From Cordylochernes scorpioides (lineage: Eukaryota; Arthropoda; Arachnida; Pseudoscorpiones; Chernetidae), in assembly GCA_030710605.1 (NCBI GenBank), contig CP092880.1:14054454-14118453 (forward strand): DNA of 64,000 bases, given 5' to 3'. Numbering within the stretch: position 1 is the stretch's first letter; each line of letters begins with the position of its first letter. The notes beneath the pieces were generated by a model. The model was not told where the DNA came from, did not search any database, and saw only the letters and a program-made list of their open reading frames with translations. A program made the translations under genes and the position numbers. Below, piece by piece: positions 1-64,000 of the stretch.

Positions 1-211
1 CGCCGGTTTGCGCGCACCATTTCGTCGATTCGAGCCACGGTTGATTCCGGCAAACTCGGCCGCCCAGACCGCTGTTCATCGTGGACGTTTATCCGCCCCT
101 CGTTAAACTCCCGGCACCATTTCCGCACATTTTTTATGTCCATGCACTTCTCACCATACACTTCCACTAACTGACGGTGAATTTCGACCGGATAATTATT
201 TTTTTCATTTA
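1..211 (-). pseudogene. Mariner transposase, N-terminal HTH fragment
   Basis: Reading the minus strand from about 211 down to 1 gives a continuous frame with EIHRQLVEVYGEKCMDI, then a V-x-x-W-C-R-E-F segment, DEQRSGRPS and ARIDEMVRA. This is the helix-turn-helix DNA-binding domain (Mos1 HTH type) that binds the transposon ends. The catalytic domain does not follow: the frame runs off the window edge. The piece lies head-to-head with a C-terminal fragment on the other strand. It cannot encode a transposase as seen. Confidence 0.7.
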
Positions 212-213
212 AA

Positions 214-363
214 AAGCTGCTCAACAAGTGGCTCAAAGAGGCGGCGGGAGAGTGGTACAACACCGGAATTACAAAGTTGGTTGACAGGATGAAAAAAGTG
301 ATTGAGCATCAAGGCGACTATGTAGAAAATAGCAAAGTGTCCAACCTTTCCAATGATGTATAA
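214..363 (+). pseudogene. Mariner transposase, C-terminal fragment
   Basis: A plus-strand frame of about 45 codons reads LLNKWLKEAAGEWYNTGITK, then LVDRMKKVIEHQGDYVEN, and stops at 361-363. The W-x-x-x-G-I-x-K-L-x-x-R and GDYVE pattern is the usual C-terminus of mariner transposases. No catalytic aspartates are included. It sits in the opposite orientation to the N-terminal fragment just upstream. Confidence 0.65.
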
Positions 364-789
364 AAAGTTGTGATTAAATGTGTTTTTCTATGAAAAAAAA
401 AAAATTTAGGAGACCTTACTTTTCTACTCACCCTCGTACATGAGATAATCAAGTGTGAACAAAATTGCTTTTGTCGCCTTCAAAAAAAAAAAAAAAATCC
501 TTAAGTTTTGTCCATGAGTCTATTTTTTATCATTGCTTTTATATTAATTATATTTTTTAAAATGTTTTCATTTATTTTTGCTCTGCCTCGATTTTTTCCC
601 TGAAGAGTTTTCCCATGGAAGCTTGTCGATTTTTAATAAAGAAAATTATTGAGAGCTCCAACTTGTGCTGATTTAGCGTGGTTAATTTTAGACTTGAATG
701 CGATCATTTTAGAATTGAATTCGACTCTTTGAAACTCTTGTCTCAAATTTGAATTGACCTTAAATTTACTAGGTCTTTTTATTTTTTTG
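364..789. other. AT-rich spacer after the mariner remnant
   Basis: Apart from the mariner end at 499-520 this is AT-rich sequence with poly-A runs. I see no gene or RNA in it. Confidence 0.5.
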
Positions 790-1015
790 TAAATTAAGAA
801 AAAGGAATCTCCTTATCGTGAAAATGAAAGTTGCTGATGGCTTGCACCATTTATCGGAATAAATATCAACTATTCGTTGATTTTTAATTATTCCAGAGTT
901 GGCCAAATACCCATTCTTGATTAATCAAGAAAAGCTAACCACGGACGCGTTTCGGGCTGTTGGCCCTCGTCAGCGTGGCCAGTTGCACGATAAGGAGATT
1001 TACCTTATCCCAGTA
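790..1015 (+). repeat. Dispersed repeat family C, copy 1
   Basis: This segment has GGAATAAATATCAACTATTC, CTTGATTAATCAAGAA and GCACGATAAGGAGAT. The same blocks recur at 9280-9376 with 9701-9731, at 9894-10110 and at 59822-60010. The copies contain short internal inversions, such as the CTTGATTAATCAAG palindrome, and no coding capacity. It looks like a non-autonomous foldback element. Confidence 0.6.
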
Positions 1016-1090
1016 CAATGTCACATTTGTGCTATTTTTCCACCTTTTTTTTTGTATAATTTTGAATATTCTAGAATTATACTTATACAC

Positions 1091-2126
1091 CCCTCCCAAA
1101 ATCCTATCCTACAGCCTCAAAGTAGCGGGAGGGTGTAAACGGGTAGCACAGGACGTCGGGAGTTTAACTCCTGGTAGTGAAGTACACACCCGGCTGATGT
1201 ATCAATTGTCTGTTCTCCATAGGGCGGGGAAGAAGTTTTTCCCGCCCTCTACAATCACTCTAGAGGGGAGTGAGTGGAGAGGCGTCTCTGCGTGTTGTCC
1301 TCCGTAGGGGTGCCACTGACTGATGTCCAGTGAAGCTGTAAGCTGGCCGTCTGTCCTTGGTTGTCTGAGGCGAGGCGCACGTGTCTTGAAACTCTTGGGT
1401 CTTCGCTCTGTGTGTGCGTCATTGGGAGCGTCCTTGCCGTGCGCGAAAATTGCACCAGGGCTAGGCCTGGTGTTGAAAAACCAAGGGGTGCACACAGTAG
1501 TACCACCCCCCCGCCTCCGCGTCGGTTTCCCCGCGTCAACCTCAGAACCTCAGAGGTCCTTGATTCGACGGCAGATTCAGGGAGTACTGGGAACTAAGGG
1601 TTCGAGGGCTAAAGGGGGGGGAGTCCTATTGGAGCGTAGGACGGGTCTTTCTAAGTCCGAACGAGAGGGCTCGGTCAGCAACCTTGCCAATGAACTCTCG
1701 GTGACGCCTGTGGGTGAATGGTCAACCCCATGGAGCCAGACCATAATGGCGGGCGCGAGGGGCCTACCAATGGCCGCTCGGTGCATGGAGAATGCATCAT
1801 TCCTTCTGGCTGTGTGTGGATCTAGATTTCAGCGAACTACAGGGGACGCAAGGGCCACTTTGAGCCTATATCGTCCCTGGCTTTGCCGAATTTCCTATCT
1901 GTTCTCCATAGGAGCGGCTACACTCCATGTCAGGAGACCAATAGAAGCAAAGTCAAACTGAATGGTATTTCCAGGTCTTCAGACTAAGTAACACCCCTCT
2001 TTCCTTTCTTCTCCATGATGTCTACAGAAAGACCTCTGGGAAAACCCCAGGACTATAATAGAAAAGCTGAGACAATGGAACCTAATGGAGATCGTTTAAA
2101 CGATTTGAGGAATAAGCAACAACAAC
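1091..2126 (+). mobile_element. GC-rich non-LTR-type retroinsertion of about 1 kb
   Basis: The block is flanked by the exact 12-bp direct repeat ATACTTATACAC at 1079-1090 and 2127-2138 and ends in AATAAGCAACAACAAC, so it looks like a retroposed sequence with a CAA-type tail. It is clearly richer in G+C than its AT-rich surroundings. It has overlapping open frames on both strands (for example 1323-1961 +), but I recognise no reverse transcriptase, Gag or endonuclease motif in any. It could be a 5'-truncated LINE, a long SINE or a processed transcript. Confidence 0.6.
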
Positions 2127-2138
2127 ATACTTATACAC

Positions 2139-2450
2139 GGATTGGTTGTTACCCAGTAGGGTTTAAATAGATAGATTGTGTACTGTAGTTACATTTTGAG
2201 GTTTAATTCTTAGTTCAAGGTGTTGAAGAATTCTAACGACGAAATTGACGCCATCACTTACCTAGAGTCGCAATGATTTAATTTCCCCGAATATATTCTC
2301 GTAGTATGAGACCAAATAAATTTACCATACAAATAGAATAATTGTGCAAAAATATATGCTCAAATAAATCCAAATATATTGTAATAATATAATTAAATAA
2401 TCATTAATTAACCCAACACGCAATATTGCTGGTTTTTGTGGCTTCAACAC
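2139..2450. other. AT-rich spacer
   Basis: No gene seen. It leads into the 21-bp array, whose first degenerate units appear near 2450. Confidence 0.5.
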
Positions 2451-2452
2451 AA

Positions 2453-4345
2453 ACCAGATTAAACTAGAAACCAACTAGATATAACTAGTACCAAACAGGT
2501 TTGAACTATCATATCTAACTAGAAACGAACCTGATTTTTAACAATAAACCAAATTAATTTAATTAAATACCGAGCTGATCTAACTAGAAACCAAGTTGAT
2601 TTAACTAGAGCCTACCTTATCTGAAAAAAAAAACCCAAATCTGACTATAAACCAACCAGATCTATAACTAGAAACCAACCAGACATAACTACAAATCAAA
2701 CAGATATATAACTAGAAACCAACCTGATACAAATAGAAGCCAACTTAATTTAACAAGAAACCAAGCTGATTTAACTAGAAACCAACCAGATCTAACTAGA
2801 AACCAACCTGATACAAATAGAAGACAACTTAATTTAACTAGAAACCAAGCTGATTTAACTAGAAACTAACCAGATACAAATAGAAACCAACTAGATCTAA
2901 CTAGAAACCAACCTGATACAAATAGAAGCCAACTTAATTTAACTAGAAACCAAGCTGATTTAACTATAAACCAACCAAATCTTACTAGAAACCAACCAGA
3001 TCTAACTAGAAACCAACCTGATACAAATAGAAGACAACTTAATTTAACTAGAAACCAAGCTGATTTAACTAGAAACTAACCAGATCTAACTAGAAACCAA
3101 GCTGATACAAATAGAAGCCAACTTAATTTAACTAGAAACCAAGGTGATTTAACTATAAACTAACCAGATATAACTAGAAACCAAGTTGATATAACTAGAA
3201 ACCAACCAGATATAACTAGAAACCAAGTTGATTTAACTAGAAACCAACCTGATATAACTAGAAACCAACCTGATATAACTAGAAACCAACCAGATATAAC
3301 AAGAAACCAACCTGATCTAACTAGAAACCAACCTGATCTAACTAGAAACCAACCAGATCTATAACTAGAAACCAACCAGACATAACTACAAATCAAACAG
3401 ATATATAACTAGAAACCAACCTGATACAAATAGAAGCCAACTTAATTTAACAAGAAACCAAGCTGATTTAACTAGAAACCAACCAGATCTAACTAGAAAC
3501 CAACCTGATACAAATAGAAGACAACTTAATTTAACTAGAAACCAAGCTGATTTAACTAGAAACTAACCAGATACAAATAGAAACCAACTAGATCTAACTA
3601 GAAACCAACCTGATATAACTAGAAACCAACCTGATATAACTAGAAACCAACCTGATCTAACTAGAAACCAACCTGATCTAACTAGAAACCAACCTGATCT
3701 AACTAGAAACCAACCTGATCTAACTAGAAACCAACCTGATCTAACTAGAAACCAACTTGATCTAACTAGAAACCAACTTGATCTAACTAGAAACCAACCT
3801 GATCTAACTAGAAACCAACCTGATCTAACTAGAAACCAACTTGATCTAACTAGAAACCAACTTGATCTAACTAGAAACCAACTTGATCTAACTAGAAACC
3901 AACTTGATCTAACTAGAAACCAACCTGATCTAACTAGAAACCAACCTGATCTAACTAGAAACCAACTTGATCTAACTAGAAACCAACTCGATCTAACTAG
4001 AAACCAACTTGATCTAACCAGAAACCAACCTGATCTAACTAGAAACCAACTTGATCTAACTAGAAACCAACTTGATCTAACTAGAAACCAACTTGATCTA
4101 ACTAGAAACCAACTTGATCTAGCTAGACACTCACCTGATATAACTAGACACTAACCTAATATAACTAGATGATAACCTAATATAACTATAAATCAACTTG
4201 AACTAACTAGAAACCAACCAGACATAACTAGTCAATAACCTAATATAACTACAAACCAACCAGATATCTAACTAGAACTAACCTGATATAAATATACACT
4301 AACCTCATATAACTAAACACTAACCTAATATAACCAGAAACCGAG
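2453..4345. repeat. 21-bp minisatellite
   Basis: Units read like CTAACTAGAAACCAACCTGAT. They are most regular between about 3600 and 4110, and more mixed, with a higher-order pattern, before that. The right edge from 4110 decays. Because 21 is a multiple of three, the minus strand stays open and predicts repeating SGWFLVR; this is a by-product of the period and not a gene. Confidence 0.95.
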
Positions 4346-4907
4346 AGCAGACGGCCGAGAGAAGAAACATTCCCAGTAGAGGTCGACACTCCCGTGTGAA
4401 CCCCACTCTTCATCAAGCCGACTAATTAGCAAATTTACATCACCCTTCTATTTACATATCCGGTCTCGAGTTGTAAACTGGGTGATTTAGAGGGTCCCTG
4501 ACTTTTGACAATGTTCCTCTGCCAATTTGGGATTTGCACTTCTTCATTAGGACTCCTGTTTCCGGCGGTGGTGGCGGCCTGCAGGGAGGACTCGTGCTGA
4601 TCTTGATTCGGGAAGTGGTCTTTTCCTTCTCACGGCAACGTCCTGGATGGCCAGGTCAGCTGGGCGGACATGGGCCGAGACTGGAGATGGAGGTGCTGGT
4701 GAATATACTCAGCTCGTACCTAGACGAGAATCTTTGTCAAAGTTTTCGAGGTTCAATAGGTATATATGAATCAATATACTTTCATCATATATAATATATA
4801 TGGATATAAAATCTATTTTAAATTCGTTACTGAAAACAAATTTTTATTGGATAGTATATTTATTAGAATCTACCGGTTTTTCAACATGGCTGATTGTCCA
4901 TCTTCTA
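4346..4907. other. Unassigned, partly GC-rich spacer
   Basis: Between two arrays, with no match to the other repeats of the window. An open frame at 4534-4794 has no recognisable domain. Confidence 0.4.
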
Positions 4908-6508
4908 AGAGCACTATTCTGGAACCTTTCTATCCACTGGTGTATGTAGGAGAAGTCTATTGTAGTCTCTGGAACCTTTCTATCCACTGGTGTATGTAGG
5001 AGAAGTCTATTGTATTCTCTGGAACCTTTCTATCCACTGGTGTATGTGAGAGAAGTCTATTGTATTCTCTGGAACCTTTCTATCCACTGGTGTATGTAGG
5101 AGAAGTCTATTGTATTCTCTGGAACCTCTCCATCCACTGGTGTATGTAGGAGAAGTCTATTGTAGTCTCTGGAACCTTTCTACTCAATTTTATCCACTGG
5201 CGTATGTAGGAGTATTCAATTGTATTCTCTGGAACCTTTATTATCCAATTCTATCCACTGGTGTATGTAGGAGAAGTCTATTGTATTCTCTGGAACCTTT
5301 TATATCCAATTCTATCCACTGCTGGATGTAGGAGAAGTCTATTGTATTCTCTGGAACCTTTCTACTCAATTTTATCCACTGGCGTATGTAGGAGTATTCA
5401 ATTGAATTCTCTGGAAACTTTATTATCCATTTCTATCCACTGGCGTATGTAGGAGAAGTCTATTGTATTCTCTGGAACCTTTCTATCCAATTCTATCCAC
5501 TGGTGTATGTAGGAGAAGTCTATTGTATTCTCTGGAACCTTTCTATCCAATTCTATCCACTGGTGTATGTAGGAGAAGTCTATTGTATTCTCTGGAACCT
5601 TTCTATCCAATTCTATCCACTGGTGTATGTAGGAGAAGTCTATTGTATTCTCTGGAACCTTTCTATCCAATTCTATCCACTGGTGTATGTAGGAGAAGTC
5701 TATTGTATTCTCTGGAACCTTTCTATCCAATTCTATCCACTGGTGTATGTAGGAGAAGTCTATTGTATTCTCTGGAACCTTTCTATCCAATTCTATCCAC
5801 TGGTGTATGTAGGAGAAGTCTATTGTATTCTCTGGAACCTTTCTATCCAATTCTATCCACTGGTGTATGTAGGAGAAGTCTATTGTATTCTCTGGAACCT
5901 TTCTATCCATTTCTATCCACTGGTGTATGTAGGAGAAGTCTATTGTATTCTCTGGAACCTTTCTATCCAATTCTATCCACTGGTGTATGTAGGAGAAGTC
6001 TATTGTATTCTCTGGAACCTTTCTATCCAATTCTATCCACTGGTGTATGTAGGAGAAGTCTATTGTATTCTCTGGAACCTTTCTATCCAATTCTATCCAC
6101 TGGTGTATGTAGGAGAAGTCTATTGTATTCTCTGGAACCTTTCTATCCAATTCTATCCACTGGTGTATGTAGGAGAAGTCTATTGTATTCTCTGGAACCT
6201 TTCTATCCACTGGCGTATGTAGGAGAAGTCTATTGTATTCTCTGGAACCTTTCTATTCAATCCACTAGCGTGTATAGGAGAAGTCTATTGTATTCTCTGG
6301 AACCTTTCTATCCACTGGCGTATGTAGGAGAAGTCTATTGTATTCTCTGGAACCTTTCTATTCAATCCACTAGCGTGTGTAGGAGAAGTCTATTGTATTC
6401 TCTGGAACCTTTCTATTCAATTCTATTCACTGGTGTATGTAGGAGAAGTCTATTGTATTCTCTGGAACCTTTCTATCCACTGCTGTATGTAGGAGAAGTC
6501 TATTGTAA
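4908..6508. repeat. 60-bp minisatellite with homogenised centre
   Basis: The unit contains CTCTGGAACCTTTCTATCC and CACTGGTGTATGTAGGAGAAG. About 12 units from 5461 to 6182 are nearly identical; the one change I saw is T for A near 5911. Units towards both ends are shorter (about 47 bp) or diverged. Long frames on both strands (5463-6587 + and 5398-6210 -) are translations of the repeat and carry no known domain. Confidence 0.97.
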
Positions 6509-8280
6509 ATCCATAATAATGCTAACTATACAATTCGCACAATATTTTCACGAACAGCATTCCTACACAGTTCCATCCATTTCATAATTTAGACTAAAAG
6601 GATAAGTAAAAAAAAAAGAACTCTTTTGACTAATACACGTAAGTTTGTAAATATATTATTATAAGTTTCAATACGTTTGTGCCCTCTCTAATAACTCAGA
6701 TACTTCAATATCTCTTGTTGATTAATAAATAAATTAAAATGAAAACTCTTATAAAAGGTGCCGCGTGAAATATTATCCACAATATTGTTGATTTTGCTTA
6801 GAATTTTTAATGAAACTGTGTGTGATTCCAAGAATATTAATCAAATATGTATTGATTTACAAGAGAGAGAACAAAATATAAAAGAGAAACTAATATTAAT
6901 CAAAGGAACTTTTTCTGTTAGAGTTAGTGCCTATTTACCTGTGAGCTTACACACATACTATGTGGTAATAATTAATTAATATATATACAACAAATATTAT
7001 ATTATTCTTATTTGTAAATGGACATTTTTAGCATTTACTTCTAAGAAGACAATGTTTTTCAAAGACTACACAAATCCTAATTAAATGAAAGAAGAACAAT
7101 TCCAGGAAGGTGAATTAAAAAAAGAAGAAAGAACAAAGAGTATATCATCAATTTCACAGAGGCAGCCATAAATAAAGTCCGGTCATCACCTGTTAACAAG
7201 CAAGTCAAACAAGTGCCGTAAATCTACAACAAGAATAAACAGACGAACCTTATCAATAATTGACAAGCCAAACGTTTAAGATAACTTTGAACATTTTTCT
7301 TAAAAAGAAACGTGTTCTTAAAGATAACACAACGATACTAAACCCAATTGACAAATACAAAAAAAAAAAAATACTTAAAAATTATACCTTCCTTAAGTTT
7401 ACAGACGAAGAAAAAAATGAATGAACTTCTACGGTCTAATCGGCTGATGAGGAGGAAATGAAAAAAAAAAAAAAAGGGCAGACGATGAGAAGGACATTTT
7501 TAATTAAAGAAGCAAACGATAAAGAAGACCCCCCTGGTGTCGTAGGCGCCAGTGTCGTCAGTCGCTAACAATGGAACAATCATCTAAAAATCGACAATTA
7601 ACGTCTCACTGAGTAATGGCGATGTCACCAACGTTGCCAGACGGTCATCCATCACTGCCGCCAGGTGGCGTCTGATCCTATCTACGAAAGGAAATGTTGC
7701 CTTCAGAGAAAAATCACCAAGAAAAATGACATTTATTATTCAACTTTGAAATTCAGTCGATTTTTTTTTCCTTTTTTTTTTTTTCATAGGATCTATTGCG
7801 ATCTCTCTCTATTTCTTTCCTGCTTATTAAAAAAATGTTTTTTTTTATAATTATAAAACATATCTTTCTCTTTTGCAATTTTTTTTTTCTAAATGGGAGA
7901 AAATCAATTTTGTGTAACCTACAAAAACACAATGATAAATCAAATAACAGTTTAAATTTATAAAAATCATAATAAGCACGTAAATCATGGGCAAGAGGAT
8001 CGCAGGGCGGTGCAGTAATTTTAAAATAACTTAAAGATAACTTTAAAAGGAATTGCAGAAGCTTTTTTGGATAAGCATTCAATAAGCTCGATGTAATATT
8101 GTATAAAAATGGTCAATTCCTTTATTAATATTTCAACAATTTATATGAAAACAATTCGTTATTTATTCTAATACCAAACGTAGTAAAATACATTAGCTTT
8201 TCACAAATTCTGGAAAACAGCACAGACAATAGACGTAACACAAAAGAGGGATCCAACTATAAGAAAGTTCGATGTTAAAT
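6509..8280. other. AT-rich sequence, no gene seen
   Basis: Long AT-rich stretch with poly-A and poly-T runs. A slightly GC-richer patch at 7520-7680 includes GGTGTCGTAGGCGCCAGTG. No coding sequence, RNA gene or repeat seen elsewhere in the window was recognised. Confidence 0.4.
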
Positions 8281-8319
8281 CTCCACTTCCCGTAAATAAC
8301 TGTTATGTTTACCTCTGTT

Positions 8320-8480
8320 TACCTATATGGGAGAATACCATCTTATTTCTTATCTCCACTCAATCATATCAAGGTATCAAACTTGTAGAGTCATGACTGG
8401 GTGAAGTAGAATGCATCTGTCATTAAGAATGGAAGCACAACTCAGTGGCAGGCTGACTTAGCTCCAATACAAGTGTAGTT
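8320..8480. repeat. LINE 3' fragment related to 44550-44600
   Basis: The stretch TCTTATCTCCACTCAATCA followed by AAGGTATCAA matches the region at 44553-44590, where the minus strand encodes a LINE C-terminus. Only the last part is kept here. Confidence 0.45.
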
Positions 8481-8489
8481 ACTGTTAGC

Positions 8490-8766
8490 TTCAATATATT
8501 TTATAAAATGGCCGCCTCTGACATGAGGAACAGACGCCATGTGCAGCCGCTCCTAACATGGAGTACAAACGCTGCTCATACTGTATCCCTGGATTAGGAG
8601 CCCTTACAGGGTACTATCAGCCGGGCCAGCTGAACCCAGGTTTTTTTAGCGAGCTTGCTACTGCTCCCCCTCCTCCTTTTTCATCCGGGCTTGGGACCGG
8701 CAAAGGCGGAGTTGGGAGAATCCTGTATGGGACGAATGTTCTTAATAAACACTTTTTGTTGTTGTA
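8490..8766 (+). mobile_element. Truncated LINE or SINE 3' end with TTG tail
   Basis: A GC-richer segment ends in TTCTTAATAAACACTTTTTG followed by TTGTTG, a polyadenylation-like signal and simple tail. A short frame (8558-8767) reads GLGALTGYYQPG and SELATAPPPPF, but I recognise no domain. The 5' end and target duplication are unclear. Confidence 0.4.
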
Positions 8767-8946
8767 ATTCAACAATATATACATCAAGTTGATGGAAGGA
8801 TTGCCCGAAATGTTATGTAATTCTTTTACTAAAAAAAAAAAAAAGAAGCAGTGTTATCTTTTACCCTTTTGAAATATAAATGATTTATCTGTACCTTTTC
8901 TATTTCTTGAAAATGAAGATACTTCGGCCAGTAAATCTTTTTATTA

Positions 8947-8988
8947 CCTCGACGTTTCGACAAAAATCTTTTGTCCTCGTCAGGAGCA
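8947..8988 (-). ncRNA. Hammerhead-like motif, ACGU type, left arm
   Basis: Minus-strand order: GCTC, then CTGACGA, hairpin GGACAAAA/TTTTGTC, GAAAC, GTC, GAGG. CTGACGA and GAAAC are exact hammerhead core boxes (CUGANGA and GAAA). CTC before and GAG after can form stem I. Stem III has no loop: A-C and G-U are adjacent, so ACGU could pair only between two molecules. One extra G lies at the base of stem II. Activity is uncertain. Confidence 0.55.
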
Positions 8989-9084
8989 AACAAAAATTAA
9001 ACATTCAGCAAGGCGTTAAAAATCTTTCATAAAAAAAAAAAAAAAAAGATTTGTAACGCCTTGCAGAATGTTTAATTTTTGTTT

Positions 9085-9125
9085 GCTCCTGACGAGGACA
9101 AAATATTTTTGTCGAAACGTCGAGG
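9085..9125 (+). ncRNA. Hammerhead-like motif, ACGU type, right arm
   Basis: Mirror copy of 8947-8988, with GCTC, CTGACGA, hairpin, GAAACGTC and GAGG. The hairpin loop differs by one or two bases. Core boxes are intact and stem III is again the palindrome ACGU without a loop. Confidence 0.55.
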
Positions 9126-9279
9126 TAATAAAAAGATTTATACTGGCCGAAGTATCTTCATTTTCAAGAAATATGAATGCCGGCCAGGCAGCCTCAATAT
9201 TTACGATATACCTTTTCTAATTATTCATTTCCGAGGCTTCTGAGACCTGCTGTCGCTCTTTTCAACGTCAACTATTTTG

Positions 9280-9376
9280 GTAATTTAAGAAAAGGACATT
9301 TTCTGATCGTGCAACTAAAAGTTGTTGATGGCTTGCGCCATCTATCGGAATAAATATCAACTGATCGTTGATTTTT
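9280..9376 (+). repeat. Family C repeat copy 2, left part
   Basis: Carries CTGATCGTGCAACTAAAAGT and GGAATAAATATCAACTGATC. The copy is split by the insertion at 9378-9700 and continues at 9701-9731. Confidence 0.6.
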
Positions 9377-9377
9377 A

Positions 9378-9700
9378 CAACAACAACAAAAAGCCTTTAT
9401 TTAGGGTCACTGACCCTATACAGGATTCACCAGAGGTATGCATAAGAACAAAGCAGTGAGACAAAGGAAACAACGATATAGACAGAAGAAAAAGAAAAAA
9501 AAAACAAGAAAGAGAAAGAGGGAAGCAAGAAAAACAACACAAAAAGAGTAGCAGTAAGAAAGTGAGGAGTGAGTGTCACTTGGCCTTCTTCTGAGATATG
9601 GACTTGTGGAAACCATAAAACGCCGTAGCAATATACTTATTCTGGGTCATATTGTCAATTATTGATGGAAGTGAAGCACAGAGTTGCCCAGTTTTGAGCA
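9378..9700 (-). mobile_element. Short retroelement with TTG tail, copy 1
   Basis: Flanked by the exact 16-bp duplication TGATCGTTGATTTTTA (9362-9377 and 9701-9716). On the minus strand it starts near CTGGGCAACTCTGTGCTTCA and ends in GGCTTTTTGTTGTTGTTG. A second copy at 45669-45949 starts within about 8 bp of the same position and has its own target duplication. No useful ORF. A SINE-like or truncated LINE product is likely. Confidence 0.8.
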
Positions 9701-9731
9701 TGATCGTTGATTTTTAATTATTCCAGAATTT

Positions 9732-9885
9732 AACAAAATCAATAAGCAATCCAGGGCCAAGTTTCTTTAACTATTTTTATTTCTCTAGCTGTCAGAGAGG
9801 ACAAAATGTCCTTCAGCAGGAGCACTAGAGAAGGATGATTTCCAGCTAACTAACAAGAAACCTGGATTGCTTGTTGAATTTGTTA
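9732..9885. repeat. Foldback repeat with hammerhead-like relic
   Basis: AACAAAATCAATAAGCAATC on the left returns inverted as GGATTGCTTGTTGAATTTGT on the right. Inside, the minus strand reads CTC, CTGCTGA, hairpin GGACA/TGTCC, then GACAGCTA and GAG. The core is degraded, but stem I (CTC/GAG) and the AGCT palindrome remain. Confidence 0.55.
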
Positions 9886-9893
9886 CAAGGCAT

Positions 9894-10110
9894 GGATCGA
9901 TATGTATTATTCCAGAATTGGCTAAATATTGATAAGGTACAGCTTGCACCACGCTGATAGCTTTTCTTGATTAATCAAGAATGGGTATTTTGGACCAATT
10001 CTAGAATAACTAAAAAATCAACGCTTAGTTGATATTTATTCCGACAGATGGCGCAAACCATCAACAACTTTTTGTTGCACGATTAGGAGATGTCTTAATT
10101 TATTCACCTG
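9894..10110 (-). repeat. Family C repeat, copy 3
   Basis: Contains CTTGATTAATCAAGAATGGG, TTGATATTTATTCCGACAG and GTTGCACGATTAGGAGATGT. Orientation is opposite to the copy at 790-1015 and the same as 59822-60010. Confidence 0.6.
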
Positions 10111-10254
10111 ATCCCAGTAACATTTCAATTTTGTACTATTTTCACATTATTTTATTAATGTTTACTTTAAGTCAAATCAGGAGCGATCTTAAAACACATA
10201 GAGCATGCGTGCAGCCAACGTTTTTAAAACCCCACTGAAATAGAATTAAGGAAA

Positions 10255-10305
10255 TTAAAATCTGCTTTTCACATGTGTGTAGACATGTGGTGCACTTACA
10301 GTAAA
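10255..10305. repeat. Dispersed repeat D, left part
   Basis: CATGTGTGTAGACATGTGG then TGCACTTACAGTAAA. It continues at 11007-11075 after a 701-bp insertion. The uninterrupted relative at 33745-33840 (other strand) shows the pre-insertion order. Confidence 0.7.
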
Positions 10306-11006
10306 TTATAATACAATATAATATAATGCGGCTTATGATTGTAAAACGACATTTGAAATACTATCCCGCATGTGTTTCTTTTAAACGAAAATTCAAAATT
10401 TATTTCAAGGAGAAATAACGATTATTTCTAACCTTTTTGGATGAGGTATGAAAGGGTGAATTGTGAAGAGTAATGATAAACGGAAAAATAAAAACCTAGT
10501 GGACATGGCATCTACCCGGTAAGCGGAACACTGTGGGTTCGGTTCCCATCCCTGGACACTTTTATTTTTCCGTTTATCATTACTCTTCACAATTCACCCT
10601 TTCATACCTCATCCAAAAGGTTAGAAATAATCGTTATTTCTCCTTGAAATAAATTTTGAATTTTTGTTGTAAAGAAACATGCGGGATAGTATTTCAAATG
10701 TCGTTTTACAATAACAAGCCGCATTATATTATATTGTATTATAAATTACTTTATGCATTATATACGAACGGAAAAATATGTCCAGGGTAGCCTAGTGGAC
10801 ATGGCATCTGCCCCGTAAGCGGAACACTGTGGGTTCGGTTCCCATCCCTGGACACTTTTATTTTTCCGTTTATCATTACTCTTCACAATTCACCCTTTCA
10901 TACCTTATCCAAAAGGTTGGAAATAATCATTATTTCTCCTTGAAATAAATTTTGAATTTTCGTTGAAAAGAAACACATGCGGGATAGTATTTCAAATGTC
11001 GTTTTA
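10306..11006. mobile_element. Compound tRNA-like retroelement, copy 1
   Basis: A 701-bp insertion in repeat D, bounded by the 13-bp duplication CACTTACAGTAAA (10293-10305 and 11007-11019). It contains an inverted body (10306-10492), a partial tRNA-like head with direct body (10494-10740), then a complete tRNA-like head (10780-10854) with direct body to 11006. A 13-bp duplication indicates retro-type insertion rather than a cut-and-paste MITE, despite the long inverted repeats. Relatives lie at 23680-23910, 41147-41966 and 46345-46838. Confidence 0.75.
10780..10854 (+). tRNA. tRNA-like head of retroelement (not a normal tRNA)
   Basis: It folds as a cloverleaf: acceptor GTCCAGG/CCTGGAC, anticodon stem TCTGC/GCGGA with loop CCCGTAA, and T-arm containing GGTTCGGTTCCC. 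The loop would present CGT but has C instead of the invariant U before the anticodon, so a working tRNA is unlikely. The internal A- and B-box-like sequences could serve as a polymerase III promoter for the repeat. Confidence 0.55.
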
Positions 11007-11075
11007 CACTTACAGTAAAAGCAGTCGCCTACCTCTAACCACCATGATTATCATGGCCTTTACAACGTGTACTAG
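11007..11075. repeat. Dispersed repeat D, right part
   Basis: Continues repeat D: AAAAGCAGTCGCCTACC, CACCATGATTATCATGGCC, CGTGTACTAGGGATAA. It contains the perfect short palindrome CCATGATTATCATGG. Confidence 0.65.
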
Positions 11076-11432
11076 GGATAAGCAGAAAAAAATGTCATAC
11101 GATGTGAAATATCTAAAAAGAGTTAGAGATTAAAGGGGGGTTTTCAAAATTTCGAAAATAAAGTATATAAAAAAGGTAGGAATAATTAATTTATAAGTCA
11201 AATATAATACCATTCAGCAAAATGATGTTTTCCATTTTATTATTTTACAATAAGAGGAACCCCTTGCTAAGAAGAGGCCAAAGATAAAAGCGACGAATTT
11301 ATAGCGACGTAGTTTAAATATGTGTCATTGTGGAATCAACTCAGCCTACAAAATATCAGAGTACAAAAATTAAGTAGACCTCAGAAGATCAGACAAAAAG
11401 TGATATTTAATTTATTTATAATTATATTTCTA
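11076..11432. other. AT-rich spacer
   Basis: No gene or recognisable repeat. Confidence 0.4.
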
Positions 11433-11748
11433 CTAGCCGAATGACCCGGGCAACGCCCGGGTTTTACCCGATTAAATGCTTTTATTCAAATACTATTCGT
11501 TACAATTAAAATTGGCGCCGTGGATGTCATTATTGTATAATATATAAATGAGTTTTAAAAATTGTAAAAAAAAAAGAAATGCATCGGTCGGGGATCGAAC
11601 CCGGGCCGCCCGCGTGGCAGGCGAGCATTCTACCACTGAACCACCGATGGTTATGAGAAATGGCCATATTTGGGTATTTATTCCATTCACAAAGCAAACA
11701 ATGACAGAATTGATTAAGAATTGTTGCTTGATTATGACGCTGATAACT
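11433..11748 (-). mobile_element. Helitron 3' part carrying tRNA-Gly, copy 1
   Basis: Read on the minus strand, it ends in the hairpin CCCGGGCGTTGCCCGGG, eight spacer bases and CTAG, followed by host T. That is the Helitron 3' signature. A tRNA-Gly gene lies inside. The other end stops at 11748 where a LINE tail begins, so the 5' end is missing. Homologous 3' ends are at 20273, 22003, 22388, 43318 and 49125. Confidence 0.8.
11580..11650 (-). tRNA. tRNA-Gly (anticodon GCC), Helitron-captured
   Basis: The minus strand gives a 71-nt cloverleaf of glycine type, with TGGTTCAGTGGTAGAATGCT as D-arm region, anticodon loop CTGCCAC (GCC) and T-arm GGGTTCGATCCCC. Two defects stand out. Base 1 is C rather than G, so the top acceptor pair is C:C, and the outer T-stem pair is C:A. 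The second Helitron copy shares the C1 change. It is probably a captured tRNA gene that is now a pseudogene or poorly functional. Confidence 0.85.
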
Positions 11749-11749
11749 T

Positions 11750-11870
11750 CGGACCTGGAGGCTGTTGTTGGGTGCTGTGCTGCCTGGACTATAAGAGCTA
11801 CATCTATTATTTCTTCCTGTGGTGAATCTGTATAAGACCGGTGGTCTTAATAAAGCTTTGTGTGTGTGTA
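11750..11870 (+). mobile_element. LINE 3' end fragment
   Basis: Contains GAATCTGTATAAGACCGG, then GGTCTTAATAAAGCTTTGTG and a TG-rich tail. The same end is found inverted at 53880-53930, where the tail is CAA-type on the plus strand. No coding part is preserved. Confidence 0.5.
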
Positions 11871-12419
11871 TAACACACAACAAGCGTTTTCTAATTGTAA
11901 ATATTTCAGCTAGATTCACCGAAGATACTATATTGTACTTAGCTTTTACCCTTCATTGGAGGTAAACCATTTTTTATTATTCGAAAAAATATTACTATAA
12001 TCATTAAACAATCATTTATTCAATTCTTGACGTTTCAGTAACCATCTGCCACTTTCACAGCGAGACACTGAAACGTCACCCCTCCCCCAACAGAGTTCTG
12101 AATTGTAAAATTTTAGATAACGCCTCTGAAGCTTCTAAACTATACAAAACAATCCATGTACCAATTTTCTCTCCTTTATTCTAACGCGTATATTTGAAAT
12201 AATGAATAGAATGATATTGTGAAGTAGCTCTGTAACTCCGGTCACAAGAAGCTCCATGGGACACCTGTCAATCATCCCTAGACTCGGGGGGGGGGGGGGG
12301 GGGGGGGGGAGACCACAGGTGTGAATGGTTCTCGGAATCTTATCGGCAAATAAGGAAAAGAGACGCCTCGGTGGCTGACCACTCTTGTTATTATTTTACC
12401 TTGGGATATGTTGTTTTAT
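11871..12419. other. Spacer with a 24-base G run
   Basis: Contains an uninterrupted run of 24 G at 12286-12309. No gene seen. Long G runs are prone to sequencing error and form quadruplexes. Confidence 0.6.
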
Positions 12420-12459
12420 TATCTGACTCTCTCTCACTCTCTCTCTCGGCCGTGCGGCC

Positions 12460-12933
12460 ATGCGGCGCGCGAGCTCCGCGTTTTTCAATCTGGAGATGGA
12501 AAACTTCGAGTTTTCCAACCCATATGCAGTACTGGCGGTGAGCCAGGATAAAGATCTACACGACGGTGTGATTCCCATCGAGGTAGCTGAAATGGAAGTC
12601 GATTTATCGACGATAAAATATTCGAAGAAAAATTGTTTGAATTCAGGTGTGAGCGACGGACAGGCAAATTCGCTCGTGAAAAATGGCGGATATGTAAATC
12701 CGGCCGCGGGGGGAAAAAGTGAAATTTGGGCAGAGCAAGTTGAGGCCGCGGAAAAGGACAAAAACACCGAACCTTTCCAATCTGCACAACGGAAAAAAAG
12801 GAAACGGTTTGACTCTAAAAGTCAGCGGGCCCAGATTGTGAGGCCGGACGCTAGCTCTCTAAAACCATCTGGACAACTTCGAAGGATCACGAAGGAGTCC
12901 GTGACCCTCGTCAGGAACAGCAGCAGGCGCTGA
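12460..12933 (+). pseudogene. Gag-like ORF1, N-terminal part
   Basis: A 157-residue frame beginning MRRASSAFFNLEMENFEF. It is polar, with acidic stretches and a basic cluster (QRKKRKRF) that could be a nuclear signal or RNA-binding patch. It stops at 12933, but the downstream Gag frame is already open from about 12856, so the two overlap by about 78 bases. Either a single indel split one ORF1, or expression used a frameshift. I cannot tell these apart. Its partner carries the zinc knuckle. Confidence 0.55.
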
Positions 12934-14039
12934 ACAAAGCTAGATCAGCAGCAGCATCGTTCGACCAATGCTGCTATGTCGAATGGTGCGCGGACTTCCA
13001 TCCCGTGCACTACATGAAGGCCTTGGAGGAGTTGCTGGGGAAGGAATCCGTCTACCAGCTGATGAAGATGTCCGGCCATGTTATGGTCGGACTGGCCAGC
13101 ATTGAGAAGGCGGAGCGCCTGGTGGAGAATGGACTCACCATCAACAACACCTTCCTCAAGACATTCCCGTACAGAAGGAAGGCGGAGAAGATCATCCTCG
13201 GGAACCTGCCCATCGCAGTGAGGGAGGAGGACATCATTGAAGCCCTGCGACCTTACTGCTGGGTTGTCTCCCTGGCCTATGAAGTGGTGTCCTGTAACGG
13301 CTACATCTGGACCACCGGCAACAGGGAGGCCTTCGTCCTCCTGAATGAAGGACGCAAACTCCACCAGCTCCATGTCAAGCTGGTGATCATCTCCAAAGGA
13401 GAGGCCACACCCGCCTACATCACCTACGGCGTTAGGTGTAGTAGATGTCACTGCCAGGGACATCGGCGAGCCACCTGCCCCCAGGGCACCCGAAGTGGAC
13501 CGGTGTTGACACCTCCACTCTCCCAGCCCACCCCCTTCAACAAATCTGCCCTCACTACACCACCTGCGGAACTGTCTGCACCCTTCAAGCAGACCCCCTC
13601 AACATCCTCCAGCCCTGCTGCGCCTGCGTCCGTGGCGAACTTCCCTGTCCGTCCCTACGAGACTCTAGCTCCCGAGCTTCCTGCTCCGGCGCCGAGCACC
13701 AGCCAGTTGCCGTCACCACCAGAGCCCTCCTCGACCAATACTGAGCCATCTGCGGCTCCTGAAGAGGAGAACCAAGACAAGACTGATCAGGTATATAATA
13801 TTTTCATAGAGCTAAACTCTGACTCTATTCTGGCCCCTCTCTATGATGAGGTTGATGATGATGAAGTAGTGGCCGCGGTTCTATGCCGCCCTGACAGAGA
13901 AACACTCCCCGATGAACTCTCGCCTGGAAACAGGAAAATTCTGTACGATTTCCTCGGCGATGCAATTGAGCACGTTGGGGACAAAAATCCCTCTATAAGC
14001 ACGGGCCTTTCCGAACTCAGGACGGCCTTGAACATTTGA
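12856..14039 (+). CDS. Gag-like ORF1, C-terminal part with zinc knuckle
   Basis: The frame is open from about 12856; the first ATG near a plausible start is at 13014. An RRM-like segment (KIILGNLPIAVREEDIIEAL) is followed by VKLVIISKGEATPAYITYGV and one CCHC knuckle, CSRCHCQGHRRATC (C-x2-C-x4-H-x4-C). Then come a long Pro/Ser/Thr-rich linker and an acidic C-terminus. This order resembles ORF1 proteins of TX1/L1-type LINEs, which bind element RNA. It is less likely a domesticated host gene. Frameshifted against its N-terminal part. Confidence 0.6.
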
Positions 14040-14163
14040 CATTGTCCAGACGTCCCTTCAGAGAAGGCTCATGTCTGATGTAAATATATATATATTATTA
14101 TTTATTTATTTATTCTGTATTAAAACTTAAATTTTGCGCTATATAATATTGTATGGACATTGA

Positions 14164-14169
14164 AATAAA
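14164..14169 (+). terminator. Polyadenylation signal AATAAA
   Basis: Canonical AATAAA about 125 bases after the Gag stop, followed by CT-rich sequence. It fits the 3' end of the ORF1-only element. Confidence 0.55.
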
Positions 14170-14200
14170 GTGGTTTCAATCTCAATCTCTCTCTCTCCCT

Positions 14201-14441
14201 ATAAATACCTCTTGTTTATAATTTTATTGGAGAACTAAAAGGTAAATACCCACCTTTATAATAAATTAATTATCCCCAAATTTTCCCTTGCTCTATTTAT
14301 CTCCGGGACAATATGTTAGAACCCAAGGTTTACATAGAGGAATGCAACGTAACTATGTTAGAATCTAAACTACAAAGATATAGTTGAGCAAAATCAATCA
14401 TTCCTCCAGGGAAAAGTGTCTTCTTCAAAAACATTTTATTG
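14201..14441. other. AT-rich spacer
   Basis: No gene seen. Confidence 0.4.
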
Positions 14442-14481
14442 TTCTCTAGCTTTCGGGCACGTACGCCCTTCTACAGGAGAA
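14442..14481 (-). ncRNA. Hammerhead-like motif, AGCU type
   Basis: Minus strand: TTCTC, CTGTAGA, hairpin GGGC/GCCC, GAAAG, CTA, GAGAA. TTCTC and GAGAA pair over five bases as stem I. The AGCU palindrome replaces stem III. CTGTAGA has one change from CUGANGA (U for A at the fourth base), so activity would be impaired. Related copies are at 17031, 17227, 54664 and 58267. Confidence 0.5.
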
Positions 14482-14623
14482 AACATGGTATAATGACACG
14501 CCAATAGAACACGAGTTAAATATAATCGGATACTATTTTACATATTTTTATGAAGATATAAAAATATATTTTTACATATTAACTATTATACAAATTGAGA
14601 CAAAATATTTAAAAATATATATA

Positions 14624-16639
14624 TCTACTTATATAATTGCCTTATTCTGTCTGTCTGTCTGAAGCTCACGGATAGAAAGCGCGCCCATTGGCTGCCGGGC
14701 GAACACGTGACCTCCCTGCCCCCCTCTAGACAACCCTGTTATCAGCAGTGTGTTACATCCACCTGTCTATAGCGGCCATTCTAGACAACCCTGTTATCAG
14801 CAGTGTGTTACATCCACCTGTCTATATAGGTCACCCTGTCTATAGCGGCCACCCTAGATACCCCTGTTATCAGCTGTGTGATACATCCACCTGTCTATAC
14901 AGACCACCCTGCATATAGCGGCCATTCTAGATAACCCTGTTATCAGCTGTGTGATACATACACCTGTCTATACAGGCCACCCTGTATACAGCGTCCACTC
15001 TAGACAACCCTGTTATCAGCTGTGTGATACATACACCTGTCTATAGCGGCCATTCTAGACAACCCTGTTATCAGCAGTGTGTTACATCCACCTGTCTATA
15101 CAGACCACCCTGCATATAGCGGCTATTCTAGATAACCCTGTTATCAGCAGTGTGATACATACACCTGTCTATACAGACCACCCTGTCTATAGCGGCCACT
15201 CTAGACTCCCCTGTTATCAGCTGTGTGATACATCCACCTGTCTATACAGACCACCCTGTCTATAGCGGCCACTCTAGACAACCCTGTTATCAGCTGTGTG
15301 ATACATCCACCTGTCTATACAGACCACCCTGTCTATAGCGGTCACTTTAGGCAACCCTGTTATCACCAGTGTGTTACAATCACCTGTCTATACAGACCAC
15401 CCTGTCTAAAGCGGTCACTTCAGGCAACCCTGTTATCAGCAGTGTGATACATACACCTGTCTATACAGACCACCCTGTCTATAGCGGCTACCCTAGACAA
15501 CCCTGTTATCGGCTGTGTGATACATACACCTGTCTATAGCGGCCACCCTAGACAACCCTGTTATCGGCTGTGTGATACATACACCTGTCTATACAGACCA
15601 CCCTGTCTATAGCGGCTACCCTAGACAACCCTGTTATCGGCTGTGTGATACATACACCTGTCTATAGCGGCCACCCTAGACAACCCTGTTATCGGCTGTG
15701 TGATACATACACCTGTCTATACAGACCACCCTGTCTTTAGCGGCTACCCTAGACAACCCTGTTATCGGCTGTGTGATACATACACCTGTCTATAGCGGCC
15801 ACCCTAGACAACCCTGTTATCGGCTGTGTGATACATACACCTGTCTATACAGACCACCCTGTCTTTAGCGGCCACCCTAGACAACCCTGTTATCGGCTGT
15901 GTGATACATACACCTGTCTATACAGACCACCCTGTCTATAGCGGCCACTCTAGACTCCCCTGTTATCAGCTGTGTGATACATACACCTGTCTATAGCGGC
16001 CATTCTAGACAACCCTGTTATCAGCTGTGTGATACATCCACCTGTCTATACAGACCACCCTGCATATAGCGGCCATTCTAGATAACCCTGTTATCAGCTG
16101 TGTGATACATACACCTGTCTATAGCGGCCATTCTAGACAACCCTGTTATCAGCAGTGTGTTACATCCACCTGTCTATACAGACCACCCTGTCTATAGCGG
16201 CCACTCTAGACTCCCCTGTTATCAGCTGTGTGATACATCCACCTGTCTATACAGACCACCCTGTCTATAGCGGCCACTCTAGACAACCCTGTTATCAGCT
16301 GTGTGATACATCCACCTGTCTATACAGACCACCCTGTCTATAGCGGTCACTTTAGGCAACCCTGTTATCACCAGTGTGTTACAATCACCTGTCTATACAG
16401 ACCACCCTGTCTAAAGCGGTCACTTCAGGCAACCCTGTTATCAGCAGTGTGATACATACACCTGTCTATACAGACCACCCTGTCTATAGCGGCCACCCTA
16501 GACAACCCTGTTATCGGCTGTGTGATACATACACCTGTCTATACAGACCACCCTGTCTATAGCGACCACCCAAGACAACGTGTTTAAAATATATTCGCAC
16601 TCGGGTAAACCCCGGGCGTTGCCCGGGCCATTCGTCTAG
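14624..16639 (+). mobile_element. Non-autonomous Helitron with internal minisatellite
   Basis: Starts with TC (TCTACTTATATAATTGCC) after host A. Ends with the hairpin CCCGGGCGTTGCCCGGG, spacer CCATTCGT and CTAG before host T, with no target duplication, all Helitron hallmarks. Length 2016 bp. A tandem array fills the interior and there is no Rep/helicase ORF. A shorter copy with identical ends is at 35625-36129. Confidence 0.9.
14720..16580. repeat. Minisatellite inside Helitron
   Basis: Units contain AACCCTGTTATCAGC, GTGTGATACAT, CACCTGTCTATACAG and CTATAGCGGCCA. Two unit lengths occur, about 74-75 bp and a shorter one of about 56 bp lacking the ACAGACCACCCTGTCT block, so some parts show a two-unit higher-order pattern (for example 15480-15900). 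Confidence 0.95.
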
Positions 16640-16904
16640 TCTCTAATAAGAGGACAAACACATAAATAAATATAGGCTACCAGAAAAAAACCAAGGAAGT
16701 AAGGAATACATAGCTAGGTTGTAGTTATTAGGGGATTATATAGGAGATATTATTATAGATAATAATAATGATACTTTATATTTTTAAAAACGAAACTTAT
16801 ATCTGGAAGCCTGATGTTTTCACTTTAATATTGATACCGTGAATCTGCATGGGGTCACCTCAGTAATTGGATGACATTGTAAATAGAACCAAGAAGCCCG
16901 GGTA

Positions 16905-16960
16905 GTTGGTGACTTCTGTAAGTGGTGGCTCCAGGAACCTGGAATAACTAAATAAATAAT
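16905..16960 (+). repeat. LINE 3' end remnant
   Basis: GGCTCCAGGAACCTGGAATA followed by an A/T tail. The same end occurs at 20150-20185 and 53785-53815, so this is a very short 5'-truncated LINE copy. Confidence 0.5.
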
Positions 16961-17030
16961 GATCATACATATGATTATTTTTTTCAAATCTAAAAGCTTG
17001 AAGGATGAGTTTCTTTTGCAAATAAATTTA

Positions 17031-17065
17031 TTTCGAGCTTTCGGGCAACGCCCTTCTACAGGAAA
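17031..17065 (-). ncRNA. Hammerhead-like motif, AGCU type, left arm
   Basis: Minus strand: TTTC, CTGTAGA, GGGC-GTT-GCCC, GAAAG, CTC, GAAA. Stem I is TTTC/GAAA, different in sequence from the copy at 14442 but still paired. Confidence 0.5.
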
Positions 17066-17226
17066 ATTAAAAATAAATTATATTACACTGAGATTAAGCG
17101 AGGCAAATGTATAACAAACTATATAAAATAAATATCAGAAACAAACACACGTGAGACTACTCGTGCGTCAGATACATATGAATAAGTCAATAAACTGATT
17201 TTTTAAATATATTTGTGTATATATAT

Positions 17227-17280
17227 ATTCCTGTAGAAGGGCGTTGCTCGAGAGAGAGAGAGAGAGAGAAAGCTCAAAAT
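17227..17280 (+). ncRNA. Hammerhead-like motif broken by a GA microsatellite
   Basis: ATTC, CTGTAGA, GGGCGTTGCTCGA, then about ten GA units, AAAGCTC. The GA run has expanded exactly at the CGA-AAG junction, that is inside the conserved GAAA box. The ribozyme-like core is destroyed here. Confidence 0.5.
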
Positions 17281-17339
17281 AAATTTATTTCCAAAAGAAA
17301 CTCATCCCTCAAGCTTTTAGATTTGAACATTCTATTACG

Positions 17340-19690
17340 GGATTAGCCTATTAAATTTGATTATTTTATTGAAATGATTTTTATTATATATTCATTTTTT
17401 AAATATTTAGTAAAGCCGCTAACGAAATACCATTTCCTTAGGTGGTGACTACCTTTATAAAAGAACAAACAAATCTTAATTAAATGATAAGTTTCAGGGA
17501 AAGAGTTTCTTTAATGAAACAATCTCTTGATTCTCCACATGTGAATCTGTCCACATTCTCCAGGTCTGTGGTTTATCTATCTCTCTTGTAGCGTTCATAG
17601 TCAATCAGTGAAAGCTTGTGTGTGTGTGTGGAGAATAAGATTGTAACAAGAAAAGAAAGAGAAGAATTTTATATATTATATAATCTAAAATACAAATATT
17701 TTATTTTTTTTAAAAACATATATTTTATTTTTTCATTCATTGACTGTTCTGCATTTTTGACCATATATTCAAAAAAATATCACTTTTAATTATTATTGTT
17801 GTAAATATGTATATTTAACCCTACCTATCTTTTATTCACGATTATAGAATTCATTATATAAATTCTATATTCCTGTGATATAAATAATTTTATGTATATT
17901 TTTACTTCAAGAGATTCAAAATAAAAATCTGCTTGAAAGGTAAATAATTATCTTCACTTTTCCACGACTGCACCTCTTTTCAACAATCAAACACACAAAA
18001 AAATTCTAATCTATAACATACATATTTGTTACAAAATTTGTACAGAAATGTTAATAGCGCAGATTATAAAGGCAGTATATTTTTTTTTTAATTCTCTTCA
18101 TCCACAACTTGCAAGCCTAACTTCGAGCGAAGTCTCCCGCGAACGACCTTTCCTTTGGTGACCACCTTTGTAAAAAAAAAAAAAAAAATATCCATCACCT
18201 GAAATGATCAAATCTCTAGTGAGGCCACCAATAGAAGAAACCAGAAATAGCCGCATTTTTAGGAATAGAAAGACCATAATATATTAAAATACTTTAATTT
18301 TAAATATTAATATTAATCTGAATGAATAAAAAATACCAAGTGTGTGTTATAATCGTGTGCTGTTTATTAGCAACATGAAATATATATATATTATATAAAG
18401 AAATAGTTAACAGATGCTTAATTTGCGATATAGTCCAATTTTGTTGAAAATTCTGGGAAAATATTGAAGTAAAAGTACAAATATAATGATTAAAATAGTT
18501 TTAAGGAACAAATTCTCTCGAATACACTTTAATTCTTTTGATATTAATGCTTCTTTGGTAATTTATTCGAAAATAAAATTGTTGTTAAAAAAGTATAAAA
18601 TATATTCATTTTAGTGTGAAATATATTGATAAATTAAGTATTTTCATAAATATTTATAATTTTAAAAGAATGCAGACGTTTATCTGCATTATATTTTTCT
18701 AGTTAATCGAAAATAGTAGAAAAAAAAACAGTACTAAGTAATGTAACAGCAGAAGAATCTAACAAAGCGAAGACGCCATCAAGGCTCTCAGCCAATCAGA
18801 AGCTAGCATCGATCTTTTGCTAATTACACTACAAAAGGAAGACAAAAGACAATTTCCAATTTGTTGTTTACTACTTTCTACTCTGTGCAATATTCATCGA
18901 AATGTTTCAGCGTTTTCTCTAAATATTTTAGTATAGCCGAATAACTTTTGAACACAATTTAATTGTTTAACTTTTATTTATATTTTGGCAATAATTTCAG
19001 TGAAAAAGACATTTAAAAAATTATATTATGATAAAAATATTCACATTATATACCCATATTTTTATTTTTTGTTCGATTTCTTTAATTTTCTATAAATTCT
19101 AAAAATATTTTAAAAAATCAAAATGGCGACAATATATTCAGACGAACATTTCAGCGATGATATCTGAATATATTAACTCTTCTACTCTAAATATGGAAAT
19201 ATGTAACACATACATATGTAAATATGGACATTTTAAGAATCAATTAGGATTTTTATATTTTTACGTTTTCTTTTATTTTCCTGATTTTTGTCAATATTTT
19301 GTGTGTGTGTGTGTTTTTTTTTTTAATAATCATGAAGTTTCTCGTTATTATATATGACTGCAAGATTATATTCGGCCTCTTGACTTTATTTTTGCTGTCA
19401 TAGACAGCCTTAGAAGTGTTTTTTAAAATTGACATAATCTGTCATTATATTGTAGCGGATTAAGCCTAACTTAAGTTTGATGTCGATAAAAACGTAATTT
19501 AAAATTGCGCTTGTATGTAATATTTATGACAAAATCTATCTAGTGATATAAAAAACGATTTAAATCTTTATTTAATTATATACAAAAGAAATTTTGAATA
19601 TCAGCAATAGTTAGCGATCATATATTTTATTATATTTAGGCATTATTACTTATAAGTTAGCTATTATTTTCTATTGATGATGTGATGAAT
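17340..19690. other. Long AT-rich stretch, no gene seen
   Basis: More than 2.3 kb of AT-rich sequence. Two related short blocks, ACCTTTCCTTTGGTGACCA near 18147 and ACCATTTCCTTAGGTGGTGA near 17428, suggest one more diverged repeat. No RNA gene or coding domain was recognised. Confidence 0.4.
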
Positions 19691-19759
19691 TCTTTAATGA
19701 TCTGTTTAAAAAATAATGAGAAATATTATCAATATATATATGCAAAATTATATATTTTC

Positions 19760-20190
19760 CTCTCTTCAGGAGAATTGCTTCCACTCCAAGCCATCTACTT
19801 ATATTTCTACCAAAATCTACCTTGGAGAGGCCCCCACCACCATCCTTACAGGCCATGTACTGGCAGACATTACACGTGTGCATCCCGAAACAGACCCTAC
19901 CTGCATCCACTGTTCAGAAGAGCCACAGACAGTTGATCATCTTCTCTTCAGTTGTCCAGCATTCCTGAGACATAGGATACAAACAGCTGCTTGGACTGAC
20001 CCACCTCAATCTTACATCTATGGCCAGCCTTCCAGACTCAACCTCAGCATGAAACTTCCTGGTCAACTGGTTCAACTCAACAAACAAAACAGGACGCAAA
20101 TAAAAGCGCTTTGCACTAATCCATACTAGTGAGCTGGACTCCCCTAGTTGGCGCTCTGTGTTCCAGGAACCTGGGTTATAAATATCCCTC
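19760..20190 (+). pseudogene. LINE reverse transcriptase C-terminus (5'-truncated)
   Basis: The frame at 19716-20129 includes EAPTTILTGHVLADITR, then PTCIHCSEEPQTVDHLLFSC and PAFLRHR. This Cys-Cys-His-Cys pattern (C-x2-C-x8-H-x4-C) is typical of the region after the RT or RNase H domain in Jockey/I-type LINEs. The 3' UTR holds GTGTTCCAGGAACCTGGGTT, shared with 16905 and 53785. The catalytic RT domain is absent: a normal dead-on-arrival 5' truncation. Confidence 0.7.
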
Positions 20191-20272
20191 TATTTTTTTC
20201 CGTCAGAATATATCTTTCAAGTTCTCCTTACACTGAAATCTTGTAGAACTCATCTTGTTGCTTTATAAATTA

Positions 20273-21114
20273 CTAGCCGAATGACCCGGACAACGCCCGA
20301 TTAAATGTTTTTATTCAAATACTCTTCGATACAATTATAAATTGGCGCCGTGGATATCAGTATTGTGAAACGTCCCGCTCCAAACTTTGTGTGTTTTTAA
20401 AATAGAAAAATAAAAATGTAAATTTTCACAACGTAATTTGAAAATTCTATTATTTTGATTTTCAAATACTATTCGTTACCATTATAAATTGGCGCCATGG
20501 ATGTCACTCTTGTGAAATGTCCCACTCCAAATTTTGTGTCGAGAAGCGATATTTTATAGAGAAACGATCTGGCTTTGTGTCTTCTTCTCGAATGAATGTT
20601 TTTCTGTTAGAATTTTGTTCCTGCATACTAAAAATGAACTGGCTTCACCCGTGGTCTCTACTTTTTGGAATTTCTCCCGATATAATTTTGTATCTGATAA
20701 TCAAACATGATGCAGCAATATTGTCATCATCATTTTCTGACTAAAAAACAACTATTTTTGTCCAGAACCTGTCAATTTCAATTTTTCTTGGCTAAAAATC
20801 CTATAAATATCTCTTCCATATTTTTCTCTATGTCCTGTTAAAACACGTTTTACATGTACATTAGATCAGCTGATATTACCTCCCATCTTCACCGCTTGAG
20901 GCGCTGCTTACGAGCGAAAGGGAAAATTTGCAAAGCAATTTTCAAATAACTGGAAGAATATTCGGGATAGAGACCTGAGATTTCCACTATTAGTTTTTCC
21001 AGATTCTACTATATATACTGTTGAAATTTCAATGAGATTAGTTACGTATTATGGACGTGTATAGCCGACAAACATACATACATACATACACTGACTTTTA
21101 TATATATATAGGGA
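20273..21114 (-). mobile_element. Non-autonomous Helitron, complete
   Basis: On the minus strand it begins TC (TCCCTATATATATATAAAAG) and ends CTAG, with host A before CTAG on the plus strand and T beyond the other end. The 3' hairpin is partly decayed (GGGCGTTGTCCGGG). Length 842 bp. The body (for example CCTCCCATCTTCACCGC) is also found in the plus-oriented copy at 48606-49125. No Helitron enzyme is encoded. Confidence 0.8.
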
Positions 21115-21146
21115 TGAGGACAATAACAGGAACACCTCGATGAAAT

Positions 21147-21320
21147 AGTAAAGCTATACGGTTAGGCCAATCAAATGCTACAATGTCTGCTCATTATTCA
21201 TTTCCTAAAGAGTTGGAAATACCATGCAGCAAGATACATCTTCATTAACTAGTTGTGTCGTCTGCACGCCAACTTGTAGATACGCCTGTTCCTACGTGTC
21301 ATGCTCCATCCTTCTTTAAA
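21147..21320 (+). repeat. Dispersed repeat E, copy 1
   Basis: Shares GTTAGGCCAATCAAATGCTA, GCAGCAAGATACATC and TTGTGTCGTCTGC with 59275-59432. Both copies end near a TC-rich stretch and have no ORF, so a SINE-like unit is possible. Confidence 0.6.
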
Positions 21321-21329
21321 AAGATGAAT

Positions 21330-22000
21330 AAAAGCTATTACAGAGAACCTTAAAAATTTTCATATTCAAGACTGGACACACACCAAGTCTTTCAAGTTTG
21401 CAGGCAACATCAAGACACTTTTAACATGCACCAAGTACAAGACCTATAGTTCCAATCTCAAAAATCTCCTTGATTGTACCTAAGTCACAAAGTAGATTCT
21501 TTTGAGACAGTCCAGGGGAAATCATCAAACATCTGCGACATCACTAACTCAGAGAGTTACTTGGTATTCCCACAAATTGTGGGAATTGGGAACAATAATT
21601 ACACACTGCGCCTTCAGACATTTAAATACTGTCTTGCATTTCCAGAATTTTTAATGACTTGTTCTTATCACATACCTGCTGATTCTGTATATTTTGCTCA
21701 TTCTGAAAAATCAGCCCGTTTTTCCTACAATGATCAGGATTCCAACGACATTATTTGGCTTACTGTACGCTCATCTTGTCTTTCACAATCGTGCTAATCG
21801 CCTGATCCCAGTAAAATTTGACTTTTGTATTATTATACGTAAATAAATATCCCACGCGCTAAATAGCCGCAAACGCTACTCTCGGCCGTCTCTACAAACG
21901 AGGTAATTCTGAGAGCGAGAGTTCTTGTGTCGAGACTAACAAGAGAGGTGACATCATAGATGAATGTCATTACATCACAACTTCCATCGTAAATATATAC
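21330..22000. other. Unassigned sequence, short open frame
   Basis: The frame at 21474-21797 (+, 107 residues, no clear ATG) matches no family I know and has mixed composition. Its end (CCTGATCCCAGTAAAATTTG, from 21801) resembles the flank of family C at 10108. It may be an old TE or UTR fragment. Confidence 0.3.
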
Positions 22001-22002
22001 CA

Positions 22003-22386
22003 CTAGCCGAATGACCCGGGCAACGCCCGTGTTTTACCCGATTGAATGTTTTGATTCAAATACTATTTGTTACAATTATAAATTGGCGCCTTAATTAATT
22101 GCATATGTTAGTTAATAACTATAGCCTATGTGCTTTATCTGTCTATGTACTGTTGGCTTCCGTAGGCGTCTCTTACTGGGAAAAAGAAAGAGAGGATTCC
22201 ATTTGGTTATTATCTAATATATGCATTTATTTAGGGAGCGACCCGCTCCAACACAATAGTTACATAAATAGCGAGTGGGGGCAACCAATAGGAAGGCGCC
22301 ATTCCAAAAAAAAAAAAAAGCAAACGGTGACAGAGAGAGATGACTGATTAGGAAATGAGGAATGACGCTCGTAACTGTATATACTC
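22003..22386 (-). mobile_element. Helitron 3' part, tandem copy 1
   Basis: CTAG at 22003-22006 with the CCCGGGCAACGCCCG hairpin. The body includes TATAGCCTATGTGCTTTATC. The next copy follows directly at 22388, a head-to-tail pair about 385 bp apart. Confidence 0.7.
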
Positions 22387-22387
22387 A

Positions 22388-22831
22388 CTAGCCGAATGAC
22401 CCGGGCAACGCCCGTGTTTTACCCGATTGAATGTTTTGATTCAAATACTATTTGTTACAATTATAAATTGGCGCCTTAAATAAATGCATATGTTAGTTAA
22501 TAACTATAGCCTATGTGCTTTATCTGTTTATGTACTGTTGGCTTCCGTAGGCGTCTCTTACAGGGAAAAAGAAAGAGAGGGTTCCATTTGGCTATTAATT
22601 AATATATGCATTTATTTAAGGAGCGACCCGCTCCAACACAATAATTACATAAACAAAAAGGCGAGTGGGGGGGGGCATGATCGGGGGGGGGGGGGGGGGG
22701 GGGGGCAAAGGTGGCGTGAGCGTAGCCAACAAATAGGAGGGCGCCATTCCAAAAAAAAAGCAAACGGTGACAGAGACGAAAACTGACTGATGATTAAGAG
22801 ATGAAGAATGACGCTCGTAACTGTATATAGA
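22388..22831 (-). mobile_element. Helitron 3' part, tandem copy 2
   Basis: Second of two head-to-tail copies. It is longer because of inserted G runs, including 23 consecutive G at 22683-22705. It ends near TGTATATAGA, consistent with a 5' TC end on the minus strand. Confidence 0.7.
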
Positions 22832-22844
22832 ATAATTGTCATGG

Positions 22845-23010
22845 CCACATTGCCAGCTAAACAACTCTATGGCAACTTCTCAATATTTCATGAAACTCTT
22901 GTGGATCTCATGGAATCAAAACCCGCCCTGGACTGACGAGAACCATTACCCTAAAACATGGTCTCAATGTGGGTTTTCTGGATTTTCCATTCAAAATAGG
23001 TCCACCTTAA
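22845..23010 (+). repeat. Penelope-like terminal repeat, degenerate hammerhead
   Basis: A diverged copy of the 32745-32990 repeat: GCCAGCTAAACAACTCT, GTGGATCTCATGGAAT, CTGACGAGAACCATTACCC. CTGACGA is kept, but the GAAAC box reads AAAAC and stem II is lost, so the ribozyme is dead. Confidence 0.55.
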
Positions 23011-23679
23011 GCTTTTTTTTTTTTATGTCTTGAATGGGCAAGCTGTGTTCAGTTTATAAACTCATCAATTTGAGCCAAATTCCATTATTTTTCTACAACT
23101 CTTTATGAGAGAATGCGACACTTTCTTTTTCCACTAGTGGAGAATGTAGGTCGTTCCCAGAAAACATTAGCACTCCTCCTGGGCTCTCCTAGAGGTGGTC
23201 GTTTATTGGAGGTTAGATTATATCAGGTGATGGAAGGAATGGAAAAGGGGGGTACCATTGCCCCGTCAGTCAGCCACATTTGAGAGTTCCCTGTTCACGG
23301 TTACCGTAGCGGCTCGGGGCTCACGACACCGTACTACAGGGCAGTCCCTTACTTGTGCTGCTTCTCCCGCCCTCCACGTAGAGTTGGACTTCTGGACGGG
23401 TGATATGTTATTTAGATAGGTCTCTCGCGTGAGTTTTACTGTATCAGAAACTACATAAGTATGGAAATTCTGTCAACTATATGTAACGGTACAAACCCTA
23501 CCTAAATATTCTTAAAAACAGTGAAGACAACACCATAAAATTATAACAAAAATATTATACAAAATTAATTTCACATTTTTCTTTCAAACAAATATATACG
23601 ACTTATTATATTATATTAATAATAAATTTATGCGTTATTGACTCATTAAAATTTAGAAACATATTTATATTTTATAATA
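23011..23679. other. Spacer without recognised gene
   Basis: Moderately GC-rich around 23130-23400, then AT-rich. I see no coding domain. Confidence 0.4.
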
Positions 23680-23910
23680 CACTGCGGCCTGTGATTGTAA
23701 AACGACACTTGAAGTTACACCGCATGAGTTTCCTTTCAACGATAAATTAAAATTTTATTTCAAGGTGAAATATCGACTATTTCTATCCATTTTGGATGAA
23801 TTATGAAAGGGTGAATTATAAAGAGTAATGACGAACGGAAAAATAAAAGTGTCCAGGGATGGGAATCGAACCCACAATGTTCTGCTTACCGGGCAGATGC
23901 CATGTCCACT
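23680..23910 (-). mobile_element. tRNA-like retroelement, single unit
   Basis: Minus-strand tRNA-like head (23850-23910, truncated at its 5' end) followed by the body found at 10855-11006. The anticodon stem TCTGC/GCAGA is perfect around loop CCGGTAA. It abuts a mariner MITE fragment, with no clear target duplication. Confidence 0.6.
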
Positions 23911-23919
23911 TTATATTTT

Positions 23920-24022
23920 GTTGTAAAACAATAAAGGTCACTGTAATATCTTTCAGAGGTATTGTATGAATCCCGATATGCATGCTAAAAGGTACAACTT
24001 CTTTAAATTTTGTCCATTAATG
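23920..24022 (+). mobile_element. Mariner MITE fragment
   Basis: AAAGGTCACTGTAATATCTT and GCTAAAAGGTACAACTTC match the right half of the MITE at 38801-39020, ending in a decayed TTTGTCCATTAATG next to TA. Confidence 0.65.
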
Positions 24023-24700
24023 TATATTTTCAAATATATATTTATTTTCTATTTACAAAGGTGGTCGCTCAGAGTTATTCATCAGATAGGTCGCTCATGG
24101 GAGGCTTAACTGTATCGCGCGGTAAAAAATCCTTAATTCAATTTCTGACAAAAAGTCGACTATAGCTGAAAAATTCTCCAAGTTCCCAACCTTTCAAAGT
24201 CTATGACATATTTGCATAGAGGCCATAGAGATCCTGCTGGCTAGATGTCAATTGAACGCTATCACTTTATCAGAAAAATGCATCATCTAACTTCTTATAT
24301 ATATATGTAAGATACATCCCACTTAATAAATAAAAACTCTATTTTTACGTAATGTAGGTAAAATAAAAAGAGTCTCTCTTTCCATTGCGACATAACAGGT
24401 TGATACTGAAGGCAGCTGTCACAAGACAGAAGCAAGCAATTAGCTCCAATTTGTCTCCGACGGAACAAAATTGGACAAAACGGCTGGCGTTAATATTGGA
24501 TGAGGCTGGCGACAGTGGGATCAAATTAGGGGTGACGCGAGGGTCCGTCCCCGGAGTCCTATCGAGTGAAATATTCAGAGGCCCTTTCTTGGCACTCAGC
24601 CTGATGAAGGTCTTTGTCACTTTTTATCTTCGCCTTCTCTTTATCCAATTAGGGAGAGCCCGAGGAAATGGAGATTGATTCGTCGTTCTGGACTTCTTTC
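24023..24700. other. Spacer with unassigned open frames
   Basis: Overlapping frames at 24385-24678 (+) and 24345-24620 (-) have no recognisable domain. The sequence is GC-richer than its flanks. Function unknown. Confidence 0.35.
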
Positions 24701-24701
24701 T

Positions 24702-25915
24702 TTCATGCTGGTTAGGTTAGGTCAGGTTAGGTTAGGTTAGGTTTTCTGATAGTGACCACTGTGAATTAACAGACGCTATTTTCATGCTGGTCAGGTTAGG
24801 TTGGGTTTTCTGATAGTAACCACTGTGAATTAACAGACGCTATTTTCATGCTGGTCAGGTCAGGTTAGGTTGGGTTTTCTGATTGTGAGCACTGTGAATT
24901 AACAGACGCTATTTTCATGCTGGTCAGGTTAGGTTGGGTTTTCTGATTGTGAGCACTGTGAATTAATAAACGCTATTTTCATGCTGGTTAGGTTAGGTTA
25001 AGTTTTCTGATAGTGACCACTGTGAATTAACAGACGTATTTTCATGCTGGTCAGGTTAGGTTAAGTTTTTTTATAGTGACCACTGTGAATTAACTGACGC
25101 TATTTTCATGCTAGTTAGATTAGATCAGGTTAGGATTGCTTAAATTTTCTGAAAGTGACCGCTGTGAATTAACAGACGCTATTTTCATGCTGGTCAGGTT
25201 AGGTTAGGTTTTCTGATAGTGACCGTTGTGAATTAACAGACGCTATTTTCATGCTGGTCAGGTTAGGTTAAGTTTTCTTATAGTGACCACTGTGAATTAA
25301 CTGACGCTATTTTCATGCTGGTCAGGTCAGGTTAGGTTAAGTTTTCTTATAGTAACCACTGTGAATTAACTGACGCTATTTTCATGCTGGTCAGGTTAGG
25401 TTAAGTTTTCTTATAGTGACCACTGTGAATTAACAGACGCTATTTTCATGCTGGTCAGGTTAGGTCAGGTTAAGTTTTCTGATAGTGAGCACTGTGAATT
25501 AACTAGCGCTATTTTCATGCTAGTTAGATTAGATCAGGTTAGGATTGCTTAAATTTTCTGATAGTGATCGCTGTGAATTAACAGACGCTATTTTCATGCT
25601 GGTCAGGTTAGGTTAGGTTTTCTGATAGTGAGCACTGTGAATTAATAAACGCTATTTTTTCATGCTGGTTAGGTTAGGTCAGGTTGAGTTTTCTGATAGT
25701 GACCGTTGTGAATTAACAGACGCTATTTTCATGCTGGTCAGGTTAGGTTAGGTTTTCTGATAGTGAGCACTGTGAATTAATAAACGCTATTTTTTCATGC
25801 TGGTTAGGTTAGGTCAGGTTGAGTTTTCTGATAGTGACCGTTGTGAATTAACAGACGCTATTTTCATGATGGTTTGGTTAAGTTTTCTAATAGTTACCAC
25901 TGTTAATTAACAGAC
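24702..25915. repeat. Minisatellite containing TTAGG telomere-type motif
   Basis: Units of about 75-90 bp carry GGTTAGGTTAGGTTAGG-like runs (arthropod telomere motif TTAGG, variants TCAGG), then TTTTCTGATAGTGACCACTG, TGAATTAACAGACGCTATTT and TCATGCTGGT. At least 14 units differ in how many TTAGG repeats they hold. Confidence 0.95.
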
Positions 25916-26192
25916 GTTATCTTCCAATAACTTGATTTCTTATAACCGTCGAGCTATCTGGAAAAAAAAAACTTTTCTCCAGATCAGAAAATAGAGATAA
26001 AACATCAAAATTCAAAATAAACTAAGTTAATATAGGAAATTAAACTTATAAACGTAAAACTTAAAACTCCCAAAATATCAAATACTTATATATAGATTGA
26101 ATCCGGAAGGAAATTGATCTATATAGGCTCGCGGCTCCCAGGATGACTCAAGATCGCCAACTAGGAGCGAGCGTAACCTGAAGACGCCTAGA

Positions 26193-27170
26193 ATGGACAT
26201 CGACGAACAAAGTCCCGCCACTGGAGTTTCTCAACAAATGAACGCAGCTCACCCACCGCAAGACGATGAAGAAAATAACGACAACGATGGCCCATGGACC
26301 ACAGTCACTAACGTGAAAAAACCGAGAATTCCTCCTGTTATTGCAGAAAATGTAGCAGATTGGAAGCTTCTTTGCCAAGAACTAAAAGACTTGTGCATGG
26401 AACCATTCCAAGTCACGATTTCTGGCAAAAAGCACATAATTAAATCGAAAAACATAGGCGACTTCAAAAAAATCAGGGAATATGTACAGAAAAATAATGG
26501 AGGATATTCCTACAGACTACAGGAGGAAAAACCGCTAAAAGTGGTATTGAAGGGGGTATCAACAGCCTTCAAAGAAGAAGACGTCGTTACTGAACTGGTC
26601 TCAATGGGCTTCACTGAGGTCATTGTCAAAAGACTCCATAGACAATCGACCAAAATACCGATGAATATAGTCCTAGTAGAGCTACCGAAAAATGAACAAA
26701 ATAAACGAATCTATGGAATAACCGAAATACTTTATCAAAAAATAGTCGTGGAATCATTCAGGACTACAAAACGAGTGACCCAATGCTTTAACTGCCAGGG
26801 TTTTGGGCATGGCCAGCTAAACTGCTTTTTGAAGCCCAAATGCGTCAAGTGTGCTGAAGAACACCATTCGAAGGATTGTCCAAGAAACTCGAAACAGCTC
26901 CCACCAAAGTGCGCTAACTGTGGAGAGGCGCACACAGCCAATTACCGCGGATGCCCAAATTTTCCGAAGCCACAACAACAGCAGCTAAAGCCTCCCAGAC
27001 AAAACTACCCTAACACCATACCTCAAGCAAGCTCCACTAAAACAGAAGAAGCAACTGCTGAAAAACAAAAGGCAAGTTACGCTGAAACTGCAAAAAAGAA
27101 AACTACTCGTTCTGACACCAGGGAACTGTGCGAAAAGTTATTAGAAATTATCAAAACCTTCTTACAATGA
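26193..27170 (+). CDS. LINE ORF1, Gag-like nucleic-acid-binding protein
   Basis: A 325-residue protein starting MDIDEQSPATGV. The N-terminus is acidic and Asn-rich; residues about 80-200 form the PRE_C2HC-type region seen in Jockey Gag proteins (SGKKHIIKSKNIGDFKKI). Three Cys-rich knuckles follow: CFNCQGFGHGQLNC, CVKCAEEHHSKDC and CANCGEAHTANYRGC. They bind element RNA and help direct it to the nucleus in Jockey elements. The C-terminus is Gln/Pro/Lys-rich. It overlaps ORF2 by 43 bases in another frame, a common arrangement that suggests reinitiation for ORF2. The frame looks intact. Confidence 0.9.
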   Translation: MDIDEQSPATGVSQQMNAAHPPQDDEENNDNDGPWTTVTNVKKPRIPPVIAENVADWKLLCQELKDLCMEPFQVTISGKKHIIKSKNIGDFKKIREYVQKNNGGYSYRLQEEKPLKVVLKGVSTAFKEEDVVTELVSMGFTEVIVKRLHRQSTKIPMNIVLVELPKNEQNKRIYGITEILYQKIVVESFRTTKRVTQCFNCQGFGHGQLNCFLKPKCVKCAEEHHSKDCPRNSKQLPPKCANCGEAHTANYRGCPNFPKPQQQQLKPPRQNYPNTIPQASSTKTEEATAEKQKASYAETAKKKTTRSDTRELCEKLLEIIKTFLQ

Positions 27171-28309
27171 AAGGCAAATTACCTTTAAAAATCGTTTTCT
27201 GGAATTGCAACGGAATCAAACTCAAAAAAGAAGAATTCCTACAGTTTTTAGAAGAAAACTCAATAGACATGGCACTGCTCAGTGAAACACACTTAAAACC
27301 ATCTGTCGACCTCAAACTCAGAAACTATCAGACAATAAGAGACGATAGAATCGTTGGAAGGGGCGGTGGAACGGCAATAATTCTAAAAAACTATCTTAAA
27401 TATAAAAAAGTGCTGATTCAAACATCTAACATGGAAAACACCACAATACTAATGAAACCAGATGGAAGGGCAGTAGTGCAGATATCGTCAATCTATAAGA
27501 AACCCGATCTACCACTCCTGGAGGAAGATCTGAATCTCTTGTTAGAGAATAATCAATCAGTAATCGCTGCAGGAGACTGGAACTCCAAGCACCCTCTTTG
27601 GGGCTCAAGAACCTCCAATAATAGTGGAACCGTGCTTCATAATTTTTCCGAAAAAGAAAACCTGGACATTGTCGCACCTTCTTCACCCACGCACTACAGT
27701 CCTTTGGGAAATCCAGACTTTCTAGACATCGCAATTCTTAGAAACATCCCCTGGACTTCGAGGATTAAGACCCTGGATGTCTTATCTTCAGATCACCTCC
27801 CAGTAATCCTAGAGCTGACCTGCCCGAAGGATGAATTCACGACTAGGGCTTGTCGACTCACTAACTGGGTTCACTTCCAACAAGACTTAATTTCCAGTAC
27901 GCCTCCTAGAGTATCCTTGAAAACGGAAGCCAATATTGACTCAGCAGTGACCATACTAAATGATAAAATCTACAACAGCTACTCAAAAAACACGGTTATA
28001 TCATCCTCTTCATCAAAACAGAACCCTTCGACCAAGGCCTTGATAAAAGAAAAGAATAAAGCTCGTAAGAGATGGCAAGCAACCTGGGATCCAGCCCATA
28101 GAGCCATTTATTTAAACCTACAGGGAAAAGTTAACAAAGCCCTCAAATCTGACTCCACCGAGAACTGGAATCAATTCATACACAAGATTGAATCAAGCCC
28201 AAAGGACTTCTGGAGAAAAACAAAACCTATCAGGAAAAAAAACGGAAAGGATCTCAAATTTAGTAATGAACGGCAAAACCTTATTGACCGACAAAGAAAT
28301 CGGAAATGA
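27128..28309 (+). CDS. LINE ORF2 N-terminal part, APE-type endonuclease
   Basis: A 393-residue frame whose ATG lies inside the end of ORF1. The endonuclease shows the expected order: FWNCNGIKLKK, LLSETHL, GRGGGTAIIL, AAGDWNSKHPLWGS, PDFLDIAIL and LSSDHLPVIL, covering catalytic Asn, Glu, Asp/Asn and the SDH triad. The enzyme nicks target DNA to prime reverse transcription. The frame ends early at 28309, while the RT frame is already open from 28188, so a single frameshift within about 28230-28265 (near an A8 run) separates the two. The endonuclease domain itself is complete. Confidence 0.88.
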   Translation: MRKVIRNYQNLLTMKGKLPLKIVFWNCNGIKLKKEEFLQFLEENSIDMALLSETHLKPSVDLKLRNYQTIRDDRIVGRGGGTAIILKNYLKYKKVLIQTSNMENTTILMKPDGRAVVQISSIYKKPDLPLLEEDLNLLLENNQSVIAAGDWNSKHPLWGSRTSNNSGTVLHNFSEKENLDIVAPSSPTHYSPLGNPDFLDIAILRNIPWTSRIKTLDVLSSDHLPVILELTCPKDEFTTRACRLTNWVHFQQDLISSTPPRVSLKTEANIDSAVTILNDKIYNSYSKNTVISSSSSKQNPSTKALIKEKNKARKRWQATWDPAHRAIYLNLQGKVNKALKSDSTENWNQFIHKIESSPKDFWRKTKPIRKKNGKDLKFSNERQNLIDRQRNRK

Positions 28310-29792
28310 ACTTGCAGAACACTTCTCCAACCAGTTCTCCAAGGAAAAAGAAGAAGACCAACCAAACATAACTTATAATCACCAACAAGAAAAAATGCTC
28401 ACAATGACGACACCAAATGAAGTCAAGGAAGTGATTAAATACTTAGCTAACCACAAAGCTCCTGGCCATGACAATATCACTCCGCAAATGGCCAAGAATC
28501 TTCCCATCAAATGGATTGTATTTCTAGCCGGAGTTTTCAACGCCGCACTGCACTTGTGTTACTATCCCAAAGTCTGGAAGCATGCTATCATAATTCCAAT
28601 TCCAAAAAAATCCGCTAAATCCCCTGAAGATCTAAGACCTATCAGCCTCCTCCCCACCATCGGCAAAATTTACGAAAGAATTATTTTACGTAGACTTCAG
28701 AGGTACTTGGACAACTCTAATTTCATCATCCCGCAGCAATTCGGATTTAGAAGGGGGCATTCAACAACTCACCAACTCATTGCAGTTATGGATTACATCC
28801 AGATAAGAAGATCCCACAAGGAAGTGGTAGGTGCAGTCTTTCTAGATTTTGCGAAAGCATTTGATAAAGTTTGGCATAATGGCATTATAAAGAAACTCAC
28901 AAAACACCAGTTTCCAAGTGACATTATAAATTTTATGCAGAATTATCTACAGGGCAGGACATTTTCAGTCAAGCAAGGAAATTTTATAACTGAACCAAAG
29001 CCAATCCAGACTGGAGTACCTCAAGGCTCTATCCTCGGACCCTACCTTTTCAATATTTACATTAATGACATCCCACTGCACTCTAAATGTAAACTTAAGC
29101 TCTTCGCAGATGACACAGCAATTTTATTTAACTCTAAATCAGTCGACCTATTGGTTACTCAGCTTCAGAACTACCTAAATGACATAATCAAATGGTGCGA
29201 TGAGTGGAAACTAGACATTAACCCAACTAAGACTCAAGCAATAGTTTTTCCCCCAAGAGATAACAAAAAATTCAAGCCACAAACCAACTTGACAGTAAAC
29301 TCAAGCACTATTAGTTGGGCCGACCATGCCAAGTATCTTGGTGTCACTTTGGATTCGAAATTAAAATTTAACCTACATGTCCAAAACACGATAAGAAAGG
29401 CAAAGATAGCCAAAATAGCTCTATCAAGTCTGCTTAATTTTAAAAGTAATTTAACAACAAAGCATAAATTCACGTTGTACAAAACCTGTATTCTACCCAT
29501 CATCACGTACGCACTACCAGTCTGGGGCAAATATATCACACCTACGGATAAAAAAAGAATAGATGCCTTCATAAGGATTTGCTTACGAACCATTATAGGA
29601 GCCCCATTCAATCTTTCAAACAAAATTCTCAAAGAAGATCTCAACCAGCCTAATATAGAAGAGATTTATCAAGACTCTGCGACAAGACTATCCTCGCAAT
29701 TTCAAAAATCATCAAATCCAACTATACAAGAAATTGTTCAAAATCAAGGTGACCTCAGCCACCGAATCCGACGACCTGGACCCAATGGCTAG
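28188..29792 (+). CDS. LINE ORF2 C-terminal part, reverse transcriptase
   Basis: An open frame of 534 codons holds the RT domain in order: HKAPGHDNITPQM, ISLLPTIGKIYERI, QFGFRRGHSTTHQL, VFLDFAKAFDKVWH (motif A), GVPQGSILGPYLFN (motif B), LKLFADDTAIL (motif C, catalytic FADD) and KYLGVTLDSKL. Catalytic aspartates are kept. The listed start at 28188 is only the first ATG after the frameshift; the true protein would begin in the endonuclease frame. No RNase H domain, as expected for Jockey. The C-terminus ends RRPGPNG. Confidence 0.9.
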   Translation: MNQAQRTSGEKQNLSGKKTERISNLVMNGKTLLTDKEIGNELAEHFSNQFSKEKEEDQPNITYNHQQEKMLTMTTPNEVKEVIKYLANHKAPGHDNITPQMAKNLPIKWIVFLAGVFNAALHLCYYPKVWKHAIIIPIPKKSAKSPEDLRPISLLPTIGKIYERIILRRLQRYLDNSNFIIPQQFGFRRGHSTTHQLIAVMDYIQIRRSHKEVVGAVFLDFAKAFDKVWHNGIIKKLTKHQFPSDIINFMQNYLQGRTFSVKQGNFITEPKPIQTGVPQGSILGPYLFNIYINDIPLHSKCKLKLFADDTAILFNSKSVDLLVTQLQNYLNDIIKWCDEWKLDINPTKTQAIVFPPRDNKKFKPQTNLTVNSSTISWADHAKYLGVTLDSKLKFNLHVQNTIRKAKIAKIALSSLLNFKSNLTTKHKFTLYKTCILPIITYALPVWGKYITPTDKKRIDAFIRICLRTIIGAPFNLSNKILKEDLNQPNIEEIYQDSATRLSSQFQKSSNPTIQEIVQNQGDLSHRIRRPGPNG

Positions 29793-29945
29793 CTGACAGC
29801 CAAACACCCAACAACTGCCCTCCTGTAAGGTACGGGGGGCCACTCCAGCATTACAACTCGCCATGTGTAAATAATCTGGACAAGGTGACTCGCGAGCTGT
29901 GCTCGAATGTAACACCTGTAAATTGAGATGAAATAAATAAATAAT

Positions 29946-30206
29946 CCCAATGGCCGGCTCAAAACTTTTGTACATTATGTAAATAATCTTTTGTTTTCCT
30001 TATTCTACTCGCCTTAAGCCAGGCATTACTTTTAATCAAATTATGCTTTTCATATATATTCCTCAGCTCAAATAAATAAATCTCTGATCAAAACTATTTT
30101 TATTCTTTCAAGATTTTTAACCACGACTGCATTACCAATACCATTTAGTCCTAAACATGATCTAGAATACAACAGAAAATCTCATTTCTATTCATTTTTA
30201 TAACAT
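29946..30206. other. AT-rich spacer
   Basis: No gene seen. Confidence 0.4.
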
Positions 30207-30541
30207 GGATATATCCTGATCGCGCTCATATGAGCATTTCTAGATGGCAGAACGCCATCTAGTGGAACAGAAATAAACGGAACGTTGATTTAGCCTGTTC
30301 CCTGATATTTGGCCAACCCAATTTCTTGATAAATCAAGAAAAACCAGCCAAGAACGCGTTTCTGGCTGTTCGCTGAAACGGCTATTTAAGATCAAGTTGA
30401 CCTAAATACGCTGTTCATGTGAAAAAAAAAATATATATATATATAATTTCTAGAACAAAAACGTCAGTTTAGTTTGTTTTTGTTACACTAGATGGCGCTA
30501 TGCCATTTAGAAATTCTCATGTGAGCATGGTCAGGATATGG
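30207..30541. mobile_element. Foldback element B
   Basis: Inverted ends of about 58 bp: GGATATATCCTGATCGCGC... on the left and ...GAGCATGGTCAGGATATG on the right, with GATGGCAGAACGCCATCTAG near the left inner edge. The interior (CTTGATAAATCAAGAA) is related to family C. A half copy is at 42267-42330. Confidence 0.65.
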
Positions 30542-30857
30542 TTTTTTGGTTTTTAATATCAACACCTGATCTTTTTTTTCTATTTTTATATTTTCTATTC
30601 TGAATCTTACAAGACTCTTTTGGACATCCCTTTGTAGAATTCTATAGGAGGTTAATTTGTATCCGTAATTCATTAACAAAAATCATTGATCTAAATTTTT
30701 GAGAATACCTATTTGTGTTTGTAAGATTGAAGAATTTTATATGAATCAGCACTTTTATTTGAAGTAAACATATATGTATTATATTTATAAAGTATAATTT
30801 ATAATAATAGAATTAACGACAACAATTTCAAGAATCAGAACAGGACATTTTAAAAGA
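30542..30857. other. AT-rich spacer
   Basis: No gene seen. Confidence 0.4.
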
Positions 30858-31061
30858 ATGAAGATAAACCCAGACATGACTAGATACTACAGGAACTGTA
30901 ATAACTGTTACAGTACCCAACTCACTCCGGACCTCGTATACAGTTGCCCGGCCATCCTTGCAGACCTCTATATGGCAGACATCAATCCAGAAGAGGACAT
31001 CCATACGAACAAGGCACCTTTGTTGGCCGGTATTGTGATCAGGGTGTATGGACCGATCTGA
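30858..31061 (+). pseudogene. LINE ORF2 C-terminal fragment
   Basis: The frame reads NPDMTRYYRNCNNCYSTQLT, then PDLVYSCPAILADLYMAD. The C-x2-C ... CPAI pattern is typical of the Cys-rich C-terminus of arthropod LINE ORF2 proteins. It runs into a 74-bp tandem duplication and no RT domain remains. Confidence 0.5.
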
Positions 31062-31164
31062 TCTGCTCCATGGACAAGACACCACCACCACCTCAGTTGG
31101 CCGGTATTGTGATCAGGGTGTATGGACCGATCTGATCTGCTCCATGGACAAGACACCACCACCG
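31023..31164. repeat. 74-bp direct duplication
   Basis: TTGGCCGGTATTGTGATCAG ... ACAAGACACCACCACC occurs twice, starting at 31023 and 31097. The two copies are almost identical, so the duplication is recent. Confidence 0.85.
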
Positions 31165-31169
31165 TAAAG

Positions 31170-32740
31170 TATAAAATGCTCTAAAAAGTGCACAAGAAAA
31201 ATAACCAAATCCAAGATTAGCTAATATGCAACTCAATATATAAATTTTGTGTTTAAAACTTATAAAATTATTATATCAAATATAGTTTGAAAAAATATTT
31301 CGAAATTTTAATTAATATATATATAATATAATTAATAAATTATACTTCATATTCTATTTTAAGACCTATTTAAAATTGAAGTACTCATTGCACCCCAAAA
31401 TATACATTTTAAAAAACCCCATTCGTGGGAGAAAAATTAAAAAACAATAAACAAAAAGAATGCGTGCAGAATATCAAATGCTAAAAAATTAGAATTCCCA
31501 GAAGAATTCGTCTGAAACACAAAAATAAGATAACGTAGGCAGACGACAGCTTTCCACTTGAGGTTATTAATTCCGGACGACGGCTAAGCCTAGCGGCAGG
31601 AATTCCACCACAGCCGATCATTCATGGCGCCAACCACATGCATGCCAAGCGTCTGCGCAAGCCTAGACAATAATTTCAAACCAAGCGACGCGACACGCCT
31701 AATAAAAACATGCATCATTTCGTGTGATTTATTAGTTTTCCCTCGTCTTTTAATTAATATTAATTCACAGAGTTATTACTCGGTGGTATTATTTATTCCA
31801 CCAGTCACCTACCTCTGGTTATCATCAATGCCTGAGTCATCACGTGATCTATGGGATGACATTGGTGTCATTAGGAAATTACTCGCTTTTTTTAGTTAAA
31901 CGCTTTTTATTGTTTTTATACTCGCCATTTTAGGTTATTTTGAAACACTAAATTATACCTAATTTAATAAATTATTCAAATATATTATTGTATTTATTTT
32001 TGACAATTATTTTCCCTTTATATTTTGTAAAATTTATGTTACGAATTTTATTTTATTTTTGTGTGTTGTCTTGTTTTCGTAATAATTAAATATTATTGTG
32101 TGTGTGTTCTAAAAATATAAATATATTAATAAATATTCATGGTTAAATTTGAAAATTATTTTGAATTTACTATTTCGACAGAATGTAGTTGAACAAACAA
32201 GGTAGTAGTAAATTGCAGAAACAGTTTGTGTAATAAAAAAACATATATTTTCTATGTAGATTTTTAATATTGATAAAATATTTTAAATCTTTTTATGATT
32301 TCTATAAATAAAATTCTCTTATATATTATTTCCATCTATTTTTGACCACTAAAGGTGTTGTTGTTGTATAAAAAGAGTTTTTCCATTTGACTCTTTATTT
32401 TCTCGTTTAATCACTTTAATAAAATAAGAAAAATTTAGTCTATGATATAAAATGTAAAATTCCATTATTAAAATTTGACTGCAATACCTGGCGTCTGATT
32501 TTAAAACGTATAATAAAACGTCAAATCATTTTGTTAGGCACACACATATTATCTAAAGTTAAATTCTCATTGGAAGCTTGGTTGTCGAAATAAATAAGAA
32601 CATATACATTTAAAAGTTGAAAAGCAAAAGTGTTTAAAAAAACTATAAAATATATATATAAATATTTATAAATTATAAAAATATTAAAACCAATTTTTAA
32701 AAACTCAAAGAAAATTTTGCCGTGAAATTTTCCATCTATA
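31170..32740. other. AT-rich stretch with unassigned island
   Basis: Mostly AT-rich. A GC-richer island at 31540-31720 has a weak open frame (31624-31899 +) with no recognised domain; it could be an exon or an old repeat. Confidence 0.35.
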
Positions 32741-32744
32741 TTTT

Positions 32745-32990
32745 GGCTTTGCCACTTTGCCAGCTAAACACTTCTTTGTCAGATTGTGAAGACTCCATTA
32801 GATCACGTGTGGATCTCATGGAATAAATTCCGGCCTAGACTGACGAGGGCCATTAGCCCGAAACCATAGTCTCTAGGTGGACGCTTCTCAGTTTACCAAA
32901 GCTGGTGTTGTGGCTTTGTCAACGACCCTAGGCCGCTAGTTTGCGGCGACGGTCAATAGATGGCGTCTGGTTTAAACGTATAAGTTGCGG
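32745..32990 (+). mobile_element. Penelope-like terminal repeat with hammerhead ribozyme
   Basis: A repeat unit marked by TTTGCCAGCTAAACACTTC, GTGGATCTCATGGAATAAAT, the ribozyme at 32834-32877, AAGCTGGTGTTGTGGC and GGTCAATAGATGGCGTCTGG. Diverged copies lie at 22845-23010 (+), 53195-53390 (+) and 53505-53600 (-). Type I hammerheads with very short stem III are known from the terminal repeats of Penelope-like retroelements, hence the label. No Penelope RT or GIY-YIG endonuclease is present in the window. Confidence 0.7.
32834..32877 (+). ncRNA. Type I hammerhead ribozyme, complete
   Basis: All parts are present and in order. Stem I 5' strand CCTAGA (32834-32839); core CTGACGA (32840-32846, fits CUGANGA); stem II GGGC (32847-32850) and GCCC (32856-32859) around loop CATTA; core GAAA (32860-32863); stem III A-C/G-U with loop CATA; cleavage triplet GTC (32869-32871); stem I 3' strand TCTAGG (32872-32877), exactly complementary to CCTAGA. 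Cleavage is expected after C32871. No core base is mutated. Confidence 0.88.
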
Positions 32991-33284
32991 GAGAGGTGTT
33001 CTTTATCTTTTTAGAAATTATTTCAGTTGAAACAATGCGACCGTGGAAATTCAAAATTCACTCTATACTAAAGACCAATAGTTTGAAGGAGACAGTAAAT
33101 GGTAAGTCAACTATAGAATGATTCCAGGATGAAAAAAAATGATGCTGAGAAGGTGAATTTAAAAAGATGCCAAGGTACTGAAAATATGTATATTCAATTT
33201 TGACAGAACAGTTCTTTATCATATTTTAATTACTCCAGTTCTTCGAAAGGATGATGATAAAAACTACTTACCACAATTATATAT
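32991..33284. other. AT-rich spacer
   Basis: No gene seen. ACACAATTATATAT-like sequence at 33271-33284 is the left target duplication of the next element. Confidence 0.45.
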
Positions 33285-33657
33285 CAAATTACAAAACTAT
33301 TTTAGAGGCGTAATATTCTTTTTAAAATAAAACAATTTCTACTGTCCTTACTGCAATGAAAAATTATATTTAATTCTGCTGTCCTAAAGCTTATGTCCAT
33401 AGTTCTTCTAAAATACCCATTCCAAGAGTCTTACAACAGTCAACTATAAAAGGAAGTTCCAAAAATGCAATATAACAGCGGTATGGCAGATTAAACTGGC
33501 GAAACCGCTGGGAGGGTTCACCACTGATGAGCCAGGCCCTCCCTTTAATTTTTCCATTGCAGTAAGGACAGTAGAAATTGTTTTATTTTAAAAAGAATAT
33601 TACGCCTCTAAAATAGTTTTGTAATTTGATAACAGATGGCGCGCTAGTGCATCGTAA
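33285..33657 (+). mobile_element. Repeat family A, complete copy with 76-bp inverted arms
   Basis: The best-preserved copy. The inverted arms 33283-33358 and 33555-33630 match perfectly over 76 bp (including CTACTGTCCTTACTGCAATG). The direct repeat ACAATTATATAT flanks it (33273-33284 and 33659-33670), suggesting retro-type insertion. The right end continues past the arm with AGATGGCGCGCTAGTGCATC. The interior has GGCGAAACCGCTGGGAGGG and CCACTGATGAGCC. No ORF. Confidence 0.75.
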
Positions 33658-33744
33658 CACAATTATATATCCTTTAAAATGTATTAAAATAATCCATTTG
33701 GTATATCACCCCAGTGCAGAACGTAATGTTTTTTTTTTCTTTAT

Positions 33745-33840
33745 TTATCCCTAGTACACGTGGTATAGGCCATGATAATCATGGTGGGTAGTTAGCGACT
33801 GCTTTTACTGTAAGTGTACCACATGTCTACATATGTGAAA
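33745..33840 (-). repeat. Dispersed repeat D, uninterrupted copy
   Basis: TTATCCCTAGTACACGTGG, CCATGATAATCATGG, CTGCTTTTACTGTAAGTGTA, CCACATGTCTAC. It shows the empty site of the insertion at 10306-11006. Confidence 0.7.
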
Positions 33841-33965
33841 AACAGTTCGAATTTTGCATTTACAAATATTTCAGAGTTCCGTTTGGTTACTTGCACTCAC
33901 TGGTGGGGTTGGACTTTTACAAGAATCGGGGGGCCATTGGAGCATTTTTTTTTTTTATCAGAAAA

Positions 33966-34048
33966 AAGTACCCAATGCGGGATTCGAACCCGGGTCGTAG
34001 CGGTCGAAAACCTACGGTTTAGATCATCCTTCCACCGACCCTCGAAAG
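33966..34048 (-). mobile_element. tRNA-derived SINE-like unit, copy 1
   Basis: The minus strand contains GAGGGTCGGTGGAAGGATGA and the B-box-like GGGTTCGAATCCC, then GCATTGGGTACTTTTTT. Relatives: 55055-55135 (-) and 58766-58845 (+). Only the head region is shared, and the cloverleaf is poor. Confidence 0.55.
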
Positions 34049-34139
34049 AATTGATGGTTATAAAGAAAGAGCCGCCACACCAGTTTTGGCGAATTTAAAT
34101 AAAAAAAAAAACAAAACAAAAAAAAAAAAAACAATCTGT

Positions 34140-34177
34140 ATACACCATAGTTCCGGGCTTTAGCCCTCATCAGTACG
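34140..34177 (-). ncRNA. Hammerhead-like relic (GGAAC, GUG)
   Basis: Minus strand: GTA, CTGATGA, GGGC-TAAA-GCCC, GGAAC, loop TATG, GTG, TAT. The fold is complete, but two core positions are wrong: GGAAC instead of GAAAC, and GUG where the triplet must not end in G. Expected to be inactive. Confidence 0.55.
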
Positions 34178-34203
34178 GGGGCGGCTTCGATTTTATAAGT
34201 AAA

Positions 34204-34567
34204 CTAGACGGGTGACCCGGGCTTCGCCCCGGGATTGACCCGTGTGCATATCTACCCGAGTGATATATATTTAGATAAGATTTTTTTATATAATTGTTTG
34301 TTATTATCATTATCTATTTGTTTGCATCAGCATAATTTAATCTAATCTTTGATAGAGTGCGCTGTTCGTGAGCTAAGTAGAATAATTTGAATATATAGTT
34401 TTAATAATTAATTTATATATTTTTAATTTTTTTTTAAAATAGCCTATCGTCTTCCTCGTATTTTTTTACCTATGTATGGAAATTTTGGTTTGAATTAGTG
34501 AACTACTGCGAATTTGTATATCGGACATACAAACAAACAAACAAACATTCATTTTTATATATAGAGA
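34204..34567 (-). mobile_element. Short non-autonomous Helitron, complete
   Basis: The minus strand begins TCTCTATATATAAAAATGAA with a TTTG run, and ends with hairpin CCCGGGGCGAAGCCCGGG, spacer TCACCCGT and CTAG, with host A/T flanks. 364 bp, no ORF. A different Helitron family from the one at 14624. Confidence 0.85.
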
Positions 34568-35460
34568 TATCTTTATTTAAGAGCTGTTAACCAAAATAGA
34601 TGATTTTTGAGTCCCAATGGCCACGTAAAGCGGAATATATAAAACCACTATGACCAGGCTGGAGAGGCTAGGGACAGGATCTCCGTCAGGGAAGAGGCAG
34701 GTTAGGCCGGATTGGGTCCGCGGAGGTCAGGAGGTAGGAAGAAGGCGGGAGGACTAGAGCATTGCAGCTCTAGCTCTGGCAGTTGGGCAAGACATTGATC
34801 TTGCCTCGTGGTGGGCAGAGAGGCCCTTGGCTGAGCAGGCCAAAATTCGATTTGTTAACATCTTACGTGAGAAGTTATGAAATAGGTCGAATTGGCCAAA
34901 AAGTTGTTTAAGCCGGTGAAGTATGAAGGCAGATTTCAAGCTAGAAAACAACATAAAGTTGCAGGAGAATGGTATTCATGTACCAAAAGTGGTACCTCTT
35001 TTTCTAAAAATGCGTTGATTTAATACTTTTTAAAGTGAGAAATGCCACTTTTGATGAAAAAATTGCCGATCATCCTGATTAAATCATATAAAAAGAAAGG
35101 TTTTTTATGCAAAATGTCTGGATACTTTACAAAAGATTGCAGAGCACATCCACACAAATACAGAAGATTTCTACTTTGTGAAAAACCAATAACTATTAGG
35201 AAAATCATTGCTACTTAAACATTTTAAAAATTCCACAACCTCAGATATCTCAAAAATGCAAAATATGCATAAAATCTAATAATAATATTCGTAAAAACTA
35301 ATTTTATTTTAGATATATGTGAAAATTGTACAGCAATCAATGGCCTTCTTCACTGGAAAATAGTATCAAATACCTCGAAAATCTACATCATTGACATTTT
35401 TAAGCATAAAGAATTAGCACGCCAACTATACAAGAAATGATTTAATTCATAACACAATTT
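34568..35460. other. Unassigned sequence
   Basis: A GC-richer patch at 34650-34830 has a short minus frame (34754-34954) without a recognised domain. The rest is AT-rich. Confidence 0.35.
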
Positions 35461-35461
35461 T

Positions 35462-36200
35462 TCCCTTTAGATATAAAAACACCTTCTACTGTCCTTACTA
35501 CAATTGAAAAATATTGGAAAGGTGTGACCCATCAGTGGTGAACCCTTCTATCAGTTTCGCCACTTTAATCAACCATACCGTTATGATATTGCATGCATAC
35601 ATCTGATATTGTACTAAGCTATTATCTACTTATATAATTGCCTTATTCTGAAGCTCACGGATAGAATGCGCGCCCATTGGCTGCCGGCGAACACGTGTCC
35701 TCCCTGCCCCCCTCTAGACAACCCTGTTATCGGCTGTGTGATACATACACCTGTCTATAGCGGCCACTCTAGACAACCCTGTTATCAGCTGTGTGATACA
35801 TCCACCTGTCTATACAGTCCACCCTGTCTACAGCGGTCACTCTAGGCAACCCTGTTATCATCAGTGTGTTACATTCACCTGTCTATACAGACCACCCTGT
35901 CTATAGCGGTCACTTTAGGCAACCCTGTTATCAGCAGTGTGATACATACACCTGTCTATACAGACCACCCTGTCTATAGCGGCCACTCTAGACAACCCTG
36001 TTATCAGCTGTGTGATACATACACCTGTCTATACAGACCACCCTGTCAATAGCGACCACCCAAGACAACGTTTTTTAAATATATTCGCACTCGGGTAAAA
36101 CCCGGGCGTTGCCCGGGCCATTCGTCTAGTGAGTATATATCCGACACTTGAATTCTTTTCCCATTGCAGTAAGGATAGTAAGAGACGTTTTATTCATAGA
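35462..36200 (-). mobile_element. Repeat family A copy split by a Helitron
   Basis: The left part 35462-35624 has CTTCTACTGTCCTTACTAC and CCCATCAGTGGTGAACCC; the right part from 36130 has CCCATTGCAGTAAGGATAGT. A Helitron sits between them at 35625-36129. The order of events is clear: family A first, then the Helitron. Confidence 0.75.
35625..36129 (+). mobile_element. Non-autonomous Helitron with minisatellite, short copy
   Basis: Same ends as 14624-16639: TCTACTTATATAATTGCC at the start, hairpin CCCGGGCGTTGCCCGGG plus CTAG at the end, inserted between A and T. Only about five minisatellite units remain, against about 28 in the long copy. Confidence 0.9.
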
Positions 36201-36210
36201 ATAAAAAATC

Positions 36211-36994
36211 AAACACTTGTTTGTTGACAATGTTATCATTAACACTTGTTTGTTGACAATGTTATCATTAACACTTGTTTGTTGACAATGTTATCATTAA
36301 CACTTGTTTGTTGACAATGTTATAATTAACACTTGTTTGTTGACAATGTTATAATTAACACTTGTTTGTTGACAATGTTATCATTAACACTTGTTTGTTG
36401 ACAATGTTATAATTAACACTTGTTTGTTGACAATGTTATAATTAACACTTGTTTGTTGACAATGTTATTATTAACACTTGTTTGTTGACAAGGTTATAAT
36501 TAACACTTGTTTGTTGGCAATGTTATCATTAACACTTGTTTGTTGACAATGTTATCATTAACACTTGTTTGTTGACAACGTTATAATTAACACTTGTTTG
36601 TTGGCAATGTTATAATTAACACTTGTTTGTTGACAATGTTATCATTAACATTTGTTTGTTGACAATGTTATAATTAACACTTGTTTGTTGACAATGTTAT
36701 AATTAACACTTGTTTGTTGACAATGTTATCATTAACACTTGTTTGTTGACAATGTTATAATTAACACTTGTTTGTTGACAATGTTATCATTAACACTTGT
36801 TTGTTGACAATGTTATCATTAACACTTGTTTGTTGACAATGTTATAATTAACACTTGTTTGTTGACAATGTTATCATTAACACTTGTTTGTTGACAATGT
36901 TATCATTAACACTTGTTTGTTGACAATGTTATAATTAACACTTGTTTGTTGACAATGTTATCATTAACACTTGTTTGTTGACAATGTTATCATG
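36211..36994. repeat. 29-bp minisatellite
   Basis: About 27 units of AACACTTGTTTGTTGACAAT + GTTATCATT. The main variable base is C or A in the last ATCATT/ATAATT, and the two forms are mixed along the array. Confidence 0.97.
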
Positions 36995-37003
36995 AACACT
37001 CTT

Positions 37004-37270
37004 GTTGTTGTTGTGTATTAGTCATTTGATGAACACAAGGCATAACTTAGAAAGGTAACAGACGGTGACACCAATATAATAGTTGCTAAAAAGGATGAAG
37101 GCAAATAAAATCCTAATTATGATGGTGGTGGTGGTGCTTATCTCCACGGTTAAACCAATTCCTGAAGTCCACTCCTCTCCAATTTTGCGATGGTAGTTAT
37201 AGGCCTGGAAAATAGGTCCTCTATTGTCAGTTCTGAGCATGACAAGATATGTTCCGGAGAAGCTTCTACA
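37004..37270 (-). mobile_element. LINE 3' end fragment with AAC tail (minus)
   Basis: The left edge TTGTTGTTGTTGTG is the complement of a CAA tail. A minus frame (37022-37240) has no RT motif. The context suggests a short 5'-truncated LINE. Confidence 0.4.
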
Positions 37271-37419
37271 CTATTGCATTCCAAACAGTTATTAAGTTTT
37301 TTTGTCCATTTTGAAATTTTAAGGTTTCCTTATTGTAATTTGCTAATAAATAACTTTATGAAATAATTGCGGAAGAGCATTGTGTGTGTTCTGTGTATGT
37401 TCTCGATGCATTTTTAAAA

Positions 37420-37660
37420 TAATTCTTTGTATGCACCTCTGAAGACCTTTAAGCTTATGTTCATAGGTTTACTAAACACCCCTAAGCTGTGCCTTTCATA
37501 ATAATTACACAGTATAATGATAAAAAAAATAAATACAATAGTAGAGCTGTCCGGAGATTAATTTGGTGAAACCGCTTAGAAGGTTCACCACTTATGAGTC
37601 AAGCCTTCTCATTTAATTATTTTTATTATTGCAGTAAGAGGTCTGTAGCGATAATATTTA
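37420..37660 (+). mobile_element. Repeat family A copy
   Basis: AAGCTTATGTTCATAG, TTTGGTGAAACCGCTTAGAAG, CACTTATGAGTCAAGCC and ATTGCAGTAAGAGGTC. The outer pairing is TTGGT with GTCAA, still able to pair using G-U. Confidence 0.6.
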
Positions 37661-37732
37661 ATAAATGAAATATAATAAGAAATGAATGGCCAAAGATATT
37701 ATTACAAATTTTTAGAAGGAATAGTTTATGAA

Positions 37733-37850
37733 AGCAAAGGCAACTAGAAACTTAGGAGAAAGTTATCTTAATACGGTTATGTATGTTCCTGAAGTGTCTA
37801 TCAATTTGTTATCTGTAATCTCAACAATCAATGATGGTGAGGAGAAGTAA
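37733..37850 (+). pseudogene. Copia-type polyprotein fragment (protease region)
   Basis: A short frame reads NLGESYLNTVMYVPEVSINL followed by LSVISTIND. The L-x-x-V-x-Y-V-P-E-x-x-x-N-L-L-S-V pattern is typical of the segment after the protease in Ty1/copia polyproteins. Only about 35 codons are recognisable and I found no LTRs, so this is a weak, isolated relic. Confidence 0.45.
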
Positions 37851-37991
37851 AAAAAAACACACTATTGAAAAGTGATCATACAATTTAATCAAGAAACAAT
37901 CAAGAAAATGGATTTTGCATAATTAAAATTGAAATCAAGCTAAGAAGAACCCCAGAAAACTAAAAAATTACAGTGAAAGGGCATGTGGCAG

Positions 37992-38440
37992 GTAATTTAT
38001 TTATTTCAATTCAAAACGCTATGTCCCCCTAGGGACACTTGCGCTAAATGTACATACAAATATAACAAAGAAAATATTCAACATGGAAAGATACACAGAA
38101 AGTTACTTAGAAAGATTCATAAATCTGTTCCATTATGATCTTTGTGATTTCTTTCAAACAGGTTGTTGTTGACTTATTCTTCAAGAAACCATGTTGTCTG
38201 GGGCTAAGGAGATCATTTTTTTCATAGTATTCGTATATTTTATTTTTCAAATTTTTTTCAAATATTTTTGATAAGTTAGAAATTAATTAAATAGGTCGAT
38301 AACTCTTTACTAATTCTAAATTGGTTTTGTGAGGTTTTGAAATTATCCTGAGAGATGCCTCTTTCCATCTATCTGGATAGTATCCGAAGTGAATGCATTT
38401 ATTAAATAATTAATTAGTAGTAATTCTTCCCTAGGTCTGT
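37992..38440 (-). pseudogene. LINE reverse transcriptase fragment with 3' tail
   Basis: Minus frame from about 38400: HFGYYPDRWKEASLRIISKP, KSYRPI then a stop, LISNLSKIFEKNLKNKI, LLSPRQHGFLKNKSTTTCL. These are RT finger motifs. The catalytic motifs A-C are missing: the frame passes straight to a 3' UTR (GCGCAAGTGTCCCTAGGGGG) and an A-rich tail, so an internal deletion is likely. The same 3' end is at 46050-46140. Confidence 0.65.
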
Positions 38441-38689
38441 ATAGAAAACTGAAGGAAATTTACAAAGGCTTATCACGACGGAAGTATATTGACAATGAAA
38501 AGGATATAATTAGTATTCATCACAGTATAAATTTTAAAATATAATCAAGGCAAATGTAATGAGGTTGAATGTATGTTAAAAGTGGATATAAATTACGAAC
38601 TGAGATAATATGGTGGGTAGAACAAAAACAAAACCTGAAGGATTGATATGAAATGAACTCACAATAATGATATATTTCAGATTTATCCT

Positions 38690-38798
38690 TAAAAAAATAT
38701 TCAAAATGGCATAATGCAGTAATGCTGAATGGCTGAATATATTCAGTACAGATGAGCCAGGCCCTTCCAAAATTTTCCCCATTACAGTAAGAACAATA
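38690..38798. mobile_element. Repeat family A fragment
   Basis: GATGAGCCAGGCCCTTCC then CCCCATTACAGTAAGAACA. Right part only, directly next to the mariner MITE. Confidence 0.55.
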
Positions 38799-38800
38799 TA

Positions 38801-38845
38801 CACTCATGGACAAAACTTAAGGAAGTAGAAAGTCGCCGGTTGTCT

Positions 38846-38879
<34 letters not shown>

Positions 38880-39020
38880 GAGACAGAGAGAAATTTTTGT
38901 TCATACTTGGTTATTTCGTGTATCTTGAATAAAGGTCACTGTAATATCTTTCAGATTTATTGTTTGAATCTCGATGTACATGCTAAAAGGTACAACTTCC
39001 TTAAGTTTTGTCTATGAGTA
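38801..39020. mobile_element. Mariner-type MITE, complete
   Basis: TA-flanked, with inverted ends CACTCATGGACAAAACTTAA (left) and AAGTTTTGTCTATGAGTA (right), 220 bp. It contains a T33-like run at about 38846-38876 and no ORF. It shares its ends with the mariner remnant at 1-520, the probable source of transposase. Confidence 0.85.
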
Positions 39021-39670
39021 TAGACGTGTTTTTTATTTGGGGAAAAAAATCGCTTTAAATAGTTTCCTATTTAATTAAAAAGACATATATATTGGATTAA
39101 AATATAATTTATTTACTAATATTTCAGTTGTGTGGCTGAACGCCAACCTTTTTCATGGTATTATAACATATTAATTTGTCAACAAAAAACTCAGCGCCAC
39201 AGAACGTCATTTTCAAAATAGTTTCCTATCGTAAAAATAGATGGTGAGCTTATGTTTTATGAGTAAAACTTTTTTGTTCATATTGAAGAAAAATGTGACT
39301 TTCTTCACTGATAACAAACAACGACCCATGTTGAAGTTGGCTTATCTTCGATATATTATTAATTTATTGTTGCATCTTGGCTAATACACCTATTATATTT
39401 CAATTTGTAATATTAATTTTCAAATTTTATTAATTTTTAATATTCAAATTGATATTTTATATTTATTTATTTTATTAAACAGAATATGTATATGATTCTT
39501 TAATTAAAAATACATATATTGGATCAAAATATCATTTATCTAATTGTCAATTATCAAATTGTCATTATCAAATTTATCCATTTGATCCAATATATGCCTT
39601 TTTAATTAAATATTTATTTATGGATTGCTCTATTTTCAAAATGTATATAAATAGATCATAAAATCACACC
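39021..39670. repeat. Penelope-like AUAU-type repeat pieces
   Basis: ATATATTGGATTAAAATATA, AATATTTCAGTTGTGTGGC, GAACGCCAACC (39070-39180), and again ATTGGATCAAAATATCATTT with TGATCCAATATATGCC (39500-39605, inverted). Related to the foldback at 45073-45229. The hammerhead-like core here is degraded. Confidence 0.5.
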
Positions 39671-39719
39671 ATTTTTATTTTGGTATACACTGTATGACTT
39701 TACAACTCTCTTAACTTTG

Positions 39720-39890
39720 ATGTGAGAAACAAATTATTCTGGAGGCTACTTAAAGTAGAGTTATCTCATTATTTACTTATCTGACCTTGTAGGATGGTTG
39801 AAACACGTTCTGGAAAGATACAAGACATGTCTGAGGAAAGAATCAAGTCTGAAGAGTCTTCCAAGCGCCTCAACCTGGTGGAAAAATATA
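39720..39890 (+). repeat. Dispersed repeat F, plus copy (start of an ORF)
   Basis: GAGGCTACTTAAAGTAGAG and TGACCTTGTAGGATGGTTG, then ATG opens MVETRSGKIQDMSEERIKS. The inverse copy is at 42395-42545. This may be the start of a TE Gag or Pol ORF; the frame soon fails. Confidence 0.5.
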
Positions 39891-41146
39891 TTTTTTTCTA
39901 CAGAAAAAACGTTCTGTCCGCAGAATGACCTCTACGACACTATCAGTGATGTGGTCACTGGTCAAATATTTTAGTTTTTTTCTCTGCGATGTATGACCGG
40001 CTGCTTCCTTCTTTGAGGAGTCATAACTTTGGCCGTCAATTTATTCGTCTGGATCCCGGGATATATGGCCTCGTAGCCCCATCTATTTTGGTTGTGTTCT
40101 GGTTTATAACATATAGACCTCTTGGTGAGCCGTTTTTACCTTTATGTCGGTTAGTTTATCTAAACTACCTGATTTATAGGAATTATCTACAGTATTATTT
40201 TCATTAATTCCTCCTTGTAGGTTTATGATATGAATATATCTCTGATAAATATCTTTTTCCCCTTTTGTTTTAGGACTCACACGGGAAATATGTAAAAATG
40301 TTTTCTATAAGAATACTTTACGAATTGTATTTTTCATTCCTTAAGATCTATCATAAGTGGAAGCATTTTTATTGATATTCTGTTATCATCCAAAGAAGAG
40401 GCCATAACTTCAAGATATGGTATTCGCGCCTATTACATAAATCTAGTTAACATTTTTTTAAAATTCAAATATTGTTAATAGCTTAATTAGATATGCAAAT
40501 TTTAACTGTATAAAAACAGCTAGTTGGACAAATAAAGGTGTGTAGTCAGTCATTGAATAGGTCTAGTTCTTTGAGTCTGTGTTCCAATTAATTAGCGTTT
40601 GGAGATTCACCTAGTTGAAGAGGCTTGATGTTGTTCATGTAGTCAGAAGGTTTTATGAAGAATAGAACGGCTCTAATTCGAGGATATTAACCAGCTGAAA
40701 GGCCTGGCTTATCTAGATACAGTCTCTGCCAAACCAAAGCATAAAGTACTAGCCAGGCTTATAGAGACAGAGGAAATGGCAAGGATTCCTAGATATCGCT
40801 GCTAGGCCCGAAGTTGCACCCACCCACATGGTATTTCTTCTGGAGATGGTCTGTTCATTAGAGGTTGAATTATATCAGGTAAGCCATTTTTGTTTTTACA
40901 TAGTGTCTCAAAATTCACATGAGAAATAATTTTGATAGAGAACACAGATTTAAAAATTTTAAAAATGTGTACATATTTTTATAGATTATTAAAGTATGCA
41001 GTATAGGGTTATAGATATAGAAGAGAATATCTAAATATGATAGATTAGGAATATGCAAATAAGTCCTTGAACGCGCTAACTAGCATATTCTAGTGACGGA
41101 AAATAGTTAGGATTATAATAATATATATTTAAAATACAATATAACG
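39891..41146. other. Unassigned sequence
   Basis: A weak frame at 39989-40207 (+) without a domain. A TATA-like CTGTATAAAAACAGC at 40508 followed by AGTCAGTC resembles an LTR promoter and is similar to 46920-46970. No gene established. Confidence 0.3.
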
Positions 41147-41455
41147 CGGCTGATGATTGTAAAACGAAAATTAAAATTATACCGCGAATGTTTCTTTTAA
41201 AATCGAAATTTATTTTCAAAGAGAAATAGCGACATTTCTAACTTTGAGGATGAGGTATGGAAAGGTGAAACATGAAGAGTAATGGAGAACGGAAAAATAA
41301 AAAGTGTCCAGGGGCGGGAATCGAACCCACACTCTTCTGCTTACCGGGCAGGGAAACATGAAGAGTAATGGAGAACGGAAAAATAAAAAGTGTCCAGGGG
41401 CGGGAATCGAACCCACACCCTTCTGCTTACCGGGCAGTTATGAACGGAAAAATAC

Positions 41456-41530
41456 GTCCAGGGTAGCCGAGTGGACAAGGCACCTGCCCGGTAAGCAGAA
41501 GGGTGTGGGTTCGATTCCCGCCCCTGGACA
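41456..41530 (+). tRNA. tRNA-like head of retroelement
   Basis: Acceptor GTCCAGG/CCTGGAC, D-arm GTAGCCGAGTGGACAAGGC, anticodon stem CTGC/GCAG with loop CCGGTAA (would read GGT) and T-arm GGGTTCGATTCCCGC. C replaces the invariant U33, so decoding is doubtful. Confidence 0.55.
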
Positions 41531-41743
41531 CTTTTTATTTTTCCGTTCTCCATTACTCTTCATGTTTCACCTTTCCATACCTCATCCTCAAAGTTAGAAA
41601 TGTCGCTATTTCTCTTTGAAAATAAATTTCGATTTTAAAAGAAACATTCGCGGTATAATTTTAATTTTCGTTTTACAATCATCAGCCGCGTTATATTGTA
41701 TTTTAAATGTTACTTTAAATATAAGTTATGAACGGAAAAATAC

Positions 41744-41818
41744 GTCCAGGGTAGCCGAGTGGACAAGGCACCTGCCCGGTAAGCAGAAGGGTGTGGGTTC
41801 GATTCCCGCCCCTGGACA
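41744..41818 (+). tRNA. tRNA-like head of retroelement, second
   Basis: Identical by eye to 41456-41530. It belongs to the second direct unit of the compound element. Confidence 0.55.
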
Positions 41819-42266
41819 CTTTTTATTTTTCCGTTCTCCATTACTCTTCATGTTTCACCTTTCCATACCTCATCCTCAAAGTTAGAAATGTCGCTATTTC
41901 TCTTTGAAAATAAATTTCGATTTTAAAAGAAACATTCGCGGTATAATTTTAATTTTCGTTTTACAATAATATATATGTCATAATTTGCATAATACCCAAG
42001 AGGTATAATTTCTTTTCGCCAAAATAAGTATGTTAAACTGTAAATATGTTAAGCTTGTGTTAAATTGTAAATACAAATTCATCCATCTATAAATACACTG
42101 TACAAAATAAGCGTGGGAGCCAGCTCGGGCGAATGCTACGGCACGCCGCGTGTGCGCGCCTCACTTGACTGGAGCTAATCTTTGAAGTTTACATGCATAG
42201 TGGTGGCACACGTTCATTCGATCACGACATATATATATTAGGCCAGAGGGTCAACAGCCCGAAACA

Positions 42267-42330
42267 CTAGATGACACTCTGCCATCTAAAAAGTCCATAT
42301 GAACATGGTCATGGTATGCCTTTTTTGATT
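42267..42330 (-). repeat. Half copy of foldback element B
   Basis: CACTAGATGACACTCTGCC, ATATGAACATGGTCATGG. Matches the right end of 30207-30541. Confidence 0.5.
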
Positions 42331-42394
42331 TTAATACCAACACCTGACCTTTTTTATTATTATTTTGGAATTCTTTCATATATATTATTGTACC

Positions 42395-42545
42395 AGGTGG
42401 AGGCTTGGCAGACTCTTCAGCCTTGATTCTCTCTTCAGACATGTCTTGTATCTTTCCAGAACATGTTTAAACCATCCTACAAGGTCAGATAAGTGAAGAA
42501 TGAGATAACTCTACTTTAAGTAGCCTCAGGAATAACATTTCTACA
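42395..42545 (-). repeat. Dispersed repeat F, minus copy
   Basis: Inverse of 39720-39890, with CAGACATGTCTTGTATC and TCCTACAAGGTCAGATAAG. The minus frame reads MSEERIKAEESAKPPPG, close to the plus copy. Confidence 0.5.
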
Positions 42546-42599
42546 AGAAAGGTATTTACCAGTTTTCCAGATCAATCAATACAACCGACATACAAACTA

Positions 42600-42879
42600 C
42601 ACCTATCCCCCGATTTACACGGTAGATACGTTCCTGAGAAAAACGTGTAAATCGGGGGATAGGTGTACACAGAAATAAAAATAAAATGCATTGACAGGTT
42701 AAAATATGTAATCCGCACATAAGCTCGGGATTCCTCGTGAGATTTGTACACAGCGCATGTGTTCAATCACAGTAGCATTTAGTATAGTGCGATAAAAACA
42801 AAAATAATAAACTTATTTGGAAAACCGTGTAAAAGCGAAAACGTGTAAAACAAGTACCGTGTAAATCGGGGGATAGGTG
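42600..42879. mobile_element. TA-flanked MITE (CACCTATCCCC family), copy 1
   Basis: Inverted ends CACCTATCCCCCGATTTACA, flanked by TA on both sides, 280 bp. The left end contains an extra inverted copy of the terminal sequence (to 42672), giving three copies in all. No ORF. Confidence 0.85.
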
Positions 42880-43317
42880 TATTTACATATAAAATGCTGA
42901 CATCAAGATGATGATATTTAATTTGCATAGTAGGTCACCACAGAGTATTTATTCTGTGACAATAGGTAAATGTGATCTATTATCTTCACACTATTTTATA
43001 AAAGTAAAAAATAAAATCGTTAAACATTTTAGAAATACTACTACTAATAATAAATCTTTGTTAAAAAACAATATTGATTAGTCAAATATTTCATCAGGCA
43101 GAACCCGGGCGAATCCAGGTCATATATATATTTATTTGTCTAGCTTAAAATAAAATAATCTTTGTTTTATTGGAGTTTATAACTAAATTTATATACACTG
43201 AATAATTATTGATTTTATTTATTTATTTATTATCCAACAAGACGTGATGTTGAAGTATTTGCCTCTATTACAGAGGAAACAAACAAAACAACAAACAAAT
43301 TAAAACTTATAATTAAA
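42880..43317. other. AT-rich spacer
   Basis: No gene seen. Confidence 0.4.
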
Positions 43318-43643
43318 CTAGCCGAATGACCCGGGCAACGCCCGGGTTTTACCCGATTAAATACTTTTATTCAAATACTATTCGTTACAATTATAAATTG
43401 GCGCCGTGGATGTCATTCTTGTATAATATATAAATGAGTTTTAAAAATTGTAAAAAAAAAAAAAAATGCATCGGCCGGGAATCGAACCCGGGCCGCCCGC
43501 GTAGCAGGCGAGCATTCTACCACTGAACCACCGATGGTTATGAGAAATGGCCATATTTGGGTATTTATTCCATTCACAAAAGCAAACGGTGACAGAATTG
43601 ATTAAGAATTGTTGCTTGATTATGACGCTGATAACTGTATATA
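43318..43643 (-). mobile_element. Helitron 3' part carrying tRNA-Gly, copy 2
   Basis: CTAG at 43318-43321 after host A, hairpin CCCGGGCAACGCCCGGG. It holds the second tRNA-Gly-like gene. It is a few bases different from 11433-11748 and continues to TAACTGTATATA, so its 5' side is more complete. Confidence 0.8.
43466..43536 (-). tRNA. tRNA-Gly body with anticodon GCT
   Basis: The same 71-nt glycine-type cloverleaf, with T-arm GGGTTCGATTCCC intact, but the anticodon loop reads CTGCTAC, so the anticodon is GCT (serine codons AGC/AGU). It keeps the unpaired C1. Glycine identity needs C35/C36 and serine identity needs a long variable arm, which is absent, so it is probably a pseudo-tRNA. Confidence 0.8.
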
Positions 43644-43695
43644 TTAATATTCACAAATTTACATGTATTAATCGATAGAGTTCATAAAATGATTA

Positions 43696-44471
43696 CAGTA
43701 GACTCTTCTATAACGCGAGTTTTTACAACGCGATAAAAAAATTTCGACAAATTTATTTATACAACGCGAATTTTCGTATAACGCGTTATAAAATGCGGAA
43801 ATTTCCATATTGACAAGTGTACAATACATTTAATTTTTATGCACACGCGTTTTTCAATTTTTTTGTTTTTGAACGAAGTAGTGTTGTATACTTTGTCAAT
43901 TTAATTGCACATGTATTTCTGTAAGTAAAAATTTTTAAATAGTGTTAAATTGAGTTTTAAAGCTTAAAATAATATTTTTAACGCATATAAGGTATTGAAT
44001 TAGAATTATGTAACATGTAAATATTTTGCAAATATAAAAAATTACGAAACTTGCTCCCCAGGCATGATGAATAAAGTTGGAAAAAAAGAAAAATTGAAAA
44101 GGAGATATACTGTTTCATGTAAAAATGTATTGTATAAAATGATGTATATAGGAAAAATAATTATATACTAAAACAAAACTAAATGTTATATTATTTTATA
44201 TGCAAATGTATATAAAAAAATTACGTAGTGAATAAACTTTATTTTTTTTTATATACATTTGCATATAAAATAATATAGCATTTAGTTTTGTTTTAGTATA
44301 TAATTATTTTTCCTATATACATCATTTTATACAATACATTTTTACATGATATTTGTCACTAACAATTTACCCTAACAACCCCTACAAGTTTTATTTCGTA
44401 CAACGCGAATTCCTATAACGCGATTTCATACAACACGGAACACATTAATCGCGTTATAGGAGAGTTTACTG
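43696..44471. mobile_element. Pogo/Tigger-like non-autonomous element
   Basis: Ends CAGTAGACTCTTCTATAACG and its near-complement GTTATAGGAGAGTTTACTG, with ACAACGCGAA-type subterminal repeats on both sides. TA precedes the left end; the right target has decayed to CA. 776 bp, no transposase. Confidence 0.75.
44115..44349. repeat. Long palindrome inside the pogo-like element
   Basis: CATGTAAAAATGTATTGTAT ... returns as ATACAATACATTTTTACATG, with arms of about 105 bp round a spacer near TTACGTAGTGAATAAAC. Confidence 0.8.
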
Positions 44472-44549
44472 CATAGACAAAGTGACTGATGTAAGAGAGT
44501 TAAATCATTTAGATCAGGGAACACTCGATGTCTCACTTCTGTCTCTTCT

Positions 44550-44830
44550 TCTTCTTTCTTATCTCCACTCAATCACACTAAGGTATCAAGCTTGTAAAGC
44601 TTGAGATTTTTTATGGTGTCTGCCGGGGAAGAGTAGAGCTCATCAATGGATGAGTCAATACCGTCAATAATATGTCTTGGGGTTGCAGGATGAGAATTGC
44701 ACTTAGTACATAGTGGGAAAAACCATGAAACCATTCTGGAAAGTCATTGTCCGTAGGTGACCAGGCTTAAGTCTGGAAATCAAAGACTGTTGTTCTCTTG
44801 GAAGGACAGAATTGATGCTTGTACCTCCTG
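44550..44830 (-). pseudogene. LINE ORF2 C-terminal fragment
   Basis: The minus frame reads FPLCTKCNSHPATPRHIIDG, then IDSSIDELYSSPADTIKNL. The C-x2-C-x8-H pattern followed by a leucine-rich tail is the Cys-rich C-terminus of arthropod LINEs. The upstream RT domain is missing. The shared 3' piece is at 8338-8400. Confidence 0.6.
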
Positions 44831-45072
44831 TGGCCCCTGTAAATTCTGACAGTCGTGGTTAAGAGCAGTTTGTTCAGTTTCTCCGCAGGTTCTATAAGTG
44901 CACAATTCAAATACCACATAGTAGACCTTCCCATGAGCTATCATCTAAATACCATAAGGACTTGTGGAGGAGATGGTCTCTTATTGGAGGTTGGCTTATA
45001 TCTTGTAAAGTTACTATTGAAAGGTTTCATTACACGATTAGGATTATTTTGAAAATAGAACAATCCATAAAT
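44831..45072. other. Spacer
   Basis: A weak frame (44855-45052) without a domain. Confidence 0.35.
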
Positions 45073-45229
45073 TAATCTTCAAATAAAAAGGCATATATTG
45101 GATCAAAATATCATTTATTTTACATTAAAATGTTATAATACCTTGATAAAGGTTGGCGTTCAGCCAACTGAAATATTGGTAAAATAAATTATATTTTGAT
45201 CCAATATAGGCCTTTTTATTTAAAGATTA
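45073..45229. repeat. Foldback with AUAU-type hammerhead-like centre
   Basis: TAATCTTCAAATAAAAAGGC and ATTGGATCAAAATATCATTT return inverted on the right. The hammerhead-like motif is at the centre. Half copies are at 39021-39670. Confidence 0.65.
45139..45181 (+). ncRNA. Hammerhead-like motif, AUAU type
   Basis: TACC, TTGATAA, stem II GTTGGC-GTTCA-GCCAAC, GAAAT, ATT, GGTA. Stem I ACC/GGT pairs, and stem II is a perfect six-base hairpin. The first box differs from CUGANGA at two conserved positions, so it is probably inactive. The AUAU palindrome takes the place of stem III. Confidence 0.45.
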
Positions 45230-45653
45230 GGATTATATAAAGTTGTGTTTCACCATCAGAAGGAGTTGAGAAGAAGGCATAAAACTAGGCTCAAATTAAC
45301 TTCTTGTAAAGGGTAATGAAATGATTGACTTTTGGATGCGAAAGGTCTTTCTTTAGAGATTGTAAAACACGAGCAAAGTAAATTGGTCTATACAGAGTGT
45401 GATGTCTTGGCAAAGGTTGGCGTTAAGATAACCTCAATATCTCTTTTACTAGATTGTCCTGTTTTTCAAGTCTACAGAATCTGAAATAATTTAATAGTAA
45501 CAGATCCCAAGTATTTTTATTTCCAGTAAAGAAATGTATATTAAATTCAATACATTTTGTAGATTTATTTTAAATTATATAGCAACACACACACACACAA
45601 ATATCTTTCAAGAAACTGATATTGTGCTTATTGTACAAATTGCCAGATACTTT
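45230..45653. other. Spacer
   Basis: No gene. GGCAAAGGTTGGCGTTAAG at 45408 is another degraded AUAU-type motif. Confidence 0.35.
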
Positions 45654-45668
45654 ATTTTGTACACAGTT

Positions 45669-45949
45669 ACTGGGCAACTCTGTGCTTCACTTCCATCAAT
45701 AATTGACAATATGACCCAGAATAAGTATATTGCTACGGCGTTTTATGGTTTCCACAAGTCCATATCTCAGAAGAAGGCCAAGTGACACTCACTCCTCACT
45801 TTCTTACTGCTACTCTTTTTGTGTTGTTTTTCTTGCTTCCCTCTTTCTTATTATTTTTTTCTTTTTCTTCTGTCTATATCGTTGTTTCCTTTGTCTCACT
45901 GCTTTGTTCTTATGCATACCTCTGGTATAAAGGCTTTTTGTTGTTGTTG
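45669..45949 (+). mobile_element. Short retroelement with TTG tail, copy 2
   Basis: Flanked by ATTTTGTACACAGTT (15 bp, 45654-45668 and 45950-45964). Begins ACTGGGCAACTCTGTGCTTC and ends GGCTTTTTGTTGTTGTTG. Same family as 9378-9700. Confidence 0.85.
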
Positions 45950-46049
45950 ATTTTGTACACAGTTCTTTTTTCTCGTTTTCTTTCTCTCTATCTCATTGTT
46001 AACATCATATGACTATTATATTTACGGCCTAAAATTATTGTATATATAT

Positions 46050-46145
46050 ATATATATATGTATAGACAAATGTAAAGGCATACATGTATGACAGCATAAG
46101 TGTCCCTAGGGAGACATAGCGCTTTAAATTGAAAAAAAAAAAAAA
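46050..46145 (+). mobile_element. LINE 3' end with poly-A
   Basis: AAGTGTCCCTAGGGAGACAT and AGCGCTTTAAATTG, then about 18 A. The same 3' UTR as the RT remnant at 37992-38440. Confidence 0.55.
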
Positions 46146-46344
46146 AGAACCAAAATAAATCTTTTGTTCAATCCAATACATACCTTTTAATTATCTAAAG
46201 TTGGTCTATGTAACAGCCTGCTCATGTCAAGAGACTTCTTGGAATGCATTGTCACTTGTAATGTAACCTGATGCCGCTTTCACAGATGACGGGAAATTTG
46301 AGAAGGTTTGGCTACTGTATATGTCTGATATATATGGCGTGTAA

Positions 46345-46838
46345 AACGAAAATTGAAATTATACCGCGAATGTTTCCTTTATAAAAATCGAAATTTATTT
46401 TCAAAGAGAAATAGCGACATTTCTAACTTTGAGGATGAGGCATGGAAAGGTGAAACATGAAGAGTAATGGCGAACGGAAAAATAAAAAGTGTCCAGGGGC
46501 GGGAATCGAACATACACCCTTCTGCTTACCGGGCAGGTGCCTTGTCCACTCGGCTACCCTGGACGTATTTTTCCGTTCGTAACTAATACTTAAAGTAACA
46601 TTTAAAATACAATGCCCGGTAAGCAGAAGGGTGTGGGTTCGATTCCCGCCCCTGGACACTTTTTATTTTTCCGTTCGCCATTACTCTTCATGTTTCACCT
46701 TTCCATGCCTCATCCTCAAAGTTAGAAATGTCGCTATTTCTCTTTGAAAATAAATTTCGATTTTTATAAAGGAAACATTCGCGGTATAATTTCAATTTTC
46801 TTTTACAATCATCAGCCGCGTTATATTGTATTTTAAAT
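46345..46838. mobile_element. Compound tRNA-like retroelement, copy 3
   Basis: A minus unit with a complete tRNA-like head (46490-46564) faces a plus unit with a truncated head (46613-46660). The bodies form long inverted arms outside. Family as at 41147-41966. Confidence 0.75.
46490..46564 (-). tRNA. tRNA-like head of retroelement
   Basis: The minus copy of the GTCCAGG-type cloverleaf. One B-box base is changed (TTCGATTCCCGC is intact but the stem before it reads GTGTATG), so it is more decayed than 41456-41530. Confidence 0.5.
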
Positions 46839-46852
46839 ATATGGCGTGTGTT

Positions 46853-47160
46853 GTGTATTTGCATACTTGGGATATTTGCAGAAATGCAAATATCCTCTTT
46901 GCATACTCGATTCTGACTTAATGTATAAAAAGCGCTGCAAGTTGTTAGCAGCTAGGCAGTCAGTCAGTCCATATTGTAGAAGTTGGTGTACTAATAAATT
47001 CTAAGAGAATGTAGTGGCCTGGTAATGAGCAACCCACACAGAGGCAACACAACAGTGTGTGTAATATATACAATTTTATTATAAATAGTGTCAAAATTAT
47101 TAAGTGAATATCCTTTCGAAATAAAGTATTTATTTTAAAATAGTTCATAAGGTGCAGAAT
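46853..47160 (+). mobile_element. Possible solo LTR or promoter-like repeat
   Basis: GTATAAAAAGCGCTGC at 46923 with AGTCAGTCAGTC about 30 bases downstream, then AATAAA signals. This resembles an LTR core promoter and initiator, and 40500-40560 is similar. I could not define LTR ends. Confidence 0.25.
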
Positions 47161-47293
47161 TAATAAAATTTATTTTAGAAAATCCTTAAAAATATGTAAA
47201 TAATAAATAATCGTATTTTACTTTAAGATAGAGGTTGTCTGACCGGCATTCATATTCTAAAATAAAAGACACTCCGGCCAGAAAGAATTCTAT

Positions 47294-47336
47294 TTTTTGA
47301 CGTTTTGACAAAAATATTTTGTTCTCGTCAGAAAAA
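47294..47336 (-). ncRNA. Hammerhead-like motif, ACGU type, left of pair
   Basis: Minus strand: TTTTT, CTGACGA, hairpin ACAAAATATTTTTGT, AAAAC, GTC, AAAAA. Stem I is TTTTT/AAAAA. GAAAC has become AAAAC. Confidence 0.5.
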
Positions 47337-47345
47337 AAAAAAACA

Positions 47346-47392
47346 TTTTTCTTGACGAGGACAAAAGATTTTTCTGTCGAAACGTCGAAAAA
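47346..47392 (+). ncRNA. Hammerhead-like motif, ACGU type, right of pair
   Basis: TTTTTC, TTGACGA, hairpin GACA...TGTC, GAAAC, GTC, GAAAAA. Stem I TTTTTC/GAAAAA has six pairs and a sequence different from the 8947/9085 copies. Only the first C of CUGANGA is changed. Confidence 0.5.
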
Positions 47393-47399
47393 ATAAAAC

Positions 47400-47769
47400 T
47401 TTTTCTGGTCATCGTATTTTTGGTTTTAATTACCTTTTATTTTGCCATATAAATATTAGGTATGTATTTATATGGATTTATTTACCACAATAAAATATAA
47501 TGAGTTGTTTTTATAGCATGTAGGGCCTTGATCAAGAGCTGTTGCCCTTGAAAATTCCCCCCCATTTATATCGTACTAGAGAAAGGTCTCGATGTTGTAA
47601 GATTTGTGATGGTCCACACGACGTAGTAGATAAATGGCCCGGGGGGATATTACATTCCGCGGTGCCGGAGTCACGGCGATACATCACCGCCCCGTGGGGA
47701 GCTCTGGACAGTCTCTTGTACCACGTTCCATCCGTTATTGTATCGCAGCTGGTACTCTACATCGATACG
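47400..47769. other. Unassigned, with GC-rich patch
   Basis: 47570-47760 is GC-rich against its flanks, and frames on both strands are open in places (47542-48240 +), but I recognise no domain. A degraded hammerhead-like motif (CCTTGATCAAGAGCTGTTGC) lies at 47528. Confidence 0.3.
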
Positions 47770-48460
47770 TGGCCTCGGACTTGTTTGACGTTGGTTATAT
47801 CCCTCTTCTTTTATTTGATTGCTTGTGGTACACAAGAACACTTACACACATACACTTACATTGATCCATTCTCAGACTTGGTAAACGTTGGTCGAATTTT
47901 ATTTTTTATACTTCATTACATCTGGTACAAAAACACGTACATCAATACGTGGTATCCACCTTCTGACTTGTTTGACCTTGGTTATATTCTTCTTCATTTA
48001 TTTGATTGCTTATGGTACACAAGAACACTTACACACACACACACTTACATTGATCCATTCTCAGACTTGGTAAACGTTGGTCGAATTTTCTTTTTTATAC
48101 TTCATTACATCTGGTACAAGAACACGTACATCAATACGTGGTATCCACCCTCGGACTTGTTTGACGTTGGTTATATTCTTCTTCCTTTATTTGATTGCTT
48201 ATGGTACACAAGAACACTTACACACACACACTTATATTGATCCATTCTCAGACTTGGTAAACGTTGGTCGAATTTTCTTTTTTATACTTCATTACATCTG
48301 GTACAAAAACACGTACATCAATACGCGGTATCCACCTTCTGACTTGTTTGACGTTGGTTATATTCTTCTTCATTTATTTGATTGCTTATGGTACACAAGA
48401 ACACTTACATTGATCCATTCTCAGACTTGGTAAACGTTGGTAATTTTTTTTGTTGTATTT
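47770..48460. repeat. About 190-bp tandem repeat
   Basis: Blocks GACTTGTTTGACGTTGG, TTTGATTGCTTATGGTACAC, CCATTCTCAGACTTGGTAAA and ACATCAATACGTGGTATCC repeat in order about 3.5 times, with CA microsatellite length variation. Confidence 0.85.
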
Positions 48461-48605
48461 CTTTGCATATGGTACAAGAACACTTACATTTATACTTGGT
48501 AGTTCGATATACTCTCAGACTTGACATTGGTCAAATTTTTTTTTTTATATTTCAATGAATCTATCACAAGAACACTTAACTCACTGATATGTTACATACG
48601 CCCAA

Positions 48606-49125
48606 ACCGTTACAAAACTGTTCGTAAACAAAAACTAGCGGTGAAGATGGGAGGTAATATCAGCTGACCTAATGGACATGTAAAACGTGTTTTAACAGGA
48701 CATAGAGAAAAATCTGGAAAATATATTTTTCGGATTTTTAGCCAAGAAAAATAAATTGACAGGTTCTGGGAAAAAAGTAGTTGTTTTTTATTCAGAAATT
48801 GATGATGACAATATTGCTGTATCATATTTGATTATCAGATACAAAATTATATCCGGAAAAATTACAAAAATCAGAGACCACGGGTGAAGCCAGTTCATTT
48901 TTAGTATGCAGGAACAAAATTCTAACAGAAAAACATTCATTCGAGCAGAAGACACAAAGCCAGATCATCTCTTTATAAAAATATCGCTTCTCTGACACAA
49001 AGTTTGGAGCGGGACGTTTCACAAGAATGACATCCACGGCCCCAATTTATAATTGTAACGAATAGTATTTGACTAAAAACATTTAATCGGGTAAAACCCG
49101 GGCGTTGTCCGGGTCATTCGGTTAG
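48606..49125 (+). mobile_element. Helitron, 5'-truncated copy
   Basis: The same body as 20273-21114 but on the plus strand (GATGGGAGGTAATATCAGC, GTAAAACGTGTTTTAACAGG). It ends CCCGGGCGTTGTCCGGG, TCATTCGG, TTAG, T. The last motif is TTAG instead of CTAG. Confidence 0.75.
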
Positions 49126-49246
49126 TTTATATATAAAAATGGCACGCCGATATCATATGCGAAATAGAATTTAGCAACTAGCGTCGTATAGGTATGCAAA
49201 TGTACTGCAATACTTCCCTCCCAATAATATTAGAATAGGTCTAGAC

Positions 49247-49338
49247 CAGGGGTCGGCTCGCGATCCACATTCGGCTCTATGGACGTGAAGCTGCGTGTAA
49301 TTTTTTACTCTTCCGACTCAAAAGATTGCCAACCCCTG
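49247..49338. mobile_element. hAT-like MITE
   Basis: Starts CAGGGGTCGGC and ends GCCAACCCCTG, the typical hAT terminal sequence; 92 bp. Flanking 8-mers GTCTAGAC and GTTCAGTG are only partly alike. Confidence 0.6.
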
Positions 49339-49524
49339 GTTCAGTGTGTTCTCCTGGATCTATGGAGTCGGGAAGTTGATAGCTAAAATGGAAATCTACC
49401 TCTTAGGTCAAAAATAGACTTCAGACTATTCGCTATCTAAAGCAATAACGCGCATCTATATACTATATAGTAAATGAATACATTAAGACGCGAATGTTTT
49501 TTTCTCCACACATAGAAAAAAAAA

Positions 49525-49990
49525 TTCTACTGTCCTTGCTGCGATTAAAAAATATTGGGAGGGCTTGGATCATCAGTGGTGAACCCTCCCAGTGGTTTCA
49601 TCAATTTAATCTACCAGACTGCTTCTTTAGAGCTATAATACTGTATTTAATCATTCTGTTTATACATGCTGCACTTAAGAGTAGAATATCAGAAATGGCA
49701 CTTAAGAATTCTCTATCTATTGGCCGTTTTTTGATATCAAGTAGACTTGGGTCAATTACAGTCCCAGCACAAGCTCTGAAGTTTTTATTTCCTACAGAAC
49801 TTTCTGAGAGACTTTTCTACTTAAAAGTACGTAAAAAAATTATATTCAAAACGAGCTAAGCCCTCCCATTAATTTTTCCATTGCAGTAAGGACAGTAGAA
49901 ATTATTTTATTCTAAAAAGAATCCTACGCGTCTATAATAGTTTTGAATTTTGATAACAGATGGCGCGCTAATGCATCATAATAAAAAAAA
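49525..49990 (-). mobile_element. Repeat family A, long copy
   Basis: Left: TTCTACTGTCCTTGCTGCGA, GGATCATCAGTGGTGAACC. Right: CCATTGCAGTAAGGACAGTA and AGATGGCGCGCTAATGCATC. Inside is an open stretch (49494-49859 +) with no known domain. Confidence 0.65.
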
Positions 49991-50819
49991 TATATGTTCA
50001 TTTTATATATCGTAAAAAACATTAAAAGTACCAATACATGCCTTTTTCACAAAGAAAAAAAAAATAATAAAAAGCGATGAAAGAATGTATAAAGTACACA
50101 ATAAATGGCTGCTTTCAGGTTTACTTTCAAAAAAGAATCAGCCCCAAACTCAGAAGCTTCTGAAGACTTTTCTAATTGATTCTCTTCTGATTAAAGTTCC
50201 TTTGAAATCACGTGATCCTTCACAATAGCACCATTGAAGAGAGAAGATTGGATCACAAAATTAATTCTTTCAAAAATCCCTTTAATTTTCTTAGAAGTTG
50301 AAAAGACTTCCCACACAGTAGATGAAATCCTCTCTTACATCTATTGATGTCTTTATATATATATATATAAAACTTTTTATTACAAATAAGTGATGCTTGT
50401 AAAATCTCTTATTAAGCCTAATGGTGAAAGACTAAAAATAGTTTTGCTATCCTTTATCTAATTCTATTGATGTGTAGTTTGAATTGGTTTCCAAAAGTTG
50501 ACCAGATGGATCTCATGTCTGTCAGTTGTGTTGAAATAGACAATCAGCGTTGATACGAGACTCGTGGAATTGAAGTAAAACAAGATAAGTGACAATAGAC
50601 AATTAGAAATTTTTTATTAGCACTCTAAGTCAATTGTTACAAAAAATAATGAGGAATTAAACAAATATAAATGTGATTGTTTACAATTAGGTGATAAAAT
50701 AGAAAAAGTTGTTCTCAGGAAGGGAGGCTCCTCCATCTTGAGAGTGACCATAGAATTATATGATTCTTTACATATATAAAAAGAAAGGATTTAAGCACAA
50801 TTGTCTCTTTTATATACAA
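49991..50819. other. Unassigned AT-rich sequence
   Basis: No coding domain. 50080-50330 is a non-repetitive stretch of mixed composition. Confidence 0.35.
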
Positions 50820-51521
50820 CTAGCGGACGTACCCGGCTTCGCCCGGGTTTTATCCGAGTAAAGGTTTGTCTAACGAATCTCTCGATAAAGTGAACATTTT
50901 TTCCCGGTCCCTTGAAAAATACTCGATAAGTTGAATAAAATCAATATTAATTGGTTCCCTCGGTAATTGGAAGTTAAAGGAATAGTATCTTGCCTTGGAA
51001 TTGTATCATTATTCTTGAATGGACGTACCCGGCTTCGCCCGGGTTTTACCCGAGTAAAGGTTTGTCTAACGAATCTCTCAATAAAGTGAACATTTTTTCC
51101 CGGTCCCTTGAAAAATACTCGATAAGTTGAATAAAATCAATATTAATTGGTTCCCTCGGTAATTGGAAGTTGAAGGAATAGTATCTTGCCTTGGAATTGT
51201 ATCATTATTCTTGTCTCAAATAAATTGCCGTGTCATCCTGAATTTTGTCTTTCCTAATTTTATACATTACAAAATCATCGTATCATCATGATAATATTTA
51301 GAGCAGATTGTTGAATTATAACAGATAAATTAGAATATTTATCTTGATTATTTTAAAGCGAAAAGTTATTTCAAAAAATATATATATATTTGCTAGAAAC
51401 CTTTCCAGTACTATACTAAATAACTTCCCAAAGTTTCATGGCGTTCCAATGAGTGGTTTGGTCAGGCATAAAGGACAGACAGACACACACACACACATAC
51501 ATTCATTTTTATATATATAGA
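50820..51521 (-). mobile_element. Non-autonomous Helitron with duplicated 3' tail
   Basis: Minus strand: starts TCTATATATATAAAAATGAA with GT repeats, ends CCCGGGCGAAGCCGGGT + ACGTCCG + CTAG. A/T flanks are correct, 702 bp. The terminal 196 bp is present twice in tandem (from 50825 and from 51021); the inner copy lacks the CTAG end. Confidence 0.85.
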
Positions 51522-51534
51522 TACAAACTTTTAC

Positions 51535-52024
51535 TGTCCCTCCTGCGATGAGCCAAGCCCTCCCAATATATTTTTTTCATCGCAGTAAGGACAGTAGAAG
51601 TTTGTATTGTATATAAAAGAAACATTCGTGCTTATAAATCCTTTCATTTTATATATATAGATGGCGCGTTATTGCTTTGTGGTAATTTATGCCTAACTGG
51701 CCTTGTCCTTATTGTTTACGGAAGAGCATTGCTCGATGCAAATATTTTAATGTAATTCTACTGTCCTATAAGTTTATGTCCATAGTTTGCTTGAAAACCA
51801 TTTCTGAGATTCTACCCTTCAGTGCTGCGTATATAAGCAGAATCGTCCAATACAGTATTAGAGCTCTGAGAAGCGGTCTGGTGGATTAAATTGGCGAAAC
51901 CGCTGGGAGGGTTCACCACTGATGAGCCAAGCCCTCCCAATATATTTTTCATCGCAGGGGGATAGTAGAAGTTTGTATTTTATATAAAAGAAAAATTTGT
52001 GCTTAAATCCTTTCATTTTATATA
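51535..52024 (+). mobile_element. Repeat family A copies, left of nested mariner
   Basis: A short internally deleted copy (51535-51605) precedes a fuller one with GGCGAAACCGCTGGGAGGG and CACTGATGAGCCAAGCC (51890-51930). The copy is interrupted by the mariner at 52025 and resumes at 52970 with GGATGGCGCGTTGTTGC. Confidence 0.65.
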
Positions 52025-52969
52025 CAACGTGTGATCAATAATTTCCAGGAATGAAACTGTATCACGTAAAATATTCAAAATAATGAAATAATTTTATAAG
52101 AACCTTATAGATAAAACATTTATCAACACGTAGAAAATAAATTTATCACACAGACGCACGCGCTCACGTTTTTTTCGAATTTATAAGCTCGAGTATATCA
52201 GAACATTTTCTAACTTCAGTATGGACTGTATTGAAAAACAGCGAGTCTGCATAGAGTTTTGCTTTAAATTAGGGAAAACAGCTTCCGAATCATTTCAAAT
52301 GTTGAAGAAGGCTTTTAAAGAAGATGCCCTATCACAATCGAGGACATTTGGATGGTTTGCACGATTTAAAGCTGGTCGAACAAGCGTCAAGGATGATCTA
52401 CACACTGGCAGACCTTTATCGATAAGAAACCCCGAAAATTCACTTTCTTTGATGTGAAGGGATTGGTACACTATGAATTCGTGCCCGAGGGTCAGACCAT
52501 AAATCAACATTACTATCTTGATGTATTGCGACGTTTAATGGAGGCTGTGCGTCAGAAACGACCCGAAAATGGCATCAGAAAAATTGACCCTTACATCATG
52601 ACAACGCACGGCCACATACGGCCGTCACTGTACAACTCTATTTGGCTAAACACGGAATTGCTTTATTACCCCAGCCACCCTATTCTCCTGACGTTGCTCC
52701 CAACGACTTTTTCCTTTACCCTAAAATTAAAAAAGTCTTAAAAGGACGTCGATTTGACTCAATACCTGAAATAAAGGAGAATTTGAAAAATATTTTGAAA
52801 AGCCTGAAAGATGAGGATTTTCAGAAGGGTTTTGATATATGGAAAAAAAGATGGAACAAGTGTATAGATAGTGACGGTGATTATTTTGAGAAATTTGAAA
52901 TAAAACTTTATTATACTTTTGTATTTCTTTAAATATTTAGCATTCCTGTAAATTATTGATTACACTATG
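52025..52969 (+). mobile_element. Mariner element with internal deletion
   Basis: TA-flanked, with inverted ends GTGATCAATAATTTCCAGGAA and TTCCTGTAAATTATTGATTAC. 945 bp, shorter than a usual mariner of about 1.3 kb because the middle of the transposase gene is missing. Not the family of the 1-520 remnant. Confidence 0.85.
52221..52932 (+). pseudogene. Mariner transposase, deleted and frameshifted
   Basis: The N-terminus is intact: MDCIEKQRVCIEFCFKLGK to WFARFKAGRTSVKDD, LHTGRPLS, the HTH domain. The frame stops at 52457. A second frame (52454) reads KGLVHYEFVPEGQTINQHYY, the region after the first catalytic Asp, which is therefore lost. The last frame includes HDNARPHTAV and YSPDVAPNDFFLYPK; the two Asp are 34 residues apart, the mariner D34D spacing. 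It ends GDYFEKFE. Non-functional. Confidence 0.85.
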
Positions 52970-53194
52970 TATATACAATATATGGATGGCGCGTTGTTGC
53001 TTTGTGTTAATATATCTTTGTAATTTAAATCTATACATATATGAATTTATTATTATATTCAAAAAATATCTACATTTTCTGGTCAAAATAGACACTGAAA
53101 CTGAGAGTTATATTTTGACTGCAAACTTGTAGACTCGGTTCGGCGTCGAAGCCATAGACATCCTTCTCTATTTCGGCCACATAGTTTCTCTAGC

Positions 53195-53390
53195 CACTAA
53201 GCACCTTTTTAACAAATTCTGAAGAATTTCAAAAATCCATTGAAAATCTCATGAAATCCAATTCCGCCTTGGTCTGACAATGGTCATTACCCTTGAACCA
53301 TGGTACTCAGGTAGACGCTCTGAATTTTCCAAAGCTGGTGTTATGCTAGATTGCGAAGACAGTCAATAGATGGCGCTTAGTTAGGTCGGG
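53195..53390 (+). repeat. Penelope-like terminal repeat, degenerate copy (plus)
   Basis: AATCTCATGAAATCCAATTC, TCTGACAATGGTCATTACCC, TTGAACCATGGTA, AAGCTGGTGTTATGC and GTCAATAGATGGCGC match 32745-32990. CUGACAA and TGAAC are mutated core boxes. Confidence 0.55.
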
Positions 53391-53504
53391 ATGTTAACTG
53401 TTAAGATTAGTTAGGATCTTATTGGTTTGACTGGTAGAACAGATGCATTAAATTAGGTGGCATCCATTAGCCGTCTCTGAAAAATAGCAAACTCGGGTTG
53501 GTTG

Positions 53505-53600
53505 CAAAACCACAACGTCAGCTTTGGAAAATACAGAAGGCCACATGGAGACAATGGTTTCGGGCCTTCGTCAATCCAGAGAAGGTTTTGATATAACGAG
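53505..53600 (-). repeat. Penelope-like terminal repeat, degenerate copy (minus)
   Basis: Minus strand: CTGGA, TTGACGA, AGGCCC, GAAAC, CATT, GTC, TCCATG, followed by AAGCTGACGTTGTGG inverted. GAAAC and GTC are intact, but the hairpin loop is deleted and CUGANGA is changed. It faces the plus copy at 53195, a head-to-head pair. Confidence 0.5.
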
Positions 53601-53764
53601 ATACACACAAGAGATTCATTATATTTTCAGAATAGTCCAAAGAAGTGTATAGCTGACAAAGGTGACTCGGCCAGTTCGATATGGAATATAGATGGGCATT
53701 TTGTCGTGAGAATGTCGGCTTGTTTGATAACACTGGTTCACTAAGGCTACCAAGACAGGACAGG

Positions 53765-53831
53765 CCGGGTAATTGGCCATCTATGGATACGCTCCAGGAA
53801 CCTGGGTTACCTTTATGTTACTACTACTGGA

Positions 53832-53870
<39 letters not shown>
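53765..53870 (+). mobile_element. LINE 3' end remnant and TA microsatellite
   Basis: GCTCCAGGAACCTGGGTTAC matches 16905 and 20150. A TA run of about 20 units follows. Confidence 0.5.
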
Positions 53871-53874
53871 CAAC

Positions 53875-54260
53875 ACAGCAACAATAAAAGCTTTATTAAG
53901 ACCCTTTAGTCTTATACAGATTCTCCAAGCAGAAATATAGGATACATGCAGGGAAAACAATGATAGAACTTAATGGTAACATAAAATTTATGTACAGAGA
54001 AGATGATATAAAGACAATCAGGCTAATAGATTAATCTGGGCAAATTGGAGGCAAAGAAAGTTACATGGATTTACCACGGTCTTGTGGAGTTATTTGGTAG
54101 CAGCTCTGAAACTTCTTAGCTATGTAGAACTCCTCCTAGTCATCTTCCCCGCCCTTGGCATTGCCGGTTGGACTTCACTTGTAAGCATTTCGACCTGTGA
54201 GTCAATTGTGGAGTCTTCTACTAGTAAATTCGTTGAATCCCTCAAGCTGCCCTTGTAAGA
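53875..54260 (-). mobile_element. LINE 3' end fragment (minus)
   Basis: The plus strand starts AATAAAAGCTTTATTAAGACC and GTCTTATACAGATTCTCC, the complement of the tail at 11820-11860. About 380 bp upstream of the tail is preserved, with no clear RT domain. Confidence 0.45.
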
Positions 54261-54480
54261 GATGTAGCCTATCATCTATAAAAATAAAGAATTTAAATCA
54301 ATCAATAACTTATATATCAAAACCCTTCATTATCCCTTCATGAAATGCACTATTGATAGAGGTATTAGACTTTCGATCCATCTGAATTGTAAGGTACAAA
54401 ATATGGAAAAGAATACAATTATTGACCAAGGATCAATACGCATTCGTTATTACATTAAAGATGAAAGAGTTTATTTAATA
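54261..54480. other. AT-rich spacer
   Basis: No gene seen. Confidence 0.35.
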
Positions 54481-54740
54481 TAACATTTTTGTACAAGCGC
54501 ATTTCGAACACAATACAGATACTTAACTAACCATCACAAAAAAAGAGATGGCTTATATGGATAAGTAACTTTAAATTGAGCTCATATTTATTTTATATTT
54601 ATTATGAATAGCGTAATATATATGTTTCTTCCTGTATATAACCTACTTTTACGGCTAGTTGACTACCTGGAGAAGAACGATTGTGTTCGAAAGCTTGTGT
54701 AAATATGCAAAATTAATTCTTTATCCTAAATATAATAACT
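54481..54740. repeat. Foldback with hammerhead-like arm (AGCU)
   Basis: CAAGCGCATTTCGAACACAA at 54496 is the inverse of the TTGTGTTCGAAAGCTTG at 54682. Related to the foldback at 16982-17328. Confidence 0.5.
54664..54699 (+). ncRNA. Hammerhead-like motif, AGCU type
   Basis: TAC, CTGGAGA, GAAC...GTTC, GAAAG, CTT, GTG. Stem I TAC/GTG uses one G-U pair, and its sequence differs from other copies. One deviation in CUGANGA. Confidence 0.45.
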
Positions 54741-55054
54741 ATCGTTTATTGATCCTTTGTAAAGATATTTATGGATGAGCATTAGTGTTTAATGAAATAA
54801 TTATTAGTCTCTAAAGAGAATAATAATCTAAAGCTATAAACGGGGAGAGAGAGAATTCCTACAAATCTTTTATTAACTGGAAAATCATTGGGCGAATTGC
54901 CATGGAAATTGGTGAACGCGTATAAAATATCTGCGGATAAAAAAACTCTTGTTCTTGTTCCAAAATCACTTTATTAGGTTACCGCTAAAAAAGAACAACC
55001 TAGTTTATGATATTTGTAACAATGAATAATATGTGAAAGTTATTCAGATATTAA
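54741..55054. other. AT-rich spacer
   Basis: No gene seen. Confidence 0.35.
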
Positions 55055-55135
55055 AACAAAGTGTCCAATGCGGATTCGATCCAGGTTTATTGCTGTCGGG
55101 AATCGAGGGTTTTACGCGCTCGTCCACCGACTCTT
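55055..55135 (-). mobile_element. tRNA-derived SINE-like unit, copy 2
   Basis: The minus strand has GAGTCGGTGGACGAGCGCG, CCTGGATCGAATCCGC and ATTGGACACTTTGTTTTAA. The B box is slightly changed. Same family as 33966-34048. Confidence 0.55.
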
Positions 55136-55207
55136 TTGAGGAGAAAAAATATTGGAAGCATATCCTTAGAGAGAAAATTGAGAAGGGTATAATGGGATTT
55201 CTTAGTA

Positions 55208-55382
55208 CAGTAGAACCTCCCTTTATCGGACACTCCGCTAGCGGACACCTCTCCACAAAGGACAGTTTTCATTTGCAAAATTACCATTTTTACAAATTAG
55301 CAACTCTCCGGTAAGGGGACACCTCTCCCTAAAGGACACTTTGGCTCTGAAATTAGGTGTCCTTTACAGGGAGGTTCTACTG
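55208..55382. mobile_element. Pogo/Tigger-like MITE, complete
   Basis: CAGTAGAACCTCCCTTTATC at the left end and its complement at the right, TA duplicated on both sides, 175 bp. Internal GGACACCTCTCC direct repeats. Confidence 0.85.
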
Positions 55383-55389
55383 TATTACA

Positions 55390-55660
55390 TATTTGCAGTA
55401 TGTTAAAACCCTCATTGCATAAACAGTTGAGTATCTCTAGTTGGCAACTCATAGATAAACTTTCTGTAGTAAAATCCATAGAGCTGGCCTGTGTATAAAC
55501 TTTGACGCCACAATAATTATGGAACTAATACAAACATCCCAGAAATAGAAACCGTCAAGTTCTCGGTTTACTTGGGCCCAATTATATAAATGAAATTAAA
55601 GCTATACTCCATTTTCACCTGTATAGGTGAGTTTTGGACCATACCGATATCAAAAGAGAC
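55390..55660. other. Spacer
   Basis: No gene seen. Confidence 0.35.
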
Positions 55661-55663
55661 AAT

Positions 55664-56278
55664 ATTAGTGTCAGTTGAAGTTCTGCTAGTGCAGAATTAT
55701 CAGAGCTTCACGGGCTTCAAAGAGCACTGATGCAAGCATCTTAGACGAGAAAAGAATTCAAAATTTCTCATAATAATTAAGCTTAAATATAACTTTCTTT
55801 AGTCATGATAAAGCACAATTTGGATTATAGATTATAGTTACAAGAAAATAAGACCTAATCCAATTTGGATTTGGATTAGGTCTTATTTTCTTATTTCTTT
55901 GGTCATTTCATCAGCTATCAGATTCAAAAGAAGGGAAATTCCCAAAGAAGACTATTGTTTAATGGACGGTTGTAAGAGAAAAATTAATGTCTGTTGATAT
56001 TCTGATAGCGCAGAATTATCAAAGCTTAATGGGCTTCAAGGAGCATTGGTACAAGAATCTTAGACAAGCAAAGTATTCAGAATGTCTCGGAATAATTAAG
56101 CTTAAATATAACTTTCTTTGGTCATGATGAAGCACAATTTGGACTATAGATTATGAATACAAGAAATTAAGACCTTGGTCTTATTTTCTTGTTTCTTTGG
56201 TCATTTCATCAGCTATCAGATTCGAAAGGAGGTAAATTCCTAAATAAGACTATTGTTCAATGGACGCTTGAAAGAAAT
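55664..56278. repeat. Diverged direct duplication of about 300-318 bp
   Basis: GCAGAATTATCA, CTTAAATATAACTTTCTTT, GTCATTTCATCAGCTATCAG and AAGACTATTGTT occur in the same order twice (units start near 55664 and 55982). The first unit contains a palindrome, GACCTAATCCAATTTGGATT, that is missing in the second. No ORF recognised. Confidence 0.75.
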
Positions 56279-56431
56279 AAATAAAGATGAAAATTCCAAG
56301 ATGTACTGACCACAGATTCACAAAAATCACCAAACTGACTTTTGAAGAAACTGAAAGTTGGTCGGAGATGGTGGGAGAGTTCTTGAATGAGGTTCCAAAA
56401 TTCTCAAAATGGAAAAACGGATATATATATA

Positions 56432-57850
56432 CACTGCGTGACATTGAAAATGGAACACCAAGAAATAGTGGCCAGAAATTGATGAAACTCGGCAGACAGA
56501 GAGAGACAGGGACGAACAATAAGTGATCTTTATTTCAAAATGATAGTCATAATACAGAGCGAGAACGGCGTCGGCTTAGTAGCAAGTAGAACCACCGCGG
56601 ACGGCGATGCACGCAGCAACACGTCTAGGTAGAGAGTCAATCAGAGTACGGATGGCGTCCTGAGGGATGGCTCTCCATTCCCTCTCAACCATTTGCCACA
56701 GTTCGTCTTCTGAACGCGGCTGTGGCAAGGCATGCAAACGGCGTCCAATGATGTCCCAGACGTGCTCGATTGGTGAGAGATCAGGAGAGTACGGTGGCCA
56801 GGGAAGCATCTGTACATCTTGCAGAGCTTGTTGGCTAATGCGAGCAGTGTGCGGTCGGGCGTTATCCTGCTGATAAAGGGCATTGGGTACCCCCTGAAGG
56901 TAGGGGAGTGTCACCGGTCGCAGCACATCATCAACGTATCGTTGGGCCGTCATAGTGCCCTGAATACGAAGTAAAGGTGACCTGAATTCATACGCGATTG
57001 CGCCCCAAACCATGATTCTACGTTGTCGCACGGTGGGGCGTTCCACAATTGCTGCCGGTTTGGACCTTTCTCCACGTCGACGCCACACGCGTACACGGCG
57101 ACTATCACTGGACAAGCAGAAACGCGACTCATCTGAGAACACGACCCTGTGCCATTCCGTCATCCACGTCGATCTAGCCCGGCACCATTCCAAACGTTGG
57201 CGCCTATTCGGTGGGATCAATGGCAGTCTTCTTAGCGGACGGCATGAGTGCAAGCCATTAGCAACCAATCGACGGGAAATGGTTCTGGTCGAGATGGAAT
57301 GATCTAGGGTGTCTTGCACATGTTGCAGGATGGCGGTACAAGTTGCTTGTGGGGCCGCCACTGCTTGTCGAATGATACGCCGATCCACACGTGCTGACGT
57401 CACTCTGGTTGCACCGACATTCCTATAAATTGCCACATTTCCTTGTTCCAACCATCTTCTCCACAGTCGGTGCACCGTGGACGCACTAAGGTGTGTATCA
57501 GCTGCGATTTGACGTATGGACCAACCTGCCCTTTTCAGTCCGATCACCATGCCCCTCGTAAAAGCGTCTGTCTGCTTGAACTGCCTCCGTTTACGATGAC
57601 CTGGCATTCTCTGTTATTACACGTGTCTTTTGACACAAGAACAAAATTTCTACCATGATTTTCCTTGAAGAAATAACGACACGAATACTGTCCTTTCTGC
57701 AAGTTCCTTCCCTTATATCTTAGTCCATGTGCGCACGAGAGCTGCGCATTTTACATCATTTGCATAACTCGGTTAGGCGCGTCTACCCTGAAATTTGCAT
57801 AATTTTCTGGCCACTATTTATTGGTGTTCCATTTTCAATGTCACGCAGTG
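56432..57850 (-). mobile_element. Tc1-type transposon, complete and apparently intact
   Basis: Inverted ends of about 46 bp (CACTGCGTGACATTGAAAAT ... GTGGCCAGAAA) differ at only one or two positions, and TA flanks both sides. 1419 bp with one transposase ORF on the minus strand. Intact ORF, matching ends and clean TA indicate a young insertion. Confidence 0.95.
56576..57607 (-). CDS. Tc1-like transposase, full length (343 aa)
   Basis: Cut-and-paste transposase. Residues about 10-120 form two helix-turn-helix units: SIRQIAADTHLSASTVHRLW and HSISTRTISRRLVANGLH, with an Arg-rich linker. The catalytic triad is D159 (VVFSDESRF), D248 (QQDNARPHTA) and E281 (SPDLSPIEHVW), with WGAI between them. 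I count 32 residues between D248 and E281, two fewer than classical DD34E Tc1 enzymes. The ATG at 57607 gives MPGHRKRRQF, a basic N-terminus normal for the family. No stop or frameshift. Such proteins are common in arthropod genomes. Confidence 0.95.
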   Translation of the reverse strand: MPGHRKRRQFKQTDAFTRGMVIGLKRAGWSIRQIAADTHLSASTVHRLWRRWLEQGNVAIYRNVGATRVTSARVDRRIIRQAVAAPQATCTAILQHVQDTLDHSISTRTISRRLVANGLHSCRPLRRLPLIPPNRRQRLEWCRARSTWMTEWHRVVFSDESRFCLSSDSRRVRVWRRRGERSKPAAIVERPTVRQRRIMVWGAIAYEFRSPLLRIQGTMTAQRYVDDVLRPVTLPYLQGVPNALYQQDNARPHTARISQQALQDVQMLPWPPYSPDLSPIEHVWDIIGRRLHALPQPRSEDELWQMVEREWRAIPQDAIRTLIDSLPRRVAACIAVRGGSTCY

Positions 57851-57887
57851 TATATATAATTTAGACATCAACATTACCATAACTATA

Positions 57888-57999
57888 TTGTAAGATTATA
57901 AACTCAAAAGGAGTTTTTTCTATAAAGATAAAATATCTCCAGAAGAAAATATAAAAGAATCTATAGAAGAAGCTCTTTTTAAGTTTATAATCTTACAAC
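57888..57999. repeat. Small foldback element
   Basis: TTGTAAGATTATAAACTCAA and its inverse TAAGTTTATAATCTTACAA enclose 60-70 bp. No ORF. Confidence 0.65.
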
Positions 58000-58266
58000 A
58001 TACTAACTATAATGTATAACGCATAATAAGATTTTGAAAAATGGAAAACATAGATACTTATATTGTGAGATTTCCTATTTAGAAATAAGGAATAATTACA
58101 ATACTTTGTGTTTTAATGTTTAATTACAACAAGGTGTTAACCCTAGTATATAAACAAAAAAATAACTTTTGCAAAATTAGAGAAAAGAAAGAAAGTACAG
58201 TGACTGTCTAACTTTTATAATAACGATTAGATTCGATAAGGATAAGTTTCTTTATTTGTAAAATTA
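58000..58266. other. AT-rich spacer
   Basis: No gene seen. Confidence 0.35.
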
Positions 58267-58305
58267 ATTCGAGCTTTCGGGCTCAAGCTACCCTTCTACA
58301 GGAAT
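58267..58305 (-). ncRNA. Hammerhead-like motif, AGCU type
   Basis: Minus strand: ATTC, CTGTAGA, AGGG...CCC, GAAAG, CTC, GAAT. Stem I ATTC/GAAT is perfectly paired and again unlike the other copies. A single half-element with no inverted partner nearby. Confidence 0.5.
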
Positions 58306-58765
58306 AAAGGATACAATTTCAAATAAACATGTATGTACAAATATATATATTTTCTTTAAATGATATCTTGCTCTGGTCTTGTATAGCGTGAGTGGATCAC
58401 ATGCCCGCGTGATTTAGTTTAAATCAAAGAAAAGCCTTGATAAAGAGAGGCGTGTTGCCCCTAGAAATACTGGCCGATTAATAAACTTATATCCAATATA
58501 TGCCCCATATTTATCTATACATATATATATAAGCTGATATTTGCATATCTAGGATTATTTATGAAGTTTTTTATATTATAATTTAAGAAAATTATTGCTA
58601 TGTAAATTAGTCAATTGTCAAAATTAGTCAAAAAGCGACTGTCTAACTATGAAGAAAAATCAAAGAATAATTAATTATTTTACATAAATAAATACAAAGC
58701 ATGTTACACCTATATAATGATTTTATATTTAGAAAAATGGCATATATGATCAATTAATTACATAG
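58306..58765. other. AT-rich sequence with an AUAU-type relic
   Basis: GCCTTGATAAAGAGAGGCG and GCCCCTAGAAATACTGGCC at 58436-58476 repeat the AUAU-type order with stem I GCC/GGC. The rest is AT-rich. Confidence 0.35.
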
Positions 58766-58845
58766 TCTTTGGTGGCCGTCGGTATTAAACCCTTGATTCC
58801 CTACAGCCATGAACTGGGATCGAATCCCTCATTGGACACTTTGTT
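58766..58845 (+). mobile_element. tRNA-derived SINE-like unit, copy 3
   Basis: TTTGGTGGCCGTCGGTATT, CTGGGATCGAATCCCTC and ATTGGACACTTTGTTTT. Plus-oriented relative of 55055-55135. Confidence 0.55.
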
Positions 58846-58869
58846 TTCAGAATACGAAACTATCATTGA

Positions 58870-59210
58870 CGCGTATGATTCTTTTTAAAATAAAACAATT
58901 TCTACTGTCCTTACTGCAATGGGAAAAATTAATGGGAGGGCCTGGCTCATCAGTGATGAACCCTACCAGCGGTTTCGCCAGTTTAACCTACCATACCGCT
59001 GTTATATTGCATTTTTGGAACTCATTTTTATAGTGATACTGATGCTAGACTCTTTGAATGGGCATTTTATAATAACTATGGACATAAGCTTTGAGGACAG
59101 CAGAATTACATATAATTATAAATATATAATATGCTTCGAGCAATCTCTCTTCCGCATTTTTATATGCAAAGAACCTGTTCATATTTTTCATTGCAAATAA
59201 CATAAGCTAG
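58870..59210 (-). mobile_element. Repeat family A copy
   Basis: TTCTACTGTCCTTACTGCAA, GCTCATCAGTGATGAACCC, GGTTTCGCCAGTTTAACC, CTATGGACATAAGC, GGACAGCAGAATTACAT. The left arm is intact, the right arm missing. Confidence 0.7.
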
Positions 59211-59274
59211 GTTGCTCTTTTTGAGCGGTACCTAATAGTTATTTTGGAACAGAATAGATGAAACATGGCTACTA

Positions 59275-59432
59275 TACTGTTAGGTCAATCAAATACTACA
59301 ATGTCTTCCCATTTCCCAATTTGGCAAAGAATCGGGAATAGCGTGCAGCAAGATACATCAACTTGTTGTGTCGTCTGCTCGCCAACTTGTAAATCGGTGT
59401 TCATACGTGTCCTACTCCACTATTTTAATGTC
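59275..59432 (+). repeat. Dispersed repeat E, copy 2
   Basis: GTTAGGTCAATCAAATACTA, CAGCAAGATACATCAAC, TGTGTCGTCTGCTCGCC; same order as 21147-21320. Confidence 0.6.
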
Positions 59433-59821
59433 AAAAATTTATGAAATAATAAATGCTATTTTCGGAAGAAAATTCTCTATTTCTACCGACATTACTGTAA
59501 TACGTATATGAGAAAAAGATATTGAATTTCTTCACATGATTATTTTGTTTCAATACAGTATGGTCTGTAGGAACAGAAAGAGAAAAGTTTTGAATTATAT
59601 AAAAAAGCAATATTAAAATTTTCGTTAATATCATCAACGAAAGATAGTGAAACGACACTATTTCAAATATTTGACTTTGAAATAAAAAAATAATCTTCAC
59701 ATTTTGGAATGTGTTTGTCTTAAACATTTACTTTTTTTCACATTTTTTACAGTGTTTGGCGTCCTCACGCAATTCTGGCCTTAATTGCCCGTTTCATGAT
59801 TTTCAGGATGTCTGAATGACT
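59433..59821. other. AT-rich spacer
   Basis: No gene seen. Confidence 0.35.
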
Positions 59822-60010
59822 AGTTTTTTGGTCGTTGAAGTACAGCTTGCACCACGCTAACGCGTACGTGGTTAACTTTTCTTGATTAATCAAGAATGGG
59901 CATTTGGCCAATATTGGAATATTTAAAAACCAATGAATAGTTGATATTCATTCCGATAGATGGCACAAGTCATCAGCAACTTTTAGTTGCACGATAAGGA
60001 GATGTCCCCT
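59822..60010 (-). repeat. Family C repeat, copy 4
   Basis: CTTGATTAATCAAGAATGGG, GTTGATATTCATTCCGATAG, TTGCACGATAAGGAGATGTC. The best-preserved minus copy, including the CACGCTAACGCGTACGTGG imperfect palindrome. Confidence 0.65.
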
Positions 60011-60099
60011 TTTACTTTTCTTAAATTACTTTATTAATCAATTGCTTTTCTCTTTAAATTTATATTCAAACTCCGGTGTATAACCGCAAACTTTGATAT

Positions 60100-60305
60100 A
60101 CAAATAAGCATTATACATAGCAATAACGCACCATCTATACAATACAAATGAGAACACCAAATCGCAAATGTTTCTTTTAACAAATAAATCAAACTTCTAC
60201 TGTCCTTACTGCGATTAAAAAAATATATTTTTGGGAGGGTTTGGCTCATTAGTGGTGAACCCTCTCAGTGGTTTCGCCAATTTAATCTATCATATCTATA
60301 ATTGT
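60100..60305 (-). mobile_element. Repeat family A copy
   Basis: AATAACGCACCATCTATAC, AACTTCTACTGTCCTTACTG, GGCTCATTAGTGGTGAACCC, GGTTTCGCCAATTTAATC. Right half missing. Confidence 0.65.
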
Positions 60306-61256
60306 TATATATTGAGAATAGACTATGTGATACCTTCATAAAAAGAGGAAGACTAACTATAAATTGAGAAAGAAGAACGCCAGAAGGGGCACATACCTTC
60401 CAGAAGCCGGAGCTCAGAGACCAATTACACGCCTCTATGATCAGCTAAAGATGAAAATGGAAGCTATCATATTTAGAATCGGGGGGAGACATCATCGAAG
60501 AAAGGGGAAGTTTCATTGTCTTCGTCTGGGAGGGCCTTCATAACAACCTTTTTTTTTATATTTGGACCATGGCGGCAACATATGTCAGGATGGTCCCTTC
60601 TTTGTCATCGAGTCTTCAGCGAAGACCTCCCCGCCAGCATTCTCTCGAAGAATTAATAACAAGGGAGCATTATGGTTTAAAATTCTGACCCCCCTTTTAT
60701 CCTCAATTCGTTGATCCATTTGGCGCCGCAATGAGATTATCCGAGGGAGGATGCACTCTTTGATCATGCTGATTAAATCCCAATAGAAGCGTCCTTTGAA
60801 GTCTGGACGACTCTCCGATTGACTCTCTTGGGAAGTCGATTGCAGATGTCTTCTGCTTCTAATTGATTCTTAGATTGTCTGATGGACTGTACATCCCTGG
60901 CAGCCATCTTTTTCTAATTATGGAATTAGAGCAACAATGAAGAATCTAATGGATGGATGAAAAATAAATATTTGGATTGATTGATTAATATGATTAATAA
61001 AAGGAAATGAACATGTCCCATTAAAATTGACGATAAAACCTTTGCAATATTTATGAAACTTTTAAAAAATAACCATAGATCCTGTCAATAAATAGGCTAT
61101 CATACCAGTTTAACTGATTTGAAAATCTCTGCTGAAAACCATAGTGTCAAACTACAGTTTTCGTTAATCAAAGGTGACTTTGACTTCAAAGAGATTCTTT
61201 ATGGAATGCATGATAACTTCAGAATATGTTTTGGCATTTTAAAAATACTTTTTTTT
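60306..61256. other. Unassigned, non-repetitive by eye
   Basis: Mixed composition, with a weak minus frame (60585-60767) lacking a known domain. It does not match the other repeats here, so it may be host sequence. Confidence 0.35.
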
Positions 61257-61430
61257 AAATCAATAAGGAATCTAGGGTTTAGTTTCTTTTTACATTTCTT
61301 TTATTTCTCGAGATTTCAGGATAACATGCCCTTCAACATGGAAATCCAGAAGAGAGTACAACTTCTAGCCAATTATAACACGCCTGAATTGGAAAAGGAA
61401 ACCTAGCCCTAGATTTCTTATTGATTTAGT
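61257..61430. repeat. Foldback repeat related to 9732-9885
   Basis: AATCAATAAGGAATCTAGGG and its inverse CCCTAGATTTCTTATTGATT flank a 100-bp centre that keeps a rough CTGAAAT...GAGAAAT arrangement. Confidence 0.55.
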
Positions 61431-61525
61431 CAATATGTGAATGAAGTGAAGAATCTTTATTAAAAAGACTTTGTGTGTGTGATAAAAATACTAAAAGAAA
61501 ATTTACTGGCCTGCTTATTTTAATA

Positions 61526-61796
61526 CACCTATCCCCGATTTACACGATACTTGTTTTACACGTTTTCGCTTTTACACGGTTTTCCAAATAAGTTTTGTTT
61601 TTATCGCACTATACTAAATGCTACTGTGATTGAACACATGCGCTGTGTACACATCTCACGAGGAATCCCGAGCTTATGTTCTGACTACATATTTTAACCT
61701 GTCAATGCATTTTATTTTTATTTCTGTGTACACCTATCCCCCGATTTACACGTTTTTCTCAGGAACGTATCTACCGTGTAAATCGGGGGATAGGTG
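61526..61796. mobile_element. TA-flanked MITE (CACCTATCCCC family), copy 2
   Basis: Inverse orientation to 42600-42879, 271 bp, with TA on both sides. The duplicated terminal hairpin is at its right end. Confidence 0.85.
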
Positions 61797-61829
61797 TATT
61801 TTATTTCCATTTTTCTTTTATATAGAAGA

Positions 61830-62290
61830 CAATAACGTGCCATATTTATATATCAGAAATGAAAGCACAAATGTTTATTTTACACATAAAACAAACTTCT
61901 ACTGTCCTTCCTGAGATAAAAAATATATTGGGAGGGTTTGGTTCATCAGTGGTGAACCCTCCAAGTGGTTTCGCCAATTTAATCTACTAGACCGCTTTTT
62001 TTTTAGAGCTCTAATACTGCATTAGACGAATCTGCTTATATATGCTACACTGAGGAGAGGAATTTTAGAAATGTTTTCAAGTAAACTATGGACATAAGTT
62101 TTTAGGACAGTAGAATTACATTTGAATATTTGCATCGAGCAATGCTCTTCTGCAAGCAATAAGGATAAGACCAGTTAGACATAATTAATTATAAGGCGAT
62201 ATAACGCGCCATCTAGATATAAGAAATAAAAGCATTAAGGCACGGATGTGTTTTTTTTAATATAAAACAAATTTCTACAGTTTTTACTGC
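61830..62290 (-). mobile_element. Repeat family A copies
   Basis: CTTCTACTGTCCTTCCTGAG, GGTTCATCAGTGGTGAACCC, CTATGGACATAAGTTTTTAG, then GATATAACGCGCCATCTAG and the start of another arm at 62240. Confidence 0.65.
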
Positions 62291-63289
62291 GTTGAAAAAA
62301 AAAGTTTTTTCCTTCTATTTATAAAATTCATTTTGAAGTCATAGAGTAACTGTTTAGGTCTTTGGTTAACTTTTTTGTTTCCAATTTGTAATTGCAAGCA
62401 CATTTAATTTTTGCTCTAAGGTTTTCTATTAATACCAAAAAATAAGCTTTATATCAATCATATACATCCTAGATGATACAAAATTTCAAGTTTTACCAAT
62501 TTTATAAAGAAGTTGAATGCTAACAAACTGTTAGCGAACACTGTTGAGATCATTTTTAGAATTATGTTTATAACAAACCACCCTGTATTTTTCTGAATAT
62601 TTTTCTATCGAATATTTCTAATATTAATTGAGTGGTTGCTGTCATGAAAATTGGGTGAAAATAGATAATGACTGGATCAAGTATTTTATAGGTGTTATAC
62701 CCTGTTTGATTTAATATCCTCTTGATTTATCTTGATGTTCTTTCTCTAGGTATTAGTCCATATGAGAAAGGCTTTTTCCTTGCTCTTTCACTTCGTTTTA
62801 TCAATTTCTCTACAATTGAAGTCGGGTAGTCATTTGTTTCGAAAACATTTTAATTGTATTAATTTATTTTTTTATAGTTTCATTCACATGTGGACAAAGT
62901 TTCTAGAATGCATGTGTGACAATGCAACCACTATGATATTCTTGTCAGTGAGACGTTGCATTTGGAACTTATTTTAATTCTCATTTATTTGTGCTTTATA
63001 TGTGGGCTGTTGTCCTTAAAGTATTCCGCTTACGGGGCAAATGCCATGTCCACTTAAAGTGACATCTTTGTTTTTAAAACTGTATATCTAAGCATAAGCA
63101 ATTCTTCTGGTATCCTCCATTTCTTATGTAAATCAAATGTATATTCATTCAGGCTGTTAATTTGTAAATTGATAGTCAAATCTGTCTTTTCTTAAACACG
63201 CGCAGTATGTCGTCGACATATCGCATCTAAATTCTATAGACTCTTTATTAATATTATATTCCCTTTAGTAAAATTATAAATAAAATACG
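62291..63289. other. AT-rich stretch with a tRNA-like scrap
   Basis: No coding domain. 63028-63056 (CGCTTACGGGGCAAATGCC) is the minus-strand complement of the tRNA-like head at 10795-10822. Confidence 0.4.
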
Positions 63290-63460
63290 ATTCGTTATAA
63301 GATGCATTAGCGCGCAATCTGTTATAAACCGCTGGGAATATTAACCACTGATGAACCAGGGGCCCTTCCATTATTTTATCATTGTAGTAAGGGCAGTAGA
63401 AAATTGATTTATTTTAAGAGAATCATACACGTCAAAAATAGTTCAAATATTTTATAATTC
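63290..63460 (+). mobile_element. Repeat family A, degraded copy
   Basis: GATGCATTAGCGCGCAATC, ACCGCTGGGAATATTAACCA, CTGATGAACCAGG, GTAGTAAGGGCAGTAGAAA. The GAAAC box is lost. Confidence 0.55.
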
Positions 63461-63494
63461 TCGCAGAACTATTTATATTTATCTTTGATTCTTT

Positions 63495-63780
63495 GGGGGA
63501 TGAGAGACTCCATTCCAGCCTGCTGGATGACGCACCGCGCCGTCAACAAAAATATACAAGCGGCGCCATAAATCAGGAGATGACGACCGCTGCGCCAGGG
63601 CGGCACAGCGGTGGAAACCAGAGAGGACCAGAATGTGCATTCTAGGGGGTTGTCCTTTTTGTCTTCCTCTAAAAATGTAGCTAATAAGTAATTCCAATAA
63701 AACACTAACTTTGAGAGACTTTCTGAGCCATCGCTGGACTAATAAATCGACACACCACATTGGTGAGCCGGACGTGATTG
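63495..63780 (+). mobile_element. Possible LTR followed by primer-binding site
   Basis: GC-rich in part, with an AATAAAAC signal at about 63697, then CACACCACA immediately followed by TTGGTGAGCCGGACGTGATT (from 63758). That sequence resembles the primer-binding site and leader of arthropod Gypsy-type retrotransposons. LTR boundaries are uncertain and no gag is seen before the window ends. Confidence 0.4.
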
Positions 63781-64000
63781 AATTTCCATCCAATTCATTA
63801 CTAGGGAATCTCCAAGATGTCGGGATGTAAATAAATAGTTGAGGTTCAATGTTTTATTATGTCTCGTATTCTATCTGCTTGGATAGAAATAGCACGATAT
63901 TATAGATCGTCCATAGTGGGAACAATAAGGATAGCTTTTCTTATAGGCGATTGATTTGACCGGAACACTGTGAATTGAGAGAAAAGAATTCTGACTGGTC
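63781..64000. other. Right edge, unassigned
   Basis: No gene seen in the remaining 220 bp. Confidence 0.4.

Follow-up and report, generated by a model that had tools for sequence, protein, structure and literature searches.

Which kind of mobile element carries the hammerhead ribozyme encoded in this stretch of pseudoscorpion DNA, and which enzyme would have moved it? Insertion ends with the tail signature of Penelope-like elements (PLEs) provide a direct, countable test of which enzyme disperses the retrozymes of animals. Our analysis covers a window of 64,000 nt from Cordylochernes scorpioides and related loci fetched from its own genome (2.62 Gb in 24 contigs).

The hammerhead and its repeat families

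The motif at 32834–32877 on the forward strand is confirmed as a genuine type I hammerhead at the level of sequence, and its self-cleavage is predicted. Stem I is formed by CCTAGA (32834–32839) and TCTAGG (32872–32877), and reaches seven pairs in the descriptor scan when one G–U is counted. Between its two strands lie the core segment CTGACGA (32840–32846), stem II GGGC/GCCC (32847–32850/32856–32859) with the loop CATTA (32851–32855), the core segment GAAA (32860–32863), the C of stem III (32864) followed by the loop CATA (32865–32868), and the cleavage triplet GTC (32869–32871). Stem III consists of two pairs, A–T and C–G, under the CATA loop. The core CUGANGA...GAAA...NUH and three helices, open at stem I, are all present, in agreement with the sequence-only reading, whose list of invariant parts and stems was read in the sequence as claimed. 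The hammerhead fold predicts cleavage after C32871 of GUC (32871/32872).

A strict type I descriptor, requiring at least five, four and two pairs in stems I, II and III, respectively, gave two matches in the window and one in 1023 dinucleotide shuffles. With a looser descriptor, one type I match arose in 40 shuffles, and that match also had at least five pairs in stem I and four in stem II. The check with the covariance model RF00163, which had been proposed for this motif, failed at the Rfam threshold but recovered the exact coordinates of the motif below it: a search of the whole window at the gathering score found no hammerhead, a search of 71 nt returned precisely 32834–32877 with E 0.25 and a score of 14.9 bits against a cut-off of 34, and in the surrounding 1.8 kb the focal hammerhead was not among the matches at E ≤ 10. 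Across the own genome, none of the 44 listed matches lay above the cut-off, the best listed one scoring 30.5 bits. Of 14 control genomes, 11 likewise yield sub-threshold matches; a score from this model is thus no proof by itself, and the case for the focal hammerhead rests on the family data. ViennaRNA, the energy model of which omits core contacts, does not favour the hammerhead fold for the isolated 44-mer (probability 2e-4).

The hammerhead lies in a repeat that we term family A. Its core (32750–32960) has at least 41 matches in the own genome, these being the best-scored of 4165 first-look candidates, and 40 of the 41 listed, the window copy included, show 93–100% identity. Forty of these places (L001–L028 and L059–L070) were studied, the 41st adjoining one of them; they are the best matches to one query and no random sample. 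The window copy is locus L001, in which position p corresponds to window position 31249+p. The unit is 319 nt long, as given by the tandem copies of L027, which start at 1066, 1385, 1704 and 2023; both L027 and L061 contain several complete units with nothing in between. The unit is non-coding, and no open reading frame of at least 110 aa covers the focal copy. By alignment to the L027 unit, the focal copy (32725–33013, +) is a decayed solo copy of about 0.9 of the unit, with an uncertain left end and, on the right, the AGATGGCG motif (32958–32965) and a short tail (together 32955–33013, +). Some 475 nt upstream of that tail, a piece at 32484–32520, TGGCGTCTGATTTTAAAACGTATAA, resembles the tail of the element and is possibly a remnant of an earlier unit.

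The first 28 family A loci contain 36 hammerheads. Neither a core base nor any of the stem pairs counted is lost in 25 of them, and stem I CCTAGA/TCTAGG is found in 30; the other 12 loci add 16 hammerheads, most with the same core. Deviation from the majority base per site and copy amounts to 0.0089 in the hammerhead and 0.0297 in the rest of the core (28 copies), or 0.0054 and 0.0268, respectively, with CpG columns removed, and 10 of 168 windows of hammerhead length, itself included, are equally or more conserved. At least three further mutated copies had been expected in the window, and three were found by profile and BLAST (E 2e-20 to 9e-13); the profile was built from these copies, and their BLAST matches are independent of it. 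All three are older and degenerate. The hammerhead is broken in the copies at 22790–23009 (+; BLAST segment 22836–22972) and 53137–53402 (+; BLAST segment 53246–53345), and stem II carries a deletion in the copy at 53432–53730 (−; BLAST segment 53661–53448). Two of the three have TGGA beside the core in place of the TAGA of the focal family. In one of these two (53544–53580, −), the partner strand reads TCCA by eye, so that both sides of stem I may have changed together.

The stem III strand of family A, ACCATGGT, is a perfect palindrome with a computed self-duplex energy of −11.2 kcal/mol. By comparison, the focal copy and L002 carry ACCATAGT, for which the computed value is +1.4 kcal/mol. 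The difference resides in position 32868, which is G in 26 of 28 aligned loci and A in the focal copy, where it disrupts the palindrome; the description of the focal hammerhead as canonical thus does not hold. Small hammerhead variants are said, in work of 2017 by Lunse, Weinberg and Breaker, to cleave as dimers. Their palindromic, very short stem III is shared by family A (ACCATGGT) and by the second family described below (ACGCGT), whereas the focal copy has lost the palindrome. The view that its very short stem III marks a dimer type agrees with the family, which has the palindrome that dimeric hammerheads need, and is doubtful for this copy, whose short stem III is in part its own defect; of all that had been claimed for the focal copy, activity as a dimer is the least probable. 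With ACCATAGT in place of the palindrome, the focal copy is probably a poor ribozyme, and efficient cleavage is not to be expected of it. As a single hammerhead was found within the copy, its transcript could undergo no more than one cut, and no unit would be released.

A second complete type I hammerhead at 939–979 (−) was supported by BLAST, descriptor and shuffles and belongs to another element, family B. It reads CTGACGA GGGC CAACA GCCC GAAACGCGTC with stem I GGCCACG/CGTGGTT, and the copy is diverged (77% identity to the L050 unit over 128 nt). The best RF00163 matches in the genome led to 30 loci, all of which form one cluster of this element, with a unit of about 350 nt (L042, L050), the hammerhead TCCACG CTGACGA GCGC..GCGC GAAACGCGTT CGTGGA, and a stem III strand, ACGCGT, that is likewise a palindrome. 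Changes on both sides occur at two stem II pairs among 21 of the 30 loci (7 distinct sequences; 4 loci of other length and 5 judged redundant were excluded), a modest covariation that 34 of 500 shuffles reach. These counts come from family B alone; a joint alignment of both families misplaced stems I and III and was left unused.

Insertion ends of the retrozymes and of a Penelope-like element

Mapping of the unit onto the loci reveals that many family A insertions pair a longer copy with a shorter one in the opposite orientation, the two adjoining at their heads, so that both outer ends are 3' tails. These tails have two forms: the short (S) end stops after ..GACCTTTGTCTCTTTA, and the long (L) end continues for about 30 nt through ..GATCAATATCCTCCCGGCAAAATTTCCATC. 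Automatic typing succeeded on both sides in 23 of the 40 loci. Each of these 23 is S/L, and none is S/S or L/L; L062 and L063 are a duplicated locus, leaving 22 independent insertions. The pattern was first noticed on L001–L028, and the 12 later loci contribute 7 of the 23 (6 independent); the typing thresholds were fixed, but were set once all 40 loci had been viewed. The count takes in loci with exactly one typed end per side, the other 17 being solo, complex or untyped. Outside the 23, L005, L008 and L014 appear S/L by eye, L018 has a different geometry with two S tails facing each other, and the focal copy itself has one S end only. L050/L051 and apparently L023/L065 are further duplicated loci. 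In family B, the 3' ends cluster at unit positions 188–203 and 240–246, and of 11 listed junctions the 4 typed at both ends (3 independent loci) are all S/L, the remaining 7 having at least one untyped end.

The two flanks of one insertion were compared at the typed loci. A match of at least 10 nt between them, with one mismatch allowed, was found at 20 of the 23 loci, against 19% of 504 cross-locus pairs; the flanks are AT-rich, and part of the duplications is therefore low-complexity. Clear target duplications by eye are AGTTTAATACT in L008, ACTTCTACTGCCC in L009 and TAAGTTACTTGTA in L013. No poly-A tail was seen at the typed ends of family A loci. In 24 of 31 loci, though not in the other 7, copies within one insertion resemble each other more closely than copies from different loci do, a likeness that a single template or source locus predicts.

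An autonomous PLE of the same genome has the same kind of ends. For the GIY-YIG domain (PF01541), 17015 candidates yielded at least 146 genomic matches; open frames reach 828 aa, several matches are opposite-strand pairs a few kb apart, and 13 of these places were fetched (10 loci for 3' ends and 3 larger loci). In L073, a Pfam scan places RVT_1 and GIY-YIG in one frame, and the ends, typed by eye, are one S and one L with a duplication. The 3' ends of 8 of the 10 fetched loci match window positions 8901–9207. There, at 8903–9208, lies a head-to-head pair of PLE pseudo-LTRs with a hammerhead-like motif in each, S on the left and L on the right; TACCTTTTCTA at 8892 and 9209 makes an 11-bp target duplication around the pair (ends by eye). 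Further degenerate pieces of this pseudo-LTR occur at 47225–47398 on both strands. A different type of GIY-YIG frame, in which some 300 or more residues follow the domain match, occurs in L071 and L072. In L072, RVT_1 lies upstream in a frame of its own, and the GIY-YIG did not pass the Pfam scan of its frame.

Both family A and the PLE allow a Watson–Crick stem of 6–7 bp to be drawn around a 30-nt loop in which the S end lies; the equivalent stem of family B needs one G–U pair and closes a loop of 29 nt, again with the S end inside. Family A has a competing, longer inner hairpin in the S/L region (10 pairs including G–U), at the 3' foot of which the S end is placed, so the loop holding the S end is not bare. 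The family A ends, as read from genomic DNA and with this competing hairpin, show two discrete end points where start sites of reverse transcription (RT) are expected.

Comparable ends are described for characterized PLEs. The PLE tail is the stretch between two RT start sites, and both strands are extended (PMC11167929); the available part of PMC3846280 places the tail on one of two inverted pseudo-LTRs. PAc of Anolis (PMC11167929) and, in the same part of PMC3846280, the Penelope element of Adineta vaga likewise have inverted head-to-head pseudo-LTRs and short duplications, and a tail of about 30 nt may be present; RT there starts internally, in a stem-loop, and PAc also contains a hammerhead. 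As judged from the genomic copies, family A insertions carry this PLE signature, which appears to be new for retrozymes: the passages on retrozyme mobilisation in the literature found, partial in their coverage, contain no analysis of retrozyme insertion ends. PLEs are already a strong candidate there, from co-occurrence, hammerheads and tandem layout (excerpts of PMC7229834 and PMC7761336), and the match between the retrozyme S/L ends and those of the PLE with RT and GIY-YIG supports that published idea.

Mobiliser and template of the element

The focal element is best described as a solo copy, now degenerate, of a type I retrozyme of animals, and a PLE enzyme is most likely its mover. That its hammerhead belongs to a high-copy, non-coding metazoan type I retrozyme spread by a PLE enzyme is, in our judgement, probable. 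Retrozyme units measure about 150–450 bp, carry a type I hammerhead and occur in tandem, and the units of 319 nt (L027) and about 350 nt (L042, L050) have these properties. Metazoan non-LTR retrozymes are further characterized by the lack of LTR, PBS and PPT features, by target duplications of more than 4 bp, for which the flank matches at 20 of the 23 typed loci are candidates, and by circular and linear RNAs of unit length. Family A loci also show the PLE arrangement of inverted or tandem pseudo-LTRs with an optional tail of about 30–40 bp. The reading frame with RT and GIY-YIG that Penelope/Poseidon-type PLEs possess is present in L073 and absent from the 319-nt unit, which we therefore file as an animal type I retrozyme and not as a PLE. 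The sequence-only reading, which had placed the hammerhead in a Penelope-like repeat, was thus correct as to a mobile repeat of Penelope type, but the repeat is not itself a PLE. Its hammerhead also differs from the motif of this genome's PLE: the family A motif is a regular type I hammerhead with a full stem II, whereas the window PLE has an extra base beside the core. In the passages of PMC7229834 on metazoan retrozymes, the type I retrozymes of coral, mussel and axolotl are likewise non-coding units of about 170–400 nt with one type I hammerhead each, and tandem occurrence, duplications of more than 4 bp and coexistence with PLEs are common features. By comparison with what these passages describe, the copies sampled here are mostly solo or head-to-head, long arrays being few (L027, L061), their S/L tails are of the PLE type, and the element is known from genomic DNA alone.

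Other origins of the repeat can be weighed against the same loci. The 319-nt units might be solo pseudo-LTRs of an autonomous PLE family not yet sampled, the coding part of which has been lost; the insertion geometry matches that of the PLE, a solo head-to-head pair of PLE pseudo-LTRs is present in the window at 8903–9208, and pseudo-LTR sequences alone sufficed for integration in trans according to the available part of PMC3846280. We regard this origin as improbable, as L027 and L061 contain complete units back to back with nothing between, and the unit has no BLAST match to the 10 PLE 3' ends or the 3 larger loci, a sample of few PLE families; BLAST of the family B unit against the same 13 places likewise found no similarity. 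A SINE-like element moved by a LINE is considerably less probable still. Twin priming, from which the inverted parts would then derive, leaves one 3' tail per insertion, whereas both outer ends are 3' tails in all 23 typed composites and poly-A was not seen at them; a Jockey-like LINE with endonuclease and RT is nevertheless present in the window, and LINEs too are named as possible retrozyme mobilisers in excerpts of PMC7229834. Finally, the score below the Rfam cut-off would agree with a chance resemblance at 32834–32877 that has no ribozyme history. To this we assign almost no probability, and the family data refute it: the descriptor matches exceed those of the shuffles, the whole motif recurs across the dispersed family A, and family B keeps the same core with different stems I and II.

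If a PLE enzyme moves the retrozyme, its protein would cut both DNA strands, both cut DNA ends would serve as primers for cDNA within the RNA of the element, the first at S and the second at L, and the two cDNAs would then join head to head. In vitro, the RT start site of the Anolis PLE showed no difference between strands (PMC11167929), which speaks against a strict strand rule in vitro but concerns populations and not the two ends of one insertion. Dimerization through the ACCAUGGU palindrome would give the family ribozyme its best activity, with multimeric transcripts as what it processes, and the RNA that is reverse-transcribed could be either circular or uncut and linear.

The 5' ends of the family A copies bear on this template. 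In the published retrozyme model, the template is a circle cut by the hammerhead; from a linear template cut by the hammerhead, copies should start at unit position 143. With segments shorter than 40 nt set aside, 2 of 72 5' ends fall at 139–147, the cleavage site, where 2.0 are expected if ends are uniform, and 14 of 72 fall at 223–231, where the expectation is again 2.0; the duplicated locus L062/L063 accounts for two of the 14, and the set is biased because the loci were picked for containing the hammerhead region. Positions 223–231 form the 5' foot of a structured tail domain in the predicted fold. The 5' ends there fit an uncut RNA starting at this place or a structural stop of RT, and would also be compatible with a circular template. 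These data question whether transposition requires ribozyme cleavage, which accords with in vitro work on the Anolis PLE, where RNA that has not been processed is the main substrate (PMC11167929). A more specific proposal combines obligately asymmetric PLE-type integration, always S/L as would be expected for an enzyme dimer that holds one RNA hairpin, with an uncut linear R-U-R RNA as template, its 5' end near unit position 223–226 and with one intact hammerhead, and no hammerhead-cut circle; we put it forward tentatively, as somewhat less likely to be right than wrong.

Other features of the window

Two other hammerhead-like candidates in the window were rejected. The repeat at 33466–33560 was considered as a type II hammerhead; by eye, its core-like words CTGGCGAAAC...ACTGATGAGCCAG are permuted, no stem I is seen and two plain hairpins can be drawn. 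This short repeat is abundant, with eight aligned copies in the window that conserve words like GGCGAAAC and CCACTGATGAG. The degenerate motif at 34173–34151 (−), with CTGATGAGGGCTAAAGCCCGGAACTATGGTG and CTGATGAGGGCTAAAGCCCGGAAC, was dismissed as an active ribozyme for its G in place of A in GAAA and its GUG triplet.

Protein-coding frames of other mobile elements are also present. A LINE frame with endonuclease and RT occupies 26127–29792 (+) and is presumably Jockey-like, and the transposase frames at 52397–52932 (+) and 56579–57613 (−) are ones that we take to be of the mariner and Tc1 types, respectively. Repeats resembling tRNA-Thr occur at 41127–41970, 46344–46839 and 10294–11008 as inverted pairs of up to 230 nt with 97–100% identity, and the same repeat adjoins a PLE in L078. 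Minisatellites extend over 2580–4300 (period 21 nt), 4868–6590 (50–60 nt), 14634–16577 (55/73 nt) and 36067–37149 (29 nt).
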